From Methylococcales bacterium (lineage in GTDB: Bacteria > Pseudomonadota > Gammaproteobacteria > Methylococcales > Methylomonadaceae), in the NCBI GenBank assembly GCA_026399075.1, contig JAPLRR010000084.1, positions 62,001-126,000 on the forward strand: DNA of 64,000 nt, in the 5' to 3' direction. Below the pieces are notes generated by a model. It did no database searches, was not told the DNA's origin, and saw only the letters and a list, made by a program, of their open reading frames with translations. The position numbers were made by a program, and so were the translations under genes. Shown piece after piece: positions 1-64,000 of this stretch; the stretch's first letter is position 1, and every line of letters begins with the position of its first letter.

Positions 1-1608
1 GGGGAGTAGGGTGTCGCGGAGGGTGGTTAGGGTGTGGGCTTGATGCTCAATAACTTTTATTTTTTGAAAAAAAATCGAAACTTGATTTTGAAAAACAGCA
101 AATACCTCTAGCGAAGGCACAACGATCGGTATGTTCTTAACGGTTTTTGAATTTACCGCATCTGCAATTGAAGAAGTGCTACTTAAAGTTGAATAATCAA
201 AATGCTTCAAATGAAGATAGATAAATTCAGTTGATAAGATTGCCTGTTCATCTAGTTTAAAATGAGCAATCGCCTCGTTTGTTGTCATTTCACCGTCACT
301 TATTGCAACACGACCAATGGTCATTTTAAAACTCAACATAACGGTATTGTCAGGAACGAGTCTAACATTAAAACGTTCGATAGATTCAGCCTTCAAAAAC
401 TCATTAGTTGTTGAAATATATGCACCACAAATCCCCATATCCCGTATAGAAACCCAGCGCACATCATTAGGGTTTTCCGAAAACCAATGCTGTTCTTTTC
501 TTGGTGGTGTTTTACCAATCCCAACTGTCGAAATTTCATCGAGTGTGCTTGCTAGCCACCCCTTCGGCACTAACCCCAATTCCGATTCCTCAAAACTATC
601 AGGAAAAAGCGCGGCGGTGTCTGCATCCATACCTTCCGGCTCGCGGCCTTGCTGTTTGGCGTGTACGGGGTCGAAATCCACAAACCACGATTTGAACAGG
701 GCTTGGGCAATGGCTTCTAGGGTGGCGTTGGTTTCGCGTAGTAGGGCGATGCGGTCGTCAAGGCTGGCTAGAATACCGACAATCCCTAACTGCTCATTAA
801 TGGGGGGAAGTCGTAATCTGATTGCTTTTAAAGAAGTTAATGGTTGCCCAATTCCTGGAGTACCTACCTGTGAAGCGTTTTTTAGCAATTCAAAACGTCC
901 CAAAGAAGACTTGAAAAAATAATAGATAAAAAGCGGGGCCGCTTTAGATGTGTCACAAGAAAGCTTCATCAGACTTGAAGATATAACATATTGTTTTCCA
1001 TCATCTGGAACAATTCCAACCTCACCGATAGAACCTCTATGTGGAAACACAATATCATTAGGCTGTAAATTACTATTGCCGAGTTCTTTAGCTTTATTTT
1101 CTGTGATAAAAACAAATTCCCCAGAAAATTTTCGGCCTTCCATCAGGTTTGTTCCACGTACTACCCGCACACCAATAGGAACATAACAATCGCTCTTCAT
1201 TCGTGATCCAAAAGGGCCAATTGCGATGCTGCCAGGTGTAGATGCCTTAAGCTCATCAATAGAAGTTAATATCCAGTCAGAACCTATCGCTTCTCTTCCT
1301 TCTTTTCCTTTTTGCAGTATTACTTTATTTCGCTCAATAATCTTTCGAAACTCCTCACTAGTCGCTGCCCAGTCCACAATATCAACACGAATGGATAAAT
1401 TTGATTCGTCAAACGCCTCTTTAATAGTTGCCATTGCTGACAAGGATAATGGTTGTAGGGTGATAATAGCCAAATCAAGGTCAGAGTAGGCTTTAGCCGT
1501 CCATTTTACTCGCGAGCCAAATGCCCAAACCGGATAATCTGGTAGATGAATTTTCAAGATATGGCATACCTCATTCCAATCTTGGGCGTTGAGGTCGATT
1601 TTTGGCAT
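1..1608 (-). CDS. hsdS: MNT nucleotidyltransferase domain fused to type I restriction specificity subunit HsdS (3' end outside window)
   Basis: One uninterrupted reading frame of 536 codons runs from ATG at 1608 to base 1, so the C-terminus lies off the left edge. Residues 1 to about 100 form a minimal nucleotidyltransferase: GSR followed by SDLDLAI gives the GS...DxD metal-binding signature (about residues 31-47). From about residue 113 the protein is a standard HsdS with two target-recognition domains. The spacer between them contains the typical INEQLGIVGILASLDDR and FKSWFVDFDPV segments, and the second half ends near LTTLRDTLLP, just short of the usual HsdS end. HsdS gives a type I enzyme its DNA sequence specificity. 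MNT proteins normally stand alone as antitoxins of HEPN proteins, and the HEPN gene lies 14 nt upstream here. I checked the junction codon by codon and saw no stop or frame change. HsdR is not in the window. Confidence 0.88.
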   Translation of the reverse strand, partial: MPKIDLNAQDWNEVCHILKIHLPDYPVWAFGSRVKWTAKAYSDLDLAIITLQPLSLSAMATIKEAFDESNLSIRVDIVDWAATSEEFRKIIERNKVILQKGKEGREAIGSDWILTSIDELKASTPGSIAIGPFGSRMKSDCYVPIGVRVVRGTNLMEGRKFSGEFVFITENKAKELGNSNLQPNDIVFPHRGSIGEVGIVPDDGKQYVISSSLMKLSCDTSKAAPLFIYYFFKSSLGRFELLKNASQVGTPGIGQPLTSLKAIRLRLPPINEQLGIVGILASLDDRIALLRETNATLEAIAQALFKSWFVDFDPVHAKQQGREPEGMDADTAALFPDSFEESELGLVPKGWLASTLDEISTVGIGKTPPRKEQHWFSENPNDVRWVSIRDMGICGAYISTTNEFLKAESIERFNVRLVPDNTVMLSFKMTIGRVAISDGEMTTNEAIAHFKLDEQAILSTEFIYLHLKHFDYSTLSSTSSIADAVNSKTVKNIPIVVPSLEVFAVFQNQVSIFFQKIKVIEHQAHTLTTLRDTLLP

Positions 1609-1622
1609 GTTCGTTTTTAAAT

Positions 1623-2051
1623 TCATTCTTGTTGGCTTTTATCGACCAATTGTTGGTATAAGTATTTCGCCTCTTCTAAAAAATAGGGAGCAATCTCGTA
1701 TACGGCTTCAGCTTTACTGCCATTATAGGTGTGGCTACTATCAGTTCGAGCTTGGCGGTAATTTCTCCATTCTGACCAATCAGAGCGTAGCAAGCCTTTT
1801 TCATTGCCCATACGGATAAGGTTTTGAAATGTGCTTAAATCAATTTCTTCTGGATTGGCCGCTGTTTCTTCGAGATAGCGTTTCAGCATTTTATGGCTCA
1901 GTTCGTAAGTAAATTCAAAGCATTGAATAACTGAATTACGAAACTGTTCAAACAAGTCATCACTGTTTTCTGCCATTTCTGAGGTGGCAAAAGCGATACT
2001 TTTTTCTAATTGGCTAATTGCACTAGAAAGTGGTGAAAAATCAATATTCAT
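1623..2051 (-). CDS. HEPN protein, HI0074 family nucleotidyltransferase partner
   Basis: A 142-residue all-helical protein of the HI0074 family (nucleotidyltransferase substrate-binding type). The near-C-terminal RTDSSH matches the RX4H motif of HEPN ribonucleases, and the FEFTYELSHKMLKRYLE helix is typical of the family. HEPN proteins of MNT-HEPN pairs act as RNase toxins, or as the protein partner modified by the MNT enzyme. The cognate MNT domain starts 14 nt downstream but is fused to HsdS. The gene sits inside a restriction-modification operon, a common defence-island position for this pair. The function is inferred from the family and from the intact motif. Confidence 0.82.
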   Translation of the reverse strand: MNIDFSPLSSAISQLEKSIAFATSEMAENSDDLFEQFRNSVIQCFEFTYELSHKMLKRYLEETAANPEEIDLSTFQNLIRMGNEKGLLRSDWSEWRNYRQARTDSSHTYNGSKAEAVYEIAPYFLEEAKYLYQQLVDKSQQE

Positions 2052-2122
2052 AAAAATTCTCTATTTCATAAAAATGTCGTTATGACGCGTCTATACGAAT
2101 TCAGGATTTCGCCATCCACTGA

Positions 2123-2176
2123 TGCCACAGGTTGTGGCATTTTTAGCGCATGTATTTGTGCCACAGTTTGTGGCAC
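2123..2176. repeat. Twin short palindromes between the DUF1016 and HEPN genes
   Basis: Two copies of the same hairpin, TGCCACA-nnn-TGTGGCA, lie at 2123-2139 and 2159-2175. The second is extended by one G-C pair. They sit just after the stop codon of the DUF1016 gene and before the HEPN gene. They could be a transcript processing or attenuation signal, or a REP-like repeat. No T-run follows them. Confidence 0.6.
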
Positions 2177-2186
2177 TCGGCATGGG

Positions 2187-3239
2187 CTATTCGTCATCGA
2201 TACCCCCCAGTTCGCTGGCCATTTCGGCCTCTATCTCAGCAATGCTGGGCAAGTTGCCAGCCAGGGTTTCCGGCAAGTCGCGCAAGAGCTGGTATTCTGC
2301 CACGCCGATGGGTTTGTCTATACCAGACAACGCATATTGGGCGACTAGGCGGTTTTGCTTTTTGCACAGCAACAGGCCGATGGTGGGCTGGTCGTCTGCG
2401 GCTTTGATTTGTGCATCGACAACGGCGAGGTAAAAATTGAGCTGGCCGATATGTTCAGGTTTAAAGGCGGTGGCCTTAAGTTCAACCACCACATAACATT
2501 TAAGGCGGGTGTGATAAAACAACAAGTCGATGAAAAACTCATCGCCGTCCACTTCCAAGCGAAATTGCCGCCCCACAAAGGCAAAACCTGCGCCCAATTC
2601 CAATAAAAATCGGATAATGTGGCGGATTAGCGCGCTTTCGATTTCGCGTTCCTGCGCATCATCGCCCAAGCCCAGAAAGTCGAACAGATAAGGGTCTTTA
2701 AGGGCTTCTTGTGCCAGCTTGGCATGAGCTGACGGCAGACGCGCGGCGAAGTTGCTGACGGCCGCCCCTTGGCGTTGGCGCAAGCGGTTTTTGATATGCA
2801 CTTCCAATGACGTCCTCGACCAGCCTTGCTGCACGGCTTGCAGGGTGTACCATTCGCGCTCTTCGGTGTCGGTAAGCTTGGTCAGCAGTGTGACAATGTG
2901 GAACCAAGGCAATTGGGCAGCAGGCTGCTGCCCAATTAAACCATCAGGGCATTGTTCGGCAAAAAAGCGCATGTATTTCAGGTTACGGGTAGAAAAACCG
3001 CGCATATCGGGGAAAGCATCCTTCAAGTCGTATGCCAAACGGTCAATAACCTTGCTGCCCCAACCTTGTTCGGCTTGGCGGCTGACTATCTCGCCGCCGA
3101 TTTGCCTATACAGGTTGATGAGCTCGGCATTAACCGCAAAAGCAGCGCGTTGGCGGGCTTGGGTAATTTGGCTTTTTAGCTGGGCCAGCCAGTCAACATA
3201 GCCTGTGGGCAAGCCCAGCGCATTATCCTCAGAACTCAT
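2187..3239 (-). CDS. DUF1016 (YhcG-type) PDDEXK nuclease of a restriction-modification locus
   Basis: A 350-residue protein matching the DUF1016/YhcG family. An N-terminal helical domain (residues about 10-160) precedes a C-terminal PD-(D/E)XK nuclease fold. The active site is visible as FFIDLLFYH (Asp238) and VVVELKA (Glu253, Lys255). Such proteins are very often encoded inside type I restriction-modification operons and are thought to cut DNA, but their role in the complex is not settled. The start overlaps the 3' end of hsdM by 11 nt, so the two are translationally coupled. Length and motifs look intact. Confidence 0.88.
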
Positions 3240-4830
3240 AACCTAAGCCCCCTAATTTCTGGCGTATCAGTTGATCTAATTCCGCGCCCTTGGCCATTTG
3301 CTCGCCCAGTTTTTCGGTGAGTTTTTGCATTTTGTCGGCAAAGGCTTCGTCATCGTCTGCCACCGCTTCTGCGCCGACGTAACGGCCTGGAGTCAGCACA
3401 TGCCCGTGTTCGGCGATTTCTGCCAGGGTGACGCTGCGGCAAAAGCCGGCAATATCTTGGTAATGGTTATTCCCCTCACCCCCAGCCCCTCTCCCACTGG
3501 GCGAGGGGAGTTTTTCACCACGCCATGCGGCAACGGTGTTGGCGATGCGCTCGATCACTTCATCGGTAAATTCGCATTGCACACGGCTAATCATGCTGCC
3601 GAGTTTGCGGGCATCGATAAACAGCACTTCACCTAGTCGGGTGCGTTTTTCTTTGACCAGAAACCATAGGCAAGCGGGGATTTGGGTGTTGAAGAACAGC
3701 TGTCCCGGCAAGGCGATCATGACTTCGACTTTATCGGCATCGACCATCGCGCGGCGGATGTCGCCTTCGCTGTTTTGGCTGGAACTCATCGAACCATTGG
3801 CAAGCACGATGCCTGCGCGGCCTGTGGGTTTGAGGTGGTGGAGCATGTGTTGCAGCCAGGCATAGTTGGCGTTGCCTTGCGGTGGTGTGCCGTACACCCA
3901 GCGCGGGTCGCCTTCCAAACTGCCATGCCACCAGTCGGAGATGTTGAACGGCGGATTGGCAAGGACAAAGTCGGCGCGTAAATCGGGGTGTTGGTCGCGG
4001 ACGAAGGTGTCGGCGGGTTCTTTGCCCAGATTAAAATCAATACCGCGAATGGCAAGGTTCATTGCCGCCAGCCGCCATGTAGTCGGGTTGGCTTCTTGTC
4101 CGTAAATAGAAACATCACCCAGTTTGCCGCCGTGCGCTTCTATGAATCGTTCGGATTGGACAAACATACCGCCTGAGCCGCAGCAAGGGTCATAGACTTG
4201 CCCATGATGCGGGGCAAGTACGGCAACCAGGGTTTTAACAATGGAGGCGGGTGTATAGAACTGCCCACCGCGTTTGCCTTCGGCACTGGCGAACTGGCCC
4301 AAAAAGTATTCGTAGACTTGCCCCAGTAAATCACGGGCGTGGTTTTTGGCGGTGTCGGCGGATTCTCCAAAACCGATTTGCGAGACCAGATCAACCAGTT
4401 CACCGAGTTTGCCATCAGGCAATTGCACCCGTGCATAGCGTTTGTCGAGTATGCCTTTTAGTTTGGGGTTTTCGTTTTCAATCAGCGACAAGGCATCATC
4501 GATGCGTTTGCCAATGTCGGCCTGTTTGGCTTGGGCGCGTAGGCTTTCCCAGCGGGCGGCCTCGGGCACCCAGAACACGTTGACTGCTTTGTAATAGTCG
4601 CGGTCTTCAAGTTCGGCATTGATCAGTTCTGGGTCGGCATCGTCCAGATAATAGTCGTCCGCACTGTCGGCAAGTTTGCGCGTGAGTTCGGCGCGGCGGG
4701 TTTGGAAGGTGTCGGAGATGTATTTGACGAAGATCAGGCCAAGGACGATGTGTTTGTATTCGGCAGCGTCCATATTGGCGCGGAGTTTGTCGGCGGTCGC
4801 CCACAGGGTTTTCTTGATGTCTTCGATCAT
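3229..4830 (-). CDS. hsdM: Type I restriction-modification DNA adenine methyltransferase subunit HsdM
   Basis: A 533-residue N6-adenine methyltransferase. An N-terminal HsdM helical domain (residues 1-150) is followed by [10 protein letters not shown] (about 190), the S-adenosylmethionine site [12 protein letters not shown] (about 214) and the catalytic NPPFNISDW (about 292). It methylates host DNA in complex with HsdS and provides the core of the restriction complex. It is the first gene of the minus-strand operon. About residues 440-455 contain a foreign-looking insert, [11 protein letters not shown], encoded by a palindromic repeat that keeps the frame open. It lies between the catalytic domain and the C-terminal helical part, so activity may be preserved. 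Confidence 0.93.
3472..3510. repeat. In-frame palindromic (REP-like) element inside hsdM
   Basis: A GC-rich segment with inverted ends, CCCCTC (3472-3477) and GAGGGG (3503-3508). It encodes [12 protein letters not shown] in the hsdM frame. This peptide and the underlying 'CCCCTCACCCCCAGCCCCTC' type sequence recur in unrelated proteobacterial genes as a mobile intergenic repeat. Here it has entered a coding region without breaking it. Confidence 0.7.
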
Positions 4831-4917
4831 GCGTTATGTGCTAAAAAGGTTGGCTTTCTTTAAAGCCGTATAATATATCACTTCGTCAGATTCGGCTGGG
4901 AAAACGGGCGTAGGGGG

Positions 4918-5010
4918 TTATTTATTAGGTAGCGCATCACGCAGTAGAGCCTGACCAATGCCCCGATTGTGGTAACGCTTATCAACGGCGAGTCGGGTGA
5001 AGTTGAAAAA
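4918..5010 (-). pseudogene. C-terminal fragment of a GNAT acetyltransferase
   Basis: The minus strand encodes FTRLAVDKRYHNRGIGQALL followed by RDALPNK and a stop at 4918. This is the acetyl-CoA binding region (RxxGIGxxLL) of GNAT toxins of the TacT type. The sequence upstream of 5010 no longer matches the family, and no start is present. It is a short relic, probably of a DUF1778-GNAT toxin-antitoxin pair. Confidence 0.6.
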
Positions 5011-5051
5011 ACAGACTACCGACTTGTTTAAAAGCTTGGCAACATTGGGGT

Positions 5052-5450
5052 ATGAACAATAAATTGACTGACCGATCAACCCCGCAAAATTCATCTACAT
5101 TGGGTTTTACAGCAATCACACCTATAATGTACCTATACAATCTTCCTATGAGAAAATCCCATGAAAACAGTGAATGTCAGTGGGAAGCATTGCGTATGGC
5201 GCAGGACGATTTGGTATTGGTGATGAACAGAAACGAACCGGACGCTTTAATGATAGGGCATAAATCATCCAACATTATTGGCATGCCTGGTGTGCGTAAA
5301 GCATTGGCACGTTCTGCCAAACTTGCCGACATGTTCTTGGCCAACTTTATTGCCCATGTCTCGCGTTTAGGTATTTCTGTCATCAATCAATCGGCTGAAG
5401 AAGTGCAGCAGGATATGGATACCCTGGATCAATGGTTGAAAGAGGCATAA
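5052..5450 (+). CDS. Degenerate UPF0175-like antitoxin
   Basis: A 132-residue frame. Only the C-terminal ~45 residues look familiar: AKLADMFLANFIAHVSRLGI and then EEVQQDMDTLDQWL match the end of UPF0175 antitoxins (AAELAGMSxxxF, then a GI-V block and an acidic tail). The first ~80 residues do not match the family and may be out of the ancestral frame. ATG at 5148 is an alternative start. It lies 6 nt upstream of a broken PIN toxin remnant, which is the expected partner (UPF0175-DUF3368 order). Probably a decaying toxin-antitoxin locus. Confidence 0.5.
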   Translation: MNNKLTDRSTPQNSSTLGFTAITPIMYLYNLPMRKSHENSECQWEALRMAQDDLVLVMNRNEPDALMIGHKSSNIIGMPGVRKALARSAKLADMFLANFIAHVSRLGISVINQSAEEVQQDMDTLDQWLKEA

Positions 5451-5456
5451 CACCGC

Positions 5457-5730
5457 ATGGATCGGATTGTTGTTATTGATGCCAGTCCAGTGATCGGACT
5501 GGCTACCTGATATTTTTGGTACGGTTTTTATGCCCGAAACTGTAAAACAAGAAGTGTTGCCAGATAAAGCTCTGCGTGGTGAAAAAGCTATCGCTGACGC
5601 TCTCGACGCCAGTTGGATAAAGGTCTGGCCTGAGGCGATAGAACCTCGCTTAGAAATTGATCTGGACGCCGGTGATTTTCGTATTTCAGCGGCAGTTTTC
5701 AATCAGGTATTGATTAGTGTGTATGAATAG
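5457..5730 (+). pseudogene. Frameshifted and truncated PIN-domain (DUF3368) toxin
   Basis: ATG at 5457 begins MDRIVVIDASPVIGLAT and then stops. The first Asp of the PIN active site lies in VIDASP. The downstream frame resumes as PDIFGTVFMPETVKQEV and continues to a stop at 5730 through EAIEPRLEIDLDAGDF. DUF3368 proteins are about 160 residues long with a PIN RNase fold. Here the segment between strand 1 and the VPE-V-EV motif is shortened and frameshifted, and the C-terminal acidic residues are missing. The toxin is inactive as written. Confidence 0.7.
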
Positions 5731-5855
5731 ATTTAACCCCGTGACTTCCAATAGTATTTACAGCGTAAATTAGGGGATTCGGTTTCACCCAATGGGTGAG
5801 GATTTTTTAGCATAATGACCTTCTTACCGCTTATTTTCAGATACTTGGAAGCAAT

Positions 5856-6503
5856 TTGCACAATTTAACTGCTCATTTTAGGATGAAACGCTATCTCGCC
5901 TGTAGCGAATACATCGACTGGAAACATCCTTTGGTGCTTGCCAAGGCAGCGGAGCTTGCTGAAGGTTGTCTTAGCGATGAACTGATAGCGAAACGTTGCT
6001 TTGGGTTCGTCCGCGATGCCATCAAGCACAGTTGGGATTTCCGGATGAATCCAGTTACCTGTAAGGCATCAGACGTATTACAGCATGGTACTGGGTATTG
6101 TTATGCAAAAGCGCATTTATTGGCGGCCTTGTTACGGGCAAATGGCATTCCAGCAGGGCTTTGCTATCAACGCTTAACTGTAGAAACAGACGGCCCACCG
6201 TATTGTCTGCATGGCTTGAATGCCGTCTACCTGCAAAAACATGGTTGGTATCGCATTGATGCCAGGGGCAATAAACAAGGCGTAAACGCCGGATTTACAC
6301 CACCCACCGAACAACTGGCATTTGCCATCGTTGATGCGCATGAACAAGACCTTCCTGGAATTTATGCCCAGCCTTTGCCCATTATCACCGACACTTTAAC
6401 CCGCTATTCGACATTTGAAGAGGTCTACCGGAATTTGCCGGATAAGGGTGTGATGCCAATAAACAAACCCTCCAACAGCCACCAAGCTATCGAAAATAAG
6501 TAA
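5856..6503 (+). CDS. Transglutaminase-like cysteine peptidase domain protein
   Basis: About 206-215 residues with a transglutaminase-like fold. The catalytic triad is visible: Cys82 in GTGYCYAKAHLL, His119 in YCLHGLNAVY and Asp135 in WYRIDARGN. Such bacterial proteins are usually cysteine proteases or amide-cleaving enzymes. TTG at 5856 has a weak GGAA 6 nt upstream; ATG at 5883 is the alternative start. No signal peptide is evident, so it is probably cytoplasmic. It stands alone between the decayed toxin-antitoxin remnants and the broken IS630 element, so context gives no pathway. Confidence 0.8.
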   Translation: MHNLTAHFRMKRYLACSEYIDWKHPLVLAKAAELAEGCLSDELIAKRCFGFVRDAIKHSWDFRMNPVTCKASDVLQHGTGYCYAKAHLLAALLRANGIPAGLCYQRLTVETDGPPYCLHGLNAVYLQKHGWYRIDARGNKQGVNAGFTPPTEQLAFAIVDAHEQDLPGIYAQPLPIITDTLTRYSTFEEVYRNLPDKGVMPINKPSNSHQAIENK

Positions 6504-6707
6504 AGCCATTGCTGTAAAACAGTGTCCAGCTTTACCGGGAAATTTGGTTATTTAAGTGTTTTTACAAAATCCGTAATCCAAATTGACTGGAAAAGGTGAC
6601 GCTGTTTTTCACTTCATCGGTTATTTTTGTCTTCATTAACATTACCAACAACACCGGCTGTTGCGATAAAACGCAAAGCATCCTCAGCCAACATATCTAT
6701 TTCCACT

Positions 6708-7607
6708 ATAAGCGCTTAGCAAAAAGTTAACGTGTATTTTGAGCCAAATCCACTTCCGATCTCATCAATGGCTTGCTCCAGTTCGTCGGGAGTAAAGGTT
6801 TTGAAGGGCAGCCATTCATATTTCATTTTGCGCCACAGCAGCTCAATGCGGTTCAGTTCCGGGCTGTACGGCGGCAAAAAATAAAATTTCATGCCTTTGG
6901 CTTGCCCACTTGTTCGATCAAGGCCATCAGGAAACCAAAGAACCAGAGCCCGCTGACGTTTTTCCACAGCTTGGCCAGCGCCAAGTTGCCTGATGATAGC
7001 ATTGCGCCGATGATACTCATCCGCTGCGCACGGTTGGCGGTAACGGCATGGACTTCACCCGTTTTCGTCCAAGCCGATCGGTTCAGTGGTTGTGGTGCAA
7101 ATCCGGCCTCATTCACATAAGCCAACTCAATTTTACCCGCTTCCGATTGTTTGATCAGTCCGTCAATATCGAGTTTGGCCTGCTCAAACCGCTCCTGGTC
7201 GCGTTTTTTTTTAAGCTGTAGCGTGTGCGTTTCCAAACGTAGCCCAGCTGTTTTAACTCAGTCCGCAACGTGCTGGCACTGATCCTGATGCGACACTCCG
7301 TTGCTAAACGGCTGACCAAAGCCCGTGATGTCAAGGCTTCGGCATCGACCCATTCTTTGAGTTGGTTGCGGTGTGCTTCCGTCAGTTTGCTCGGTGCCCC
7401 ACAACGCGGTTGGTCCGGCAAACTGGCCAGCCCGTTTTTTAGCCATCTGCGCCGCCGCTCCCGCCAGTCACTCCCCTTTTTGACAACCGCCAGCAGTTGT
7501 TCCCGTTCACTCGCTCAATTCAATTGGTTTTACGCTCATTACAGCGCGCCCTCTGCTTTTAAAATCCCGCTATTTTAATGCATGGCGATTTGTTGTGGAA
7601 CGCTTAT
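6708..7607 (-). mobile_element. Degenerate IS630-type insertion sequence
   Basis: A transposase pseudogene is bounded by imperfect inverted ends: ATAAGCGCTT near 6708 on the plus strand and ATAAGCGTT (reverse complement) near 7607. IS630-family elements insert at TA, and a TA lies at the left edge. The element is about 0.9 kb. It cannot transpose by itself because the transposase is broken at several points. Confidence 0.6.
6716..7539 (-). pseudogene. IS630-family transposase, multiply frameshifted
   Basis: Minus-strand fragments are in different frames. MSVKPIELSE begins at 7539 and continues after a frameshift as EREQLLAVVKKGSDWRERRR. Helix-turn-helix segments follow (7155-7421: LTEAHRNQLKEWV, ISASTLRTELKQLGYVWKR). 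Then comes the catalytic start (6889-7236: AYVNEAGFAPQPLNRSAW) and finally FLPPYSPELNRIELLWRKMK (6716-6967). The central DNASIH-type segment is missing between 6960 and 6890, so a catalytic Asp has been lost along with the frame. Confidence 0.85.
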
Positions 7608-7757
7608 GGGCAGTATCTTTGGCCAATATTGCCGTCAATTGACGGACTCTTTCGGAAAAGCACATCTGCTTGAAAGTTTAGCGATCATCTTAATAGTTTA
7701 CGTAAACCCCCGGATCAAAAAAACCGTCTTACAAACTTATAATCACAGGACACTACT

Positions 7758-7964
7758 ATGAAAACTACAGAAATTATAGCAATTGGTTTGGTTACTTTGG
7801 CGTTATTGGCTGGTTGCAATACAGAAAAGGAATCCACATCTACCTTTACCACCACTAAAAGTGTAACAACACCCGCTCCAGCTCCGGTTCCGGAACCTGC
7901 ACCATCGACAACGAAAACCCAAGAATCCACGACAACCACAACAACGGATACAAAAGGCAAATAA
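7758..7964 (+). CDS. Small Thr/Pro-rich lipoprotein
   Basis: A 68-residue predicted lipoprotein. A hydrophobic signal (residues 4-19) ends in the lipobox LLAGC with Cys20. The mature part is low-complexity: Thr-rich, with APAPVPEPAP, and a lysine end. AGGA lies 8 nt upstream of the ATG. It has no recognised family. Features of this kind suggest a small envelope-anchored, possibly stress-related protein. A strong hairpin follows the stop. Confidence 0.75.
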   Translation: MKTTEIIAIGLVTLALLAGCNTEKESTSTFTTTKSVTTPAPAPVPEPAPSTTKTQESTTTTTTDTKGK

Positions 7965-7976
7965 GTAACAGTTTGC

Positions 7977-8007
7977 CAGTTCCCAATCACCTCATGATTG
8001 GGAACTG
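7977..8007 (+). terminator. Perfect 13-bp hairpin after the lipoprotein gene
   Basis: CAGTTCCCAATCA (7977-7989) pairs perfectly with TGATTGGGAACTG (7995-8007) around a 5-nt loop. It lies 12 nt after the lipoprotein stop and before the convergent efflux operon end. No T-run follows, so termination could be bidirectional and hairpin-driven. A second hairpin, AGCTGAAA/TTTCAGCT, lies at 8035-8059. Confidence 0.5.
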
Positions 8008-8160
8008 CTCTAGCCTTCAGCAATGTAGCGCTAGAGCTGAAAGGTAAACGGTTTCAGCTAATCAACGCTGGGATGGGTTTAAAACCCTCAGAAATAGGTT
8101 CTCACAGCATTGGCCTGGATCGCATAATGGCTATCAAGTTAAGCGGAAAGTCATTCTGAC

Positions 8161-9624
8161 TTAGGGTGTCACCGTGGAACGGGAGGCAAGGCCGACCGCC
8201 GTTTCATCCCGCCAACCGCCACCCAATGCGCGATACAGTGAGACCATCCCCACCGCGACGTCGGTTTCAGCCTTGATGCGTTCATCGCTGACTTCCAGCT
8301 TGACCCGTTGTGCGTCCAGCGCTGAGAGTAGATCGGCATCCCCGTATTGATAAAGGGCATCAGCATCCCGCCGGGCTTGGTCTGACTTGACTTCGGCCTG
8401 AAGCAATTCGGCTAGCCGTTTTGCTGCTGAATTGTGCTGCACATAGGCGTTCTCCACATCCTCTAGGGCAGTCAGAAACGTTTTTTCGTAACGGGTGGCG
8501 GCTTGATCAAGCCGCGCATCGGCAGCGGTTATCTGGGCGCGGATACGTCCCGCATTAAAGATCGGTGCACTCAAGCCTGACCCTAGGGCATACACCCCTT
8601 CTGCCAGTGATGTAAAACCACCCACCGCCAATGTTCCGAATCCGCCGCTGGTGGAAATTACCAATTTGGGGAATAAATCCGCTTTCGCGGCACCCAAACT
8701 AGCCGCTGCCGCGCTAACTTCGGTTTTAGCCAGACGCAAGTCCGGCCTTTGCTCCAGCAATGCAGCGGGTATCAGGCTGGGCAGTAATGGCAACCGTTCC
8801 GGCAGTTTCGCCGCTTTGGCGAGCAAGGCCCGAAAATGATTTGGCGGCTTACCCGTCAACACGCCGAGTCGGTGGATGAGGGTGTCGGTCGCGCCTACTA
8901 AAGCGGGAAGACTTGCTTGAGTGGACAGCAGTTGGGTTTGCTGACGTGCCACATCCCCCTCACGGGCCAGCCCAGCCTGTGCCAAAGCCCGCACCACCCG
9001 TAAGCGTTCTTGCTGTAGAGTGATGTTATCTTCAAGTACGTGGGTGCGGGCTTGTAGGCCGCGCAATTCCAAATAATGGGTCGCAACTTGGGCCAAGAGT
9101 CCGACCAAAACCGCACGTTTGGCTTCGAGGCTGACGGTAGCTTGGGCCGCGGCGGCTTCCGCTTCCAAATGCCGGCCACCGAAGACGTCGATTTCCCAAC
9201 GGGCACTTAAACCCACGCTGACGAGGTTTCCGGTGGGCGTTATAAGACCAATGCCTTGTGGCGTCGGGGCCGCGATGATTCGGTCGATACGCTTTTCCCG
9301 ACCGCCGGACACGGAAAAATCGATGGTCGGATAAAGCGCAGATTCAGCGACCGTTACCGCCGATTGAACCTCGCGCACCCTAGCCCCAGCGATCCGTAAA
9401 TCGTGGTTCGCGGCTAGTGCATCGCTTATCAATAAGTCGAGCGTCGGGTCTTGGAAACCCTTCCACCATGATGCCAGCGCGTCCCGGTCTAAGGGCACGG
9501 CCACCGTGGGTTTGTGCTGCCAGTCGTTAATAATCGGCAGGGAAACCTGTGGCTCGACGCGGGTGGGGGTGCAGGCATTCAGAACGGCAAGCAAGGCAAG
9601 CAAGCGGATAAGTTTGCTGTTCAT
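8161..9624 (-). CDS. RND efflux outer-membrane lipoprotein channel (NodT/OprM family)
   Basis: A 487-residue outer-membrane factor. The signal ends in lipobox LNAC (Cys18). Two repeated OEP domains follow, recognisable by LRIAGARVREVQSAV, LRGLQARTHVL and the second-repeat segments LLEQRPDLRLAKTEV and ALEDVENAYV. It forms the trimeric TolC-like channel of the tripartite pump. It is the last gene of the three-gene efflux operon, and its ATG overlaps the stop of the permease gene by 4 nt. Confidence 0.93.
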   Translation of the reverse strand: MNSKLIRLLALLAVLNACTPTRVEPQVSLPIINDWQHKPTVAVPLDRDALASWWKGFQDPTLDLLISDALAANHDLRIAGARVREVQSAVTVAESALYPTIDFSVSGGREKRIDRIIAAPTPQGIGLITPTGNLVSVGLSARWEIDVFGGRHLEAEAAAAQATVSLEAKRAVLVGLLAQVATHYLELRGLQARTHVLEDNITLQQERLRVVRALAQAGLAREGDVARQQTQLLSTQASLPALVGATDTLIHRLGVLTGKPPNHFRALLAKAAKLPERLPLLPSLIPAALLEQRPDLRLAKTEVSAAAASLGAAKADLFPKLVISTSGGFGTLAVGGFTSLAEGVYALGSGLSAPIFNAGRIRAQITAADARLDQAATRYEKTFLTALEDVENAYVQHNSAAKRLAELLQAEVKSDQARRDADALYQYGDADLLSALDAQRVKLEVSDERIKAETDVAVGMVSLYRALGGGWRDETAVGLASRSTVTP

Positions 9625-12600
9625 TGGCTATCTCCAGTCTCTGATAAGGGGGGTTGATGGGATTCCTTAAAAGGTTCCTGTTCCGGGCCATGCAGCCGTT
9701 CGACCTTGAACCATGCCGCGTAAAGCGCGGGCAGGAAAAAAACGGTGAGCGCAGTGGCGACGATTAAACCGCCCATGATGGCGATGGCTTGGGGGCCGAA
9801 GAAATCGTTGCGGGATAAGGGAATCATCGCTAGCACTGCCGCGGCGGCGGTCAGCATAATAGGCCTGAAGCGGCGTACACTGGATTCGACGATGGCAGTC
9901 CAAGTATCCCGGCCAGCCTTTTCATCTTGTTGAATCTGATCGACCAGAATCACCGAATTGCGCATGACCATCCCCGCCAAGGCGATAATACCCAGCAGGG
10001 CCACGAAGCCAAAAGGCTGGCCGGACAACAGCAGCGCAAACGCCGCGCCGATAATGCCCAAAGGGGCGGTCATGAACACTAACAAGGTTTGCGATAGGTT
10101 CCGTAATTGCAGCATCAACAGCACGATTGTCACGACCACTACCAATGGAATCCAGATTAAAATGGATTTTTGCGCAATCCCGGCATCTTCCTTAGCCGCA
10201 CCGACCTCAATGAAATAGCCGGGTGGCAGTTCGGTACGCAGGGCTTCGATCTGCGGCAGTATTTCCGAGGCGACATCCGGTGCCAATGAGCCATCGACAA
10301 TATCCGACCGCACTGAGATGGCAGGAAACCGGTTACGCCGCCAGCGGATACCGTCTTCGAACCCGGTTTCTAGGGTCGCCAACTGCGCTAGTGGCACTGC
10401 CTGCCCATTGCTAGTCCGCACCGCCACATTTAGCAATTGGTCTGCGGTATCACGTTGGGGTTTTAGTGACCGCCAGACGATGTCGATCAGTTTGTCGCCT
10501 TCCCGAAATTGGCCGATGGTCATGCCGGTATAGTGGCTATGCAGGGCTTGCGCCAAGCTGGAGGTGCTGACACCTAGCGCACGGCCCTTTTCTTGGTCGA
10601 GATTCAGGCGCAGGGCGAGTAGACGTTCATTCCAGTCATCGTTCACGTCTATCGTATGTGGGTTGGCCTGGACGGCAGCTTTTACCCGATCAGCGATGCG
10701 CCGGACTTGCGCCGGGTCTTCGCCCAAGATACGGAATACTACCGGATATTCCAGCGGCGGCCCCACGTCCAGCCGCATGGTGCGCCCGCGCAGCTGCGGG
10801 AAATCGGTGGCGAATAAGTGGCGTAGCCGTTTGATAACCCGCTCACGGGCTACCGTATCGCGGGTCATCACCACGATTTGTGCGAGATTGGCATGATTGA
10901 GTTGCTGGGTAATCAGCAAGAAAAACCGCGGGCTGCCGCCGCCGATATAGCTGGCATAGTGCAGAACATCTTTGTCCTGGGCGAGGATCTTTTCGAGATC
11001 GTGGGCGGCTGCTTCGGTTTCGACGAAAGCGCTCCCTTCCGGCAGCCAGAGATCCACCATTACCTCGGGGCGATTGGAGAGCGGGAAGAATTGCTGGGGC
11101 ACTTTGGTAAGCGTGGCCACACCCACGCCAAACAAGGCCAAGGTGAATACAATCACGGGCAAGCGATGATCCACGCACCAGATAACCCAGCGTCGCAAGC
11201 GATTATAGAAGGGCGTATCGAAACGTTCGCCTGCCGCCAGCTGCCCTTGTCCAGACTTGAGCAGTCCATAACCCAAAAAGGGCGTGAACATAACCGCACC
11301 CACCCAGGACAGCAGCAGGGCAATAGCGACCACCTGGAAAATCGACACCGTGTATTCCCCGGCTTGGGAACGTGCCAAACCCACAGGCAAAAAGCCAGCG
11401 ACCGTAACTAAAGTCCCGGTAAGCATCGGGAACGCGGTTGCGCCATAAGCATAGGTCGCGGCGCGAAAGTGATCCCAACCTTCCTCCAGCTTTCTTGCCA
11501 TCATCTCGATGGCAATCATGGCATCATCGACCAACAAGCCCAGGGCCAGTATCAAGGCGCCCAAAGAGATACGGTGCAGGCTGATGCCAAAAACCAACAT
11601 GCACAACAGCGTGCCCGCCAAGACCAAAGGCACAGTTAGGGCAACTACCGAACCAGCGCGCCAACCCAAGCTGATAAAGCTGATCATCAAAACGGCGGCA
11701 AGCGCCTCAACGAAAGTGCGTAGGAACTCGCCGATGGCATTTTTCACCACCGTTGGCTGGTCGGCTACTTGCTCTATCACAAGCCCCACGGGTAATTCCT
11801 GCTGAATGCGGGCGATTTCGGAACTTACCGCTTTGCCCAAGGCCAGCACATCACCCTTCTGGTTCATTGTAATACCCACCCCCAAGACTTCCTTGCCGTT
11901 AAAATGCATTTTGAATTGCGGCGGATCGACATAACTACGGCTGACCTGAGCAATATCGCCAATCCGGAAGCTATTGCCATTGATCCGCAGGGTCAAATTA
12001 GCCACCTCGTCTACCGTGGCAAGCGCACCGCTGATGCGGATGGGCATATTGCGCCCAGCTTCGATCAAAGTACCCGCTGACGACATCGCATTTTGGGCCT
12101 GCAAGACTTGACCAATAAGCGCGGCATCAAGATTGAGTTCGGCCAGCTTCTTGTCGGAAAACTCGACGAATATCTTTTCATCCTGAACACCAATCAAGTC
12201 CACTTTCTCCACGTCCGGCACCCGCAGCAAGCGTTGGCGGGCCGAATCAACGAACGTTTTGAGGTCAGCATAATCATAGCCATCACCCGAGAAGGCATAA
12301 ATTAAGCTATAGGTATCCCCGAACTCATCGTTAAAGAACGGCCCGACTACCCCAGGCGGTAGGCTCATCGCAATATCACCGACCTTTTTGCGGACCTGAT
12401 ACCAAAGTTCAGGGATTTCACTAGGTGGCACATCCTCGCGCGGGGAAACGAAGATGACCGATTCACCCGGCTTTGAATAGCTGCGCAAGTAATTGAGATT
12501 GGGTAACTCTTGGATTTTCCGCTCTAGCGGGTCAGTGACTTGCTGTTCGACTTCCAAGGCAGTGGCACCGGGATACAGGGTCTTGACCACCATCACCCGG

Positions 12601-12734
12601 AAGGTGAATTCTGGATCTTCCCCTTGCGCCAAATTTATGTAGGCGAACACGCCGCCCACCATCAACAGGGCCATCAGCAGGCCTGTGAAAGCCCGGTTTT
12701 GCAAAGCCCATGCGGTAAGATTGAAGTTTTTCAT
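9621..12734 (-). CDS. RND-family efflux permease (AcrB/TriC-like)
   Basis: A 1037-residue inner-membrane proton-driven exporter. It has 12 membrane segments in two halves, each with a large periplasmic loop. TM4 carries the proton-relay pair in LLVDDAMIAIEMMARKLEEG (about residue 400), and the C-terminal half has the FVALLGIIALAGMVMRNSVIL segment. Full-length and uninterrupted. The EDPEF start region and sequence style fit the multidrug (HAE-1/TriC) branch rather than the metal-exporting HME branch, because the CusA-type charged signatures are absent. Substrate cannot be read from sequence. It overlaps both neighbours by 4 nt (ATGA). Confidence 0.93.
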   Translation of the reverse strand: MKNFNLTAWALQNRAFTGLLMALLMVGGVFAYINLAQGEDPEFTFRVMVVKTLYPGATALEVEQQVTDPLERKIQELPNLNYLRSYSKPGESVIFVSPREDVPPSEIPELWYQVRKKVGDIAMSLPPGVVGPFFNDEFGDTYSLIYAFSGDGYDYADLKTFVDSARQRLLRVPDVEKVDLIGVQDEKIFVEFSDKKLAELNLDAALIGQVLQAQNAMSSAGTLIEAGRNMPIRISGALATVDEVANLTLRINGNSFRIGDIAQVSRSYVDPPQFKMHFNGKEVLGVGITMNQKGDVLALGKAVSSEIARIQQELPVGLVIEQVADQPTVVKNAIGEFLRTFVEALAAVLMISFISLGWRAGSVVALTVPLVLAGTLLCMLVFGISLHRISLGALILALGLLVDDAMIAIEMMARKLEEGWDHFRAATYAYGATAFPMLTGTLVTVAGFLPVGLARSQAGEYTVSIFQVVAIALLLSWVGAVMFTPFLGYGLLKSGQGQLAAGERFDTPFYNRLRRWVIWCVDHRLPVIVFTLALFGVGVATLTKVPQQFFPLSNRPEVMVDLWLPEGSAFVETEAAAHDLEKILAQDKDVLHYASYIGGGSPRFFLLITQQLNHANLAQIVVMTRDTVARERVIKRLRHLFATDFPQLRGRTMRLDVGPPLEYPVVFRILGEDPAQVRRIADRVKAAVQANPHTIDVNDDWNERLLALRLNLDQEKGRALGVSTSSLAQALHSHYTGMTIGQFREGDKLIDIVWRSLKPQRDTADQLLNVAVRTSNGQAVPLAQLATLETGFEDGIRWRRNRFPAISVRSDIVDGSLAPDVASEILPQIEALRTELPPGYFIEVGAAKEDAGIAQKSILIWIPLVVVVTIVLLMLQLRNLSQTLLVFMTAPLGIIGAAFALLLSGQPFGFVALLGIIALAGMVMRNSVILVDQIQQDEKAGRDTWTAIVESSVRRFRPIMLTAAAAVLAMIPLSRNDFFGPQAIAIMGGLIVATALTVFFLPALYAAWFKVERLHGPEQEPFKESHQPPLSETGDSQ

Positions 12735-13855
12735 GACTGGTCTCCCTGCTTAGTAAGGCTTACTGTCTGGCCCTCTTTTAGCCGATGCACACCAGCAGTG
12801 ACAATGCGCTGCCCCGGTGTCAGACCAGATGCTTCAATGCGTTGGTCAGCTAAGGGTTGACCCAGAACCACCGGTATAGAATGAACCGTCATAGCCGCTG
12901 TATCCAACAGCCAAACTTTGGCTTGCAGCGGTTGTTCATGGGGTGCAAACACGGCGGAACGAGGAATCGCGAGATTGGATGAAATGGGTGGTGGCAGCCA
13001 GAGCGTGGCAGTCATACCCAACCGGGTAATTTCCCGGCCTTCAAGTAAGGTAGCCCGAACCCGGTAAGTACGGGTCGCTGGATCAGTGGAAGCCGCCACT
13101 TCGCGGATAGTGGCTTTGAGCCGACGTTCGGGGGCCACCGAAAGCGTCACGAAAACCGCTACACCAGGCAGTATTTCCGCTAAGCGCTGTTCAGGGATCT
13201 GGATCAACACTTCCTGTTCGTCCAATTGGGCCAAGCTTCCAAGCGACTGGCCTGCCGCCACCACTTCACCGGCTTCGACAGTCAGGGCGGTGATAACGCC
13301 GTCGCGCTCCGCCAACAGCTCAGCGTAACCCAATTGATTGCCAGTCTGCCGAAATTGCGCTTCAAGCGCTGCAACCCGCTCCCGCGCAGTGATGTCGGCT
13401 GTTTGTCGGCGCTCCCACTCGGGTGCCGAAATGACGTTCTGTGCCAATAATTCCTGGTAGCGGAGCAAATCCGCATGGGTCAAATGACTTTCTGCGCGGG
13501 CGGCGGCGAGTTGCGCCTTTAGGTTTCGCGTGGCAAGTTGATAATCGCTGGGTTCCAGTCGCGCAAGCACTTGTCCCTTATGGACGCGCTCACCAACGTC
13601 CACCAGTCTCGCTGCTAATTTTCCCGCAACACGAAAGGCGAGTGTGGTTTCACGGCGCGGCACAATTTCCCCGGCAAAGCTGGCCGGACTGAACACGGCA
13701 GTTTCGCCTACCTGAAAAACCCAAACTGGGCGGGGTGGTGCGACGCTTTCAGGCGGTGAGGAACAACCGACCGCGAAGAAGACCAGCAGGGACAAGAGCA
13801 CTGTTCTCAGCAAGAGACGGCGGCGGGCATTACGTGGATAGATTAGATTGCACAT
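12731..13855 (-). CDS. RND efflux periplasmic adaptor (membrane fusion lipoprotein)
   Basis: A 374-residue adaptor. I place the start at ATG 13855 (MCNLIYPRN), because a longer frame upstream would run through the divergent TetR gene. Signal with lipobox FFAVGC (Cys31). Next come the lipoyl half-motifs (RRETTLAFRVAGKLAARLVD and GVITALTVEAGEVVAAGQSL) around a helical hairpin, then the beta-barrel and membrane-proximal domains. It links the permease to the outer-membrane channel. First gene of the operon; its promoter lies in the 67-bp gap shared with tetR. Confidence 0.92.
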   Translation of the reverse strand: MCNLIYPRNARRRLLLRTVLLSLLVFFAVGCSSPPESVAPPRPVWVFQVGETAVFSPASFAGEIVPRRETTLAFRVAGKLAARLVDVGERVHKGQVLARLEPSDYQLATRNLKAQLAAARAESHLTHADLLRYQELLAQNVISAPEWERRQTADITARERVAALEAQFRQTGNQLGYAELLAERDGVITALTVEAGEVVAAGQSLGSLAQLDEQEVLIQIPEQRLAEILPGVAVFVTLSVAPERRLKATIREVAASTDPATRTYRVRATLLEGREITRLGMTATLWLPPPISSNLAIPRSAVFAPHEQPLQAKVWLLDTAAMTVHSIPVVLGQPLADQRIEASGLTPGQRIVTAGVHRLKEGQTVSLTKQGDQS

Positions 13856-13869
13856 GACTTTACCATTAA

Positions 13870-13887
13870 GTATACTGAACCGTATAG
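13870..13887. promoter_or_regulatory. Candidate TetR operator in the divergent promoter
   Basis: GTATAC (13870-13875) and GTATAG (13882-13887) form an inverted repeat with a 6-nt spacer (5 of 6 positions symmetric). It lies in the 67-bp gap between the adaptor gene and tetR. TetR repressors of RND pumps usually bind such a site and repress both genes. The assignment is inference from position and symmetry. Confidence 0.5.
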
Positions 13888-13922
13888 TAATTCTATATAT
13901 ATTTACTGGACAGTCAAGTATT

Positions 13923-14555
13923 ATGAAAAAAACATCGACAAACAAGCCTGGCCGCCCCCGCGACCCCGAGCGGATGCGCAAGGTCATCGAGGCGGCGGCC
14001 CAGCAGTTCTTGGAACAAGGATTCGAACGAACCAGCATGGAATCGGTCGCCCGCAGCTCTGGCGTTTCAAAAATGACGATTTATTCGTATTTCCCGACCA
14101 AGAGTGCGCTGTTCGAAGCGGTAATCGGACAACGCACCGACCGGGTGTTCGATCTTGATGGCAACGAAGCGGTAAACCCCAAGCTGCCCAAGGAAACCCT
14201 GACCATTATCGGCAGACGTTTTTTGGCATTAATGCGTGACGAGGAGGTGATCGCCCGCCACCGGATTATGTTTGCGTCGGCGGGTGTCCACGAAGAGGCT
14301 TGCGTGGCATTCTTACGGCAAGGGCCGCAGAAGCTTATCGCCCAAGTAAAGGATTATCTCGACAGCGCTATCGGGGCAGGTACCCTCGCCCCCCACGACA
14401 CAGAAGTTGCCGCCAACCAATTTCTGTCCTTATTCCTGGGGGAAGGGCATATCAAGGCAATGTTGGGGCTAGGAAAGCCTACGCATGATGAGGATCAACG
14501 TCTGATTGATCTGAATGTCGGTATGTTTTTGCGGGCATACGGCATGGCGAACTGA
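13923..14555 (+). CDS. TetR/AcrR-family regulator of the efflux operon
   Basis: A 210-residue TetR protein. The start is ATG 13923 (MKKTSTNKPGRPRDPERMRK); a longer frame would begin inside the adaptor gene. The N-terminal helix-turn-helix spans about residues 15-60 with FERTSMESVARSSGVSKMTI and YSYFPTKSALFEAVI. The C-terminal ligand domain resembles the AcrR-like TetR C-terminal family. Divergent from the pump operon, so a local ligand-relieved repressor is likely. Confidence 0.92.
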   Translation: MKKTSTNKPGRPRDPERMRKVIEAAAQQFLEQGFERTSMESVARSSGVSKMTIYSYFPTKSALFEAVIGQRTDRVFDLDGNEAVNPKLPKETLTIIGRRFLALMRDEEVIARHRIMFASAGVHEEACVAFLRQGPQKLIAQVKDYLDSAIGAGTLAPHDTEVAANQFLSLFLGEGHIKAMLGLGKPTHDEDQRLIDLNVGMFLRAYGMAN

Positions 14556-14696
14556 GCTTTTACTGTCATGGTCTACTAAGCTTGGACACTGTTATTGCCG
14601 GTAAATAGAAGACGGCCACATGCTAAGATTCCCAGTAGCGTGAAGATTGCGAATGTGCGAGGATAAGCCAATACCAACTGTCGCCTTGGAATGCAC

Positions 14697-15542
14697 ATGA
14701 ACCCCGATAATTATTTTACTTCCGCTTATGGTGTCCGGATACCCTACATTATTTACGGTACAGCCTGGAAAAAAGACTGCACGGCAACCTTGGTAGAACA
14801 CGCGGTCAGTCTGGGTTTCCGTGGCATTGATACCGCCTGTCAACCCAAACATTACAACGAAGTGGGGGTCGGGGACGGTGTGGCCGCCTGTCTGGAACAA
14901 GGGCTAGAACGTTCTGAACTTTACCTGCAAAGCAAATTCACCCCATTAAATGGCCAAGATCCAGAGCGGGTACCTTATGACAGCAAAGCCAGCCTGGCTG
15001 AACAAGTGGCGCAATCATTCCAGACATCGCTGAAAAACCTGCAAACCTCGTATTTAGATTGCCTGATACTGCACTCACCGTTGGCAAACCCGCAGCAAAT
15101 GGAAGAAGTGTGGCAGGCAATGGAACAGATTTTTGACTACGGCGGTGCCAAGCAATTGGGGATCAGCAACTGCTATGACCTCCAACAGCTTAAACTGTTG
15201 TATCAAAATGCCACGGTCAAACCGGCTGTTATCCAGAACCGTTTTTATGATAAATCCCAGTATGACAGAGCCATCCGTAATTTTTGTCAGCAGCAACAGA
15301 TAATTTATCAAAGCTTCTGGACGTTAACCGCCAATCCCAATGTTTTGGCACATGCCACGCTTAGATCCTTGGCTGCGAACTATCAGCGTAGCCCCGCCCA
15401 AGTGTTTTTCCGCTACTTGAACCAAATCAACATTATTCCCTTAACAGGCACGACATCGGAAACCCACATGAAAGAAGATCTGGCCATCATTGATTTTGAA
15501 CTGACCGCCGACGAGTGTGACGCCATAGGAAAGTTGCTTTAG
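14697..15542 (+). CDS. Aldo/keto reductase
   Basis: About 281 residues, an NAD(P)H-dependent TIM-barrel oxidoreductase. The catalytic tetrad is visible: Asp in GIDTACQ, Tyr in KHYNEVGVG, Lys in LQSKFTPL and His in LILHSPL. SP-Q-FFRY and IIPLTGT near the C-terminus fit the cofactor region. GGA at 14688-14690 is 6 nt before ATG 14697; ATG 14691 is in the same frame but too close to it. Carbonyl substrate unknown. It is monocistronic and ends in a strong hairpin. Confidence 0.9.
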   Translation: MNPDNYFTSAYGVRIPYIIYGTAWKKDCTATLVEHAVSLGFRGIDTACQPKHYNEVGVGDGVAACLEQGLERSELYLQSKFTPLNGQDPERVPYDSKASLAEQVAQSFQTSLKNLQTSYLDCLILHSPLANPQQMEEVWQAMEQIFDYGGAKQLGISNCYDLQQLKLLYQNATVKPAVIQNRFYDKSQYDRAIRNFCQQQQIIYQSFWTLTANPNVLAHATLRSLAANYQRSPAQVFFRYLNQINIIPLTGTTSETHMKEDLAIIDFELTADECDAIGKLL

Positions 15543-15576
15543 GCAATTGACATCACGTATACAGGTTCATATTTCA

Positions 15577-15610
15577 GTCACTTGCGTTAAGTAATGTTAA
15601 TGCAAGTGAC
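15577..15610 (+). terminator. 14-bp hairpin after the aldo/keto reductase gene
   Basis: GTCACTTGCGTTAA (15577-15590) pairs with TTAATGCAAGTGAC (15597-15610), with one G-T wobble and a 6-nt loop. It lies 35 nt after the stop. No T-run follows. It may terminate the transcript or protect its 3' end. Confidence 0.45.
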
Positions 15611-15704
15611 AATTGGACTACAGTGATGAGCCGATAGGCTTTATAAAACCCGGCTGTAATTCTTTAGTCTTACTATCAACAACCTAATCAGGATAAAAAT
15701 ATAG

Positions 15705-16277
15705 ATGAACAATCAAGAATTAATAAAAGTATGGGATCTGCCACTAAGAATTTTCCACTGGCTTCTGGTTGCGGGGTTCATTGTTGCTTACCTGACCGAG
15801 GATGATTTATTGACTGTCCATGTTTGGGCGGGTTATATGGTAGCTGGACTGCTCTTGTTTAGATTGGCTTGGGGATATATCGGCAACCAATACGCCAGAT
15901 TTTCCAGTTTTTTATGCCGCCCGGCACTTTCCCTAGCTTTTGTTAAAGACCTTTTCGCGTTAAAAACCAAACGCTATATAGGCCATAATCCGGCAGGTGC
16001 TGCGATGATAGTGTTGTTACTACTTTGCTTAACAATAACCGTTCTGACAGGTTTTGCCGTGTATGGTGCTGACCAAGCAGCCGGGCCTTTGGCTTCAATA
16101 GGTTCAAGCAACGAAAAATTGTGGGAAGAAATCCATGAGTTTTTTGCAAACTTTACACTAATGCTGGTAGCTCTCCATGTATTGGGTGTCGCCATAGAAA
16201 GCTATATCCACCGTGAAAATCTGGCAAGATCGATGGTCACTGGCTATAAAAAATCGACCGATCCAGAACAAAAATAA
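15705..16277 (+). CDS. Cytochrome b561 / Ni,Fe-hydrogenase-type b cytochrome
   Basis: A 190-residue inner-membrane protein with about four transmembrane helices. Candidate haem-ligand histidines are in RIFHWLLVAGF, LTVHVWAGYMV, WEEIHEFFANF and MLVALHVLGV. The starting WDLPLRIFHWLL and the GYIGNQYARF loop are typical of small di-haem b cytochromes that pass electrons to periplasmic partners. AGGA lies upstream of the ATG. No partner gene (hydrogenase, c-type cytochrome) is adjacent. Confidence 0.9.
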   Translation: MNNQELIKVWDLPLRIFHWLLVAGFIVAYLTEDDLLTVHVWAGYMVAGLLLFRLAWGYIGNQYARFSSFLCRPALSLAFVKDLFALKTKRYIGHNPAGAAMIVLLLLCLTITVLTGFAVYGADQAAGPLASIGSSNEKLWEEIHEFFANFTLMLVALHVLGVAIESYIHRENLARSMVTGYKKSTDPEQK

Positions 16278-16583
16278 CTGGATTGAAAGCACTTGCAAAC
16301 CGACCCCCATCGTTGTTGTTGAGCTATAAACAGCAGTTTTATCCTGCTTGTGTAATAGCTCAATCTGGTAACTTTGTGCTTGGCTTAGCTGTTTATAGTT
16401 TTTCATGCGCTTCTCGTCTTTGGTCGGATTGAAAAAGGCGGGGAACTATATCAGCTAGCCTTCTTCAATCCCAAGGATTTTCGATTGCACTTATCAGTTG
16501 AATGTAAGCTTTATTATTGGTTATTATTCATAATTAAATTCCGGCAGGGCGAATCTCTCAAAATAAGCATTGTTAATGTGGTG
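16278..16583. other. Intergenic stretch with IS30 relic
   Basis: 306 bp between the cytochrome gene and the transglutaminase stop. Apart from the IS30 fragment at 16329-16406, I see no gene or clear signal. Confidence 0.5.
16329..16406 (-). pseudogene. N-terminal relic of an IS30-family transposase
   Basis: ATG at 16406 starts MKNYKQLSQAQSYQIELLHK, which matches the opening of IS30 transposases (MKxYxQLTxxxRYQIxxLxK). The match ends after about 25 residues and runs into unrelated sequence. No inverted repeats or remaining transposase are visible. Confidence 0.6.
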
Positions 16584-17411
16584 CTAGCTATTTTGAAGGA
16601 CGCACTCATTCACCTCATCCGTACGAACCCTGAAGCTTTCCAAGGTATTGGGGCCGAAAGTACAGGCAATGGCTGTATCAGCCGCATCCCGGCCACGGGC
16701 GATTAGCACCCGTCCGATGCGTGGGATGTTGTTGCGGGCGTCAAAGGTATACCAATTCCCGTCAAGATAGGCCTCGAACCAACCGGCAAAATCCATCACG
16801 CCATAGGGTGGTGGCATACCGATGTCGCCAAGATAGCCGCTACAGTATCGGGCTGGAATATTCATACAGCGGCAAAAAGCGATGGCAAGGTGCGCATAAT
16901 CACGGCACACCCCTGATTTTTCCTGAAATACCTCCCATGCAGTTTTGGTGCGGCGTGCGTATTCATAGCCAAAGGTAATATGTTGGTTAACATAGTCGCA
17001 GATTGCCTGCACCCGCGCCCATCCGGTTGGTGATTTATCAAACAATTGCCAGGCTATCACAGACAGGCGGTCGGTTTCACAATAGCGGCTCCCTAATAGG
17101 AATAACAGCGTCTCGTAAGGTAGTTTTTCAACGGGTGTTTGTTTGGCTTGTGAGCATATCCGGTCTGGCTGGCCAGTGTCCGTCACAAGCGCGTCAGTGG
17201 AAAGTCTGAGCCGTCCTTGGGGTGCGACAATACGACTACACCAGTTACCGAAATGGTCGCGATAGGCGGTAATCGGTATGGGCGGATCTGTGATCAGGTA
17301 GTCCGGTATGATGATGTCTGAGGCACGTGTGTAGTGTACGCTCAAGGTTAGGATCATTGGTGTCGGTTGTGGACACTGGTAAATCAGTTCATAGCCTATT
17401 CTAATTTTCAT
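16584..17411 (-). CDS. Transglutaminase-family protein of the Anbu operon
   Basis: A 275-residue protein. ATG 17411 has AGGAGC 5 nt upstream and is preferred over the in-frame start at 17495. An N-terminal beta domain (residues 1-100) precedes the transglutaminase core with nucleophile Cys169 in KSGVCRDYAHL and Asp224 in YTFDARNNIPRIGR. At the place where many relatives have HAW, this protein has FAGWFEAYL, so the usual His is not obvious. The RVLIARGRDAADTAI and FGPNTLESFRV tail is typical of transglutaminases linked to Anbu. Third gene of the minus-strand cluster, likely acting on a peptide tag or product. Confidence 0.85.
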   Translation of the reverse strand: MKIRIGYELIYQCPQPTPMILTLSVHYTRASDIIIPDYLITDPPIPITAYRDHFGNWCSRIVAPQGRLRLSTDALVTDTGQPDRICSQAKQTPVEKLPYETLLFLLGSRYCETDRLSVIAWQLFDKSPTGWARVQAICDYVNQHITFGYEYARRTKTAWEVFQEKSGVCRDYAHLAIAFCRCMNIPARYCSGYLGDIGMPPPYGVMDFAGWFEAYLDGNWYTFDARNNIPRIGRVLIARGRDAADTAIACTFGPNTLESFRVRTDEVNECVLQNS

Positions 17412-17481
17412 GGTGTAGCTCCTGCTGAGGCTAGGGTAGCCGTGAACAAACTCTGGCGGATGGTTGCTGGGAAAGTCCTGA

Positions 17482-18246
17482 TTAATGGCTCCCAAGGGTT
17501 CTACACAGAGATTCGACGATCAATTTGCGTAGCGCTGGCCAATGTTGACCAGCCTGGATAATGTGCTTTTGGTTAATCTCCAACTCGATACCGACATAGG
17601 CTGCGGGTGATAGCCGCTTACGGAACCACGTAGTCAGGCCATCGTCTTTACCCGCATAGGGGTAATTGCGGCGAACACGAAGATCGGGTGCGCAAATCTT
17701 GAGCGCCGCTTTCCAGCGCCCGCTTAGTTCTAACTCGCCAGGTCTGCTTGGGTCATAAAGCAAGCCAATATCGGCATTTCTTACCTTGCCGTCTAACTCG
17801 GGCGTAAAACTGTGGGATGACAGATGGATGACCTGACCGTAATCTTTAATCGCTTTCTTGAGCAAACGTTCTGTTTGCAAACGGTAAGGCTGATAATAGT
17901 GCGCCACTATCTCACCCCGCATTTTTGTTGGTATGTTACGGATCGCTTCAGAATGCAGCCGTGGATGGCCGATGGATCGGTTCAGGTCAACCAGCAAGCG
18001 GCTTATGGTGGACGTCACCAGGGGTGCTGAAAAAGCGGTTGCCAAGGCTTTTGCCATAGTGAGCGCACCGGGATCAAAGCCACGATGTGAGTCCAGCAAG
18101 GCCTGATCGTCTTCAAACAAGTACCGATAAGACTCGGGAATGCGGTTGCCACCGTGCTCGCACGTGATCACCATACCGAATTCATTGTGATAACTGCCCC
18201 GTCCCGCCACTATTGCATGCTCAGCGTCCATGGTAAACCAACTCAC
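17482..18246 (-). CDS. N-formylglutamate amidohydrolase family protein
   Basis: A 254-residue protein of the FGase family, which is Zn-dependent and cleaves amide bonds. Family signatures are VITCEHGGNRIP, DSHRGFDPGAL, DLNRSIGHPR, VIHLSSHSFTP and YVGIELEINQK. The metal ligands are expected in CEHGG, SHRG and SSHS. It lies directly downstream of the Anbu gene with a 4-nt overlap (ATGA), and 70 nt separate it from the transglutaminase. In this context it may hydrolyse a peptide or amide made or processed by the Anbu system rather than take part in histidine degradation. Confidence 0.85.
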   Translation of the reverse strand: MSWFTMDAEHAIVAGRGSYHNEFGMVITCEHGGNRIPESYRYLFEDDQALLDSHRGFDPGALTMAKALATAFSAPLVTSTISRLLVDLNRSIGHPRLHSEAIRNIPTKMRGEIVAHYYQPYRLQTERLLKKAIKDYGQVIHLSSHSFTPELDGKVRNADIGLLYDPSRPGELELSGRWKAALKICAPDLRVRRNYPYAGKDDGLTTWFRKRLSPAAYVGIELEINQKHIIQAGQHWPALRKLIVESLCRTLGSH

Positions 18247-18968
18247 CAGTCCAGGTCTGGCAGTCTGCTAAACACCTGTCGGGTGCCTTCCGTCCACTGC
18301 TTGCCTAGCTCGGTAAAATAGGCATCGCCCACATCGAAGCGACGGCGCATCCTTACTTCAAGGCTGTCACGTTGATAACAAAGCAGATCGATCGGCATAC
18401 CGACCGACAAATTACTGCACATTGTAGAATCGAACGAGACAAGGACACATTTTGCGGCATTGTTTAGGGAAGTTGAACGGGTAATGACCCGATCAAGGAT
18501 AGGCTTTCCGTATTTGGTTTCGCCTGTTTGCAGATAAGGTGTCTCCACGCTGGCCTCGATAAAATTGCCCTGCGCATAAAGTCGAAACAGTCGCGGCGGT
18601 TCGCCTGAAATTTGTCCGCCGAGTATAAAAGAAGCATTGAAGCTAATCGCACTGGCCGCTAAATGTTGGCCGTCGCGCCGGTCGATGTCACGGACGGCAT
18701 CAGATACTAGGTTTGCAACATCAAACATAGACCCTGCGCTCCATAAATTGGGCTCCCCGTTTTTGGCATTACGTTGTTTCAGCAAGCTGATGACTGCCTG
18801 TGTACCGGCTAAGTTGCCTGAGCTTAAAAGCACGATGACCCGATCACCAACACGTTCAAACACCGTCATCTTGCAGAACCGGGCAATATTGTCGACTCCG
18901 GCATGGGTGCGCGAGTCTGATGCAAAAACCAGTCCGGTGTCGAGCATGACACCTGTACAGTAAGTCAT
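18243..18968 (-). CDS. Anbu-type proteasome-like peptidase
   Basis: A 241-residue Ntn-hydrolase of the Anbu (ancestral beta subunit) family. MTYCTG places Thr2 at the N-terminus after Met removal, the expected nucleophile. GLVFASDSRTHAGVDNI, VLLSSGNLAGTQAV and SLNNAAKCVLVSFDST match the family. Anbu forms an open helical or ring assembly and is usually encoded with a transglutaminase, an ATP-grasp ligase and an alpha-E protein. Here only the transglutaminase and an FGase-like gene follow; the ATP-grasp and alpha-E genes are not in the window. First gene of the cluster. Confidence 0.9.
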   Translation of the reverse strand: MTYCTGVMLDTGLVFASDSRTHAGVDNIARFCKMTVFERVGDRVIVLLSSGNLAGTQAVISLLKQRNAKNGEPNLWSAGSMFDVANLVSDAVRDIDRRDGQHLAASAISFNASFILGGQISGEPPRLFRLYAQGNFIEASVETPYLQTGETKYGKPILDRVITRSTSLNNAAKCVLVSFDSTMCSNLSVGMPIDLLCYQRDSLEVRMRRRFDVGDAYFTELGKQWTEGTRQVFSRLPDLDW

Positions 18969-19602
18969 AAATGTATTGCCGCCTTTACTTTGTTCAAGTC
19001 GATTCCTCTGTCAATTGAATGGTGTTATTTGCTGGGATAGCATTGTAATTTTCGCCTATTGGGATTTCTGTTCTAGGTCTGGGATCCATTTTATTACCGA
19101 ACTAACCCCACTATGCCACACCCCAAAATGCAATGGGTTATAGGTTAGATCATTGCCCCCCGCATTGTTAATAATAACTGACTACAGGATATTATCTGTT
19201 CGTTTCCGAGCATAGTGATGAGAATTAGTAAATGGCGGCTTCTGCTTGCTTGGGGGGTGTTGCTCTTTTCATAGGTTCGCCTCTTGTTGGACTGGTTGCT
19301 TGATGTATCCCATTATCCAGATCATTCGGAATATGCAACCTGCTTAGTCGGGTGGGGCGGGCTATGAACTTTCGGCGGTTGTACAACAAAGTATTGTTGT
19401 TACTTTTGTAGGGCTGGCGAATTCATTGGATCAACCATTGACCTACAACGAACTAAATTTAGTCCGTTGTCCGAAAGTCGCCGTATTGAATTAAGGCTGG
19501 AATTTAGCGGCATTAAGGAACCATCCCGTTCATCACCGCCAATCAGCGAAGACAATTTGGGCACTTGTGCGCTACAATAAATTTATTTGCGGGAATAACC
19601 AG
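18969..19602. other. Intergenic region with transposon-end-like repeats
   Basis: 634 bp upstream of both Anbu (minus) and the AbrB antitoxin (plus). I see no gene. It holds the inverted-repeat structure at 19368-19478 and promoter regions I cannot place. Confidence 0.5.
19368..19478. repeat. 111-bp MITE-like structure with a 26-bp palindrome
   Basis: ACTTTCGG (19368-19375) is inverted as CCGAAAGT (19471-19478). Inside lie GTACAACAAAGTATTGTTG (19381-19399) and a near-perfect palindrome at 19445-19470 (ACAACG-AACTAAATTTAGTC-CGTTGT, one mismatched pair). The internal units belong to the same family as the repeats at 20281, 21819 and 24886-25844. Confidence 0.6.
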
Positions 19603-19848
19603 ATGCCCACTTTATCCATACAGGGTGATGTCCACATTCCCGACAATCTCATTCATGCACTGGGCTTAAAACCGGGTGCTGAGCTAGCTTTTGAGCGTCA
19701 AGGTGACGCAATTGTTATGCGGCAGGTTAAATCAAAAAAAATCTCACGGGTTGAAGAAGGCCCCCGGATTTTAGCTTATACCGGTTCAACAGTGACGCTG
19801 GAAGAAATGGACGCTGCCATTGCCAAAGGCGCGGCGCAATCGTTGTGA
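19603..19848 (+). CDS. AbrB/MazE-like antitoxin
   Basis: An 81-residue SpoVT-AbrB swapped-hairpin protein (MPTLSIQGDVHIPDNLIHAL, GLKPGAELAFE). ATG 19603 follows GGGAA at the right distance; an upstream in-frame start would add a segment that does not match the family. It should bind its own promoter and neutralise the PIN toxin, whose GTG start overlaps this stop by 4 nt. The toxin is broken, so this is an orphan antitoxin. Confidence 0.85.
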   Translation: MPTLSIQGDVHIPDNLIHALGLKPGAELAFERQGDAIVMRQVKSKKISRVEEGPRILAYTGSTVTLEEMDAAIAKGAAQSL

Positions 19849-20251
19849 AGTCGGTCGATACCAATATTTTGGTGCGTTACTATGCGCAAGACGATGCCCT
19901 GCAATCAGCTCTTGCTTTGAGCGTATTCAGTGATGAACCCGAGCTGTTTGTGACGAAAACGGTCTTGCTTGAGTTTTTCTGGGTATGACCCAGACCGATA
20001 AATTTCGTTTTCCGCCTGAGCAAGTCATGGCAATGTTCGAACATCCGCAAGGCTTGTCGAATATCGCGATTGAAGATGAACTTTCGCTTAAAGCAGCCAT
20101 CACATGATGCCGCGCTGGCCTTGAGTTTCCGGATGCTCTACATTTGGCCTCTTCCAGCGCTTGCAGTGTATTTTTGACTTTCGATGACCGTAAATTTGCG
20201 CGTCGCGCCCAAGGTCTTAATCTGACTCCTGTTTGTGAAATCCCGTTGTAA
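19845..20251 (+). pseudogene. VapC-type PIN-domain toxin, broken
   Basis: GTG at 19845 gives VKSVDTNILVRYYAQDDALQ with the PIN Asp in VDTN. The frame is lost near 19985 (LLEFFWV then stop). The next frame continues as MTQTDKFRFPPEQVMAMFEH to an in-frame TGA near 20105, after which FPDALHLASS and LTFDDRKFARRA complete the PIN fold and end at 20251. At least one frameshift and one nonsense mutation make it inactive. Confidence 0.85.
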
Positions 20252-20280
20252 TCTCGCTGATTCAACAATCAGCGATGATC

Positions 20281-20310
20281 GTACAACGAAGTATTTTTGG
20301 AACATTTTGC
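20281..20310 (+). repeat. GTACAACGAAGTA repeat copy
   Basis: A 30-bp copy beginning GTACAACGAAGTATTTTTGG. It lies just after the PIN pseudogene and before the PrcB-like gene, in the same orientation as the copies at 19381 and 21819. Confidence 0.6.
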
Positions 20311-20483
20311 AGAAAAAGGCATTCCCAGTAACTAAAGATGCACCATGCCCAAATGCTTATCTATTTGGTTTGTAGCGTATAGTTATGATTCATAGATGAA
20401 TTACTATATTTTGCCAGCAATAGTACTTCGCTGGACGTATGCTCAGAGCCCTTATTTTTTGCCGGTTTAACTTAGGAGACATG

Positions 20484-21722
20484 ATGAAATTGTTTGCCAC
20501 AACGTTGTTTATCGGCATCGCCATGTCGCACTGCATACCCAGCATTGCCGCTAACGATAGCCCACCTACAGCTTTAAAAATCAGTATCGGCGGCATAGGC
20601 CCGGCAGTTGATGCGCGTGCCTATAAGAAAGTCATGGCATTAATTGGCGATGGCGTGAAGCAAGGGGTGCTAGACCGCTATATTGTCCAAGGCAGGCCCA
20701 TCGAAGGCGGTTTTTCAGGTTGTGTGTCTGTGAATGCCAGGGCTTTGGCGAATCGCATGGCGTTACTGGAAAAAAAACTGCACGCCATTCGCGCCAACCC
20801 TTTAACAACCGCCTATTCTGTTGAACGTACTGCGGCCTGTGAACCCTTATCAAGTTCAAACCAGCCGATAAGCAACTGGCCGGGTGACACTAGCCAATAT
20901 TCTGGGATTACCGAAGCCCGGCAAGTGGTTGTAAAAAATAACGCCGATTGGCAAACATTGTGGCGGTTACATAAAGCTTCGCAAACCCCGATACCCGCCT
21001 TGCCCGCGATAGATTTTTCTGAAAAGATGGTCGTTGGGGTATTTACTGGTACGCGTGGCAATGGCTGTCACAGCGTCAAAATAGAATCAACTGAGCTTAT
21101 CATCAACCAGAAAATCGTCATCAAGTATCGTGAAAAAACACCGGCAGCAGGTATAACCTGTACGCTTGCCTTGACTAATCCCGCTGATTTGGTGGTTCTG
21201 GATCATGCCGACTTGCCAGTTGAATTTATTGAGTTGGCGAATGACAGCGGTGAATCCGTCCGGTTGATTCCTTTTGAGGATGTGGTGCATCAGTATTCTA
21301 CGCAAGGTAATGATTATGTCAGGCATCTAATCACCGCAAAGGATAATGTCGCTTGGCAAGCTATTGGGGACAGCCATCCTTTTGGCGCCTTGTACGCTGT
21401 TGACGACAAGGGGAATCTGATTACCAATTACCCTGACTTACCGCAGGTGGATTTTCAGCAAAAAATGGTGGTTGGCATTACTGAGTTGGGCGGCGGCTGT
21501 AGCCGTGGGGTTGATATAGATTCAATCCAAGTCGTCGCGGAGAAAAAAATCGTCATAAACTACCGCACCCAGTCAACAGGCCAATACTTGTGTACAGCCG
21601 ATGTTGGTTGGCTACATCACTGGGTAGCTATTCCGCGTACCGACTTGCCCATTGAGCTTAAAAAATTAACCTATAGGCTAGTTTTGGATGATGGGGAGTC
21701 AATGTGGCTAAACTTGCCGTAA
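20484..21722 (+). CDS. Secreted protein with two PrcB-like domains
   Basis: A 412-residue protein. AGGAG ends 5 nt before ATG 20484, which is preferred over the adjacent ATG 20481 and an upstream start at 20439. An N-terminal signal peptide (LFATTLFIGIAMSHCIPSIA) predicts export. Two tandem domains resemble the PrcB family (protease complex subunit in spirochaetes): each has a W-x-LW or W-x-I-G segment, FSEKMVVGVFTG or FQQKMVVGITELGGGC, and an IVI.YR...G..C strand pair. The first ~120 residues are not recognised. Probably a periplasmic protein-interaction module. It is flanked on both sides by the same 30-bp repeat. Confidence 0.75.
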   Translation: MKLFATTLFIGIAMSHCIPSIAANDSPPTALKISIGGIGPAVDARAYKKVMALIGDGVKQGVLDRYIVQGRPIEGGFSGCVSVNARALANRMALLEKKLHAIRANPLTTAYSVERTAACEPLSSSNQPISNWPGDTSQYSGITEARQVVVKNNADWQTLWRLHKASQTPIPALPAIDFSEKMVVGVFTGTRGNGCHSVKIESTELIINQKIVIKYREKTPAAGITCTLALTNPADLVVLDHADLPVEFIELANDSGESVRLIPFEDVVHQYSTQGNDYVRHLITAKDNVAWQAIGDSHPFGALYAVDDKGNLITNYPDLPQVDFQQKMVVGITELGGGCSRGVDIDSIQVVAEKKIVINYRTQSTGQYLCTADVGWLHHWVAIPRTDLPIELKKLTYRLVLDDGESMWLNLP

Positions 21723-21818
21723 CTACTCCGCCCCCCTTACAAAAAGCCGTGCAATTATAAACAAGCGGTTAAAATTTACAAAATGGACTTATTCTTAGTT
21801 CTTTAAAAAGCAATTCCC

Positions 21819-21850
21819 GTACAACGAAGTATTTTTGTTACTTTTTTGAA
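21819..21850 (+). repeat. GTACAACGAAGTA repeat copy
   Basis: GTACAACGAAGTATTTTTGT followed by TACTTTTTTGAA. The first 18 bases are identical to the 20281 copy. It lies downstream of the PrcB-like gene. Confidence 0.6.
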
Positions 21851-21949
21851 TTAACGTATTGATTCATAATCAATGGGCTGGATTGCTCACTCAGGACCCC
21901 TAGAATGATAGGGAAACTGGTAACGCCAGACGTTTATGCTGCTCCAACC

Positions 21950-24571
21950 TTAAAAATTGAGTGTAATAGTTCCTCGCACCATTCTCGGTTCGACAGGGTG
22001 TTTCATAATGCCAAATTGACCACTTGCTCCGGCGGGATAGGCATTATCATAAGCGTAGGCAATATCGTTGGCTACCGAGCCCAAAACATTGAAGAGATCG
22101 AGCTCTACTTTGTAGGCTTTGTGTTGATACCCCGCGCTCATATTGACGATGTTAGTGCTGCCGGCCCAGAGCGTGCCGGATTCATCCAGAGGCACATCCC
22201 CGAAATGCCGCAAGCGTAACGTGCCAAACAAACCGTTAGGGGCAACGACTGTGGCGCCCATGGTGATCACCATGCCTACGGAATTGGGTATATAGCTGTT
22301 GGTTTCACCCTCGGGAGTTGTCACAAAATGCGCGGAAGTAAAGGCAAAGTCGGCATCCACCGTCAACCAATCGGTCGGCTTGTAGTAATTGGTAAGCTCT
22401 ACGCCGTAACGATGGGATTTTCCATTCACTTCAGTGGTGCCCGCATCCCCCACAAAGACCAGTTCCTGGCTGCTTTCCAGAAACCATAAGGCAATGGTGC
22501 TATTCAGGCCCTTGATAAAATTGCTGCGGATCCCTGTTTCGGCGCCGCGCGACCAAGCCAAGGGACTAACCGGGCTGGTTGGATTTCCATCTGCGAAGGA
22601 ACTACCGTCAACAGGATTAAGATGTAGTACAGTACCGCGAGCATCGTTGGAGTGGTAACCGTAACCGGCATTAACAAAGTATTCTGTATCGTACCAGGGA
22701 CCGATGATAAAGCTCAGCTTGGGACTTACCCTAGCCTTGTGGCTAGTGCCGGAATTGGCGGCATTGACAAGAGGAGCATGCAGGGTGTTGTCGAGCTGCG
22801 TGACATCGTTATTGATATAATCACCCCTTACGCCGGTTATGGTGCGGAATTTTTCAAGCCAATAGGTCTGGTTTTTGAAATAAATGCCGGCAGTGGCTTG
22901 GCTGACATCGCTGTGGCTGACCGTGTTGAGATATTGCCTGTTAGCAGTGTGATCCAAACCCAAGCCCATGATGTTATCATAGCGAAATTGCAAACCGACG
23001 GTATTGTCCATATCAAAACCAAACCGTTTGTTATAGCGCGTATGCTCAACGTTGCCTCCGGTCTGTACCCGATGTTCAAACTGGTGAATCTGGTCGCCCA
23101 AAACCGGGTTTTCCAAGTAACCGGTAAAATTGGAATACAAGTCTACGTCGTAATAAAGCGCATAGATATTGGCGTCATTTTTCCAGTTATCACCTTTGTT
23201 CCAGAGATTGCTTGAAAGACTGTAGCGGTTGGTGTTGCCGCCGTCAGTTGGATCCATGGTGCCATACAGGCCAAGTGTGCCATTATCAACCGCTGCCTGC
23301 GGAATTTGGTTGGTCGCCGTCCAGCTGTTGGTATACGCTTTGGCAAAAACGGACGATCCCCAGTTATCCTTATTCAAGGTATAGCGCAACATACCGTTAA
23401 ATTTCTTGGAACCTTCCGGTTGTTGCCAGACACCATTGTAGAAATTGAATTCACCTGCATAGAGCAAATCGCCGCTGCCAACCTTGTTGGAATTAGCGAT
23501 CAGCGTACGGTAATAATCGTATTGGCCGGCGGTAAATTTAAAAATACCTTTAGGCAATTTATCCATGGAAAACATCTTGCTATAGCCAGCCGCCGAAAAA
23601 TCACCCACCTCCGCATAATAGGGTCCCTTGCCGTATTCAATATTTTTCACCAGTTCGGGAATGATGCTATTAACATCCATATAGCCTTGCCCATGAGCGT
23701 GGGTGGGCAAGTTCATGGGAACGCCGTCAACATACGTCGTAAAGTCGGTACCGTGGTCAAGATTGAAACCGCGCAGGAAATACTGGTTAGTCTTGCCGGA
23801 ACCGCTGTGCTGGGTAGCTAGTACGCCGGGTATCACTTCCAACAGCTCGCCGTTACGGGAAAGCGGCCGGTATTCAAATTGGGCCTGACTCACTTCGCCT
23901 TGCGATGCCGATGCGGCAATACCAATAAGACCTTTTGCACGACCTGCTGTAACGACCATTTCAGTGAGTTCTAGTGTGTCATTATTACTGGTTTTTGACT
24001 TGGCTTTTACTGTGGTTTCAGTGGCATCTTTGGCCGTGACTTCTGTTTCTTGGGCGCTTGCGTTGCTCCCAAGAAAAAAGGCAAAAGTTATCGCTACTAA
24101 ACGCGCTGTTGCTATACCGGCGCAGTGTAACACCGAGGTGGCGAATACAAATCCCAGCGTGTAGGAAATTAAACTCGCTGAAGCTGATATTTCCTGACCA
24201 TGGGCATAGCCGTGAAAAAAAGCAAAGAAGGCAACTATCAGGACATTTATCCGGGTTGTGAAGTGTACTTTGCGGACGATGAATACACTAAATACCATCC
24301 CGGAAAGTAAGATCATGATTTCCGCATTAGGGACAGCATAGCTTGCTGCACCAGCAAGGCCGCCAAGACTCATGACGCTGACAAACGTGACCGGCAACAT
24401 CCAGATGGCTTGACCACGTAGCTGAGCCGCCCAGATGCCAACCGCAATCATGGTTAGAAGATGATCCCAGCCTTGCAGAGGATGATCAAAACCATGAATC
24501 CAATCGTTATTCAAGACAAAAACAGCCGTTGAAATTTTAACAAGCTGCAAAGAGATGAGTGTAAGTAACAC
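21950..24571 (-). CDS. HupE/UreJ membrane domain joined in frame to a TonB-dependent receptor
   Basis: One 873-codon frame. Residues 1-165 are a HupE/UreJ-type inner-membrane domain with HPLQGWDHLLTMIAVG (30-45) and FFHGYAHG (118-125), which are nickel/cobalt-permease family motifs. Residues about 157-173 (RLVAITFAFFLGSNASA) look like both the last HupE helix and a signal peptide with an ASA-Q cleavage site. From residue 205 (EMVVTAG) a plug and beta-barrel follow, ending in the outer-membrane signature GTITLNF. The start is GTG 24571. An internal GTG at 24133 could give a normal receptor precursor. The receptor imports an unknown chelate, plausibly a metal complex given the HupE part. Confidence 0.85.
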   Translation of the reverse strand: MLLTLISLQLVKISTAVFVLNNDWIHGFDHPLQGWDHLLTMIAVGIWAAQLRGQAIWMLPVTFVSVMSLGGLAGAASYAVPNAEIMILLSGMVFSVFIVRKVHFTTRINVLIVAFFAFFHGYAHGQEISASASLISYTLGFVFATSVLHCAGIATARLVAITFAFFLGSNASAQETEVTAKDATETTVKAKSKTSNNDTLELTEMVVTAGRAKGLIGIAASASQGEVSQAQFEYRPLSRNGELLEVIPGVLATQHSGSGKTNQYFLRGFNLDHGTDFTTYVDGVPMNLPTHAHGQGYMDVNSIIPELVKNIEYGKGPYYAEVGDFSAAGYSKMFSMDKLPKGIFKFTAGQYDYYRTLIANSNKVGSGDLLYAGEFNFYNGVWQQPEGSKKFNGMLRYTLNKDNWGSSVFAKAYTNSWTATNQIPQAAVDNGTLGLYGTMDPTDGGNTNRYSLSSNLWNKGDNWKNDANIYALYYDVDLYSNFTGYLENPVLGDQIHQFEHRVQTGGNVEHTRYNKRFGFDMDNTVGLQFRYDNIMGLGLDHTANRQYLNTVSHSDVSQATAGIYFKNQTYWLEKFRTITGVRGDYINNDVTQLDNTLHAPLVNAANSGTSHKARVSPKLSFIIGPWYDTEYFVNAGYGYHSNDARGTVLHLNPVDGSSFADGNPTSPVSPLAWSRGAETGIRSNFIKGLNSTIALWFLESSQELVFVGDAGTTEVNGKSHRYGVELTNYYKPTDWLTVDADFAFTSAHFVTTPEGETNSYIPNSVGMVITMGATVVAPNGLFGTLRLRHFGDVPLDESGTLWAGSTNIVNMSAGYQHKAYKVELDLFNVLGSVANDIAYAYDNAYPAGASGQFGIMKHPVEPRMVRGTITLNF

Positions 24572-24885
24572 TAGAGGAGCAGGAGTTTCTGAGGATTAAA
24601 CCTAAAAAGAACCGATTTATTTTTTTTGTTTGACATGGGACTCCTCAGTAAATTTAATGGATTAGATTGTCATGATAGTGGTGGTATTGCTGTTACACGG
24701 TGTCATAACAATTTTTTGGGGGACGGGGTTTTTAGAGTCTGGCTATTATGACTTTCGAAAAAACTATAACACAAACGACTTTTAAACGATTTTAGCCAAC
24801 ATAACATTTTAGTAACTGAAGTTTCCCATTTCTTAAAAACCCTGTTCATACTACTTAGGGCCTACTCAATAAATATAACAAATCT
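24572..24885. other. Upstream region of the HupE-receptor gene
   Basis: 314 bp upstream of the GTG start. I see no gene, riboswitch or clear metal-regulator box. In-frame codons without ATG extend 8 codons upstream to a TAA. Confidence 0.4.
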
Positions 24886-25756
24886 TACAACGAACTAAAT
24901 TTAGAACAAACGTGTAACTAAATTTGAAACTTTTTGAATAAGATAGTTTTTGGGTGGTGTTTTGTCTGAATTATTTGTTTTTTATGTTTACCGTATCATT
25001 ATCAACCCATTGATAATGAGGTAGTATTAATGCAAATTGCGAACTAATTTTGAAACTTAATGAATTTTGCGAAGTAAATTTAGAACTTTTTGAATGAAAA
25101 TGGCTGTTTTCAAAGGACTGGGCTGCGCTTGCGAATCAATTATCGGTAAAACCGGATACAAATTTGCGGAATAATGAGTTGAAAAATGAGGGGGGCTTAA
25201 CAAAAAACCCCCTTACTGCTGCATCCATTCGCTTAGTGCCATACAGCGGGAAAATGACATGGCCATCTCGTGTCCACATTTAGCCAGTGCCCCCTGTGCC
25301 GCCAGTTTGGATTCTTCGGTTTCTGTCGGTGACAACAACGCCATCCATAACTCAATGGAAATAGGCGGTTGTTTCCGTGATAAAAATGCCGGCGTCAATC
25401 CAAACGCCAAAGAACGTTCCCAAGCGCCACGCCATAGGGTAGGAAAATAAGGTGATCGGTCGGCCAAGCTAAGGGCTATAGGCATCAAAGCGATGGCTTT
25501 TGTTCGGGCGGATTGATTGGACGGGTTATTGGTATGTCACTTTGATTACCATTCTAAATGTAGATGCCTTGGTTATGCGGCCAGATTAGAATTGTTCAAA
25601 AAGTTCTAAATTTACTTCGCGTTATTCTAAAAGTTTCAAAATTACTTCGCAAGACAGCGAAGTAAAAGTCAGAACAAATTAATTTAACAGATCTTTAACC
25701 CAATGATTTATATGATTTCTATAAATTATATTTTGTTCTAAATAGAGTTCGTTGTA
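24886..25756. mobile_element. Non-autonomous transposon-like element with 22-bp terminal repeats and iterated end sites
   Basis: The left end TACAACGAACTAAATTTAGA (24886-24907) and the right end (25735-25756, reverse complement) are 22-bp inverted repeats differing at 2 positions. Inside the left end are further sites in the same orientation: GTAACTAAATTTGAAAC (24914), GCGAACTAATTTTGAAAC (25039) and GCGAAGTAAATTTAGAAC (25069). The right side carries inverted sites at 25603-25620 and 25633-25650 and a direct one at 25657-25675. A further end-like copy is at 25827-25844. Multiple transposase-binding sites per end resemble TnsB/Tn7-type transposons, but no transposase is encoded. Confidence 0.6.
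25213..25488 (-). CDS. Hypothetical protein or gene fragment inside the transposon-like element
   Basis: A 91-codon frame (ATG 25488) whose frame is open for about 15 more codons upstream. It contains FPTLWRGAWERSLAFGLTPA and TETEESKLAAQGALAKCGHE. I do not recognise the family. It looks like the C-terminal part of a larger protein, perhaps cargo left in the element. Coding status is uncertain. Confidence 0.35.
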   Translation of the reverse strand: MMPIALSLADRSPYFPTLWRGAWERSLAFGLTPAFLSRKQPPISIELWMALLSPTETEESKLAAQGALAKCGHEMAMSFSRCMALSEWMQQ

Positions 25757-26252
25757 CGTAAACTCGCAAAGCAATAGTTAGAACCCCCAATTTTTCGCCT
25801 CCAATGACATATTGATATTTAATGGGGTTCTAAATTTAGTTGTACGGCTTATAAGGATAATATTAGGAAAATCAGGGAGAAAGTGCTCGAAAATGGGGAG
25901 AAAACTAATTTTTGGTTTAGAGATTTTCTGTGGGTTATAGCCTTGGCCAGGTGCAGTACTGAGCCAAGGCTATATTTCTTTGAAGTTAATAATCTTTTAA
26001 CCGGCCCTTTTTCCGGTTGATTAAAAGAGTAGTGCTAGAACAAAATTGATCAAGAACGGCGACTAATTTACTTTAACACCCAGTTGCTCGTTGAACCTCC
26101 TTGATACTTCCTCTATACGTTATTTGGCATTACATTGAACAGCAAAGAACTCGTTTGCAGTAAACGTTGTCCGCCTGAGCCGCTTACATCCCCGCCCTTC
26201 AGGGCGGGGCTTTACGCTACACTGGGTAAAACGGGCTAACCGTGAGTTAACA
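25757..26252. other. Intergenic region downstream of the phospholipase gene
   Basis: 496 bp without a supported gene. It holds an end-like repeat GTTCTAAATTTAGTTGTA (25827-25844), a small hairpin AACCGG/CCGGTT near 25999-26018 and the GC-rich hairpin at 26190-26209. Confidence 0.5.
26190..26209. repeat. GC-rich hairpin resembling an IS200/IS605 end
   Basis: CCCCGCCC-TTCA-GGGCGGGG followed by CTTTACG. Hairpins of this sequence are common at IS200/IS605 (TnpA/TnpB) element ends. No tnpA or tnpB is present here. It lies 44 nt past the phospholipase stop and may now act in termination. Confidence 0.4.
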
Positions 26253-29200
26253 TCATTTGAATAAGTTGATAAACGGCGCCGAATTATTTTCACCACAAAC
26301 ACACCATGCACTAAGATTTGCCAACATGTTAACTTGTGCTGGGGTTAACTGCGTTTCCGTAATGGTAGAATAGTGTGGGAAATTACTGTTCAATCCATCA
26401 TCAGAGCTAGAACTTGTGAATAAGTTTTCAACGCTGGTGGCAAGCAAGCCATGCCAAGTTCTCACATCATTCAGATAGCACCACAACACCTTCACCGTAC
26501 GTCCGGCAGTCACACTAAACCACGGATTGTCAACTGTAGTTAATGTTTGTAAAAACGTACATGGATAGATATGAGAAAAATAACCTGGAATAGTCTCACC
26601 GTTAGTCTCACCGCTTCCTGCCGCTGCCAAGCCTTGCAATAGCGGGCCAAAACTTGAACTCGGAAATAGTTGACATACAGATTGGGTGCCTCCTTTATGA
26701 TCTTGAGCATAAGAAATATAACCGCGATTCTTATCATAAGCTTGATAACCAAACAAAACGGCAATTTGATCATCCACCTTGTAATTTGTGTTGGGCAGCA
26801 TTTGGCCTTCATATACAACGCCATAAGTTGTGCTTTCAAAGGCCTCTCCAGAGTTGACAAAAACAATCAGGCTATCAATGTCGGAGTATGACAAGGCACC
26901 GCCAACGCCAGTATTTTCTAAAAATCCCCCATCAGCAAAGCGGGTAGGCCCTTGATTTTTATCTGGGTAAGTGTTGCGTGGCGACCAGTAGTAATATTGC
27001 GGGATAGTGAGCACATCTATGTTTGTGGTAACTTCTTGAACTCTATCCCATATCTGTGCTTTCGCAGTATCAGTAAAGCAGGTTTGTCCATTCGCATCAA
27101 CTGTTAATAGCTCAGGGTATTCAGGTTGCACGGTACGGGCGTAGTCATCAAGTATTTGGTTCAATTCATATTCATCCGTCGTACCAATTATTTCCCACAG
27201 GAATGCCCCAATGGCGGCACTACTGACACCAACCATATCGGCTATTGACCATTGCCTAGGCTGGTCAACCAGAAAATTTTCAGTTGAGGTATCTAAAGAT
27301 TTACAGAACGAGTTGAAGGCAAATGACTGACAAAGACCGCCACCTACACGCATATGATTTGCGTCGATGGCCTGCAAGTAGTTGACTATGCCAGTATAAA
27401 ACGGTGTGCCTTGGACAGGTGCGGCATAATTTTGTTCGCTGTCATTGGGCATCATAACAGCCATTGACATATTACAGATAGGAAATGGGCGGGGCGTACG
27501 TCCTGTATCTTCCTGACTAGCCACAAAATTGAAGGTTTCGTATTCCAAAGAAGCATTTAAATTCAGAATAGCGTCTAGGGTAGTTTTATTGTAGGTAAAT
27601 GATGAGTTTGGATAACCATACGAACCTGCACTGTATAGGCCATACTCTCTAAGGACATTTTCAGCAATCAACACTTGCCAGACCATGGAAGGCGACGTGC
27701 CAAAAAAGGCTATTCTAACGGCCGCGGCAGCGATCAAGTTACGCATGCTCATACGTGGGGATGTAGCCCTGGCCCCAATTAAAGTGCCGCTGGCCATTTC
27801 ATTAACTGAACTGCTTGTGCCGCTAACGGTCGTCCAGCTGTGCGGCTCAATATAACTACCCAAGAAGTCTTGGTCTGTAATGGCGTGGTTACTTAAGTAA
27901 CAATAACTCATGCCGACCCAAGAGCCACCAGACACTGTAGATATTGCTTTGGCTTGGCTCAATAAACTCTTACCATTGATGCTAAGCGTGGAAAGCGCTT
28001 GCAATTGCCCCATCCCTGCCGTCATGGCACGGGATCCACCCCCACTCAAGCAAATGGCGACATTGCCGGGCGTTGAATTGGGGACAATATTATTGTCCGA
28101 TAAAACTTTTGCAATACTTAGCGGCGGAGTATAAAAAGTTTCCACCATAAAGGCGGCTGGTAAGGGAAGCCGTCCATACCATTGCCATTGTCTAATGCCT
28201 AACCCGTTTGTTGAGCTTACCTGATCTTCTTCATATATCAAAAAAGGAAAGCCATTGTTAGCGGCAATAAGAACAACATTTAAATTTTGTTGATATCCCG
28301 AACAGGCGGCAAAAGCACTAAATCCGGCAGGGTGATCATTGGTAAAACTAATTTGGGGGCAAGCGTACCACGCTCCCGAAATTGGATCTTGCGCCAATTC
28401 AAAAACTTGTTTGTTATCTTGCCCCAATAACAATATAGAAAGATATTGGGTTGCTAGGTTACGACCATAACCAGATGTCACAGCAGAAAAGCTGCTGCAA
28501 GCTGAAGGGGTGGGTAACTTTCCGCCATAAGTCCATTTTTTTGACTTTCTATCCAACCAAGTCAGGTAAGGGGCTCCGGAATCCGTGCTAAGCAACACGA
28601 CTTGCAAAGCGCTTTTCCTACCCTGATGGATAGTCACGGCTTTGTAACTAGACACATTAGGATCAACTGGGAATTGATCCCACCACAGCCAAGTACCTTT
28701 AGCATGGTCTTGCCACAACAGCCAAGGTTTACCATTGCTATCAAGCCAAATCGATTGCAGATTACCATGGTGATCTGCGCCGACAGCCATCGTATTAAAA
28801 ACTACGCCAGGATTGCTGGGTAAACTCCCGCTCTGCCATTCACCATTCGCGTTATTTTGCCAAATTAAGTGTGCGGCACCATCTTCCATACCTAATAACA
28901 AAACTTGCAAGTTGCCATTATTGCCCTGTGCCATAATCACTTGGCTATATAATGTGCTATTTTCAGAAAAAGGTAACAAAAAACCCTTATCTGACCAACT
29001 GCCATTAGTGGCTTGTTGTAACAAATAAGGCTGTTTAGTTTCTTTGTCAATCAAGGCTACATTTAAAATATTATCATAACCTTTGCTCATCGCGAGGGTA
29101 TCGAAGCCTTTAGGGCGCGAGGTAATCAAAGGGTCTGGACAAGCACTCCATTGCCCTTTATTACCATTTACATTTTGCCAAATTAGGTAAGGCAATGCAT

Positions 29201-29300
29201 CATCGTTACCTAAAAGCAACGTTTGAACGTTATTAGAGTCACCAGGAATAGCTGCAACAGTTGAATACCCTACTTGACGAGAATTGGTCATATTTGTCAC
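26253..29300 (-). CDS. Seven-repeat propeller fused to a cPLA2/patatin-like phospholipase
   Basis: A 1015-residue protein without a signal peptide. Residues 1 to about 370 hold seven ~45-residue repeats of the form NLQVLLLG-D-G-PYLIWQ-NG-W, as expected for a seven-bladed beta-propeller. From about residue 410 a patatin/cPLA2-like lipase follows: GGGSRA oxyanion motif (about 418), nucleophile Ser in TVSGGSWVG (about 456) and catalytic Asp in ADGGFLEN (about 788). Such serine-aspartate dyads hydrolyse phospholipids, and related enzymes serve as secreted effectors. The gene stands alone, 3.7 kb from the eCIS operon, separated by insertion-sequence debris. A link to the eCIS is speculation. Confidence 0.85.
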   Translation of the reverse strand: MTNMTNSRQVGYSTVAAIPGDSNNVQTLLLGNDDALPYLIWQNVNGNKGQWSACPDPLITSRPKGFDTLAMSKGYDNILNVALIDKETKQPYLLQQATNGSWSDKGFLLPFSENSTLYSQVIMAQGNNGNLQVLLLGMEDGAAHLIWQNNANGEWQSGSLPSNPGVVFNTMAVGADHHGNLQSIWLDSNGKPWLLWQDHAKGTWLWWDQFPVDPNVSSYKAVTIHQGRKSALQVVLLSTDSGAPYLTWLDRKSKKWTYGGKLPTPSACSSFSAVTSGYGRNLATQYLSILLLGQDNKQVFELAQDPISGAWYACPQISFTNDHPAGFSAFAACSGYQQNLNVVLIAANNGFPFLIYEEDQVSSTNGLGIRQWQWYGRLPLPAAFMVETFYTPPLSIAKVLSDNNIVPNSTPGNVAICLSGGGSRAMTAGMGQLQALSTLSINGKSLLSQAKAISTVSGGSWVGMSYCYLSNHAITDQDFLGSYIEPHSWTTVSGTSSSVNEMASGTLIGARATSPRMSMRNLIAAAAVRIAFFGTSPSMVWQVLIAENVLREYGLYSAGSYGYPNSSFTYNKTTLDAILNLNASLEYETFNFVASQEDTGRTPRPFPICNMSMAVMMPNDSEQNYAAPVQGTPFYTGIVNYLQAIDANHMRVGGGLCQSFAFNSFCKSLDTSTENFLVDQPRQWSIADMVGVSSAAIGAFLWEIIGTTDEYELNQILDDYARTVQPEYPELLTVDANGQTCFTDTAKAQIWDRVQEVTTNIDVLTIPQYYYWSPRNTYPDKNQGPTRFADGGFLENTGVGGALSYSDIDSLIVFVNSGEAFESTTYGVVYEGQMLPNTNYKVDDQIAVLFGYQAYDKNRGYISYAQDHKGGTQSVCQLFPSSSFGPLLQGLAAAGSGETNGETIPGYFSHIYPCTFLQTLTTVDNPWFSVTAGRTVKVLWCYLNDVRTWHGLLATSVENLFTSSSSDDGLNSNFPHYSTITETQLTPAQVNMLANLSAWCVCGENNSAPFINLFK

Positions 29301-29359
29301 CTAAAGATAAGTTTATGAAATTAAAAATATTGAACTAATGTTATAACTATTAAGATTTT

Positions 29360-29640
29360 TCATGAACCCACCGAAGTAACGGGTTTGTGCATATCAATAT
29401 GGTCATCCCTTGCGACCACGAACTGTCGCATCATATCGTGGTCTTCATGTTCCAGAAGATGACAGTGGTGAACGTAACGGCCTGCATGCCCTTTAAAAAC
29501 AATTGATTCGCCAGGTTCTATCCTTACAGTATCTTTTGGCCCAAGCTCATTTGCTTGAAAATCTTTTTCATGATCTGACCTTAAAATTATGTTACCGCAA
29601 CAAATCCACGTGCAGATGGGGCAAGGATTTTCTAATCACC
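29360..29640 (-). pseudogene. C-terminal fragment of a multicopper oxidase
   Basis: The minus strand encodes ANELGPKDTVRIEPGESIVF, then HHCHLLEHEDHDMM (the HCHxxxHxxxxM type-1/type-3 copper motif), and a stop at 29360. Just upstream the HLHVDLL segment is in another frame, so the gene is frameshifted as well as truncated. The rest of the oxidase is absent. Confidence 0.8.
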
Positions 29641-29669
29641 CCCTGATACCCTAACTTTTTTATTTGTTC

Positions 29670-30200
29670 CTAGAAGTATAGTACAAAATTTGAACCTTCG
29701 TTTATATCTGGGTTACTCAATCCCGATAGTTGGTTATTTTTTAAGAAGTCAGGAAAAAATTCATCTATTTCTTCGTTGCAATTAGGTAAGTCTTCTATCT
29801 CTTTAATCGCTCTTGACGCTTCGTAATAGGCTCTAATTAACGTTTTTGGTGCGCCTTTATATGCATCTCGAATTGTAGCTTCTCACGGGCTATACGTATT
29901 TCATTAACGCCAATGACCCCCGCCCGAATGTCCGTGAGCAAGGACAAGTATTTTTCACGCGCATCCCAAATAGAAGAAGTCGCTTCTGCATGTTGCTTAG
30001 GGATACCGCTTAAGTTGATCACTTTTGCATAAATGGCCATCAACATAGTCATCACTGCCAAGACAACGGAAAAAAGGCCATATTTTTGCTGCTAAGCGAA
30101 ACGGAAAGGGTAATGGCAACTGCCGTTGTCATTGAAAACACTATTTGCCATCTATTAAGGGCGCTGTTCCAGTTACTTAGTGCTTGACCGAAAATACAAA
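29670..30200 (-). pseudogene. Frameshifted SLATT-like two-helix membrane protein
   Basis: Three consecutive frames on the minus strand read as one protein. NWNSALNRWQIVFSMTTAVA is a first membrane segment. SVVLAVMTMLMAIYAKVINL is a second one, followed by WDAREKYLSLLTDIRAGVIG. After another frameshift near 29880 comes AYKGAPKTLIRAYYEASRAI with an acidic tail to the stop at 29670. Two helices plus the SLATT-like C-terminal helices suggest a SLATT effector of SMODS/SLOG defence systems. It is broken, and no cyclase partner is present. Confidence 0.55.
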
Positions 30201-30274
30201 TAACTATTATATAACAATGGGTTATTGTATAATTATCAAAGTGAAGTTTATCATCCTAAGAAAGCCAGGGGAAG

Positions 30275-31878
30275 ATGAAAGTTTTTAAGTCATTGAAAAC
30301 AAAGCACCCTAAAAAATCTTGGTGGAACCCAATACACCCGCACCGGCCCAACTGTACAAAACTCAGGGACAACTCACGGGAGAAACCTTCCCCATACAAC
30401 GGAAAATTGGCGAGAGACATCGCAGAGATTAAAATCGATGTGCGTTCACGGGACGACATCCCCTTGATCCTGCTCGGTCTCCAGCATATCTATTGTACGG
30501 ATGGCTTGCGGGAACAAGTTTTTGGAATTATTAAAGAAATGCTGCCAACGCAAGTCGTGGATGGCCAAGTCAAACCGGTTTCAGCGGAATTGGGCAGCCC
30601 GGGGATGAACCAGTGGACTATTCTGGTGTTGGGCTGCCTGCGCCTGTGCCTGAACGCCGCAATGACCGCCTCCACGAATTGGCGAACCAGCACCGGACCT
30701 TGCGGCTTATGCTGGGCATTGCCGACTGGGATGAAAAAACATTTTCCCTGCAAACATTAAAGGATAATCTCCGGCTGTTCACGCCGGAGATTTTAGCCCG
30801 TATCAACCAGGTTGTGGTTGGGGCCGGTTACGGCCTGCTCGGAAAAAAAAACACCCCCGCACCCGTCGCAGGCCGTTGTGACTCGTTCGTGGTTGAAACC
30901 GACGTGCATTTCCCAACCGACATCAACTTGCTTTTCGACGCCATGCGCGTTTTACTGCACATTTGCCCGCAGCTTAGCGGGGAGTTTGGGCTTAAAGGCT
31001 GGCGGCAATCTAAAAGTTGTTTGAAAAAGCTCAAAAAAGCGCTAAGGATCATACAGAAGCTCAAACACTCGACAGCAAAGGACGGGGCAAAAAAGCAGGC
31101 CAAAACCGAACAAATCGTCAAGGCGCATCAAACCTTCATTGATTTGTCGGCGGCGTATCTGGAACGGGCCGGGGCAACCCTCGCACAACTCGCGACTGCA
31201 CATCAGGTCCCTGAACTGCAGCTGGCGAAGCCCAAACAGTTCATTGCCCACGCCAAACGCCAGATCGACCAAATCGAGCGCCGTGTGATAAAAGGCGAAA
31301 CCATACCGCATGGCGAAAAAGTCTTTTCCCTATTCGAGCCGCACACGGAATGGGTTTCCAAAGGCAAGGCGGGGGTGCCCGTTGAGCTTGGGGTGCGTGT
31401 GGCGGTGGTGGAGAGCCGTGAGGGCTTTATCCTGCACCACCAGGTCATGGAAAAGACCACCGATGACAAGATTGCAGTAGAAACACAAGCCCTGTTCCCT
31501 GGCTTTAAAGCCTGTAGCTTTGACAAGGGTTTCCATAGTCCGGCCAACCAAACTGAACTCAAGGCCATGCTTGACCAAGTGACGCTGCCGAAAAAGGGCA
31601 AGCTGTCCTTAACAGAACAAGCGCGTGAGACCGACGAAGCGTTCGTTGCCGCAAGGAAGGCGCATTCGGCAGTCGAATCAGGCATCAATGCACTGGAGGT
31701 CCACGGTCTGGACGTATGCCTTGACCACGGGATTGATGGGTTCAAACGCTACGTGGCCTTAGCCGTCTTGTCGCGGAATATTCAAAAAATCGGCCAGATC
31801 AAGCGTGATGCCGGACGTGAACGGCTGGCCCGTGAACGGGAGCGGTTACGCCAGCGTCAGCAAAAGCTCGCCGCTTAA
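30275..31878 (+). pseudogene. ISNCY-family transposase with a frameshift
   Basis: The N-terminal part (30275-30660) carries IKIDVRSRDDIPLILLGLQH and MNQWTILVLGCLRLCLN. The frame then shifts near 30655 and continues with NDRLHELANQHRTLRLMLGI to a stop at 31878. The second frame has the DDE-type core (CDSFVVETDVHFPTDINLL, SFDKGFHSPANQ, AHSAVESGINALEVHGLDVC). The total would be about 530 residues. One indel separates the halves, so it is inactive unless frameshifted. No inverted repeats were identified with confidence. Confidence 0.85.
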
Positions 31879-32002
31879 CTTTTTGTAAACGGTTTTTGGC
31901 AAGGACACAGGTAAGTTACGCCAAAAATCCGGGAAGATTGCAGGTTTTTGTCGGATTCCCTGTTTTTGTTGCAAGCTACACCAACGGCCAGCCTATTTTC
32001 GT

Positions 32003-32617
32003 TTGGAATTTAGCAATGTTTTAAGGCGGATTTTAATTTTTTGCTTTTTCGGTCAGACACTACTTAATTCACGGCTTAGCGAATCAGTCCATTTCATACA
32101 TTTGCTGGCAGGCCCTAGGCAAGTGGGTAAAACCACAATGGTTAGGGATCTTATCGGGCAAAACCCACAAAGCAGTTATTACGTCTCGGTGGATGAAGAA
32201 GACACCATTGCCAATAACATGTATAGCCTAGGCAGTCTTCCTGCCGCTATTTTCCCGCCACAAAACAAAGATGCTGCTTGGTTGCAATTTCAGTGGCAAG
32301 AAGTCAGAAACCGCGCCGCCCAGTGGCTGAATTCCGGGCAAAATTCGCGTAATGATGTGGAAGCCGCCGCTTTTGTTTTTGCTATTGATGAAGTCCAAAA
32401 AATTGAGCAGTGGTCTAACATAGTCAAAGGGCTTTGGGATGCCGATAGGGCCAATGGCGTACCCATGCACGTTGTGTTACTCGGTTCAGCGCCAATGCTG
32501 ATGCAAAAAGGGCTATCCGAAAGTTTGGCAGGACGCTATGAAGTCATGACAATGAGCCACTGGGGCTTTACCGAAATGCAGGAAGCATTTGTTTGTGGCC
32601 ATTTTTGGTTATGTTAA
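32003..32617 (+). pseudogene. Truncated AAA_14-type ATPase (DUF4143 family)
   Basis: 204 codons with the Walker A motif LLAGPRQVGKTTMV, a Walker B-like VFAIDEVQKIEQW and the sensor segment HVVLLGSAPMLMQ. Family members are about 380-450 residues with a DUF4143 C-terminal domain. Here the frame ends right after HWGFTEMQEAF, so that domain is lost. The first ~25 residues do not match the family and may derive from the neighbouring insertion element. Non-functional relic. Confidence 0.75.
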
Positions 32618-32982
32618 GTTACAAAGGCTTACGACAATGCAGGCGATCAGGAACTGTTACCAAGTACGGCAAGACTTATTCACAAACGTGGTGAGGACTT
32701 TCATTTCAGAATGCCATATCGGTGAAAACAGTTTGAACCCACTTTTTTCGGCTGTCGTCAATGCGTAACTTCTATAAAGTTTTAAATTGGGAATTGATGG
32801 GAAGAGACATCTTTTTTTGCCATTAAGGAAAGGTTTGATACAATCCAGCTAATATGTTGGGTGATTTAACCCAGAGAGTATCCTCTTTGAGTTTATACAC
32901 AAGATAAAGTCGTGTTGCTGTAACCAGCAGACATATTCATCAGATAGGTTAAGAACATCAACTAACAACGATAAAATTTATA
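32618..32982. other. Leader region of the eCIS operon
   Basis: 365 bp before the first eCIS gene. I see no supported gene. The last ~60 bp are AT-rich (ending ACGATAAAATTTATA before the ATG at 32983) and are the likely promoter region, but I cannot name -35 and -10 boxes with confidence. Confidence 0.4.
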
Positions 32983-33615
32983 ATGATTACCGAAGCGGTG
33001 GTTTTCATCAGGGATGAAGTACGTAATTATCTCAGGCAAGTTAATGCCGCGCTCAACGCGAACGACGTTTTGTTGGGAAATATTGCCTCGCTGGAAAACC
33101 AAACGAATCTTTCTGATAAGGTAATCATTACACTGGTCAATATTGAGGAAGAGAGCGCATTAAAAAACAGTAAAAGCTGGTCTAAGAATCCCCTTACAGG
33201 TGGAATTGAGACCAGATTTCCACCCGTATACCTCAATCTCTATCTTCTATTCACAGCCACTTTGCCTGAATCTTTGGGCGAAACTGACACGCATTACCAA
33301 AGGGCCTTGAATCGGATTGCTGCAATCGTTGAACTTTTCCAATCAAAAAAGGTTTTTACGCATCAAAACTCTCCTGCGTTTGATCCTAGCGGGCTACAAG
33401 AACGATTGCTCAATGAGATTCATCTCGTTCCAGAGTTGTATACCTTGACTTTCGAGCAAATTAACCATCTATGGGGATCCCTCGGAGGGAAACAGTCCCC
33501 CTTTGTGATGTATAAGATACGGGTGGTTAAAATTCAAAGTCCCATATATGCGGAGGTTCCACCTATCGAATCAGTCGATTTTGAGGGTAACGACTGGAAT
33601 AACCATTCTAACTAA
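32983..33615 (+). CDS. eCIS tail terminator, DUF4255 (Afp16/Pvc16 type)
   Basis: A 210-residue DUF4255 protein. MITEAVVFIRDEVRNYLRQV, VIITLVNIEEESALKN and PPVYLNLYLLFTATLP are diagnostic. Its homologue Afp16/Pvc16 caps the sheath and tube at the end away from the baseplate and sets particle length. First gene of the plus-strand operon. Intact, of normal length. Confidence 0.93.
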   Translation: MITEAVVFIRDEVRNYLRQVNAALNANDVLLGNIASLENQTNLSDKVIITLVNIEEESALKNSKSWSKNPLTGGIETRFPPVYLNLYLLFTATLPESLGETDTHYQRALNRIAAIVELFQSKKVFTHQNSPAFDPSGLQERLLNEIHLVPELYTLTFEQINHLWGSLGGKQSPFVMYKIRVVKIQSPIYAEVPPIESVDFEGNDWNNHSN

Positions 33616-33644
33616 TGCTGTAAGCAATCGATGAGGGGGAGCCG

Positions 33645-34757
33645 ATGACAAGCATTGAATACAAAATTCTCTTCGAGGTTCGAATCTTACATGACTACTA
33701 TCTTTACGGGTTGGAGCCGGGTCCAGGCAACAGTGTAAAGTCGTTCTTTGCTATGAGTGCGGAGAACCAGTCAGCCAGGTTGACAGAACTATTGAAGAGC
33801 GGTCGTTACGACATACGGAAAGACTTGGACCTCCTCATCGGTGCCGATGAGGAGAGGCTGTTCAAAAATTTAAAACTCAAATTTGTCAGGACAGCGACAG
33901 GGTTTTTTCTTGGTATGCAGGTTGAACGGGTAGTCACAAACAATGAAGAGATTCGATTCAAGCCTGCGATTCTCCCCTCTGAAGATGCTTGCGTGACGAT
34001 TGGTCTTTCTATAGCGAATCCCTATTTTGGTTCCATTTCGAATCTGAGGTTGGATCGAGAAACGGATAAGATCTACTACTTTACAAACGAAGGTAACCAC
34101 GAGGATATTTCGTTGGCCGCGCTAATCCCTCCACTTGTTTCAGGGCAGCAGTATCGTATGGGAGATCTCGCATTAATCTCAGGTAGTGTAAAACAAGCCA
34201 TTGCTGATAACACCGGAAATTCGCGCTTTTGGTCAACTGTCGACGGAAAGGGGATCGTTAGCCAGATGGATCGTAGCCTCGATACACTGAAAGATTGGTA
34301 TAGTGAGTGGAGATCTACTATCAGGCTTCGATCAAAGCACCCTGTCGGTATGATAAAAATTGCTTTGATGAGTGGCAACGGACAATTTAGGCCAATCGAC
34401 GAAAAAAAGCTCTTGACAACGAGGCTTTCTAGTAATATAAATTCAGCAACTCATCCAGTGTATGAATTGAGGTGGCTGAGTAGAAAAACATATTGGCGGT
34501 ACAGTAAAAGAAACGGATTTTCAACAAAAGAGAGGGAATACATAATGAATGGTACAGGATCGCTACTTGACATAGATGGGGACAAGTTTTTCACGAAGGA
34601 TCCATTGCCGATTACGCGAGATCGATTTAGTATTAATTGGCCAGGTGCTTCCATTCGACTCCCGAACGCTCAACCGGGTTCAATGAAAGCGGAAGGTAAT
34701 AAGATATTTAGCGACATCGAATTTAATGAACTAAACCCGGTCTTCAGGGAATTTTAA
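33645..34757 (+). CDS. Probable eCIS cap adaptor (Cis16B-like)
   Basis: A 370-residue protein with no domain I can name. It starts MTSIEYKILFEVRILHDYYL and is rich in beta-type sequence. GGGGAG precedes the ATG. It sits between the tail terminator and the sheath gene, the position of the cap-adaptor gene of the Algoriphagus-type eCIS, so a cap-adaptor role is the best guess from order alone. Cytoplasmic, no signal or membrane segment. Confidence 0.55.
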   Translation: MTSIEYKILFEVRILHDYYLYGLEPGPGNSVKSFFAMSAENQSARLTELLKSGRYDIRKDLDLLIGADEERLFKNLKLKFVRTATGFFLGMQVERVVTNNEEIRFKPAILPSEDACVTIGLSIANPYFGSISNLRLDRETDKIYYFTNEGNHEDISLAALIPPLVSGQQYRMGDLALISGSVKQAIADNTGNSRFWSTVDGKGIVSQMDRSLDTLKDWYSEWRSTIRLRSKHPVGMIKIALMSGNGQFRPIDEKKLLTTRLSSNINSATHPVYELRWLSRKTYWRYSKRNGFSTKEREYIMNGTGSLLDIDGDKFFTKDPLPITRDRFSINWPGASIRLPNAQPGSMKAEGNKIFSDIEFNELNPVFREF

Positions 34758-34809
34758 AAATCTCCCCTGAGGAAACAAATTTTTTAAAGACTAATGGATT
34801 TAAAAAAAC

Positions 34810-36228
34810 ATGGCTACCACTAACCTCATACCCCGTCTGAAGACGCCCGGCGTTTACGTAGAAGAGATCCCAAAACTACCACCCTCCATTGCCCAAGTAG
34901 AGACTGCAATCCCTGCTTTTATTGGGTATACAGAGAAGGCGGTCAACAGCCGTAATGAGTCGTTGGTCAACGAACCAACGCGAATAAGCTCCATGTTAGA
35001 GTATAAGAGGTTCTTCGGAATACCAGCCACCGAAAAGAATCTCATCGTCAATATTGATGATAATGAAATCAATGCGTTAGTTGGCGAGGGTGGTCGATCT
35101 AAGTTCCAAATGTATTATGCTCTCCAACTCTTTTTCGATAATGGGGGAGGCCCTTGCTACATCGTATCTACTGGTAAATATCCAGAGGGCGGCGCAATAA
35201 CTTTATCAGACTTGGAAAAGGGACTCACGGTTACCGAGAGAGAGAACGAGGTTACCCTGTACGTCTTCCCAGATGCTCAGGGTTTTGATAATGCAGATGA
35301 CTATTATGGTCTCTACAATAAAGCGATTGATATGTGCACAAAATTGCAGGATCGCTTTACGGTTATGGATGTATGGCATGACTCAAAACTTGGTTCCGAG
35401 GATTGGTTCAAGAATATCGAAACCTTGCGCGATAAGATCGGTTCTGAGGTCAATAAAATCAAATATGCCGCTTCTTACTTCCCCAATCTATATACGACTC
35501 TTGATCTTTATTACGGGGGCGAGGGCGCCGGGGACGATAATGTCGCAGTTAATTTTAACGGGGAATCCATAAAGCTTACAGCACTCAAAACTAGGGACAA
35601 CAGTCTTTACTTTCGTGCCCGCAGTGCACTCCAGGCTATTCCCTGTGTGATGCCGCCTTCGCCTGCGATTGTGGGTATTTACGCCAGAGTCGATGCATCT
35701 CGTGGAGTGTGGAAAGCGCCCGCCAATGTCGGCTTGAATTCAGTGATCAAACCCTCAATACTCCTGACTGATGAGGATCAAGGGAGGCTTAACGTGGACA
35801 CATTAGCTGGTAAGTCGGTTAATGTGATCCGTTCGTTCACCGGCAGAGGTATTATCGTTTGGGGTGCCAGAACTCTGGCGGGCAACGACAACGAGTGGCG
35901 TTACGTACCCGTGAGGCGCTTTTTCAATATGGTGGAAGAGTCGGCCAAGAATGCTAGTGCGCAGTTCGTGTTTGAACCCAATGATCGAAACACATGGACA
36001 CGGGTGCGGTCCATGATTGAAAACTTTCTCACACTACAGTGGCGGGCCGGCGCTCTCATGGGAACCACGACAGAGGAGGCTTACTATGTGCGCGTTGGTC
36101 TCAATGAGACTATGACCGAGCTAGATATTTTAGAGGGGAGAATGATTATTGAGATAGGGATGGTGGTCGTGCGCCCTGCGGAATTTATCATCCTCCAGTT
36201 CAGCCATAAGATGCTCTCCGAATCCTAA
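34810..36228 (+). CDS. eCIS contractile sheath protein
   Basis: A 472-residue phage-tail-sheath family protein. The N-terminal RLKTPGVYVEEIPKLPPSIA and FIGYTEKA are typical. The C-terminal domain has GRGIIVWGARTLAGNDNEW, YVPVRRFFNMVEES and GRMIIEIGMVVVRPAEFIIL. It polymerises around the inner tube and drives injection by contraction. Only one sheath gene is present, where Afp and PVC have three, so the sheath is probably made of one subunit type, as in MAC-like and Algoriphagus-type systems. Confidence 0.96.
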   Translation: MATTNLIPRLKTPGVYVEEIPKLPPSIAQVETAIPAFIGYTEKAVNSRNESLVNEPTRISSMLEYKRFFGIPATEKNLIVNIDDNEINALVGEGGRSKFQMYYALQLFFDNGGGPCYIVSTGKYPEGGAITLSDLEKGLTVTERENEVTLYVFPDAQGFDNADDYYGLYNKAIDMCTKLQDRFTVMDVWHDSKLGSEDWFKNIETLRDKIGSEVNKIKYAASYFPNLYTTLDLYYGGEGAGDDNVAVNFNGESIKLTALKTRDNSLYFRARSALQAIPCVMPPSPAIVGIYARVDASRGVWKAPANVGLNSVIKPSILLTDEDQGRLNVDTLAGKSVNVIRSFTGRGIIVWGARTLAGNDNEWRYVPVRRFFNMVEESAKNASAQFVFEPNDRNTWTRVRSMIENFLTLQWRAGALMGTTTEEAYYVRVGLNETMTELDILEGRMIIEIGMVVVRPAEFIILQFSHKMLSES

Positions 36229-36269
36229 CAACCGGGAGTGGTCAGCGCGTAAACAAATCAAGGAAAACC

Positions 36270-37127
36270 ATGGTCACAAACAACAACTGTAGCGTACTTG
36301 CACCGGATACCCCCATTTGTAAGTTTCACAAGCAAATCACGAGTGAAAATAACTCGCACATTCATGAACTTGATGCGTCCAAGATTAAGATCGAAGCTTG
36401 GGAGGTTGTCCGAGCTTATGCGATTTGTACTCTTGCAAAAAGTGAGCAGACTTTTGAGTATTATCAAGATCTAACCAACTTCGAGCTGTATGACATAAAT
36501 CACAGCGTACAGGTTATCAAAGACAATATCGACGGAGTCGTAAAGCAAGACGGCGAGTTAGGCAAATTGATTTTGGACGTATCGAAGTCGCTTAACGATC
36601 TTCAGGTCAAGTTACACGATGCCAATAATGCCGCATGTACCATGCGGAATTGTCTACAAAGCACCTTGAGTTTCAAAGATGAGAACTTGCCGCAGGAACT
36701 GAAAGAGGTAATCGGCAAGGCAAAGCATCTGAGTAAGTATGGAAAGCAGGCCGCAGAGGCTATGGTGAAGGTTGCAGGTATACATACCTTCTCGAATCTC
36801 GAGACACTAGAGCCGTTCTGTAATAGTCTATCCAATAAACTCGTTGCGTTGATGAGTTTAACGGATGGGTTGATAGCCAACGCAAAGAAGGATCAGGAGA
36901 CATCTCAGAAGGAACTTAATAAGGTACTCAAAGACCTGAACATCGTTGAATTCGGATCCTTCCGTACAGTAGTTAAGATCAACGCAGAAATAAACACTCT
37001 CAATTTTATCTGCAAGGAGGAGTGCGAGCCGATTGAGTGCGTGGAAAAGATCTGTATGAGTTTGGGCAGTAAAGAATCGAAAGGTAGCAATCCTTCGAAA
37101 AGCTACTTACAAAGTGACATGGACTAA
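36270..37127 (+). CDS. Unknown helical eCIS operon protein A
   Basis: 285 residues, predicted mostly alpha-helical, Cys-containing (NNCSVLAPDTPICK, MRNCL, CKEECEPIECVEKIC). AAGGAAA lies before the ATG. No recognised family. It sits between the sheath and tube genes and just before another helical Cys-containing protein. It may be a cargo, a chaperone or an accessory tube factor; the sequence does not say which. Confidence 0.6.
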   Translation: MVTNNNCSVLAPDTPICKFHKQITSENNSHIHELDASKIKIEAWEVVRAYAICTLAKSEQTFEYYQDLTNFELYDINHSVQVIKDNIDGVVKQDGELGKLILDVSKSLNDLQVKLHDANNAACTMRNCLQSTLSFKDENLPQELKEVIGKAKHLSKYGKQAAEAMVKVAGIHTFSNLETLEPFCNSLSNKLVALMSLTDGLIANAKKDQETSQKELNKVLKDLNIVEFGSFRTVVKINAEINTLNFICKEECEPIECVEKICMSLGSKESKGSNPSKSYLQSDMD

Positions 37128-37144
37128 TTACACTCATAATTCCC

Positions 37145-38155
37145 ATGAAAGAATATTCTAAAAATCCAAGTGAACTCCGACCGCTCTTAGACCATTATGA
37201 GCGGGACATGTGTTGCAATGCAGGAAAATCAGGAGCTGCCGTCCAACCTCAGGATTGTATTGAGGTGTGGAAACAAAAGCTGAACGATGCGCGCAATGCG
37301 ATGGAAAAAGCCGCCGCAAAATATGATAAAGCGCAGAAGTCTCACGCTAACGCTGTATCCTGGAAAGCCAAACTCAAAAAGTGGAAGGAAGACGCCGAGG
37401 ATACTCACGATAAAGCCATCGATGTCCATCAAGAACTAGGTCGATTCAAAGAAGCAGTTGGGCGAACCAACACGGCGGATACAGCCAGGGCGGTCAAGGC
37501 AGTCCTATGTCTGGTAAAATTTATATTCGACGATGTGGATGATTTGCTTCGCGTGAGTAATTCAGTAGAGGACACGAAGGGTGGGATCCAGGAACTCAAG
37601 CAGTGGGTCGAGTGTAACGAGAGCTTGGATGCTAACAAAAAGGAAAAAGCCTTGAGTTGCATCATGCCATTCGAGAACCAAATGAAGATTGTCAATGTTG
37701 TGCAAGCGGACATTCTGACCAAACTGCTTGGAATTTTGCACAGCGCAAACCTCCTCGTCGCAGCAGTAGAAAAAACAGGGACTGAGGAAAAAGGTGATAT
37801 TTCATGGCAACTTGATGACTTGGAAAAAAGAATTTCTGGAAAGACTACCTACACAGCAAGGGAACGTAAGTGTGGTTGCAAAACGGAAACGTCGTTTGAA
37901 CCGCCGTGTGAAAGTGACATCATCAATCCCACAAAACACTATCTGCCGATACGTAAAATAGAAGGTGTTGTAGGTAGTACTGATAGCGATTACTACTGCA
38001 ACATAGTTTCTCTTTTCGACAAGGCTAAAGTCAAGGAGGAAGAAAGCAAAAATGCTTTGGAAAATGAGGAAAGGACGTACAATGATGCCTTAGCCTACTA
38101 TAATGGGCTTAACGACGCGATCACGGCTGCCGAGGCGGCCAAACCAGCGAAGTAG
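37145..38155 (+). CDS. Unknown coiled-coil eCIS operon protein B
   Basis: 336 residues. Charged coiled coils occupy residues 40-110 (KLNDARNAMEKAAAKYDKAQ) and 285-330 (KEEESKNALENEERTYND). Between them is a Cys cluster (RKCGCKTETSFEPPCES). No recognised family. It starts 17 nt after protein A, so the two are probably made together. The paired helical, cysteine-bearing architecture suggests partner proteins; cargo or assembly factor are both possible. Confidence 0.6.
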   Translation: MKEYSKNPSELRPLLDHYERDMCCNAGKSGAAVQPQDCIEVWKQKLNDARNAMEKAAAKYDKAQKSHANAVSWKAKLKKWKEDAEDTHDKAIDVHQELGRFKEAVGRTNTADTARAVKAVLCLVKFIFDDVDDLLRVSNSVEDTKGGIQELKQWVECNESLDANKKEKALSCIMPFENQMKIVNVVQADILTKLLGILHSANLLVAAVEKTGTEEKGDISWQLDDLEKRISGKTTYTARERKCGCKTETSFEPPCESDIINPTKHYLPIRKIEGVVGSTDSDYYCNIVSLFDKAKVKEEESKNALENEERTYNDALAYYNGLNDAITAAEAAKPAK

Positions 38156-38204
38156 TCAACAACAACGATTTTATTATTCGAATCATTGAGAGCGAGCTAG
38201 AATT

Positions 38205-38672
38205 ATGCCAGCACGAGGAGACTATCCAATCCCTAAATTTCACTTTCAAGTGGAGTGGGGTAACGATTTCAGAATTGGGTTCACTGAAGCCAGCGGTCTT
38301 GATTTCGAAACAGAAGTTATTGAGTACCGCGAGGGATCCAGTAAAAAATACAACAAGACCAAACAGCCCGGACTGACCAAGTACAGTGACGTCACGTTGA
38401 AGCGTGGAACATTTGAGGGCGATTTCGATTTCTTTAATCTTTGGAAGCAATCTTATTACTTCCAGGAAGGCAATAAGACCGGTAGCAAATATCGGCGGAC
38501 AGTAACGATCAAACTACTTAACGAAAATCACGAACCGATCATCACTTGGCAGCTTGAGAATGCTTGGGCCAAAAAAGTGCAGTCCACAGACCTCAAGGCA
38601 GACGCCAATGAAGTGGCGATTGAGACGATGGAGCTCACCCACGAAGGACTCACCATCCTAGAGGCAAAGTAG
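38205..38672 (+). CDS. eCIS inner tube protein 1 (gp19/Hcp-like)
   Basis: 155 residues of the T4 gp19-like tail tube family: FHFQVEWGNDFRIGFTEASG, LDFETEVIEYREGSS, VTLKRGTFEGDFDFFNLW. It corresponds to Afp1/Pvc1, the main tube subunit whose hexamers stack inside the sheath and carry cargo. Intact and of normal length. Confidence 0.94.
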   Translation: MPARGDYPIPKFHFQVEWGNDFRIGFTEASGLDFETEVIEYREGSSKKYNKTKQPGLTKYSDVTLKRGTFEGDFDFFNLWKQSYYFQEGNKTGSKYRRTVTIKLLNENHEPIITWQLENAWAKKVQSTDLKADANEVAIETMELTHEGLTILEAK

Positions 38673-38689
38673 GTCTTGTTTTAGTTACC

Positions 38690-39154
38690 ATGACAAAATC
38701 CGCTCACCAGACCGTAGGTTTTCACTTTATGGTAACCTTCTACGATTTACCTAATGTGAAGAGCGAGGACGTACGTTTCCAGTCCGTTGCAGGGCTGGAT
38801 GTCCAGATTGATACAGAGAGTTGGAAGGAGGGTGGTGAGAATCGTTTCACCCACGAGTTACCTGGTAGAAGCAAGTTCTCTTCATCCCTGACTCTAAAGA
38901 GAGGTCTGATAAAACCAAAAGAGTCGGGGATCACAGATTGGTGTCATCAGGCGTTTGTGAAACTGAAGATCATACCTCTCAAGTTACTGAGCGTAGAACT
39001 GCTGGATGAGGAGCACAACGTGTTAGTCAAATGGGACGTAGAGCACGTTTGGCCGAAAAGCTGGAAGATTGGTGAATTGAATGCCGAGCGGAGTGAGGTA
39101 CTGATTGAGACGCTGGAGCTTAACTACAACCGTTTCACTTACAAGAAAGCATAA
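38690..39154 (+). CDS. eCIS inner tube protein 2 (Afp5-like)
   Basis: 154 residues, the same gp19-like fold as the preceding gene but diverged (VRFQSVAGLDVQID, SSSLTLKRGLIKPKESGITD, LNAERSEVLIETLELNYN). In Afp and PVC the second tube protein (Afp5/Pvc5) forms the tube layer that connects to the spike and baseplate. Gap to the first tube gene is 17 nt. Confidence 0.92.
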   Translation: MTKSAHQTVGFHFMVTFYDLPNVKSEDVRFQSVAGLDVQIDTESWKEGGENRFTHELPGRSKFSSSLTLKRGLIKPKESGITDWCHQAFVKLKIIPLKLLSVELLDEEHNVLVKWDVEHVWPKSWKIGELNAERSEVLIETLELNYNRFTYKKA

Positions 39155-39159
39155 AATCC

Positions 39160-39327
39160 GTGCCCATTGAAATTCGTGAGCTGGTGATAAAAGCAACGGT
39201 TGGAATCGACTCGGATGGGGGCGCTGAAACTTCCAATTCTTCTGAATCTAATGCCGCCAAAGAAGCAAATCTTAACCTCATAGTGGAAAAGGTGTTAGAG
39301 ATATTGAAAGAGAAATCAGAGCGATAA
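39160..39327 (+). CDS. Small eCIS protein, DUF5908
   Basis: 55 residues from a GTG start: VPIEIRELVIKATVGIDSDG then an acidic linker and LNLIVEKVLEILKEKSER. The PIEIRELVIKA opening is the DUF5908 signature found in eCIS loci between the tube and LysM genes (Afp6/Pvc6 position). Its role is a small baseplate component or assembly helper. Stop lies 2 nt before the LysM gene. Confidence 0.9.
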   Translation: MPIEIRELVIKATVGIDSDGGAETSNSSESNAAKEANLNLIVEKVLEILKEKSER

Positions 39328-39329
39328 AA

Positions 39330-40037
39330 ATGATAAACGCCGCCGTCGAAAAGGTCAGAATCTTTGCATACACAGACAAACAAACGACGAAGCTGAACAA
39401 CTCAGTTAATCAGCCGTTCTATCTTCCCCTAAATCCAGAAAATTACTCGAAAAACTACAAGATCGAGACCGATAAACGTAAGGGTCACGGCAATCAGGGA
39501 ACCGACCCCCGTTACATGTGGACAGAATCAGAAGAGCTAAAACTTGATTTCATCCTAGATGGCACAGGCGCCATTGAAAATTATCAATATACTGATCCTT
39601 CAATTAAGTCGGCCAAAGATCAACTTGCTCTATTTTTGAAGACGGTTTATCAGATTGAAGGCAAAAGTCATCGTCCTAATTTCCTTAAAGTGCATTGGGG
39701 GCAGCATCTGACGTTCACCTGCATCCTTTCCAGCTTGGACGTCAACTACCAACTGTTCGAATCCAGCGGTGACCCGTTGAGGATCAAACTCAGTGCGACA
39801 TTTTTGAATTACCTTACGTCGGAAGAACGCGCTGCTCGGGAGCGTCTTAGTTCACCAGACTTGACCCATGTGCGAGAAACGAAAGCAGGTGATCGGCTTG
39901 ACCTGATGACGCACGACATCTATAACGATACGAAATACCTGCTGCAGGTGGCGCAGGCGAATGATTTGAATACCATTCGTCGAATGGATAGCGGTATGAA
40001 ACTGCGCTTTCCACCAATAGGCAAGGCCGGAGCATGA
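39330..40037 (+). CDS. eCIS baseplate hub protein with LysM domain (Afp7/Pvc7 type)
   Basis: 235 residues. The N-terminal two thirds match the CIS tube/baseplate family (QPFYLPLNPENYSKNYKIET, LKLDFILDGTGAI, LKVHWGQHLTFTCILSSLDV). The last ~60 residues are a LysM-like motif (VRETKAGDRLDLMTHDIYND, LLQVAQANDLNTIRR, LRFP). In known systems this protein stabilises the hub around the spike. Its stop precedes the VgrG ATG by 1 nt. Confidence 0.93.
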   Translation: MINAAVEKVRIFAYTDKQTTKLNNSVNQPFYLPLNPENYSKNYKIETDKRKGHGNQGTDPRYMWTESEELKLDFILDGTGAIENYQYTDPSIKSAKDQLALFLKTVYQIEGKSHRPNFLKVHWGQHLTFTCILSSLDVNYQLFESSGDPLRIKLSATFLNYLTSEERAARERLSSPDLTHVRETKAGDRLDLMTHDIYNDTKYLLQVAQANDLNTIRRMDSGMKLRFPPIGKAGA

Positions 40038-40038
40038 C

Positions 40039-41811
40039 ATGAACCGCACACCGACTATTCAGAATCAGTCCATGCATGATATGGTCTCATTCGATCTGGT
40101 GGTCGATGGCAAAACTCTCGATTCCAGCTACCAGGTAATCGCAATTTCGGTAAACAAGGAGATAAATCGTATTCCCTCTGCCACTATTATTTTACGTGAT
40201 GGTGAGGCGGCTGAAGGCAAGTTTGCTTTAAGTAATTCTGGAGACTTCGTCCCGGGCAAGGCGATTGAAGTCAAGATTGGACGAGACAGCAACAATACTA
40301 CAGTCTTCGTGGGAATCATCGTTAAGCACCGGATCCGAGTCCGTGAGTCTGGGCAGAGCGTACTCATTGTTGAATGTCGAGATAAGTGCGTGCGAATGAG
40401 CGTGGGTAGGCACAATCACTACTTTGAGGACAGCAAGGACAGCGTTGTGATGGAACAACTTATCGGGAAATACAGCGGTTTGAATAAAGATGTGGAAGCC
40501 ACTACCCTCCAGCATGCCGAACTGGTTCAGCACCATTGCACCGATTGGGATTTTCTGCTGTTACGTGCCGAGGTAAACGGCAGGCTGGTCATTGTTGATG
40601 ATGGGAAGGTGCAGGTGAAAAAACCGGATACAACTGCCGAGCCTATCCTGTCAGTGTCCTACGGAACAACCCTGCTCGAATTCGAGGCGGAAATGGATGC
40701 TCGGACGCAATGGCGATCAGTCGAGGCCCAGGCTTGGGATTACAGTAATCAGGACATGTCCATACGCAGTGCCGATACTGCCCCGGTCAGTGAGCCTGGG
40801 AATCTGTCAGGAAGCACGCTGGCGGAGACCATCGGCTTGGAGAAATTCGAACTGCGGCACAGCGGTCAGTTGGCCGAGGCCGAGCTACAAGACTGGGCCG
40901 ATGCGACCATGCTCAAGAGCCGCTTGGCAAAGGTCTGTGGGCGAGCCAAGTTTTTTGGTGTTGCAGATATCAAACCGGGTCAACTTATCGAGCTTGATGG
41001 GGTCGGCGACCGCTTCAACGGAAAGGCCTTCGTGAGCGCCGTCAGGCATGATGTCGGTAATGGCGCATGGGAAACCAATGTGCAGTTTGGTTTGCCGCTA
41101 AAGTGGTTTCACTGCTCGCCCGAGATCATGGATGTCCCAGCAGCCGGTTTGCTTCCGGGGATCCAAGGCCTCCAGATTGGCAAAGTGGTACAACTTCAGG
41201 GTGACCCGAACGGTGAGGATCGGATTCTCGTGAGGCTGCCAATCGTCGATAACAAGGCGCTTGGAATTTGGGCGCGGGTTGCCAGTCTAGATGCTGGGAA
41301 TGAGCGTGGCGCATTTTTCCTTCCAGAAATAGACGACGAGGTCGTCGTCGGTTTTGTTAACGGCGATCCTCGCGACAGCCTCGTTCTTGGAATGCTCCAC
41401 AGCAGCGCCAAGCCGGCACCTCTTGAGGCTCGGGACGAAAATCACAAGAAGGGGTTCCATACGCGGAGCAAGATGCGGGTTCTCTTCAACGACGAAACGA
41501 AAACCATCACCATCGACACTCCTGAGGGTAACAGCATCGTTTTGGACGAAGACAGCACCTCAATCACCATCAAGGATCAAAACAACAATAAGGTCGTCAT
41601 GAATTCAGCAGGGATCGGCGTGGATAGCCCCAAGGACATTAAAATTAATGCGGGAGGGAAGATCGAAATTACGGCCACTGGGGGTCTAAGCATCAGTGCC
41701 GCCAAGGTAACGCTAACCGCTCAGGGTTCGATGGAGGTGAAAGGTGCTACCTCGAAGTTAGAGGCTTCCGGTATCACCGAGGTCAAGGGATCCCTCGTTA
41801 AAATCAATTAG
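40039..41811 (+). CDS. eCIS spike protein (VgrG/Afp8-like)
   Basis: 590 residues. The N-terminal ~350 residues form the gp27-like hub (VSFDLVVDGKTL, HCTDWDFLLLRAEVNGRLVI). A gp5 OB-fold follows (LQIGKVVQLQGDPNGEDRIL, about residues 377-440). The C-terminal beta-helix includes repeats such as TKTITIDTPEGNSIVLDEDS and ITVKGS-like blades to residue 590. It forms the trimeric puncturing spike under the tube; the PAAR gene follows 8 nt later. Confidence 0.95.
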   Translation: MNRTPTIQNQSMHDMVSFDLVVDGKTLDSSYQVIAISVNKEINRIPSATIILRDGEAAEGKFALSNSGDFVPGKAIEVKIGRDSNNTTVFVGIIVKHRIRVRESGQSVLIVECRDKCVRMSVGRHNHYFEDSKDSVVMEQLIGKYSGLNKDVEATTLQHAELVQHHCTDWDFLLLRAEVNGRLVIVDDGKVQVKKPDTTAEPILSVSYGTTLLEFEAEMDARTQWRSVEAQAWDYSNQDMSIRSADTAPVSEPGNLSGSTLAETIGLEKFELRHSGQLAEAELQDWADATMLKSRLAKVCGRAKFFGVADIKPGQLIELDGVGDRFNGKAFVSAVRHDVGNGAWETNVQFGLPLKWFHCSPEIMDVPAAGLLPGIQGLQIGKVVQLQGDPNGEDRILVRLPIVDNKALGIWARVASLDAGNERGAFFLPEIDDEVVVGFVNGDPRDSLVLGMLHSSAKPAPLEARDENHKKGFHTRSKMRVLFNDETKTITIDTPEGNSIVLDEDSTSITIKDQNNNKVVMNSAGIGVDSPKDIKINAGGKIEITATGGLSISAAKVTLTAQGSMEVKGATSKLEASGITEVKGSLVKIN

Positions 41812-41819
41812 GAAATATT

Positions 41820-42119
41820 ATGCCTCCAGCCGCCAGAGTCTCCGATCTTCACACCTGTCCGATGGTTACCCCAGGAACTCCCCCCGTTCCACATGTTGGT
41901 GGACCAGTCGTTGGCCCAGGCGTCTCCACAGTCTTGATCGCAGGCATGTCTGCAGCGGTAGTCGGCGATATGTGCACTTGTGCCGGTCCGCCCGATACTA
42001 TCGTTAAGGGCTCATCAACAGTCATGCTCGGTGGGATGCCGGCAGCGCGAATGGGTGATCAGACCGCGCATGGCGGTGTCATCGTACGGGGCGCGGTGGA
42101 CGTACAGATTGGAGGCTAA
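41820..42119 (+). CDS. PAAR-domain spike tip
   Basis: 99 residues, a single PAAR domain (PPAARVSDLHTCPMVTPGTP, HVGGPVVGPG, MLGGMPAARMGDQTAHGG). It folds into a metal-stabilised cone on the VgrG tip. No C-terminal extension, so it carries no fused toxin. Confidence 0.96.
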   Translation: MPPAARVSDLHTCPMVTPGTPPVPHVGGPVVGPGVSTVLIAGMSAAVVGDMCTCAGPPDTIVKGSSTVMLGGMPAARMGDQTAHGGVIVRGAVDVQIGG

Positions 42120-42122
42120 TAG

Positions 42123-42554
42123 GTGGCAACGATGATGAACGAAGATTCATTTCTCGGAACAGGCTGGTCCTTCCCTCCTGCATTTGACAAGGCGAGCGGC
42201 TCGGTCGAGATGGTGCAAGAACAGGAGGACATCCGGCAGAGCCTTGAGATTCTGCTCTCTACCAGTATTGGTGAACGGGTCATGCAGCCTTTGTATGGAT
42301 GCAACTTACGTGACTACCAGTTCGAACCCGTGAGCAACACCTTCATTGGGTTTCTCGTCGACATGGTCGAGCGAGCCATCCTTTATTTCGAGCCAAGGAT
42401 CCTGGTGGAAAATATCACTATAACTGAGCCTGGAGATATCCAGATATTTGAAGGAAAGCTCTTAATTTCGATCGACTATGTTATCGCCGGTACCAATTCC
42501 AGATACAATTACGTATACGATTTCTATCTACGAGAAGCAGATAGAAGCATTTGA
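42123..42554 (+). CDS. eCIS baseplate wedge protein, gp25/Afp9-like
   Basis: 143 residues of the gp25/lysozyme-like wedge family: FLGTGWSFPPAFDKASG, EDIRQSLEILLSTSIGERVM and LYGCNLRDYQFEPVS. It links the baseplate to the first sheath ring. The GTG start at 42123 follows the PAAR stop by 3 nt; ATG 42132 is an alternative. Confidence 0.94.
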   Translation: MATMMNEDSFLGTGWSFPPAFDKASGSVEMVQEQEDIRQSLEILLSTSIGERVMQPLYGCNLRDYQFEPVSNTFIGFLVDMVERAILYFEPRILVENITITEPGDIQIFEGKLLISIDYVIAGTNSRYNYVYDFYLREADRSI

Positions 42555-42583
42555 TTGAGGATCACGGGCTTTAAAGGAAGGTT

Positions 42584-45500
42584 ATGGCGGTTCCAACAAA
42601 AATTCAACATCCTCTGCTCCGGCTTCCCGGGACGAGCCAGCGTAAACGTATTGCCGGGTCTCAATTGCTGCGTCCGGATCTCGCTCCGATTGATGGCCGC
42701 AAGCTGGGAGACATGCTGGATTTCGTCTACGAGTACGCGCGCCTGGTCGTTTTTCACGAGTACAAGATCGATGCCGCAGGGCAGAAATACGTCGAGCTCA
42801 GCAATTGGTTGGGTTTTTTCGAGAATAGCTTGCCCTATGCCTTGAACCAATTCGCCAAGTCGGATTTTGATCGACTCCAGACCGAACTACAGAGTACCAT
42901 CGAAGCAATTGAGCAGAAGCCGAATGACGCTAGCCTATTTTTGCTCCTGGATTTCTGTTACTTCGATCTAATTCAGCCGTTGGTCCGGTTGCAACAAACT
43001 GCGCGCAAATTCGATTTCGAACCACTGGTTACGCTTCTAGACCGAACTACTCGAACCTCATTGCTGCCACACCTGCGCCGTTTTATTGAACTCAGCAACG
43101 TCGCTGCCAAGTATTTCTGTAAGACCAAATATGATTTCATGGTCTTCGCCCAGGCACCCTGGGATATTCCCATCGAAGATCTGTTCGTGATCGACGAAAC
43201 AGTCGAGGACGTTCCGGGAGGACAAGCTGGCGCGATCAAGTGGCTGGGTGTTCAACTGGCTGATGTCGCGCAGCGTTTTATAGTGGTGCAGCGGAATATT
43301 GCACAGGAGATACCAAGTTTCCTTGAGGAGAGTATCGATGTCCTTAAGAAGCGGAACGATCCTCATCTGGGTCTTCTCTATGTATTCCTGCGTCTGTTCG
43401 AGCACTTTCAGAGTGAACTCAACGGGTTGACACAAAAACACATCGAGTTCTTTTATAGCGAAGTCCTGCAATTGAAGGGCAGAGACATGTTGCCCGACCA
43501 GGTCCATCTACTATTCGAACCCGCCAAACACTTAGATAGTAGCCATCGTATCAAGCAAGGCACAGTCTTCAAGGACGCCAAGGACAGCAAGAATGTTGAC
43601 ATCCTTTTCGATCTCGACGAGGAAATTGTCATCGACAAGGCAAAGGTTGTGGCGTTGCAGACGTTGTACCTGAATCATAATCAAGGTTGTCTCGAAGGGA
43701 ATGTTAGTAATAACATGCCCAGCGCGTTTGTGGAAGGGGTCTACATCGCCCCGGTCGCCAATTCCGCCGACGGAAAAGGCGGAGAGTTCAAAGAGGAGCA
43801 GAGCAAGAACTGGGCAACTCTGGGCGCCAAGCTGAGCAAATACACCGCGCCGGGCGAGATCGTTCGGCAAAACCACCCCTTCGGTAGGATCGGGTTCATC
43901 CTTGCGTCCCCGGTTTTGTGGCTAAACGAAGGACAAAGAGAAGTCACCATCACCATTGAGTGCGACGCAAGCAAGAACGAAGATTGGTACAACGCCTGTT
44001 TCAAACAGGAGCTCGGGGAATTCAGCGAGACCAAAATTTACAAGATAACCGATAAGACGATTCAGAATGTAGAGGCGCTTTTTTCTATACAAGCGCGAGG
44101 GTTCCTGCATGAGGAATTCACTAAAAGGTCACCACTACAATTATTTACAGAAGAGGAATGGACTGCTTTCTTGGAACAACCGAATACACACTTCACAAAG
44201 CATGAAAGGGATATCCTAGCTGACTTATTGAAGAAGACCGATGCTGGTGTTTATATTCTGGAAATGTTGTCGTCTACGTTACTTAAGAAGCTTTCTGAGT
44301 CAGCGCAAGTGTTTCTGCAAGAGGAATTCGCTAAGAGTAGTTTGCCGTTACAGTTCTCTACTGAAACAGAGTGGACTAACTTCCTGCAACAGCCCAAGAC
44401 ACGCTTCACAAAGCAGGAACAGCAACTTCTGGCTAATTTAGTGCAGAAGACCAATGGTGGTGTTTATGTTCTGGGAAAATTGCCGCCTGAGTCGCTTGTG
44501 AAGTTTTCTGAGCCAGCGCAGACGTTTCTGCAAAAAAAATTCGCTAAGAATTCGCCGTTACAGTTCTCTACTGAAACAGACTGGACTAACTTCCTGCAAC
44601 AAATCGAAAAACGTTTCACAATTCAGGAACAGGAACTTGTGGCTGATTTAGTACAGAAGGTCGATGGTGGTGTTTATGTTTTGAAAGAGGTGCCGTTTAA
44701 GTCCCTCTTGCAGCAACTCAGGCTCCAAAAGGACCGGAAGTTCATTGGCTCTGCTGCACTATCTCATTTCTTTCAAACGACAAGTTGCTCTAGCGGTGGA
44801 TCCTTAGTTCCGGATACTTTGCACGAAATGATTCAAGGTTTCTTTAATGAGGAACCTAATAAAATCGTGTTGGATCGCTCGGAATACTTTACTGTCCATT
44901 TCAGTGGTGAGAAGGGGTGGTTCCAAGTAAGTAATAAAACAGACGGACAAAGGGTGTTTCTCATTGCCGCATCCGGATTATCCGACAAAACATTCACTCT
45001 TCGTTTTGAAGCAAAGCTAAGTGTAGAAGATCCCAAAGTTGCGTTCTACAGTGAAAAAACGATTGGAGAAACATTCGAAACAGAATTCGCTTTTCCGATG
45101 GTGCGGATCGAATTGAAATCGGAGATCCAATTCCCCTGCAATAATTTCGATATAACGTCAGGCTGTTGCCTGGAGACAAAGAACAAGCCCAACACCTTGC
45201 CCATTGGACTTTATTATCTCTTAAGATTCTTGACGATCGTGAAAACCGACATTGACGTAAAGGTCGGCGGACTCAAGAACCTGGTGGTACAAAACGAAGA
45301 AAGCCTGCAAGACGTCAATAGTGTGGTTCTACCGTTTGGCTCACGACCCAAACTGAAGGCAGACTTTTTAATCGGATCAAAAGAACTGCTGTGCAAAGAC
45401 TGGAAGCGGTTTCAGATAGGGATTGAGTGGAAAGGCAAACCAGACAGTCTGGCGGAACACTATACGGACTATGGTAAAAAGTTAAAGTTGGAGATCGAAC

Positions 45501-48322
45501 CACCTAGGGACCGCGATAATAAGATTACAGATGACCTGTTTGAGATCGAACCGGCGATTATGCAAAGTGGCGGATGGACTGACCACGACCGCTTCAAGCT
45601 GTTTACCAACGGACCTGACGCGAACAATCGGTTTACCTATCCATTTGAAAGAAAGGCGACATACGAGTTTAAGACATTTGATTCGGCTCCCTTAGAACCA
45701 TTTACGGTAAATACCCGTGATGCGTTTCTTCGTTGGAGGCTTAGAGGCGCCAGTTTTCAACATGCAGTCTATCCGTTTGCACTCGCAACCTATTTGCTGG
45801 AATTCACCAAACAAATACCCAGTGGATTTACTGTACCCACGCTCATCAAACGTATCGATGAAGCCTCTGTCCTCGTGGAATTAATATGCGGCAAAGTTGT
45901 GCATGTCAAGAAAGACACATTAGATAGTTTGAAGAAGGCGCTGAAAAATATTCAGACAAATATCTCCAATATTTTGACGACCGCGATAACACAGGTACAA
46001 GATCATCTCACTGAAGCAGATAAAAAACTAACTAAAGTGCCGCTGAGTGTATCAGGAACCCGTGATGAAATTACACAAGCTATGGAGCTTATTAATAGGG
46101 GAGTCAGGCAGGCTTTGGTGGATTTAGAAGGTGTGCTTGGCACTATCCTGACAACGAATATTGTAGGGATTGAGACCGAACTTGGAGAGATCAAAACCCA
46201 TCTTGAAAGCGGTGATGAATTACAGGTGGAACTACTAACTAATGAAGTGGAAAAAATTGAGGACAAGGTAAAAAGTTTGAAGACATCACTTGAAACGATG
46301 CAGACGAATTTATCTAGTATTTTAACTACCGAGTTAACGCAGGTAAGTACTCATCTAGCTACAGCAGAAAAAATATTAAATGATTTACTCGAGGGAATAG
46401 AAATTAGTTTGGATGATCAGTTTAACGCCATTCTAAAAACGAATATAGCAGAGATTGAGACTGAACTTGGAGTTATCGAGACCGATCTTGGAAGAGATGG
46501 CGCTTTACAGAAAAAGCTAAAAGAATTAAAAGATTCATTAGACTTTGATGTGAAATTACCTAACGAGCCATACACTCCGCAAGTAAAGTCGATATGCATT
46601 GATTATGTAGCCTCCGCGAAAACAGAGGACATTGAGTTCATCCATCTTTATCCCTTCGCCAAAACCTCCAAAACCGAGACATTGTTTATTGTTGAAACAT
46701 TACAAAAATATCAACTCAGTTTAAGGTCAATTTCAGTGCCTAGTGACCTTCCAGATCAAGGCGAGTCTCTTATCATCGTCGCACTGGACAATGCCAAGCT
46801 TCTTCATATAAGGATCTTCGATGACAAGGGACAAAGAATTGTAGACAAGGTAGAAGCTGAGCTGAATAAGGGGCAGAAGTTGACCGAGCTTAAGAAATTT
46901 CTTCAGCCGTTCCCTGACCAATCAACTTTGACTGAGGACAAGAAGCCGGAAATCATCGATAAAGCGATATCAATCTCAATCTCCCAAACCACCCTGCTAC
47001 CCACTTTCACAGACGAGGGAACTCTTTTTATCGGTTTGGAGGGATTGCGTCCCCGTTCGAATCTTCAACTCTTATTCCAGTTCGCTGAAGCGACGGCAGA
47101 TTCAGAAACTGGTCGTGCCTGTATCAAGTGGAACTACTTGGCGAAAAACCAATGGAAAGAACTGCGTACCGGCTTTGAACTGTTGTCGGATAAGACCGAG
47201 CAAATGACCCGCTCCGGCATCGTCAAGATTGCCCTGCCCGAAGATATCTCGAACGAGGGCAATACCCTGATGCCACCGACCAAGGAGGGTCAGCACCTCT
47301 TCTGGCTGAAAGTTTCTACCCCGAGCGCCGTGGTGGGTGTTGCCGAGCTACTGGGTGTGCATGCCCAGGCCGCTTTGGCGACCTACAAACCCTTGGCTGG
47401 AAGCGATCTGGATCGCGTTGCCAAAACTGTGGAGCCGGAGCAGATTGGCAAGACTTTGGAGCCGGACTTCGGCATCAAGAAGATACAACAGCCCTACAAG
47501 TCGTTTGGGGGCAGTGTGGCGGAGGCCAAGGGAACAATCCCCATCCGCATGAGCGAGCTCCTGCGGCACAAAGGGCGCAGCGTGGATGCGTTCGATATCG
47601 AGCACTTAGTCCTGGATGCCTTTCCAGAGTTGTTCAAGTGCAAATGCATCAGTCATACGATGGGGCTCTCGGCAAGGCAATACCAGCGTGACCTCGAGGT
47701 GGCACCCGGCTTTCTCATCGTCGCGGTAGTACCTGACCTGACAAAACTGGAACCGGGCGATATGTTGCAGCCCATGGCGCCGGTGAGCACGCTGACGAAG
47801 GTTAAAAAATTCCTGATGACGCGGGTCTCGCCATTCGCGCGTATTCGTGTGATGAACCCAAGATACGAGAAAGTCCATCTGAGAGTGGAGGTTCAGCTCA
47901 GGCGAGGCCGGGACAAAAACTACTATTTATCCCAATTAAAGACAGACCTGTGCCACTTTCTGGCTCCTTGGCATCTGGGTGATTCGGATAAGCTTTCGTT
48001 TGGTCAGCACCTAGTCTTCTCGGATGTGCTGGGTTTTATCGAGGGGTTGGAGTACATCGATTTTGTCACCGATTTGAGGATGTTCAATTTCAAATTGAAG
48101 AATTCAAAAGAGATCGTCCCCTTGACCGCACGTTCGATACTCAGCCCAGGGGATATCAAAACTTTTTCCTATGAGAAGGATTACAAGGAAAAATCCGCAT
48201 CTCAGCCCGATGAAAACAAGCTGGCTGCGTTTCTAAAGAGCGCATCACCGATTACCTGTGGGGAAGCGCAATCCGACCTGAGCAAGGAAACTACAACCGA
48301 TTCCGATGAAGATGCGAGATGA
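42584..48322 (+). CDS. Giant eCIS baseplate protein (Afp11-like, baseplate J family)
   Basis: 1912 residues; typical Afp11-type proteins are shorter. The N-terminal part (to about 500) has helical and beta baseplate sequence (MLDFVYEYARLVVFHEYKID). Residues about 507-715 contain three tandem 70-71-residue repeats (FLxEEFxK-SPLQFSTExxWTxFLQQ). Residues about 1115-1320 hold two similar coiled-coil units. At about 1393-1468 a ~75-residue module with LLHIRIFDDKG appears that recurs twice in the next protein. The C-terminal third is a gp47/J-like wedge (FGGSVAEAKGTIPIRMSELL, MSPFARIRVMNPRYEKVHLR-type). It forms the wedge ring; its stop overlaps the next start by 4 nt. Confidence 0.88.
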   Translation: MAVPTKIQHPLLRLPGTSQRKRIAGSQLLRPDLAPIDGRKLGDMLDFVYEYARLVVFHEYKIDAAGQKYVELSNWLGFFENSLPYALNQFAKSDFDRLQTELQSTIEAIEQKPNDASLFLLLDFCYFDLIQPLVRLQQTARKFDFEPLVTLLDRTTRTSLLPHLRRFIELSNVAAKYFCKTKYDFMVFAQAPWDIPIEDLFVIDETVEDVPGGQAGAIKWLGVQLADVAQRFIVVQRNIAQEIPSFLEESIDVLKKRNDPHLGLLYVFLRLFEHFQSELNGLTQKHIEFFYSEVLQLKGRDMLPDQVHLLFEPAKHLDSSHRIKQGTVFKDAKDSKNVDILFDLDEEIVIDKAKVVALQTLYLNHNQGCLEGNVSNNMPSAFVEGVYIAPVANSADGKGGEFKEEQSKNWATLGAKLSKYTAPGEIVRQNHPFGRIGFILASPVLWLNEGQREVTITIECDASKNEDWYNACFKQELGEFSETKIYKITDKTIQNVEALFSIQARGFLHEEFTKRSPLQLFTEEEWTAFLEQPNTHFTKHERDILADLLKKTDAGVYILEMLSSTLLKKLSESAQVFLQEEFAKSSLPLQFSTETEWTNFLQQPKTRFTKQEQQLLANLVQKTNGGVYVLGKLPPESLVKFSEPAQTFLQKKFAKNSPLQFSTETDWTNFLQQIEKRFTIQEQELVADLVQKVDGGVYVLKEVPFKSLLQQLRLQKDRKFIGSAALSHFFQTTSCSSGGSLVPDTLHEMIQGFFNEEPNKIVLDRSEYFTVHFSGEKGWFQVSNKTDGQRVFLIAASGLSDKTFTLRFEAKLSVEDPKVAFYSEKTIGETFETEFAFPMVRIELKSEIQFPCNNFDITSGCCLETKNKPNTLPIGLYYLLRFLTIVKTDIDVKVGGLKNLVVQNEESLQDVNSVVLPFGSRPKLKADFLIGSKELLCKDWKRFQIGIEWKGKPDSLAEHYTDYGKKLKLEIEPPRDRDNKITDDLFEIEPAIMQSGGWTDHDRFKLFTNGPDANNRFTYPFERKATYEFKTFDSAPLEPFTVNTRDAFLRWRLRGASFQHAVYPFALATYLLEFTKQIPSGFTVPTLIKRIDEASVLVELICGKVVHVKKDTLDSLKKALKNIQTNISNILTTAITQVQDHLTEADKKLTKVPLSVSGTRDEITQAMELINRGVRQALVDLEGVLGTILTTNIVGIETELGEIKTHLESGDELQVELLTNEVEKIEDKVKSLKTSLETMQTNLSSILTTELTQVSTHLATAEKILNDLLEGIEISLDDQFNAILKTNIAEIETELGVIETDLGRDGALQKKLKELKDSLDFDVKLPNEPYTPQVKSICIDYVASAKTEDIEFIHLYPFAKTSKTETLFIVETLQKYQLSLRSISVPSDLPDQGESLIIVALDNAKLLHIRIFDDKGQRIVDKVEAELNKGQKLTELKKFLQPFPDQSTLTEDKKPEIIDKAISISISQTTLLPTFTDEGTLFIGLEGLRPRSNLQLLFQFAEATADSETGRACIKWNYLAKNQWKELRTGFELLSDKTEQMTRSGIVKIALPEDISNEGNTLMPPTKEGQHLFWLKVSTPSAVVGVAELLGVHAQAALATYKPLAGSDLDRVAKTVEPEQIGKTLEPDFGIKKIQQPYKSFGGSVAEAKGTIPIRMSELLRHKGRSVDAFDIEHLVLDAFPELFKCKCISHTMGLSARQYQRDLEVAPGFLIVAVVPDLTKLEPGDMLQPMAPVSTLTKVKKFLMTRVSPFARIRVMNPRYEKVHLRVEVQLRRGRDKNYYLSQLKTDLCHFLAPWHLGDSDKLSFGQHLVFSDVLGFIEGLEYIDFVTDLRMFNFKLKNSKEIVPLTARSILSPGDIKTFSYEKDYKEKSASQPDENKLAAFLKSASPITCGEAQSDLSKETTTDSDEDAR
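44099..44735 (+). repeat. Triplicated 70-residue repeat inside the Afp11-like protein
   Basis: Three tandem copies begin at the Phe codons at 44102, 44312 and 44525 (periods 210 and 213 bp). Each encodes FLxExFxK, EW or DW then FLxQ, FT..E..LLAxLxxK, GGVYVL. The second and third copies are very similar at DNA level (CAGTTCTCTACTGAAACAGA in both), indicating recent duplication. Confidence 0.85.
46762..46989 (+). repeat. Mobile ~75-residue module, copy 1
   Basis: Encodes SLIIVALDNAKLLHIRIFDD, IVDKVEAELNKGQKLTELKK and a tail ending EIIDKAISISIS. Shares the order IVA-LHIRIFD-VDK-EL-LPD-S-L-EIID with copies in the next gene at about 53589 and 54904. Confidence 0.75.
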
Positions 48323-51300
48323 CAAGAGAAATTGAAAAAAAGATCGACGTCATCGCGCAGAACGATCCATTTTCTGCGCAACGTCCCCATTTTGACTTTC
48401 AGGCACTACGCCGAGAAGGATTGAAGCATATTGGAGATCTGTCGGGGAAGATATGGACCGACCACAACGCCCATGATCCAGGCGTCACCATTCTCGAAGA
48501 ACTGTGTTATGCGTTGATTGATCTCGGATATCGCACCACGTTACCGATGCAGGATCTGCTTGCGCAACCTCGGGACGATTCTCCAAAACCAACGGAAGAT
48601 GATAGTCCGCGCCACGAGAACTTCTTCACGCCACTCGAGATACTCAGTTGTAACCCTACGACCGTCCTCGACTTCCGCAAACTACTGCTCGATATCGACG
48701 GTGTCCGCAATGCTTGGTTGGAGCCTGCCGAGAGCGATGCTCCTCTGTATCTTTACCTATCAGAACATCTTGAAAACCCCAAACCACAATGTTGTTCTGC
48801 TGACGAATCCAAGACTCGCCCCAACCAGGTCGCCCTCAATGGACTCTACAACGTCTTAATCCAGAAAGAGATCAACTTTGATGAAGAGAAACTATTCAAA
48901 TCGGTCAAGGAGATGCTCTCCGCGCACCGAAACCTTTGTGAGGATTTTAGTGCGATCAGAATCCTGCAATCGCTCGAAGTCGGTATCTGCGCCGATGTAG
49001 ATCTCGAAGATACGGCCGATGCCGCCACAGTGTATGAGGCTATCATCAGGGCCGTAAAAGGGTATATATCACCTGAGATAGTTTATTACACCCTTAGGGA
49101 GTTGCTGGACAAAGGGAGAGCGATCGAAGATATCTTCGCAGGTCGGCCTAAGTTAGGATCGCGTAGTGCCGGATTTGTCGATACCGAAGAGTTGGAGGCA
49201 CTGCCTTTTCGGGATAAGCTACAGGGATCGGACCTTTACGCTGCCATACTGGCTGTGAAAGGCGTCCTCGCGGTGCGGAATCTCTCCTTCCACACAGATG
49301 GCACCATTGAAGGTAAGACAATTCAGCGCGTCGTTGTGTCCTCAGGGTCTGCCGCGGTGTTCTCACTGGAACGGACATGCATCAACCTGCAAGCCTCTCA
49401 GGGGATGTTGTTCCTAAACAAGGAGAGGATACACCGTCGATTGCAGGAAAGTGGCAAGCCGAGGCGTGGTCTTGAACACCTTGATCTGCCGATTCCCGAA
49501 GGACGGTACCGCAAGGGGTTGGCTGATTATTACTCGATCCAGCACGATTTCCCGCTCGTCTATGGGATTGGCAAGGGGGGGCTTCCAAACGAAGCGACAC
49601 CCTTGCGGAAAGTGCAGGCCATGCAGCTCAAGGGGTATTTGCTGTTCTACGATCAGCTGCTTGCCAATTACTTAGCCCAAATTGGCAATCTTCGCCACTT
49701 GTTTTCGCTCCAGGTTGAATCAAAACGCCCGGGCGCGGAAAGACACACTTACTTCAGCCAGGACCTCGAGAGTGTACCGGATTTGGAACGGCTCTTTCCA
49801 AGACATCCGGGAAAGGCCTTATCCGATGGGAGCATCTTGGCGATACCGGTGGCCAATGATGCAAGGATGGCGAAGCGACTGGAAGAGTTGAGGGCTTATC
49901 CCCTTACCGAGTTGCTGATTACCGACAGCTGTAAATGCACGCCCGAAGAAATACCTCACTTTTCGGATGTCAATAAATCCCTACGCGAAATCCGCATTCG
50001 CCAATCGATCCGCGAATTCCATCTGGGTGACTATTCCCTTGAACTCTCCCGAGACCGCAACGGCTATTTATTCATCCTCCGCATCAAGCAGAGCTGTGCG
50101 CTGCTGTTGGTCAGTTACCAGCGCTACAAAAATCAAGATGAGGCGCGCGAAGCCGCCAACTTTGCTGCGTTTCTGGCGAGCCGACCTGAATATTACGCCA
50201 GGCGATTACAACAGATCAATCTGAACGGTAGTCAGATCGAATACCAATTCAATCTGGTTTTCGATCCGGCGGCTTATAGCGCTTACCTACAGTTTCTGTT
50301 CGAGAACGAGGCCTTGTATCTGCAACGGAGAGAGGCTTTCCTAGATCATCTGCTCGCCCGGTTTGCTACCCAATTCACCGACTATGCCTTGCTGCGTTTT
50401 AGTGCCGAGGTGGAAGATACATCAGAAAGTCGTCAGACCGTCGAAGACAAGTCGCGGTTTCTTAGCCGAATTGACGATCTGAGCCGCGACCGGGGTCGCG
50501 CCTACGACTATTTGCAATCTGCCTGGGGTACCGAAAACGTTTCCGGTTTCGAAAAACGGGTCTCTCTGCTTGCCGGCATGAAGGACTATAGCAGACGCCA
50601 CCTGTGTAAGTACGAGGTCGTCGAACGGTTTCGGATGGAAATCGAAGATCCGAATGGTATTCCCTGGTTTTCGAGTATAGACACCTACCCATCAAGAGAT
50701 AAGCTTGCTGAGGCAAAAAGGAATTTGCTGGAACAGTTGAGGGATCCAAAGAGCTACCAAGGATTGCAGCGCCGGACCCGAGATTTCAATCCCATATCGG
50801 TAGGTCGAATTTTTTCCTGTGTTGCCACTGATGAAAATATCGTGGTTTCGAGATATGTTTATGCCTTGATCCTCAAAGGCAGTAATGGCGATGAATTGAG
50901 GGAAAGCAGTAAAAATGACTATGCAACGCAACCCCTGGCTTGGCGAGGAATATCCAAGTTCATCAAGGAGATCGAAAATGATAGTGGGCTGAAGTTGGTG
51001 AAGACGGGACCGAAGCGTCTGCTCTTTATCGATAACCGTCAAATACAATGTCACGTTGACCCCATCATTACCTACAAGTGGTATCGCTACGATTTGCAGG
51101 GTGAACCTATCGCTACAGCAAGTGCACCATATCCCAGCCCCACTGCTGCTATTCAAGATTTTGCCCACAGTGCAGATTTTGGCGATCTCATTGTTTCTAA
51201 GCTAGATGCCGCAATATGGAGTCTCAGTATTGGTGAGGAATACCCCCCATTGGTGAGTATCCACGCTTTTGACAACGAACTGGAGGCGAAACGTGCCTGG

Positions 51301-54300
51301 CTGCGCGCTAAGAGCGATGGTCAACTCAGGACACGATACCAGCAGAATACCGAACCGGGAAGGCTAGGGACTCGAATTACCTTGACGACCGAAGGCAGCA
51401 TAGTAATCGCTAGCGCCATGATTTCGCAGCAGGATTCCCTAAGCATCGACGAGTACATTGCACATTGTCAGGCCGAATTCGGGCGGGATACGGAAAAACT
51501 CAAGTTTTCCACGCTGCCCACTGCTTACGGTTGGCGTCTGGCAAAGCAAGGTGAAAATGCATTGGCCGGGGATGACGTAACCATGGAGGGCGCCTTATTC
51601 TTCCGGGACGTTCCAGGAGCGATTTTTGGTCTGTTGGATGCCCTAGTGGCTGTGAAGGATGCAAAGAATTACTTTGCAGCGGGAAGCGAAGACAACCCGG
51701 ACTATCGTATCCTTCTCAGATCGTCAGGAGGGCCCTTTATCGCGACCACCCCGAGCTATGCCAATGCCAAGGAACGTAATAAGAATCTCAAACTCGTTCA
51801 GGATCGATTGATGCGGCTGCACCCACCTCTGGAGGTAAGAGAGGAGCCCCGGCTATACAGTTGGAAACTATGCCATACGACCGATGAACAAGTAGTTTTG
51901 GAATCAAGTAAGGAGAAGGTTTTCGGTTCCGAAGCGGCCGCGAAGACCGATTTCGAAATTTTCATCCAGCGTATACACCAAGAGCAACCGGCTTCTCCTG
52001 TGGGGCAACAGGTCTATGCCATTGATTTGAAGAAAATCGAGGACAAGTACCGCTTCGTTTACTGTCAGAATGGCCCCAATGGCGAGGCGCTTCCGTTGTT
52101 ACGTAGCGCTGAAGAGTATGATGGCAAAGAAGTCAGAGGAAAATACGAAGAATTTGTTAAAGCCATGGCACAAATGCAGTGGAAGAAGGGTTCGCTTGTT
52201 GGTAAAGATGTTCCCACTGCTGTGCTCGACTATGACTCTAAAGAGAATCGTGCCAGCGTTGATCGCATTCTGGCATACAGGATGCCAAACAACGTTAGCC
52301 GGGAGAATAGCGTTAAGCCGAAATGGATCTATCGTCTGTTGGATCGGGACAATCCAATCGCCAAGTCTAAAAAATCCTATCCAACGAGAGAAGACGCAGA
52401 GAAGGAGAAGAATGGGATCTGTGGCTACAAGCCTTGCCGTGAGTATGAGCCGTGTCCAAAGAAGGACATCGTCAGGGTCATCTGTCCAGCGTTGGATCCT
52501 GGTAAGTATCACTATGCTCTATTTCTCGGTACCAAGGATAAGAACGAAGTTGAGTGTGCAACGTTGATTTCTTATATGGGCTACACAAGCGAGGATGCAG
52601 CGAGGAAAGCCGGTGAAGAAAACTGGCTAGCGTTGATCGAACGAGCAGAGGATAAGGGGAATTACGGCGACGACAATATTATCGCCGTGAAGGAGGCCTA
52701 TGCCGAAAGCACGGGCTCGGAATGTGACAAGGCTGGAATACATCGGGCGGTAAAACCTGAGGGAGTCAAAACTGAAGACGCTGTTACTCGCGCGAAATGC
52801 TACCCCATTCGTATTACCTACAAGAAAGATGACAAGGGCAATCCGACTTTACAAGTGCTCGGGTTCCATTTCCAAGGATACGACGAGAAAACCGATACCA
52901 GTTTGTGGCGGAGTACTATCGATTACAAGGATGTGGATCAAGCCCTTGTAGCTTACCAGCTTTTCTTGACTGTATTGGGTAATATTGAAAGTTGTCGCAT
53001 TGAGTGTGATGAGGGCTGCTACCGCATCCACTTGGTGGAGATACTTGCCGAAAGTAAAGATTTTGAAACGGAGGCTGAAGCCTGGGGCGACATGCCAAAG
53101 GTTACGGAGAATGAATGTGGCAGGAGCTCTTGTCCCGCACAAGGGGTTCGTCTGTTTGACCAGACAGCGACTTCTGAAACCGCGTTCGTTCCGGTCCTCC
53201 TCCTCCTTGATGGTGATTATTACCGTTTTGAGGTCGTGGCTAAAGAATATGTTTTGGCTAAACATAGCTGTGAATACCCATCACGAAAGGAACGTGATGA
53301 GGCGATAAAAGGGCTTTGTCAATGGGCAAAGGATGGGAGGTTCGATTTTTCATATTTACCAGACCCCAAGATAGAAAATCTTATTCGCCAAAACGGGTTT
53401 CTTCAGTTTAACCTGGGCAAGGGTTACTTTCTGCGAAGTTTTAAAGCTTTACCCAATCTCCAGGAGTCCGATGCTCAGAAGATCGTAGACGACTGGCTTT
53501 GGTTGGCGTCTTCCAGCCGAAACTATAGGTGGCACGGGTATGACCTCGGTTTGATGTTGGCTGATGCGACGTGCGGACTTTTAGATGAGGGAAAAAATTT
53601 AGTCATAGTTGCCCTCGTCAGCAACAACCTACATATCCGTATCTTCGACTCGAAAGGAGAGAAAGTAGTCGATAAAGCGGAACACGAGTTGGTTAGTGGG
53701 GCTCCACTAGAGGAGCTAAAGAAGTGCTTAAAACCATTACCCGATCAGTCCAAGTTGCCCCTGAAAAACAAACGAGAAATTATCGACATGACAATATCGA
53801 TTGCAGATTACATCCGGGGGGAGAAGGAATATACAAATAAGTGGTATCTGGTGAACCCACTCGAGAGCAACTCGGAGATCGCAACGATTGAGCACGAGAA
53901 CGACTCGGTCGATATCGAAGCATTCAATGAGTTAGTGCGAGCGTATCCGGTGTACAAGAAAAACGACGGATACCGTTTTCGGCTCTACTACCCAGAGAAC
54001 GGCTCGCGTTTGGATGACGAACTAAGGATTTGCGGTTGCCACGACGCTGACGACGGAAAACAGCAGGCTTTGCAGTCCTTTTGCGACCAAGTCTATATCT
54101 ACGAGAGCACAGGGAGCTACCCCTGTCGCGCCGCAGCGGAAAATGCCTTCAAGCGTTTTCTCGACCTGCTTGCTGAATTTGATAACTACAAAGACGAAGA
54201 AGAGACGGGGCTCGGTACTTTTTCATTCTCTATCATCGATCGTGAAAAGGTGCTTGCTTCGCATCCGTATAACCATCCCGATCGCACCAGTGCCATGCGG

Positions 54301-55749
54301 GCTGAGGAGCGCGTTCGAGCCTGTGTTGGAGATGAGGGCATGCACCTGGTCGAGCATATTTTGTTACGTCCGCAGACTGGAGCACACTGCGACCACCTGC
54401 TTCCCGTTTGTACAGAATTCGATAGTTCAAGTCAGTTGTGCACCCTGGAATGGCAGGAAGACCTTGATCCAGACGATCCTTGTTCAGAGGAGAATAACCA
54501 GAAGTTGACATACGTCCCCGGAGCGGACCCCTATTCTTTTTGGGCGACGGTGGTGCTGCCAAGCTGGACCGAGCGCTTCCGTAATAGTGAAAATCGGCAT
54601 TTTTTCCGGCAGATGCTCTACCGCGAGGTACCGGCCATGGTGGCGTTGAATATCATCTGGCTCGGTCCGCGGCAAATGTATGAATTCGAGAAGGCGTTTA
54701 AATCCTGGCTCAGTTCAAGGCACTTTCCGTCCGCCCTTTGTCAAAGCGAGAGTGATCCCTTCTGCTGCATGGTTAATTTTATCGGGAAGTTATGCAGTGA
54801 ACCCCTTTGTCCAGATCCGGATACCATCGCCGCAACCTGTGATTGTATTAACTGTAAGCTCCATTTGATGTCAGTTGCTTCTACGGCTAATATTTTAAAT
54901 AAAGGCCGTAATCTGGTGATCGTCGCCCTTGTAGATACAAAGCTACACATTCGTATTTTTGATGTCAGTGGAAAAAGGGTTATTGATAAGGCAGAGAACG
55001 ATCTAGCGAACGGTAATACTCTGAAGGCTTTCAAGGAGATGTTAAGCTCTTTCTCTGATAAATCACGCCTATCCTATCAACAAAAACAAAATATTATTCA
55101 TAACGCAACATCATTAGCAGGTTACACCCTTAACAACGAGGGGATGGTGCCGGATAACGAGTGCATAGAAACATCGGAAAGCCTGTTTTGGTTACCTTGC
55201 AAATCCGGAGAGATCCCTAAGATTATCGAGTGCGAGGCCACTGACGTAGCCGAGATCACTAACGACAATGAGGTATTTGAGGGCAGCGTATTTATGGTAG
55301 ATGTCGCTGCCATTCGCAGGACAATAACCGAACGTACAGAAGCACTGAACAAATATATTCGTGCCGTTGATTTTGCACCGGTAAGGAGTATGAAAAGCTA
55401 TGATAGGATAAATCATTTCCTGAAAAATCCTGCAACTCTGGATGCTTTCAAGCAGCTACACGCGCAGATGATGCAGGATATCTCGCAAATAGAAACAAGG
55501 GCGGGTAAGCTACTTACGAACGTTTATCAAATTGCCTTCTGGTACCTCCTCGATCATCTGGTGCAAGAACATCCGTATGAGATTCAATCTGTAGTCAAGG
55601 AAGCGTTGCCCCAGTTGCTGCATGAGATGGAGGCAAAGGGACTGGTGTTGGATGAACTTGCAAAGGGCTGGATGGGAGAGGTCTTTGGTGAGTTATTCGG
55701 AGCTACCACTGCCAAAATTGTCAACGAGTATCTGACGCTTATAAAATAA
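48319..55749 (+). CDS. Giant eCIS baseplate protein (Afp12-like) with repeat modules
   Basis: 2476 residues. The N-terminus (KIWTDHNAHDPGVTILEELC, YALIDLGYRTTLPM) is the Afp12/baseplate-J-type wedge start. A conserved part runs to about residue 780 (DFPLVYGIGKGGLPNEATPL, QLKGYLLFYDQLLANYLAQI). From about 915 to 1990 lie at least nine YegP/DUF1508-like beta-beta-alpha units (Y-F-L-d...Y-s-r-ea). The core resumes with MHLVEHILLRPQTGAHCDHL, FWATVVLPSWTERFRNSENR and WLGPRQMYEFEKAF. Two copies of the mobile module sit at about 1757-1833 and 2194-2272. It likely completes the baseplate wedges; the insertions may project outward. Confidence 0.85.
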   Translation: MTREIEKKIDVIAQNDPFSAQRPHFDFQALRREGLKHIGDLSGKIWTDHNAHDPGVTILEELCYALIDLGYRTTLPMQDLLAQPRDDSPKPTEDDSPRHENFFTPLEILSCNPTTVLDFRKLLLDIDGVRNAWLEPAESDAPLYLYLSEHLENPKPQCCSADESKTRPNQVALNGLYNVLIQKEINFDEEKLFKSVKEMLSAHRNLCEDFSAIRILQSLEVGICADVDLEDTADAATVYEAIIRAVKGYISPEIVYYTLRELLDKGRAIEDIFAGRPKLGSRSAGFVDTEELEALPFRDKLQGSDLYAAILAVKGVLAVRNLSFHTDGTIEGKTIQRVVVSSGSAAVFSLERTCINLQASQGMLFLNKERIHRRLQESGKPRRGLEHLDLPIPEGRYRKGLADYYSIQHDFPLVYGIGKGGLPNEATPLRKVQAMQLKGYLLFYDQLLANYLAQIGNLRHLFSLQVESKRPGAERHTYFSQDLESVPDLERLFPRHPGKALSDGSILAIPVANDARMAKRLEELRAYPLTELLITDSCKCTPEEIPHFSDVNKSLREIRIRQSIREFHLGDYSLELSRDRNGYLFILRIKQSCALLLVSYQRYKNQDEAREAANFAAFLASRPEYYARRLQQINLNGSQIEYQFNLVFDPAAYSAYLQFLFENEALYLQRREAFLDHLLARFATQFTDYALLRFSAEVEDTSESRQTVEDKSRFLSRIDDLSRDRGRAYDYLQSAWGTENVSGFEKRVSLLAGMKDYSRRHLCKYEVVERFRMEIEDPNGIPWFSSIDTYPSRDKLAEAKRNLLEQLRDPKSYQGLQRRTRDFNPISVGRIFSCVATDENIVVSRYVYALILKGSNGDELRESSKNDYATQPLAWRGISKFIKEIENDSGLKLVKTGPKRLLFIDNRQIQCHVDPIITYKWYRYDLQGEPIATASAPYPSPTAAIQDFAHSADFGDLIVSKLDAAIWSLSIGEEYPPLVSIHAFDNELEAKRAWLRAKSDGQLRTRYQQNTEPGRLGTRITLTTEGSIVIASAMISQQDSLSIDEYIAHCQAEFGRDTEKLKFSTLPTAYGWRLAKQGENALAGDDVTMEGALFFRDVPGAIFGLLDALVAVKDAKNYFAAGSEDNPDYRILLRSSGGPFIATTPSYANAKERNKNLKLVQDRLMRLHPPLEVREEPRLYSWKLCHTTDEQVVLESSKEKVFGSEAAAKTDFEIFIQRIHQEQPASPVGQQVYAIDLKKIEDKYRFVYCQNGPNGEALPLLRSAEEYDGKEVRGKYEEFVKAMAQMQWKKGSLVGKDVPTAVLDYDSKENRASVDRILAYRMPNNVSRENSVKPKWIYRLLDRDNPIAKSKKSYPTREDAEKEKNGICGYKPCREYEPCPKKDIVRVICPALDPGKYHYALFLGTKDKNEVECATLISYMGYTSEDAARKAGEENWLALIERAEDKGNYGDDNIIAVKEAYAESTGSECDKAGIHRAVKPEGVKTEDAVTRAKCYPIRITYKKDDKGNPTLQVLGFHFQGYDEKTDTSLWRSTIDYKDVDQALVAYQLFLTVLGNIESCRIECDEGCYRIHLVEILAESKDFETEAEAWGDMPKVTENECGRSSCPAQGVRLFDQTATSETAFVPVLLLLDGDYYRFEVVAKEYVLAKHSCEYPSRKERDEAIKGLCQWAKDGRFDFSYLPDPKIENLIRQNGFLQFNLGKGYFLRSFKALPNLQESDAQKIVDDWLWLASSSRNYRWHGYDLGLMLADATCGLLDEGKNLVIVALVSNNLHIRIFDSKGEKVVDKAEHELVSGAPLEELKKCLKPLPDQSKLPLKNKREIIDMTISIADYIRGEKEYTNKWYLVNPLESNSEIATIEHENDSVDIEAFNELVRAYPVYKKNDGYRFRLYYPENGSRLDDELRICGCHDADDGKQQALQSFCDQVYIYESTGSYPCRAAAENAFKRFLDLLAEFDNYKDEEETGLGTFSFSIIDREKVLASHPYNHPDRTSAMRAEERVRACVGDEGMHLVEHILLRPQTGAHCDHLLPVCTEFDSSSQLCTLEWQEDLDPDDPCSEENNQKLTYVPGADPYSFWATVVLPSWTERFRNSENRHFFRQMLYREVPAMVALNIIWLGPRQMYEFEKAFKSWLSSRHFPSALCQSESDPFCCMVNFIGKLCSEPLCPDPDTIAATCDCINCKLHLMSVASTANILNKGRNLVIVALVDTKLHIRIFDVSGKRVIDKAENDLANGNTLKAFKEMLSSFSDKSRLSYQQKQNIIHNATSLAGYTLNNEGMVPDNECIETSESLFWLPCKSGEIPKIIECEATDVAEITNDNEVFEGSVFMVDVAAIRRTITERTEALNKYIRAVDFAPVRSMKSYDRINHFLKNPATLDAFKQLHAQMMQDISQIETRAGKLLTNVYQIAFWYLLDHLVQEHPYEIQSVVKEALPQLLHEMEAKGLVLDELAKGWMGEVFGELFGATTAKIVNEYLTLIK
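51075..54330 (+). repeat. Array of YegP/DUF1508-like units in the Afp12-like protein
   Basis: Diverged units start near 51075, 51211, 51530, 51705, 51858, 52324, 52509, 53215, 53970 and 54221. Each begins with a Y/W-x-hydrophobic strand, then a short strand with ILA or VLES-like residues, then Y/F-x-S/T-R/x-EDA or similar and a helix. They are far more diverged than the 70-residue repeats of the preceding gene. Confidence 0.55.
53583..53815 (+). repeat. Mobile ~75-residue module, copy 2
   Basis: Encodes KNLVIVALVSNNLHIRIFDS, KVVDKAEHELVSGAPLEELK and a tail REIIDMTISIADY. Closest in order and spacing to the copies at 46762 and 54898. Confidence 0.8.
54898..55131 (+). repeat. Mobile ~75-residue module, copy 3
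   Basis: Encodes RNLVIVALVDTKLHIRIFDV, RVIDKAENDLANGNTLKAFK and a tail NIIHNATSLAGYTL. It interrupts the C-terminal part of the Afp12-like protein. Confidence 0.8.
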
Positions 55750-55758
55750 GGCTAAGTC

Positions 55759-57582
55759 ATGGAAAACCGCCACCTCATTGCGAAACAGGTGTTCGAACTA
55801 AGAGTCGGTTTGGATGCGGGGCATATTTCACAACTCCAGGAATCTTTTAGCAGGCAATATTGGCAATCGGTCGTTCCTGCCTTCGAACATCTGTTTGATC
55901 GGCTGGTTGCCCCGGATCAACTGGTGCGTGTTGACCGACTTGAGCTTGAAGTGGGGCGCTGGTCGGCTGAGGATATTTTTTCTGGCCGGTTTACCGAAAA
56001 CCTAGTGTCGCACCTTGAAGCCGAGATTTCAAGGGCCTTGCGGGGCACGGGGATCAAGGCCGATATGCAGCCGCTTCGCACATGCCGCTTCAATAACTGG
56101 TTGTATTTTCTGGAACATGGTTACCTGCCAGTGGACGTGGCCCAACCCGATTCGCTGCCGGAGTGGCAACAACAGGTTTTTGAGACTTTAGTCTCCGAGA
56201 GCAGTGCATTGCAACGTTTTCGCATGCTTGTGTATAGGCGTCCGGTCGTGCTAGAACGGTTGATTCTCCAGCACGACCAGGAATTTTTAAAGCAGCTCCT
56301 TGAGTTCTTGACCAACCGCACACAGAATGATTTACGGAGGCTGGTTGACGATGTCGTCGGTGAGGTTGTTCGAGCCGCTACCGAATTGTCGGATCATATC
56401 CACGCAGTTGGCAAAATAACCCCGTCAAAATCCGAAAGCATTGCCGCTGCGCTGTTCAATATTTTGGCAGATCTGTTGAATCTCCAACCGGACAGTCAAC
56501 ATGCAGCCGAGTTGAAGAGACGCATCACACTGGCCTTGGAAAAGGAGGCTTCGAATCCCCAGACATTGGCGCAATGGCTAATTCAGGCAGATTCCTGGAG
56601 GATGCTGCTCAGTGGTTTAGCGCGGCCTGAGATATCCAGCAACATCAGTGACCGAATCAGCAAAGCGCTTGGAGAAACCGCTGGCCTGCGGAGTCTTGTG
56701 GCAGAATTCAGCACTGGACCGACCTTCCCGACGCGAGATCTGCTGCGTCGAGTTGAACTGGCTGTCTGGCGGATTCTCATCCACGAAGTCGTCATCAACA
56801 GGCAGCAAAGTAATACTTCCACGCTGATGGCCAGAGTTATCCGTTCCGATGCCTTGTTGCCATGGCGGGGAATGCTTATGAGAAGGCTCGATGCAACAAG
56901 GGATATGAAAGGACGCGATGAGGCTTGGACGCGGGTGATACAGGCCATTGAGGCGCTTACGCATTCGTCTCTGAACGTTACTGGCAGTCAAGATAATCCT
57001 ATAGAGGTGCTTGCCAAGCGAGAAATGCCTGCAGCAGAAGAAACGGAGAAACAAAACATCTCCGATGCAAAAGAAGCCGATCTATACTACGTTAATTCGG
57101 CGGGTATCATTCTGTTTCATCCTTTTCTTCAGCGGTTCTTTCAAAACTTGGGCTTATGTAAGGATGGCGTATTTATCGATGAAACCAGCCGCCAGCGGGC
57201 AGTCTGCCTGGTGCATCACTTAGCAACGGGTGAGGTGCACACCCCCGAATATCAGCTGGTATTGCCCAAGTTCCTCTGCGGGATGCCTTTGAATGCACCT
57301 ATCGATCACTTTATTGAAATTGATGCGGCAGAGCAGTCCGAGAGTGAAAACTTAATTCTCGCCGCTGTTAAACATTGGGACGCGCTAGGCAAGGTTTCGC
57401 CTGATTGGTTGCGGGAGATGTTCTTACGGCGAGATGGCAAATTGGAGAGGGGTGAAACTGGGTGGCAGCTTTCAGTGGAACGCAAGGCCCAAGACATTCT
57501 ACTTGACCGGTTGCCCCATGGCTGGGGGCTGGGCATCGTGAAACTGCCATGGATGAATGATTTACTGCGCATCGAATGGTGA
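55759..57582 (+). CDS. eCIS tape-measure-type protein (CIS_TMP family)
   Basis: 607 residues of the family annotated as contractile injection system tape measure protein (Afp14/Pvc14 position). The N-terminus HLIAKQVFELRVGLDAGHIS and the C-terminal LYYVNSAGIILFHPFLQRFF, LVHHLATGEVHTPEYQLVLP and GWQLSVERKAQDILLDRLPH are diagnostic. Helical throughout. It should help set tube length or nucleate assembly. Confidence 0.9.
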   Translation: MENRHLIAKQVFELRVGLDAGHISQLQESFSRQYWQSVVPAFEHLFDRLVAPDQLVRVDRLELEVGRWSAEDIFSGRFTENLVSHLEAEISRALRGTGIKADMQPLRTCRFNNWLYFLEHGYLPVDVAQPDSLPEWQQQVFETLVSESSALQRFRMLVYRRPVVLERLILQHDQEFLKQLLEFLTNRTQNDLRRLVDDVVGEVVRAATELSDHIHAVGKITPSKSESIAAALFNILADLLNLQPDSQHAAELKRRITLALEKEASNPQTLAQWLIQADSWRMLLSGLARPEISSNISDRISKALGETAGLRSLVAEFSTGPTFPTRDLLRRVELAVWRILIHEVVINRQQSNTSTLMARVIRSDALLPWRGMLMRRLDATRDMKGRDEAWTRVIQAIEALTHSSLNVTGSQDNPIEVLAKREMPAAEETEKQNISDAKEADLYYVNSAGIILFHPFLQRFFQNLGLCKDGVFIDETSRQRAVCLVHHLATGEVHTPEYQLVLPKFLCGMPLNAPIDHFIEIDAAEQSESENLILAAVKHWDALGKVSPDWLREMFLRRDGKLERGETGWQLSVERKAQDILLDRLPHGWGLGIVKLPWMNDLLRIEW

Positions 57583-57586
57583 ACAT

Positions 57587-58243
57587 ATGACAAGAAACGG
57601 GTTATTGGATATGAAAATACAACACACACAGCATACTGATCGCCTGGAGCAGTTGTACCACCAGGTAAAAGATTTAGAATTAGGCCTGCTACTTTCCGGC
57701 TTGACTATCCTGGTCAAGGATACGGAAATTTACCTGACGGCCTATGGACTGGATAACGCAATGGCCGAAGGGTTTCGACTCACCTACCTCGGTATGCTCA
57801 GTGATAACCGTTATTACTGGGAACAGTTTAGTCCAAACCTATATCTTCCGCTGAAGGAAGCCGGGCTCCCGGAAGGATTTGCCAGTGACGCCGCCAAGTG
57901 CAAAGCGGATCTTGAACCACTAACTTATGGTGTCCTGGAAACCGAATGGCTGCGGGCGCCGGGCTGGCATTTTCTGAAGACCTATTCGGGCCAGAGAAAA
58001 AATGACATCCTTCGCGACATCACGCTTGTAGATTTGAAAGCCGCTTTTTGTGAAGGCAGGAATCCCTACAAGCGCGACAGCAACGGTGATAGTGATCAGA
58101 AATGCACAAGTCCGTTCAAGCCAATTGAAGGATTGGTCGGGCGGCTCATCGGCACTGAGCAGAAATGGAGTGAATTCTGGTATCCGGTGATGCTTTATCT
58201 GGCGCTTCTGCTCCATAAAACCAATTTCTCAACCTTGGAGTGA
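57587..58243 (+). CDS. Unknown last gene of the eCIS operon
   Basis: 218 residues from ATG 57587 (MTRNGLLDMKIQ); ATG 57611 is an alternative. I do not recognise it. It opens with a helical region (DRLEQLYHQVKDLELGLLLS), then YLTAYGLDNAMAEGFRLTYL, a Trp-containing centre and a hydrophobic end (WYPVMLYLALLLHKTNF). It follows the tape-measure gene by 4 nt, in the place where many eCIS have the AAA+ ATPase, but has no Walker motif. Role unknown. Confidence 0.65.
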   Translation: MTRNGLLDMKIQHTQHTDRLEQLYHQVKDLELGLLLSGLTILVKDTEIYLTAYGLDNAMAEGFRLTYLGMLSDNRYYWEQFSPNLYLPLKEAGLPEGFASDAAKCKADLEPLTYGVLETEWLRAPGWHFLKTYSGQRKNDILRDITLVDLKAAFCEGRNPYKRDSNGDSDQKCTSPFKPIEGLVGRLIGTEQKWSEFWYPVMLYLALLLHKTNFSTLE

Positions 58244-58309
58244 TCTTCCTGTGGCGAGCCAATGAGGGCGGCACAAGGAAAAACTACCACTTCCTCCAGA
58301 ACTGCCCCA

Positions 58310-58816
58310 TTATTCCAACGGGGCTAACGGCGCCTTTCTCTCCGTGCGGAGGTCCAAATGACTCTGCCCGAGATCGTCACGCATCGCCAGCGTAAGTTTT
58401 CGAAATAGTACCGCCGAGTGCGGACTGTCGAGCCCATGCGACGCGATGCTATCCCGCAGTTTGCCAAAGCCCTCTATTACCGCCCGACTGCCAAGCAGCG
58501 CAAGACCCTGCTCAATTCTCGACCGCATCGCCGGCGACATGTCCTGCTGCTGCAATGCCCCAAGCGCCAATTGGTATAAGCGGTAACGCTGCACCAGAAG
58601 ACCCTGCTGAGCCAACTCCCTGAATCCAGAACGGATGGCACCCGACAGGAACAGCACAACGAAGATCGTCAAAACACCTATTAGGGTGGCGCGAGGCTGC
58701 TCTGTCGGTGCCAAGAGGGCGTATTGCGCGACAACCCAGACCACGCTGTGGTAGCCGGCATAGCCAAGCAGGATCAGGATAAGAAGGGTGAGCAAAGTGC
58801 GCATGAGTACAATCAT
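58310..58816 (-). CDS. Two-helix membrane protein paired with the DUF4157 gene
   Basis: 168 residues. Two membrane segments (LLTLLILILLGYAGYHSVVW, residues 6-30; LIGVLTIFVVLFLSGAI, about 44-60) are followed by a cytoplasmic helical domain (LYQLALGALQQQDMSPAMRS). No recognised family. Its ATG overlaps the DUF4157 stop by 4 nt, so translation is coupled. Position fits an immunity protein or loading partner of the large protein, which is inference only. Confidence 0.7.
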   Translation of the reverse strand: MIVLMRTLLTLLILILLGYAGYHSVVWVVAQYALLAPTEQPRATLIGVLTIFVVLFLSGAIRSGFRELAQQGLLVQRYRLYQLALGALQQQDMSPAMRSRIEQGLALLGSRAVIEGFGKLRDSIASHGLDSPHSAVLFRKLTLAMRDDLGQSHLDLRTERKAPLAPLE

Positions 58817-61800
58817 TCCTCTGTGTGATGAATGATCCCATTGCTATCTACCGTAAGACGGCGAAGGTTTGAGTTTGGAGGACGAGCAATTACCCATTTT
58901 CCGGTATCCTTAATTTGATATGGCATCCGGTAACCAGCTTGTGTCAGCTTATCCGACATACCAGCTTCATTAATTGATTTTTCTTCCCAAGATTGTTGGT
59001 TCTTCTCCTGCAAATCACTAACTTCTAATGCCTCAGAAACCAGCTTAATAATTCCATCCAACTGTTTGTCAGCTGTATTTTTGACCTTATCCTTATCCGG
59101 GATAGGAGCTGCCTCACCTCGCCGTGTGCCATTAGTTTCTTCGAATCCTTCTTCTCTCATCTCTTTATTCTCTTTTTTGATTGCTTCATTGGTCCTTTTG
59201 ACCTGTCGATCACGTAGTATTCCAAAGACTCCTGTAATTTCTTCGAGTATATCCTTACCAGCGCTTTCGCTTGCGACCTTACCACCTTCGCCACCTGTTT
59301 CGTATTGATCTTGGATCACGCCCAATTTTGTCCGATATCCTTTGCCGCTCATTTCTAAATTAAATTGCTCCCTATCATCTTTTTCCGTATTATTTTTTTC
59401 TTTTGCTGCGCCTAAGTAGATCATTATAGTTAGCATCCCTTTGTCGAAGCGACTTAGAACTTTGCGCGATCGCTCGTTAAAGCCAACTGCATCTCTGAGA
59501 CTTTTGGCATTGGTAAAGGGGATTATGTGCTCAGATTGGGTATGATGAATAAGAGGTCCTTTAGTATTGCGTGAGGGCTGTTCTCCGTGAACCTCTTCGT
59601 TTCCGATTCCTTTTGCACTACCTAGTTTTTTGGGGACTGATTTCTTGGCTTTTTGAACGTATTCAAAATCCCAGTTTTCCCCAGCACTTGTAACACTAGT
59701 AATTTCTATTACACCCGAATGGTCCAGATTGACCTTATTCTTAATCGCTTCCGCTTCGTCCTGCTTAACCTCTCCTTCGTCAGATTCGCGATCAGCTTCG
59801 GTGTCGATCTCCTGCAGCGCGGCGGCAATAGTGTCTTTGCCGTCATCCTTATCTCCACCAAAAAGCCGTAGTATCCAGTCCTTAATACTCGTCATCACCT
59901 GTTTTATACCGTCCCGGACCTTTTTGCGAAGCTTTTCGATTTCGTCTTTGATGGCATCCACTGCGCCGTCCAGGCCGACGACCGCCGCCAGGATGGCCAT
60001 GGCCACGGGAATCGCTGCTGCCAAGGCGCGTTCAAGGACCTCGGCGGCGGCAGGGAGAATCCCTTTGATGATGTCGCCGATCCGGTCCAGGACTCGTTCG
60101 ATCATTTCGAAGATCTCCTTGGCCTTGCTCATGATCGCCTCGACGAGGGCGAACACGTCGATGACGGTTGTGATCACCGCCATGACCCCCGTGGGATCCA
60201 GCTTCTTGGCGACCCAGGCCATCGCCCTTTTGACGACGGTCTGTTCCAGCCAGCCGACGATACCGTCCAGGATGAAGTCCCAGATACTGCCCACGGCATT
60301 GGACAGCCGATCCCAGAAGCTCTCGCCTTCTTTGCTCTCGGTGATCAACTTCTGGAACCAGTCCCAGGCGTTTGAGATGGCGCCGATGATTCTCTGTATC
60401 TTCGCTTTCAGTCCTTTCTTACCGGTAACCTCTTCCAGGATCTCGAGCAGCATATCTACTGTGATGCCAAGAACCTGGAAGGCCAACTTCAACATGGACT
60501 TGAAGCTGATATCTTGGGGCATCTCTATGTCGGTGCCTTCGAGCTGACTAAACAGCCAGGCCTGCAATCCGCCGAGCAGGTGCTTTCCGATGTTGTTGAA
60601 GAACCTTTCCAAGCCGAGCTTCATGGCGCGCAGCAAGTTGCCAAGGAAGCCCAGCGGATCGTTCAAAATGTCGCCAAGCGCTTGGGCGCCTTTGGCAATG
60701 ACGCGCGTGACGAGTTGGGGCGGCAGCCCCAGAATATCGAGCATGGTGCTGAAGAAGGTCCAGATGGCCCCCCGAAGGTTGCCGTCTACAAAAACCTGCT
60801 TCAGGATGGTGATGGCAGCGGCCTGTAGGCGCTCCCAAATTCCCTCGGCCTTCTGAAGCTTTTGGAAAAACGGCAGCCGCCCCAGGATCTGCGTCAGGAA
60901 GAACTCTTTGATGGGATCCTTGATGCATTTGGGTAGCAACATCCAGAGGGGCCCCAGCAAAAAGTCTGGCAGGTAACCGAGGATATTTCCCAGAATCTGC
61001 CCGATTTTCACCAAGGTATCGTAAACGGGTTGCAAGAACTCACCCAACTTATGCAAGCCCTGGCTGGCTAGATCGAACAGCGCCGCAACCTTCGACTGCA
61101 CCCAATCATAGATATCGTTCGCCTTGGTTTCGACCCAGTCAATCAGGCCCGAGGCGAGATTCAGCAGGCTGATGCTCCGCACTGAGGCGAAGAACTGCGT
61201 TACCGAAGCGTAGATATTGCCGATGGTGCCACTGACCCAAGTGGCGGCGGAGGCAATGCTGCCGCGGAACGATTCCAGCGACTGCTGGATTGCGGGTAGG
61301 ATCTGGTCCCGCAGACTGGTTTGATCGGCGATGTTGCCAACGTTCGAGGCGTCTTCTCCCATGCCGGTCGCGGTGGCAACGGCCTGTTGGAGCCAATCCT
61401 GAATGGTAGCCCGGAGGTTGAGGATGGCGCTCAGCGGTATTAACGCCTGGATCTTCCCAACCAGAGCGCGAGCTGGCTCGATGATGGGGCGCAATTCCTC
61501 TTTGATGCCTTCCCAAGTCTCGCTTGCCTTGCGTTGTGCCCATTGGATCAGCCCTTCCTCACCGGTTTCATCGTAGTTCAATCCGAGAAGTCCCTTGATG
61601 ACATCCCAGGCACTGCCTATGGTCTCGCGAACCGGAAGCAGCCAATTCCAGATGTTTTTGCCGATTTCCTGCACCCAATTCCAAACGTGGGCAGCTTTCT
61701 GCTTCAGCCACTCGATAGCGGGCAGACCAAAGGACTGCCAGATGTCGGTAAAGAAGTCGATGGCCGGCTGGAAGAAGGTGACGATGGCATCCCAAGCCTC

Positions 61801-63354
61801 GCCTGCCATCTGGGTGACGAGGTCCTTCAGCTCGTTGAGCGCGGCAAAAAGCGGTTTACAGTCCCCCGAGGCCAGGGCAGTGACGATGATCCGCGCCCTG
61901 GTTAACAAAGCGCCAAATTGCGGGAAGACGCCGGCGATAATGGCAAGGTTGCTCTGCAAGCCGCCGAAGATGCCATTAACGGCCTGCGTTAACTTCGATT
62001 TGAAGAAGTTGATGAGCCCAACGCTGCGGATTTGCTGCAGGATATTGACCAGGTTGGGTGCATAGGGGCGGATTGTGTCGAAGAGCAGATCAAGTGTTTT
62101 ACCCGTCAGTGCGCCGCCGGTCGCTTCCCACACCGCGCCGAATCCGTCCTTAAGGTCGTCCCCCAAACTGGCTTGAACGGTATTCTCGCTCCGGGAAATC
62201 TGTGCTGCTTCGGCGTTTGCGGAGTCTTTCTCATGGGGTGTTTCGGCTGGCTTTCGCCGCACGCTGGCGCCCTGCTGGATGGTATGCGTGAGCTCGTGGG
62301 CCAGAAGTTTCTGCCCGTCGGTGGATTGCGGGCTATACTTGCCCGCGCCGAAGTAGATGTCGTTTCCGTGTGTGAAGGCCTGGGCCTGCACGGATTCGCT
62401 CATACGCTCTGCGGTGCTGTCGGCGTGGATGCGCACCCCGGAGAAATCGGCGCCGAAAGCGCTTTCCATGTGAGTGCGGGTTTCTTCCGGGAGCGTAGAG
62501 CCGCTCCCTCTATTGCTGCGGAGATTGCTGCTAAAGTTGTCTGGGACAACGGAGTTGGCATCGGTGGATTCGAGGCGTTGGACGGTCTCGTCTTCTTCCG
62601 AAGTGCATTCGGCACATTTGAATTGCAGCAGATCGCCGTTCTGCGACTCGTCACCTTCCCCTTTATCCGTTGGCGGGGTCGCGGCACTCTCAAAAATTGG
62701 CTTTTGTTGGAGGACTTCTTCCTTCCCGGGCTCCTCCAGCTTCTGTAGTTCATCCTCGTGCTCGCACTCGGCGCACTTCGGCTGAATCGGCAACGCTGTT
62801 CTGGAGTCCACGCGAGCCGGTTTGGCCTGGATCTCCGGCCCAGCCTCGCTCTCAAAGATCGGCTTTCGTTGCAGGCCAGAGCGTGCAGTCGAGAAGAGTG
62901 GTTCAGCGGCCTTATTATGTTCGGGCAGTCGTTGGGCCACCCGGTCGGCCATTCTATCCGCCTCTTGCTCATAGTAATCCCCCGGCTGCCCAATCTTTAA
63001 GCGGAACTGAACATTCTTTTCACTTTCAAAGATGGGATTGCGCAGTACTGGTAACGTTTCTGAATTTTGCTCTTCCGTCTGCTCTTGCTTCTCCGTTTGA
63101 ATCGCAGGCACGCGAGCGTGTTGGAAAAACGGAGTGTGACCGCTCTCCAGTGTTTCAAACCCAGATTTCGCACGTTTGGGCTGAATGAGAGAGGTCCCAC
63201 CGGCTGCGTCTGCCTGTGACGAATGAAAGAAGGTGGGCTGCCTGAATTCGGTAGTTTCAACATCACCGGTGGTACGCTCAGGCTTGGGTTGGAAGAATGG
63301 CCCCGCCACCGAATTGGAGGTGCTTGTGCTTTTCCTCTGTGGGGTGGCCTTCAT
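58813..63354 (-). CDS. DUF4157 protein, candidate eCIS cargo toxin
   Basis: 1513 residues from ATG 63354; an in-frame TTG 63537 would add 61 unmatched residues. An N-terminal ~280-residue disordered part has repeated FFQ-K/P motifs and Cys pairs (QPKCAECEHED, FKCAECTSEED). The DUF4157 domain follows, with metalloprotease motif HELTH at about 353-357 and HGNDIYFGAGKYSP. A long region (about 400-1250) of Trp-rich amphipathic helices comes next (AHVWNWVQEIGKNIWNWLLP). The end (about 1290-1513) holds HHTQSEHIIPF, a possible His-metal nuclease-like site, and GYRMPYQIKDTGKWVIARPP. DUF4157 proteins are a hallmark of eCIS loci. A delivered polymorphic toxin is likely; its activity is unknown. Confidence 0.85.
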   Translation of the reverse strand: MKATPQRKSTSTSNSVAGPFFQPKPERTTGDVETTEFRQPTFFHSSQADAAGGTSLIQPKRAKSGFETLESGHTPFFQHARVPAIQTEKQEQTEEQNSETLPVLRNPIFESEKNVQFRLKIGQPGDYYEQEADRMADRVAQRLPEHNKAAEPLFSTARSGLQRKPIFESEAGPEIQAKPARVDSRTALPIQPKCAECEHEDELQKLEEPGKEEVLQQKPIFESAATPPTDKGEGDESQNGDLLQFKCAECTSEEDETVQRLESTDANSVVPDNFSSNLRSNRGSGSTLPEETRTHMESAFGADFSGVRIHADSTAERMSESVQAQAFTHGNDIYFGAGKYSPQSTDGQKLLAHELTHTIQQGASVRRKPAETPHEKDSANAEAAQISRSENTVQASLGDDLKDGFGAVWEATGGALTGKTLDLLFDTIRPYAPNLVNILQQIRSVGLINFFKSKLTQAVNGIFGGLQSNLAIIAGVFPQFGALLTRARIIVTALASGDCKPLFAALNELKDLVTQMAGEAWDAIVTFFQPAIDFFTDIWQSFGLPAIEWLKQKAAHVWNWVQEIGKNIWNWLLPVRETIGSAWDVIKGLLGLNYDETGEEGLIQWAQRKASETWEGIKEELRPIIEPARALVGKIQALIPLSAILNLRATIQDWLQQAVATATGMGEDASNVGNIADQTSLRDQILPAIQQSLESFRGSIASAATWVSGTIGNIYASVTQFFASVRSISLLNLASGLIDWVETKANDIYDWVQSKVAALFDLASQGLHKLGEFLQPVYDTLVKIGQILGNILGYLPDFLLGPLWMLLPKCIKDPIKEFFLTQILGRLPFFQKLQKAEGIWERLQAAAITILKQVFVDGNLRGAIWTFFSTMLDILGLPPQLVTRVIAKGAQALGDILNDPLGFLGNLLRAMKLGLERFFNNIGKHLLGGLQAWLFSQLEGTDIEMPQDISFKSMLKLAFQVLGITVDMLLEILEEVTGKKGLKAKIQRIIGAISNAWDWFQKLITESKEGESFWDRLSNAVGSIWDFILDGIVGWLEQTVVKRAMAWVAKKLDPTGVMAVITTVIDVFALVEAIMSKAKEIFEMIERVLDRIGDIIKGILPAAAEVLERALAAAIPVAMAILAAVVGLDGAVDAIKDEIEKLRKKVRDGIKQVMTSIKDWILRLFGGDKDDGKDTIAAALQEIDTEADRESDEGEVKQDEAEAIKNKVNLDHSGVIEITSVTSAGENWDFEYVQKAKKSVPKKLGSAKGIGNEEVHGEQPSRNTKGPLIHHTQSEHIIPFTNAKSLRDAVGFNERSRKVLSRFDKGMLTIMIYLGAAKEKNNTEKDDREQFNLEMSGKGYRTKLGVIQDQYETGGEGGKVASESAGKDILEEITGVFGILRDRQVKRTNEAIKKENKEMREEGFEETNGTRRGEAAPIPDKDKVKNTADKQLDGIIKLVSEALEVSDLQEKNQQSWEEKSINEAGMSDKLTQAGYRMPYQIKDTGKWVIARPPNSNLRRLTVDSNGIIHHTEE

Positions 63355-64000
63355 TGCGTCAGGTCCAATAATTACATGTAGGCTCAAGCAGCCTGGGCAG
63401 GCAAATGACACTGATTGCCCGGTGGATATGTCGTTCGAGTTCAGGCAACCGGAAAGGTTGCAAGTGCATGATGCAGGTGTTACCAACGGAGGTGTACTTG
63501 CACTTACGTATCCCCGTGGCGGAAGTTGGCACTCCAATGCAGAGCTTGGCCTCTGCTACAACCGTGATGCTGGTTGAAATCTTGGTGTGAATGGCTGGGA
63601 TAGTCATTGATCTACATTTTACCTTCGTCATGCTCAATTTTGGCCCTGTCAATAGTCGCGGCATATCTCGTCTACCGCATTTCTATTCGATTTGAGTACG
63701 GTGTTTTAGGTCCGGTGGTGGAATGACTGTCTATCAAGTGCAAAGTGCCCGAAGATGCTGAATCGAGATCTGCTTCAGAATTATCTACGGATAGCAAGTA
63801 CTTTTTTGTGGTCGATTCCGATGTTTCTGCATTCTTAGAGTGCCAAGCCTAAAAATCCGGTTGTAACGTTTCCTCGTCCTATGTCCTATGTAGTTGGTTA
63901 TCGTATTATCAAAACTTTTCTATATTTTGTTTCAAATATGTTAGCATATCAACCACCTAAAGGGTATATTTTGGTGGTAAATAAACAGCGAATCCGTCAG
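63355..64000. other. Region upstream of the DUF4157 gene
   Basis: 646 bp to the window edge. The frame of the DUF4157 gene stays open to about 63540 but does not look like protein-coding continuation with a good start. No other gene, repeat or clear promoter box is supported here. Confidence 0.45.

Follow-up and report, generated by a model that had tools for sequence, protein, structure and literature searches.

A 280-bp In-Frame Coding Module with Transposon-Like Ends in Injection-System Baseplate Proteins and Unrelated Bacterial Proteins

Introduction

How does one protein module come to sit at different positions inside different proteins? The question is raised by two adjacent genes in the 64-kb stretch of DNA under study (the window), which carry three copies of the same module and are flanked by the gene of a gp25 wedge protein and that of a contractile-injection tape-measure protein. 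Host protein 1 and, by gene order, host protein 2 are baseplate-region proteins of an extracellular contractile injection system (eCIS), a phage-tail-like injection machine. The original prediction, made from the letters of the window, described a module of ~75 residues inserted three times and suggested that it is a coding mobile element that also occurs in unrelated proteins. A literature search by module peptide strings and by topic found no description of the module in the portions of the articles available. An in-frame element with a conserved domain, readable ends, and relatives in distant bacteria would be a direct mechanism for domain insertion in the middle of a protein.

Results

The Module and Its Copies in the Window

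Alignment of the three window copies (m1, m2, and m3; Table 1) defines a module of 90 residues, running from Tyr-x-Leu to ...SIA-G, within a DNA element of 280 bp in each copy. A search of the own genome (4.08 Mb) with a model built from m1–m3 returns these three places only, with E values of 1e-40 to 8e-43. The three copies in two adjacent eCIS proteins are therefore real and far above chance, as predicted, although the predicted length was short at both ends. The copies lie within 8.4 kb and share 40–52% residue identity (m1–m2, 52%; m1–m3, 40%; m2–m3, 45%). Their positions differ between the two host proteins, as had been claimed, and also within host protein 2. The module is predicted to form an alpha/beta domain (best model pLDDT 83.8). 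The sole tandem array between 42000 and 64000 of the window, at 44225–44680, lies outside the module copies.

Table 1. Positions of the host reading frames, element copies, and element ends in the window
Feature	Position	Strand	Remarks
Host protein 1	42584-48322	+	1912 aa; eCIS baseplate-region protein; carries m1
Element copy m1	46706-46985	+	From alignment; module residues from 46709; inside ORF 42584-48322
Host protein 2	48319-55749	+	2476 aa; eCIS baseplate-region protein (by gene order); carries m2 and m3
m2 putative decayed 8-bp target duplication, left	53528-53535	+	5/8 match 53816-53823
Element copy m2	53536-53815	+	280 bp, GGG...TCC; module residues from 53539; inside ORF 48319-55749
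m2 left terminal inverted repeat	53536-53558	+	1 mismatch to the 23-nt consensus
m2 right terminal inverted repeat	53793-53815	-	6 mismatches to consensus; 13/23 to own left arm
m2 putative decayed 8-bp target duplication, right	53816-53823	+
Element copy m3	54850-55129	+	280 bp; module residues from 54853; inside ORF 48319-55749
m3 left terminal inverted repeat	54850-54872	+	6 mismatches to consensus
m3 right terminal inverted repeat	55107-55129	-	3 mismatches to consensus; 14/23 to own left arm

Homologues of both host proteins in four same-genus genomes are devoid of the module, none of 60 relatives matches it, and loci L046–L049 align without it. Host protein 1 homologues measure 1223–1257 aa in three of these genomes and are split into two separate frames (715 and 520 aa) in the fourth. 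Those of host protein 2 measure 1131–1332 aa and occur in 5/35 same-genus genomes, own included. In the homologues a short linker stands at the m1 site, but further stretches of host protein 1 are missing from them as well, and over the part that follows the insert the relatives compared are ~33–35% identical. The m1 site is not a clean single-insert case.

Copies in Unrelated Proteins

In total, 20 copies were found in 11 genomes from Gammaproteobacteria and Verrucomicrobia-labelled organisms, in unrelated proteins. Occurrence is sparse, at 1–4 genomes per sample of 41–361, already known genomes counted. Copy numbers are low, at one to six per genome (six on six contigs in G337, three within 8.4 kb in the own genome, and one or two elsewhere), a point against a MITE-like element, although several copies dispersed in one genome, as expected of a MITE, are seen. 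The copies come from many independent assemblies, and one sits on a 5.06-Mb contig. All 20 begin within a reading frame; none was found in intergenic DNA, an absence that is odd for an ordinary MITE.

The flanks on either side of the module were scanned separately for host domains. An AAA ATPase domain (AAA_21) is split by the module, its N flank matching positions 3–23 and its C flank 220–304, and so is a PSD1 domain (3–118 and 164–241). Homology to GtrA is confined to the C flank (from position 26), that to ZnuA to the N flank (1–242 of 263), and that to TIGR02243 to the C flank (327–651). One insertion sits shortly 3' of the Walker A motif codons. These hosts confirm that the module occurs in unrelated proteins, and the clean in-frame insertion that had been looked for is seen in the split domains. 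The pattern that would have spoken against mobility, copies always at the same place in homologous baseplate proteins, was not seen. Proteins of eCIS or phage-tail baseplate type host 5/20 copies, two of them in adjacent baseplate/tail-type genes of L008. A sub-threshold patatin match of the L007 host disappeared when the flanks were scanned separately and was discarded. At locus L012/L087 the copy is truncated: it ends at a stop after 31 residues.

No match was found on plasmids by tblastn with a window copy, the consensus, and a related peptide, or in phages by tblastn with a window copy. A planctomycete-like version of the peptide may exist. Two loci on viral contigs were rejected as spurious: L015, whose short match arose by chance in a frame of 192 residues next to tail-like ORFs, and L034, which is coiled-coil-like. 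Further viral scans found nothing.

Coding Constraint and Relationships

The coding frame is the only stop-free frame in 14/17 copies; L006, L033, and L029 have one extra open frame, which is antisense. Measured against a leave-one-out consensus, dN/dS is ~0.09–0.33 and falls below 1 in each of 11 copies, and the pairwise median is 0.28 (37/55 pairs with finite dS). Purifying selection acts on the module protein. Its conserved R, D, G, and hydrophobic positions persist at 20–30% identity.

The tree of copies is star-like, with L009 (0.065) and L006 (0.14) close to the hub. Copies from the same genome cluster (4 changes versus 6.5 with shuffled labels; as low in 1/200). None of the inner branches is firmly supported; m1 and m2 pair at 92/78. 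The other-genus copy L006 shares 57% identity with m3 and 55% with m2.

Scans for known families gave no Pfam match at E ≤ 1 for two window modules, and the best NCBIfam match for nine modules was Por_Secre_tail, which reached 15.7 bits (E 0.011) where the cutoff is 23. A PDB profile search gave two weak partial matches, 5jsn_B (a Bcl2 inhibitor; E 0.00016, profile 40–87) and 3jqh_A (a C-type lectin; E 0.0006, profile 55–75), which we tentatively take for chance or composition. Structure searches with the module model found no clear relative. Rfam has no match at 46000–56000, and RNA folding of the two copies tested is unremarkable, with no hairpin (z of −0.75 for m2 and −1.54 for L006).

Element Ends and Target Duplications

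Terminal repeats and target duplications were tabulated for 17/20 copies, nine of gammaproteobacterial type and eight on the Verrucomicrobiota side; L012/L087 (truncated) and L008b and L009 (both cut by contig ends) were left out. Element length is 280 bp in 9/17 copies, m1–m3 included, and 271–292 bp over all 17. This lies within the size range of MITEs (100–400 bp, without a transposase gene), with the 90-residue module as the coding frame. The gammaproteobacterial-type copies have imperfect terminal inverted repeats of ~23 bp that begin with GGG, the left repeat being GGGTATGACCTCCGTTTGATGTC and the right arm, read outwards, GGGTGTGACCTGCGATTGATGTT. The two arms of a copy match at 13–15 of 23 positions in six of the nine, at 9–10 in two, and at 3 in m1, whereas slid arms used as a control give a mean of ~6 and maxima of 9–11. 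For the consensus by itself, the P value of the inverted repeat is 0.0036, to be read with the shared ancestry of the copies in mind. On the Verrucomicrobiota side, none of the eight copies shows a repeat signal (3–8/23). Repeats of the kind that bound MITEs are seen in six of the nine gammaproteobacterial-type copies and not in m1.

A fixed-length target duplication of 8 bp, another MITE trait, flanks the gammaproteobacterial-type copies as a group, at a register chosen by eye on L052 ahead of the test. Same-copy flanks match at 4.11/8 positions versus 2.31/8 across copies (nine copies; p 0.0027). The signal persists without L052 (p 0.016, or 0.0005 against random registers), and a boundary-shift scan of seven of the nine places its peak exactly at the GGG/CCC boundaries. 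The flanking duplications anticipated by the original prediction are exact in L052 and partial in L006 and L050 (6/8), m2 (5/8), and L007 and L008a (4/8). They are absent at this register in m1 (1/8), m3 (2/8), and L051 (1/8), and the eight Verrucomicrobiota-side copies have no signal as a group (1.88/8 versus 2.09 across copies). Conservation of synonymous codons is highest at both ends of the element (0.62, where the middle predicts 0.35; p 0.00015 by permutation).

An end pattern derived from the copies themselves recovers the two ends of a single element, inverted relative to each other, in G333, in G000, and twice in G1085. In the 64-kb window, the ends of m2 and m3 account for 4/6 matches at ≤7 mismatches. 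At ≤3 mismatches, eight genomes give 114 matches versus 69 for a reversed control, a weak specificity. This search, from which 30 loci were kept, found no transposase or autonomous partner with the weakly specific pattern. Longer pairs of ends (L057/L083 and L080) span ordinary genes for an FAD enzyme, a type II/IV secretion ATPase, and an amidohydrolase and were rejected, as was a two-mismatch match (L084, in G336) with no module by eye.

Discussion

We observe in-frame copies in unrelated proteins, inverted repeats, a target-duplication signal, purifying selection, and a star-like tree. The module is quite likely a non-autonomous, MITE-like element of ~280 bp whose whole length is coding and which inserts a domain into host proteins; the unrelated hosts, in-frame insertion, and duplication signal support the coding mobile element first proposed for this locus. 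Such an element would be moved in trans by a transposase that makes 8-bp target duplications. Each insertion would add 280 + 8 = 288 bp, or 96 codons, so that one in the right orientation and phase would leave the host frame intact and would place a ~90-residue alpha/beta domain into the host protein. Other phases and orientations would usually bring stops that truncate the host and would presumably be purged. The module protein may be constrained because the domain must fold without wrecking its host. The window copies are old and probably now ordinary parts of both eCIS proteins.

Several other explanations bear on the same data. Purifying selection, the in-frame position of every copy found, and the R, D, G, and hydrophobic positions kept at low identity could also describe an ordinary ancient domain that gene duplication and recombination have spread, as they have many nested domains, and that serves for binding or as a scaffold in secreted proteins and those of injection systems. 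The Verrucomicrobiota-side copies without repeat or duplication, the share of copies in baseplate proteins, and the clustering of same-genome copies in the tree point the same way. However, the inverted repeats, the 8-bp duplications, and the end-peaked synonymous conservation argue against it, as do hosts that share nothing, including the one interrupted shortly after its Walker A motif, and we consider this origin unlikely. A related reading is the mobile-element explanation with a gained function added: a transposable element would have brought the module long ago, and it would now serve, for instance, as a particle-surface patch on the eCIS baseplate. The retention of three copies in two adjacent eCIS genes, the pair in adjacent L008 genes, and dN/dS below 1 in each of the 11 copies measured are consistent with this. 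The function is putative, however, GtrA-, ZnuA-, and ATPase-type proteins carry copies too, and host protein 2 has few same-genus homologues, which do without the module, so that we hold the added function only tentatively.

A spliced insert (an intein, a group II intron, or a byp element), removed from the product, would also sit in conserved domains without stop codons. Inteins show Cys/Ser/Asn nucleophiles at their splice junctions, and 90 residues is small for one; by inspection the aligned ends lack such a pattern, with intein blocks judged from these ends and from the Pfam and NCBIfam module scans. Together with the absence of an Rfam match, the unremarkable RNA folding, and constraint at the protein level, this led us to reject inteins and group II introns, and removal by splicing of any kind is very improbable. 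Three copies in 8.4 kb and the pairing of m1 with m2 might suggest internal duplication in the two window proteins or an assembly artifact. Other-genus copies, however, are about as close to the window copies as these are to one another, and independent assemblies contain the module. Copies in other genomes contradict both, leaving them a negligible chance. The MITE-like element is the explanation that we retain.

A broader proposal, whose chances we see as evenly balanced, is that of a "domain transposon", in which selection acts on a mobile element as a folded protein domain. Its transposon ends would also be its first and last codons, its length plus duplication would make whole codons, and it would have dispersed across bacterial phyla inside the coding sequences of unrelated proteins, tolerated through self-folding. 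If so, bacteria would possess a mobile module akin to an exon, and transposition would have left some nested domains as its fossils. The family was missed by the Pfam and NCBIfam scans made and is hidden in injection-system and other large proteins. The near-consensus copies are offered for testing.

Comparison with Known Systems

In the sections available of PMC5896051 and PMC10969869, bacterial MITEs such as Coxiella QMITE1/2 are described as non-autonomous elements of 100–400 bp with terminal inverted repeats, some of which overlap ORFs or make in-frame fusions. According to these sections they integrate mostly between genes, whereas the module starts within reading frames in 20/20 copies; their repeats are 2–3 bp (QMITE1) or TA, whereas those of the module are 8 bp. 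A single stop-free frame in 14/17 copies and purifying selection also set it apart from MITEs. Palindromic amphipathic repeat coding elements (PARCEL; PMC2996958) are, from the part of that report at hand, coding repeats that are patchily distributed among clades and suspected to spread horizontally, traits that the module shares. They consist of 25-residue motifs in tandem arrays, however, whereas the module is inserted singly, as one unit of 90 residues that has terminal repeats and target duplications. The coding palindromes of nematomorph mitochondrial genes (PMC6649704) are inverted repeats inside protein genes; the accessible text names no dispersed homologous element there, in contrast to the dispersed module.

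The best-known mobile elements that code in frame are those of Rickettsia, as far as the available part of PMC10969869 describes them. By description, the module resembles the Rickettsia palindromic elements in inserting a conserved peptide in frame in unrelated protein genes. Those elements are ~150 bp long and come from Rickettsia, whereas the module is 280 bp, encodes a predicted domain of ~90 residues, and occurs in Gammaproteobacteria and Verrucomicrobia-labelled genomes. It is also not a hairpin along its length, the inverted repeats being restricted to its ends (m2 and L006 were folded). The module is thus best read as a likely analogue of the Rickettsia palindromic elements that is larger and not a hairpin.

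The module and its locus

Three copies of the module (m1, m2 and m3) lie, as originally predicted, in two open reading frames of the baseplate region, p1 and p2, but its length of ~75 residues was an underestimate; with outside copies as a guide, it spans 90 residues, from Tyr-x-Leu-x-Leu-Met-Ser-Val to Ser-Ile-Ala-Gly. The three copies have 40-52% of their residues in common, and no others were detected in the same genome. Both host genes belong to an extracellular contractile injection system (eCIS) cluster ordered sheath, CIS_tube, hub/spike, gp25, p1, p2 and CIS tape measure. AlphaFold2, run on nine copies, predicts four strands and two helices, with a pLDDT of 83.8 for the best model and 45-60 for the other four. 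Fold searches of the PDB and BFVD with the module model gave no clear match, and a PDB sequence search returned two weak partial matches (E = 0.00016 and 0.0006), which we distrust.

p1 also carries a tandem repeat unrelated to the module. Upstream of m1 is a coiled-coil-like stretch with a sub-threshold apolipoprotein match; it has no counterpart in same-genus homologues and is one among several reasons why p1 is ~650 aa longer than these. p2 is about twice the length of its same-genus homologues, with no blastp match to them over residues ~822-1938.

Coordinates of the module copies, their hosts and neighboring features in the window, and of one truncated copy elsewhere
Feature	Position	Strand	Description
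p1	42584-48322	+	ORF, 1912 aa; host of m1
p1 tandem repeat	44225-44680	+	coding; period 210 bp (70 aa), ~2.2 DNA copies; three protein motif copies, residues 521, 591 and 661
Coiled-coil-like stretch	45851-46430	+	p1 residues 1090-1282
m1	46706-46985		module copy in p1
p2	48319-55749	+	ORF, 2476 aa; host of m2 and m3
m2	53536-53815		module copy in p2
m3	54850-55129		module copy in p2
eCIS_core (PF13699) protein	58813-63537	-	1574 aa; adjoins the injection-system genes
L012/L087	G233:C96, ~1068-1160	-	near-consensus element copy, truncated; 31 residues, then stop

Distribution and host proteins

The module is rare and patchily distributed. In the genomes of 84,980 species, two restrictive peptide patterns gave 88 matching stretches, and five of these encode the module. 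Whole-genome samples, which may overlap and whose counts include genomes already known, gave one positive among 61 relatives (the source genome itself), 2/274 in the class sample, 3/288 in the phylum of genome G337, and 1/299, 4/300, 1/361 and 1/41 in further samples. In total, 20 distinct copies were found in 11 genomes: six in G337, three in the source genome, two each in G335 (L008) and G1085 (L050, L052), and one each in G333 (L006), G334 (L007), G336 (L009), G233 (L012, truncated), G580 (L028), G436 (L029) and G1017 (L051). Its range is thus not confined to Pseudomonadota, extending to genomes that share a phylum with a Verrucomicrobia-labelled bin. L012/L087 may be truncated because only part of the element inserted or because the assembly was joined at a repeat. 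The contigs of L008 (5204; copy L008b) and L009 (5171) break off within the module, which would fit assembly breaks at a repeat with several near-identical copies.

The expectation that the module occurs in unrelated proteins was borne out. Pfam and NCBIfam scans, which covered loci other than L029, L050 and L052, identified the hosts as Baseplate_J and Tail_P2_I proteins (L008), a VRP1 protein (L009), a PSCyt-PSD1 protein (L027), an AAA ATPase (L028), ZnuA (L031), a PPDK_N protein (L032) and GtrA (L033). No convincing family was found for L006, L030 or the scanned L051 flanks, nor an NCBIfam family for the L026 host. The N and C flanks were scanned apart. The module splits PSD1 in L027 (3-118/164-241) and AAA_21 in L028 (3-23 in the N flank, 220-304 in the C flank). 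Only the C flank matches GtrA in L033 (from position 26) and TIGR02243 in L008 (from position 327), and only the N flank matches ZnuA in L031 (up to position 242 of 263). A sub-threshold patatin match for the L007 host disappeared when its flanks were scanned apart.

Homologues of p1 and p2 lacking the module occur in four same-genus genomes, and those of p1 have a short linker at the m1 site, between the conserved "...LYPFA" and "LLP.F..."; however, this comparison does not isolate the module because p1 has further extra residues at the same place.

Element ends and putative target duplication

The left end of the module DNA resembles the reverse complement of its right end, with boundaries GGG...CCC. 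Arms of the same copy match at 13-15 of 23 positions in m2, m3, L006, L008a, L050 and L052, at 10 in L051, 9 in L007 and 3 in m1, as compared to a mean near 6 and maxima of 9-11 for slid controls. When synonymous codons were redrawn with the protein fixed, the eight copies without m1 gave 9.75/17 versus 6.18 (0/5000); the same redraw on the consensus alone gave P = 0.0036, the more cautious figure because the copies are related. Across 12 gammaproteobacterial-type copies, the same codon is used for the same amino acid at the ends with a frequency of 0.62, versus 0.35 expected from the middle (column permutation p = 0.00015); middle codons are on average more variable, but the middle also includes some conserved columns. 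In eight genomes, the end pattern (≤3 mismatches) gave 114 matches versus 69 for the reversed control, including both inverted ends of one element in G333, in the source genome and twice in G1085. A loose search of the window with the 23-nt consensus gave six matches, four being the ends of m2 and m3. Both patterns were built from the copies themselves, so these scans show arrangement rather than independence. Two longer pairs of ends span ordinary genes.

Flanking duplications, also anticipated, are present in some copies and absent from others. In L052, AGTTCGAT stands directly outside both GGG and CCC. The 8-bp flanks match at six positions in L006 and L050, five in m2 and four in L007 and L008a, but at only two in m3 and one each in L051 and m1. 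Over these nine copies, the mean is 4.11 versus 2.31 cross-copy (p = 0.0027), and a boundary-shift scan of seven (m1 and L007 left out) peaks exactly at the GGG/CCC boundaries. The L052 duplication was noticed before testing; with L052 left out, the cross-copy test gave p = 0.016 and the test against random registers p = 0.0005. The eight Verrucomicrobiota-side copies show no duplication signal (1.88 versus 2.09 cross-copy).

Reading frame, selection and interpretation

Taken together, the inverted repeats, the duplication of fixed length, silent sites that are most conserved at the ends and the unrelated hosts are evidence of a transposable element. Purifying selection and a stop-free frame are evidence of a protein domain. 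Against leave-one-out consensuses, 11 copies have dN of 0.14-0.40 and dS of 0.79-3.28 (rough, saturated estimates where distances exceed 1), and the median pairwise dN/dS is 0.28 (37 of 55 pairs with finite dS). The coding frame is stop-free in all measured elements and is the sole such frame in 14 of 17; L006, L029 and L033 each have one antisense frame open. Nine of the 17 are 280 bp long, and the other eight differ by whole codons, as follows from copies having to be in frame. Element plus duplication (280 + 8 = 288 bp) make 96 codons. If insertion were blind to orientation and phase, about one-sixth of in-gene insertions would be of the kind seen.

Each of the 11 copies is nearer the consensus (0.52-0.80) than the other copies on average (0.43-0.59), and the copies form a star-like tree in which L006 and the partial copy L009 sit close to the hub and no inner branch has firm support. 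Same-genome copies cluster beyond shuffled labels (4 changes versus 6.5, as low in 1/200), which speaks against independent arrivals; spread within a genome would also produce this clustering.

The module is probably a MITE-like element, akin to non-autonomous DNA transposons, shaped by selection so that its read-through does no harm, or is of use. The rival explanations are an ordinary nested domain and later domestication of an element; the latter is compatible with this MITE-like reading. Searches to date revealed no transposase and no closely related genome in which the exact site is empty. PARCEL and QMITE differ from the module element, and Rickettsia palindromic elements (PMC10969869) are its nearest analogue.
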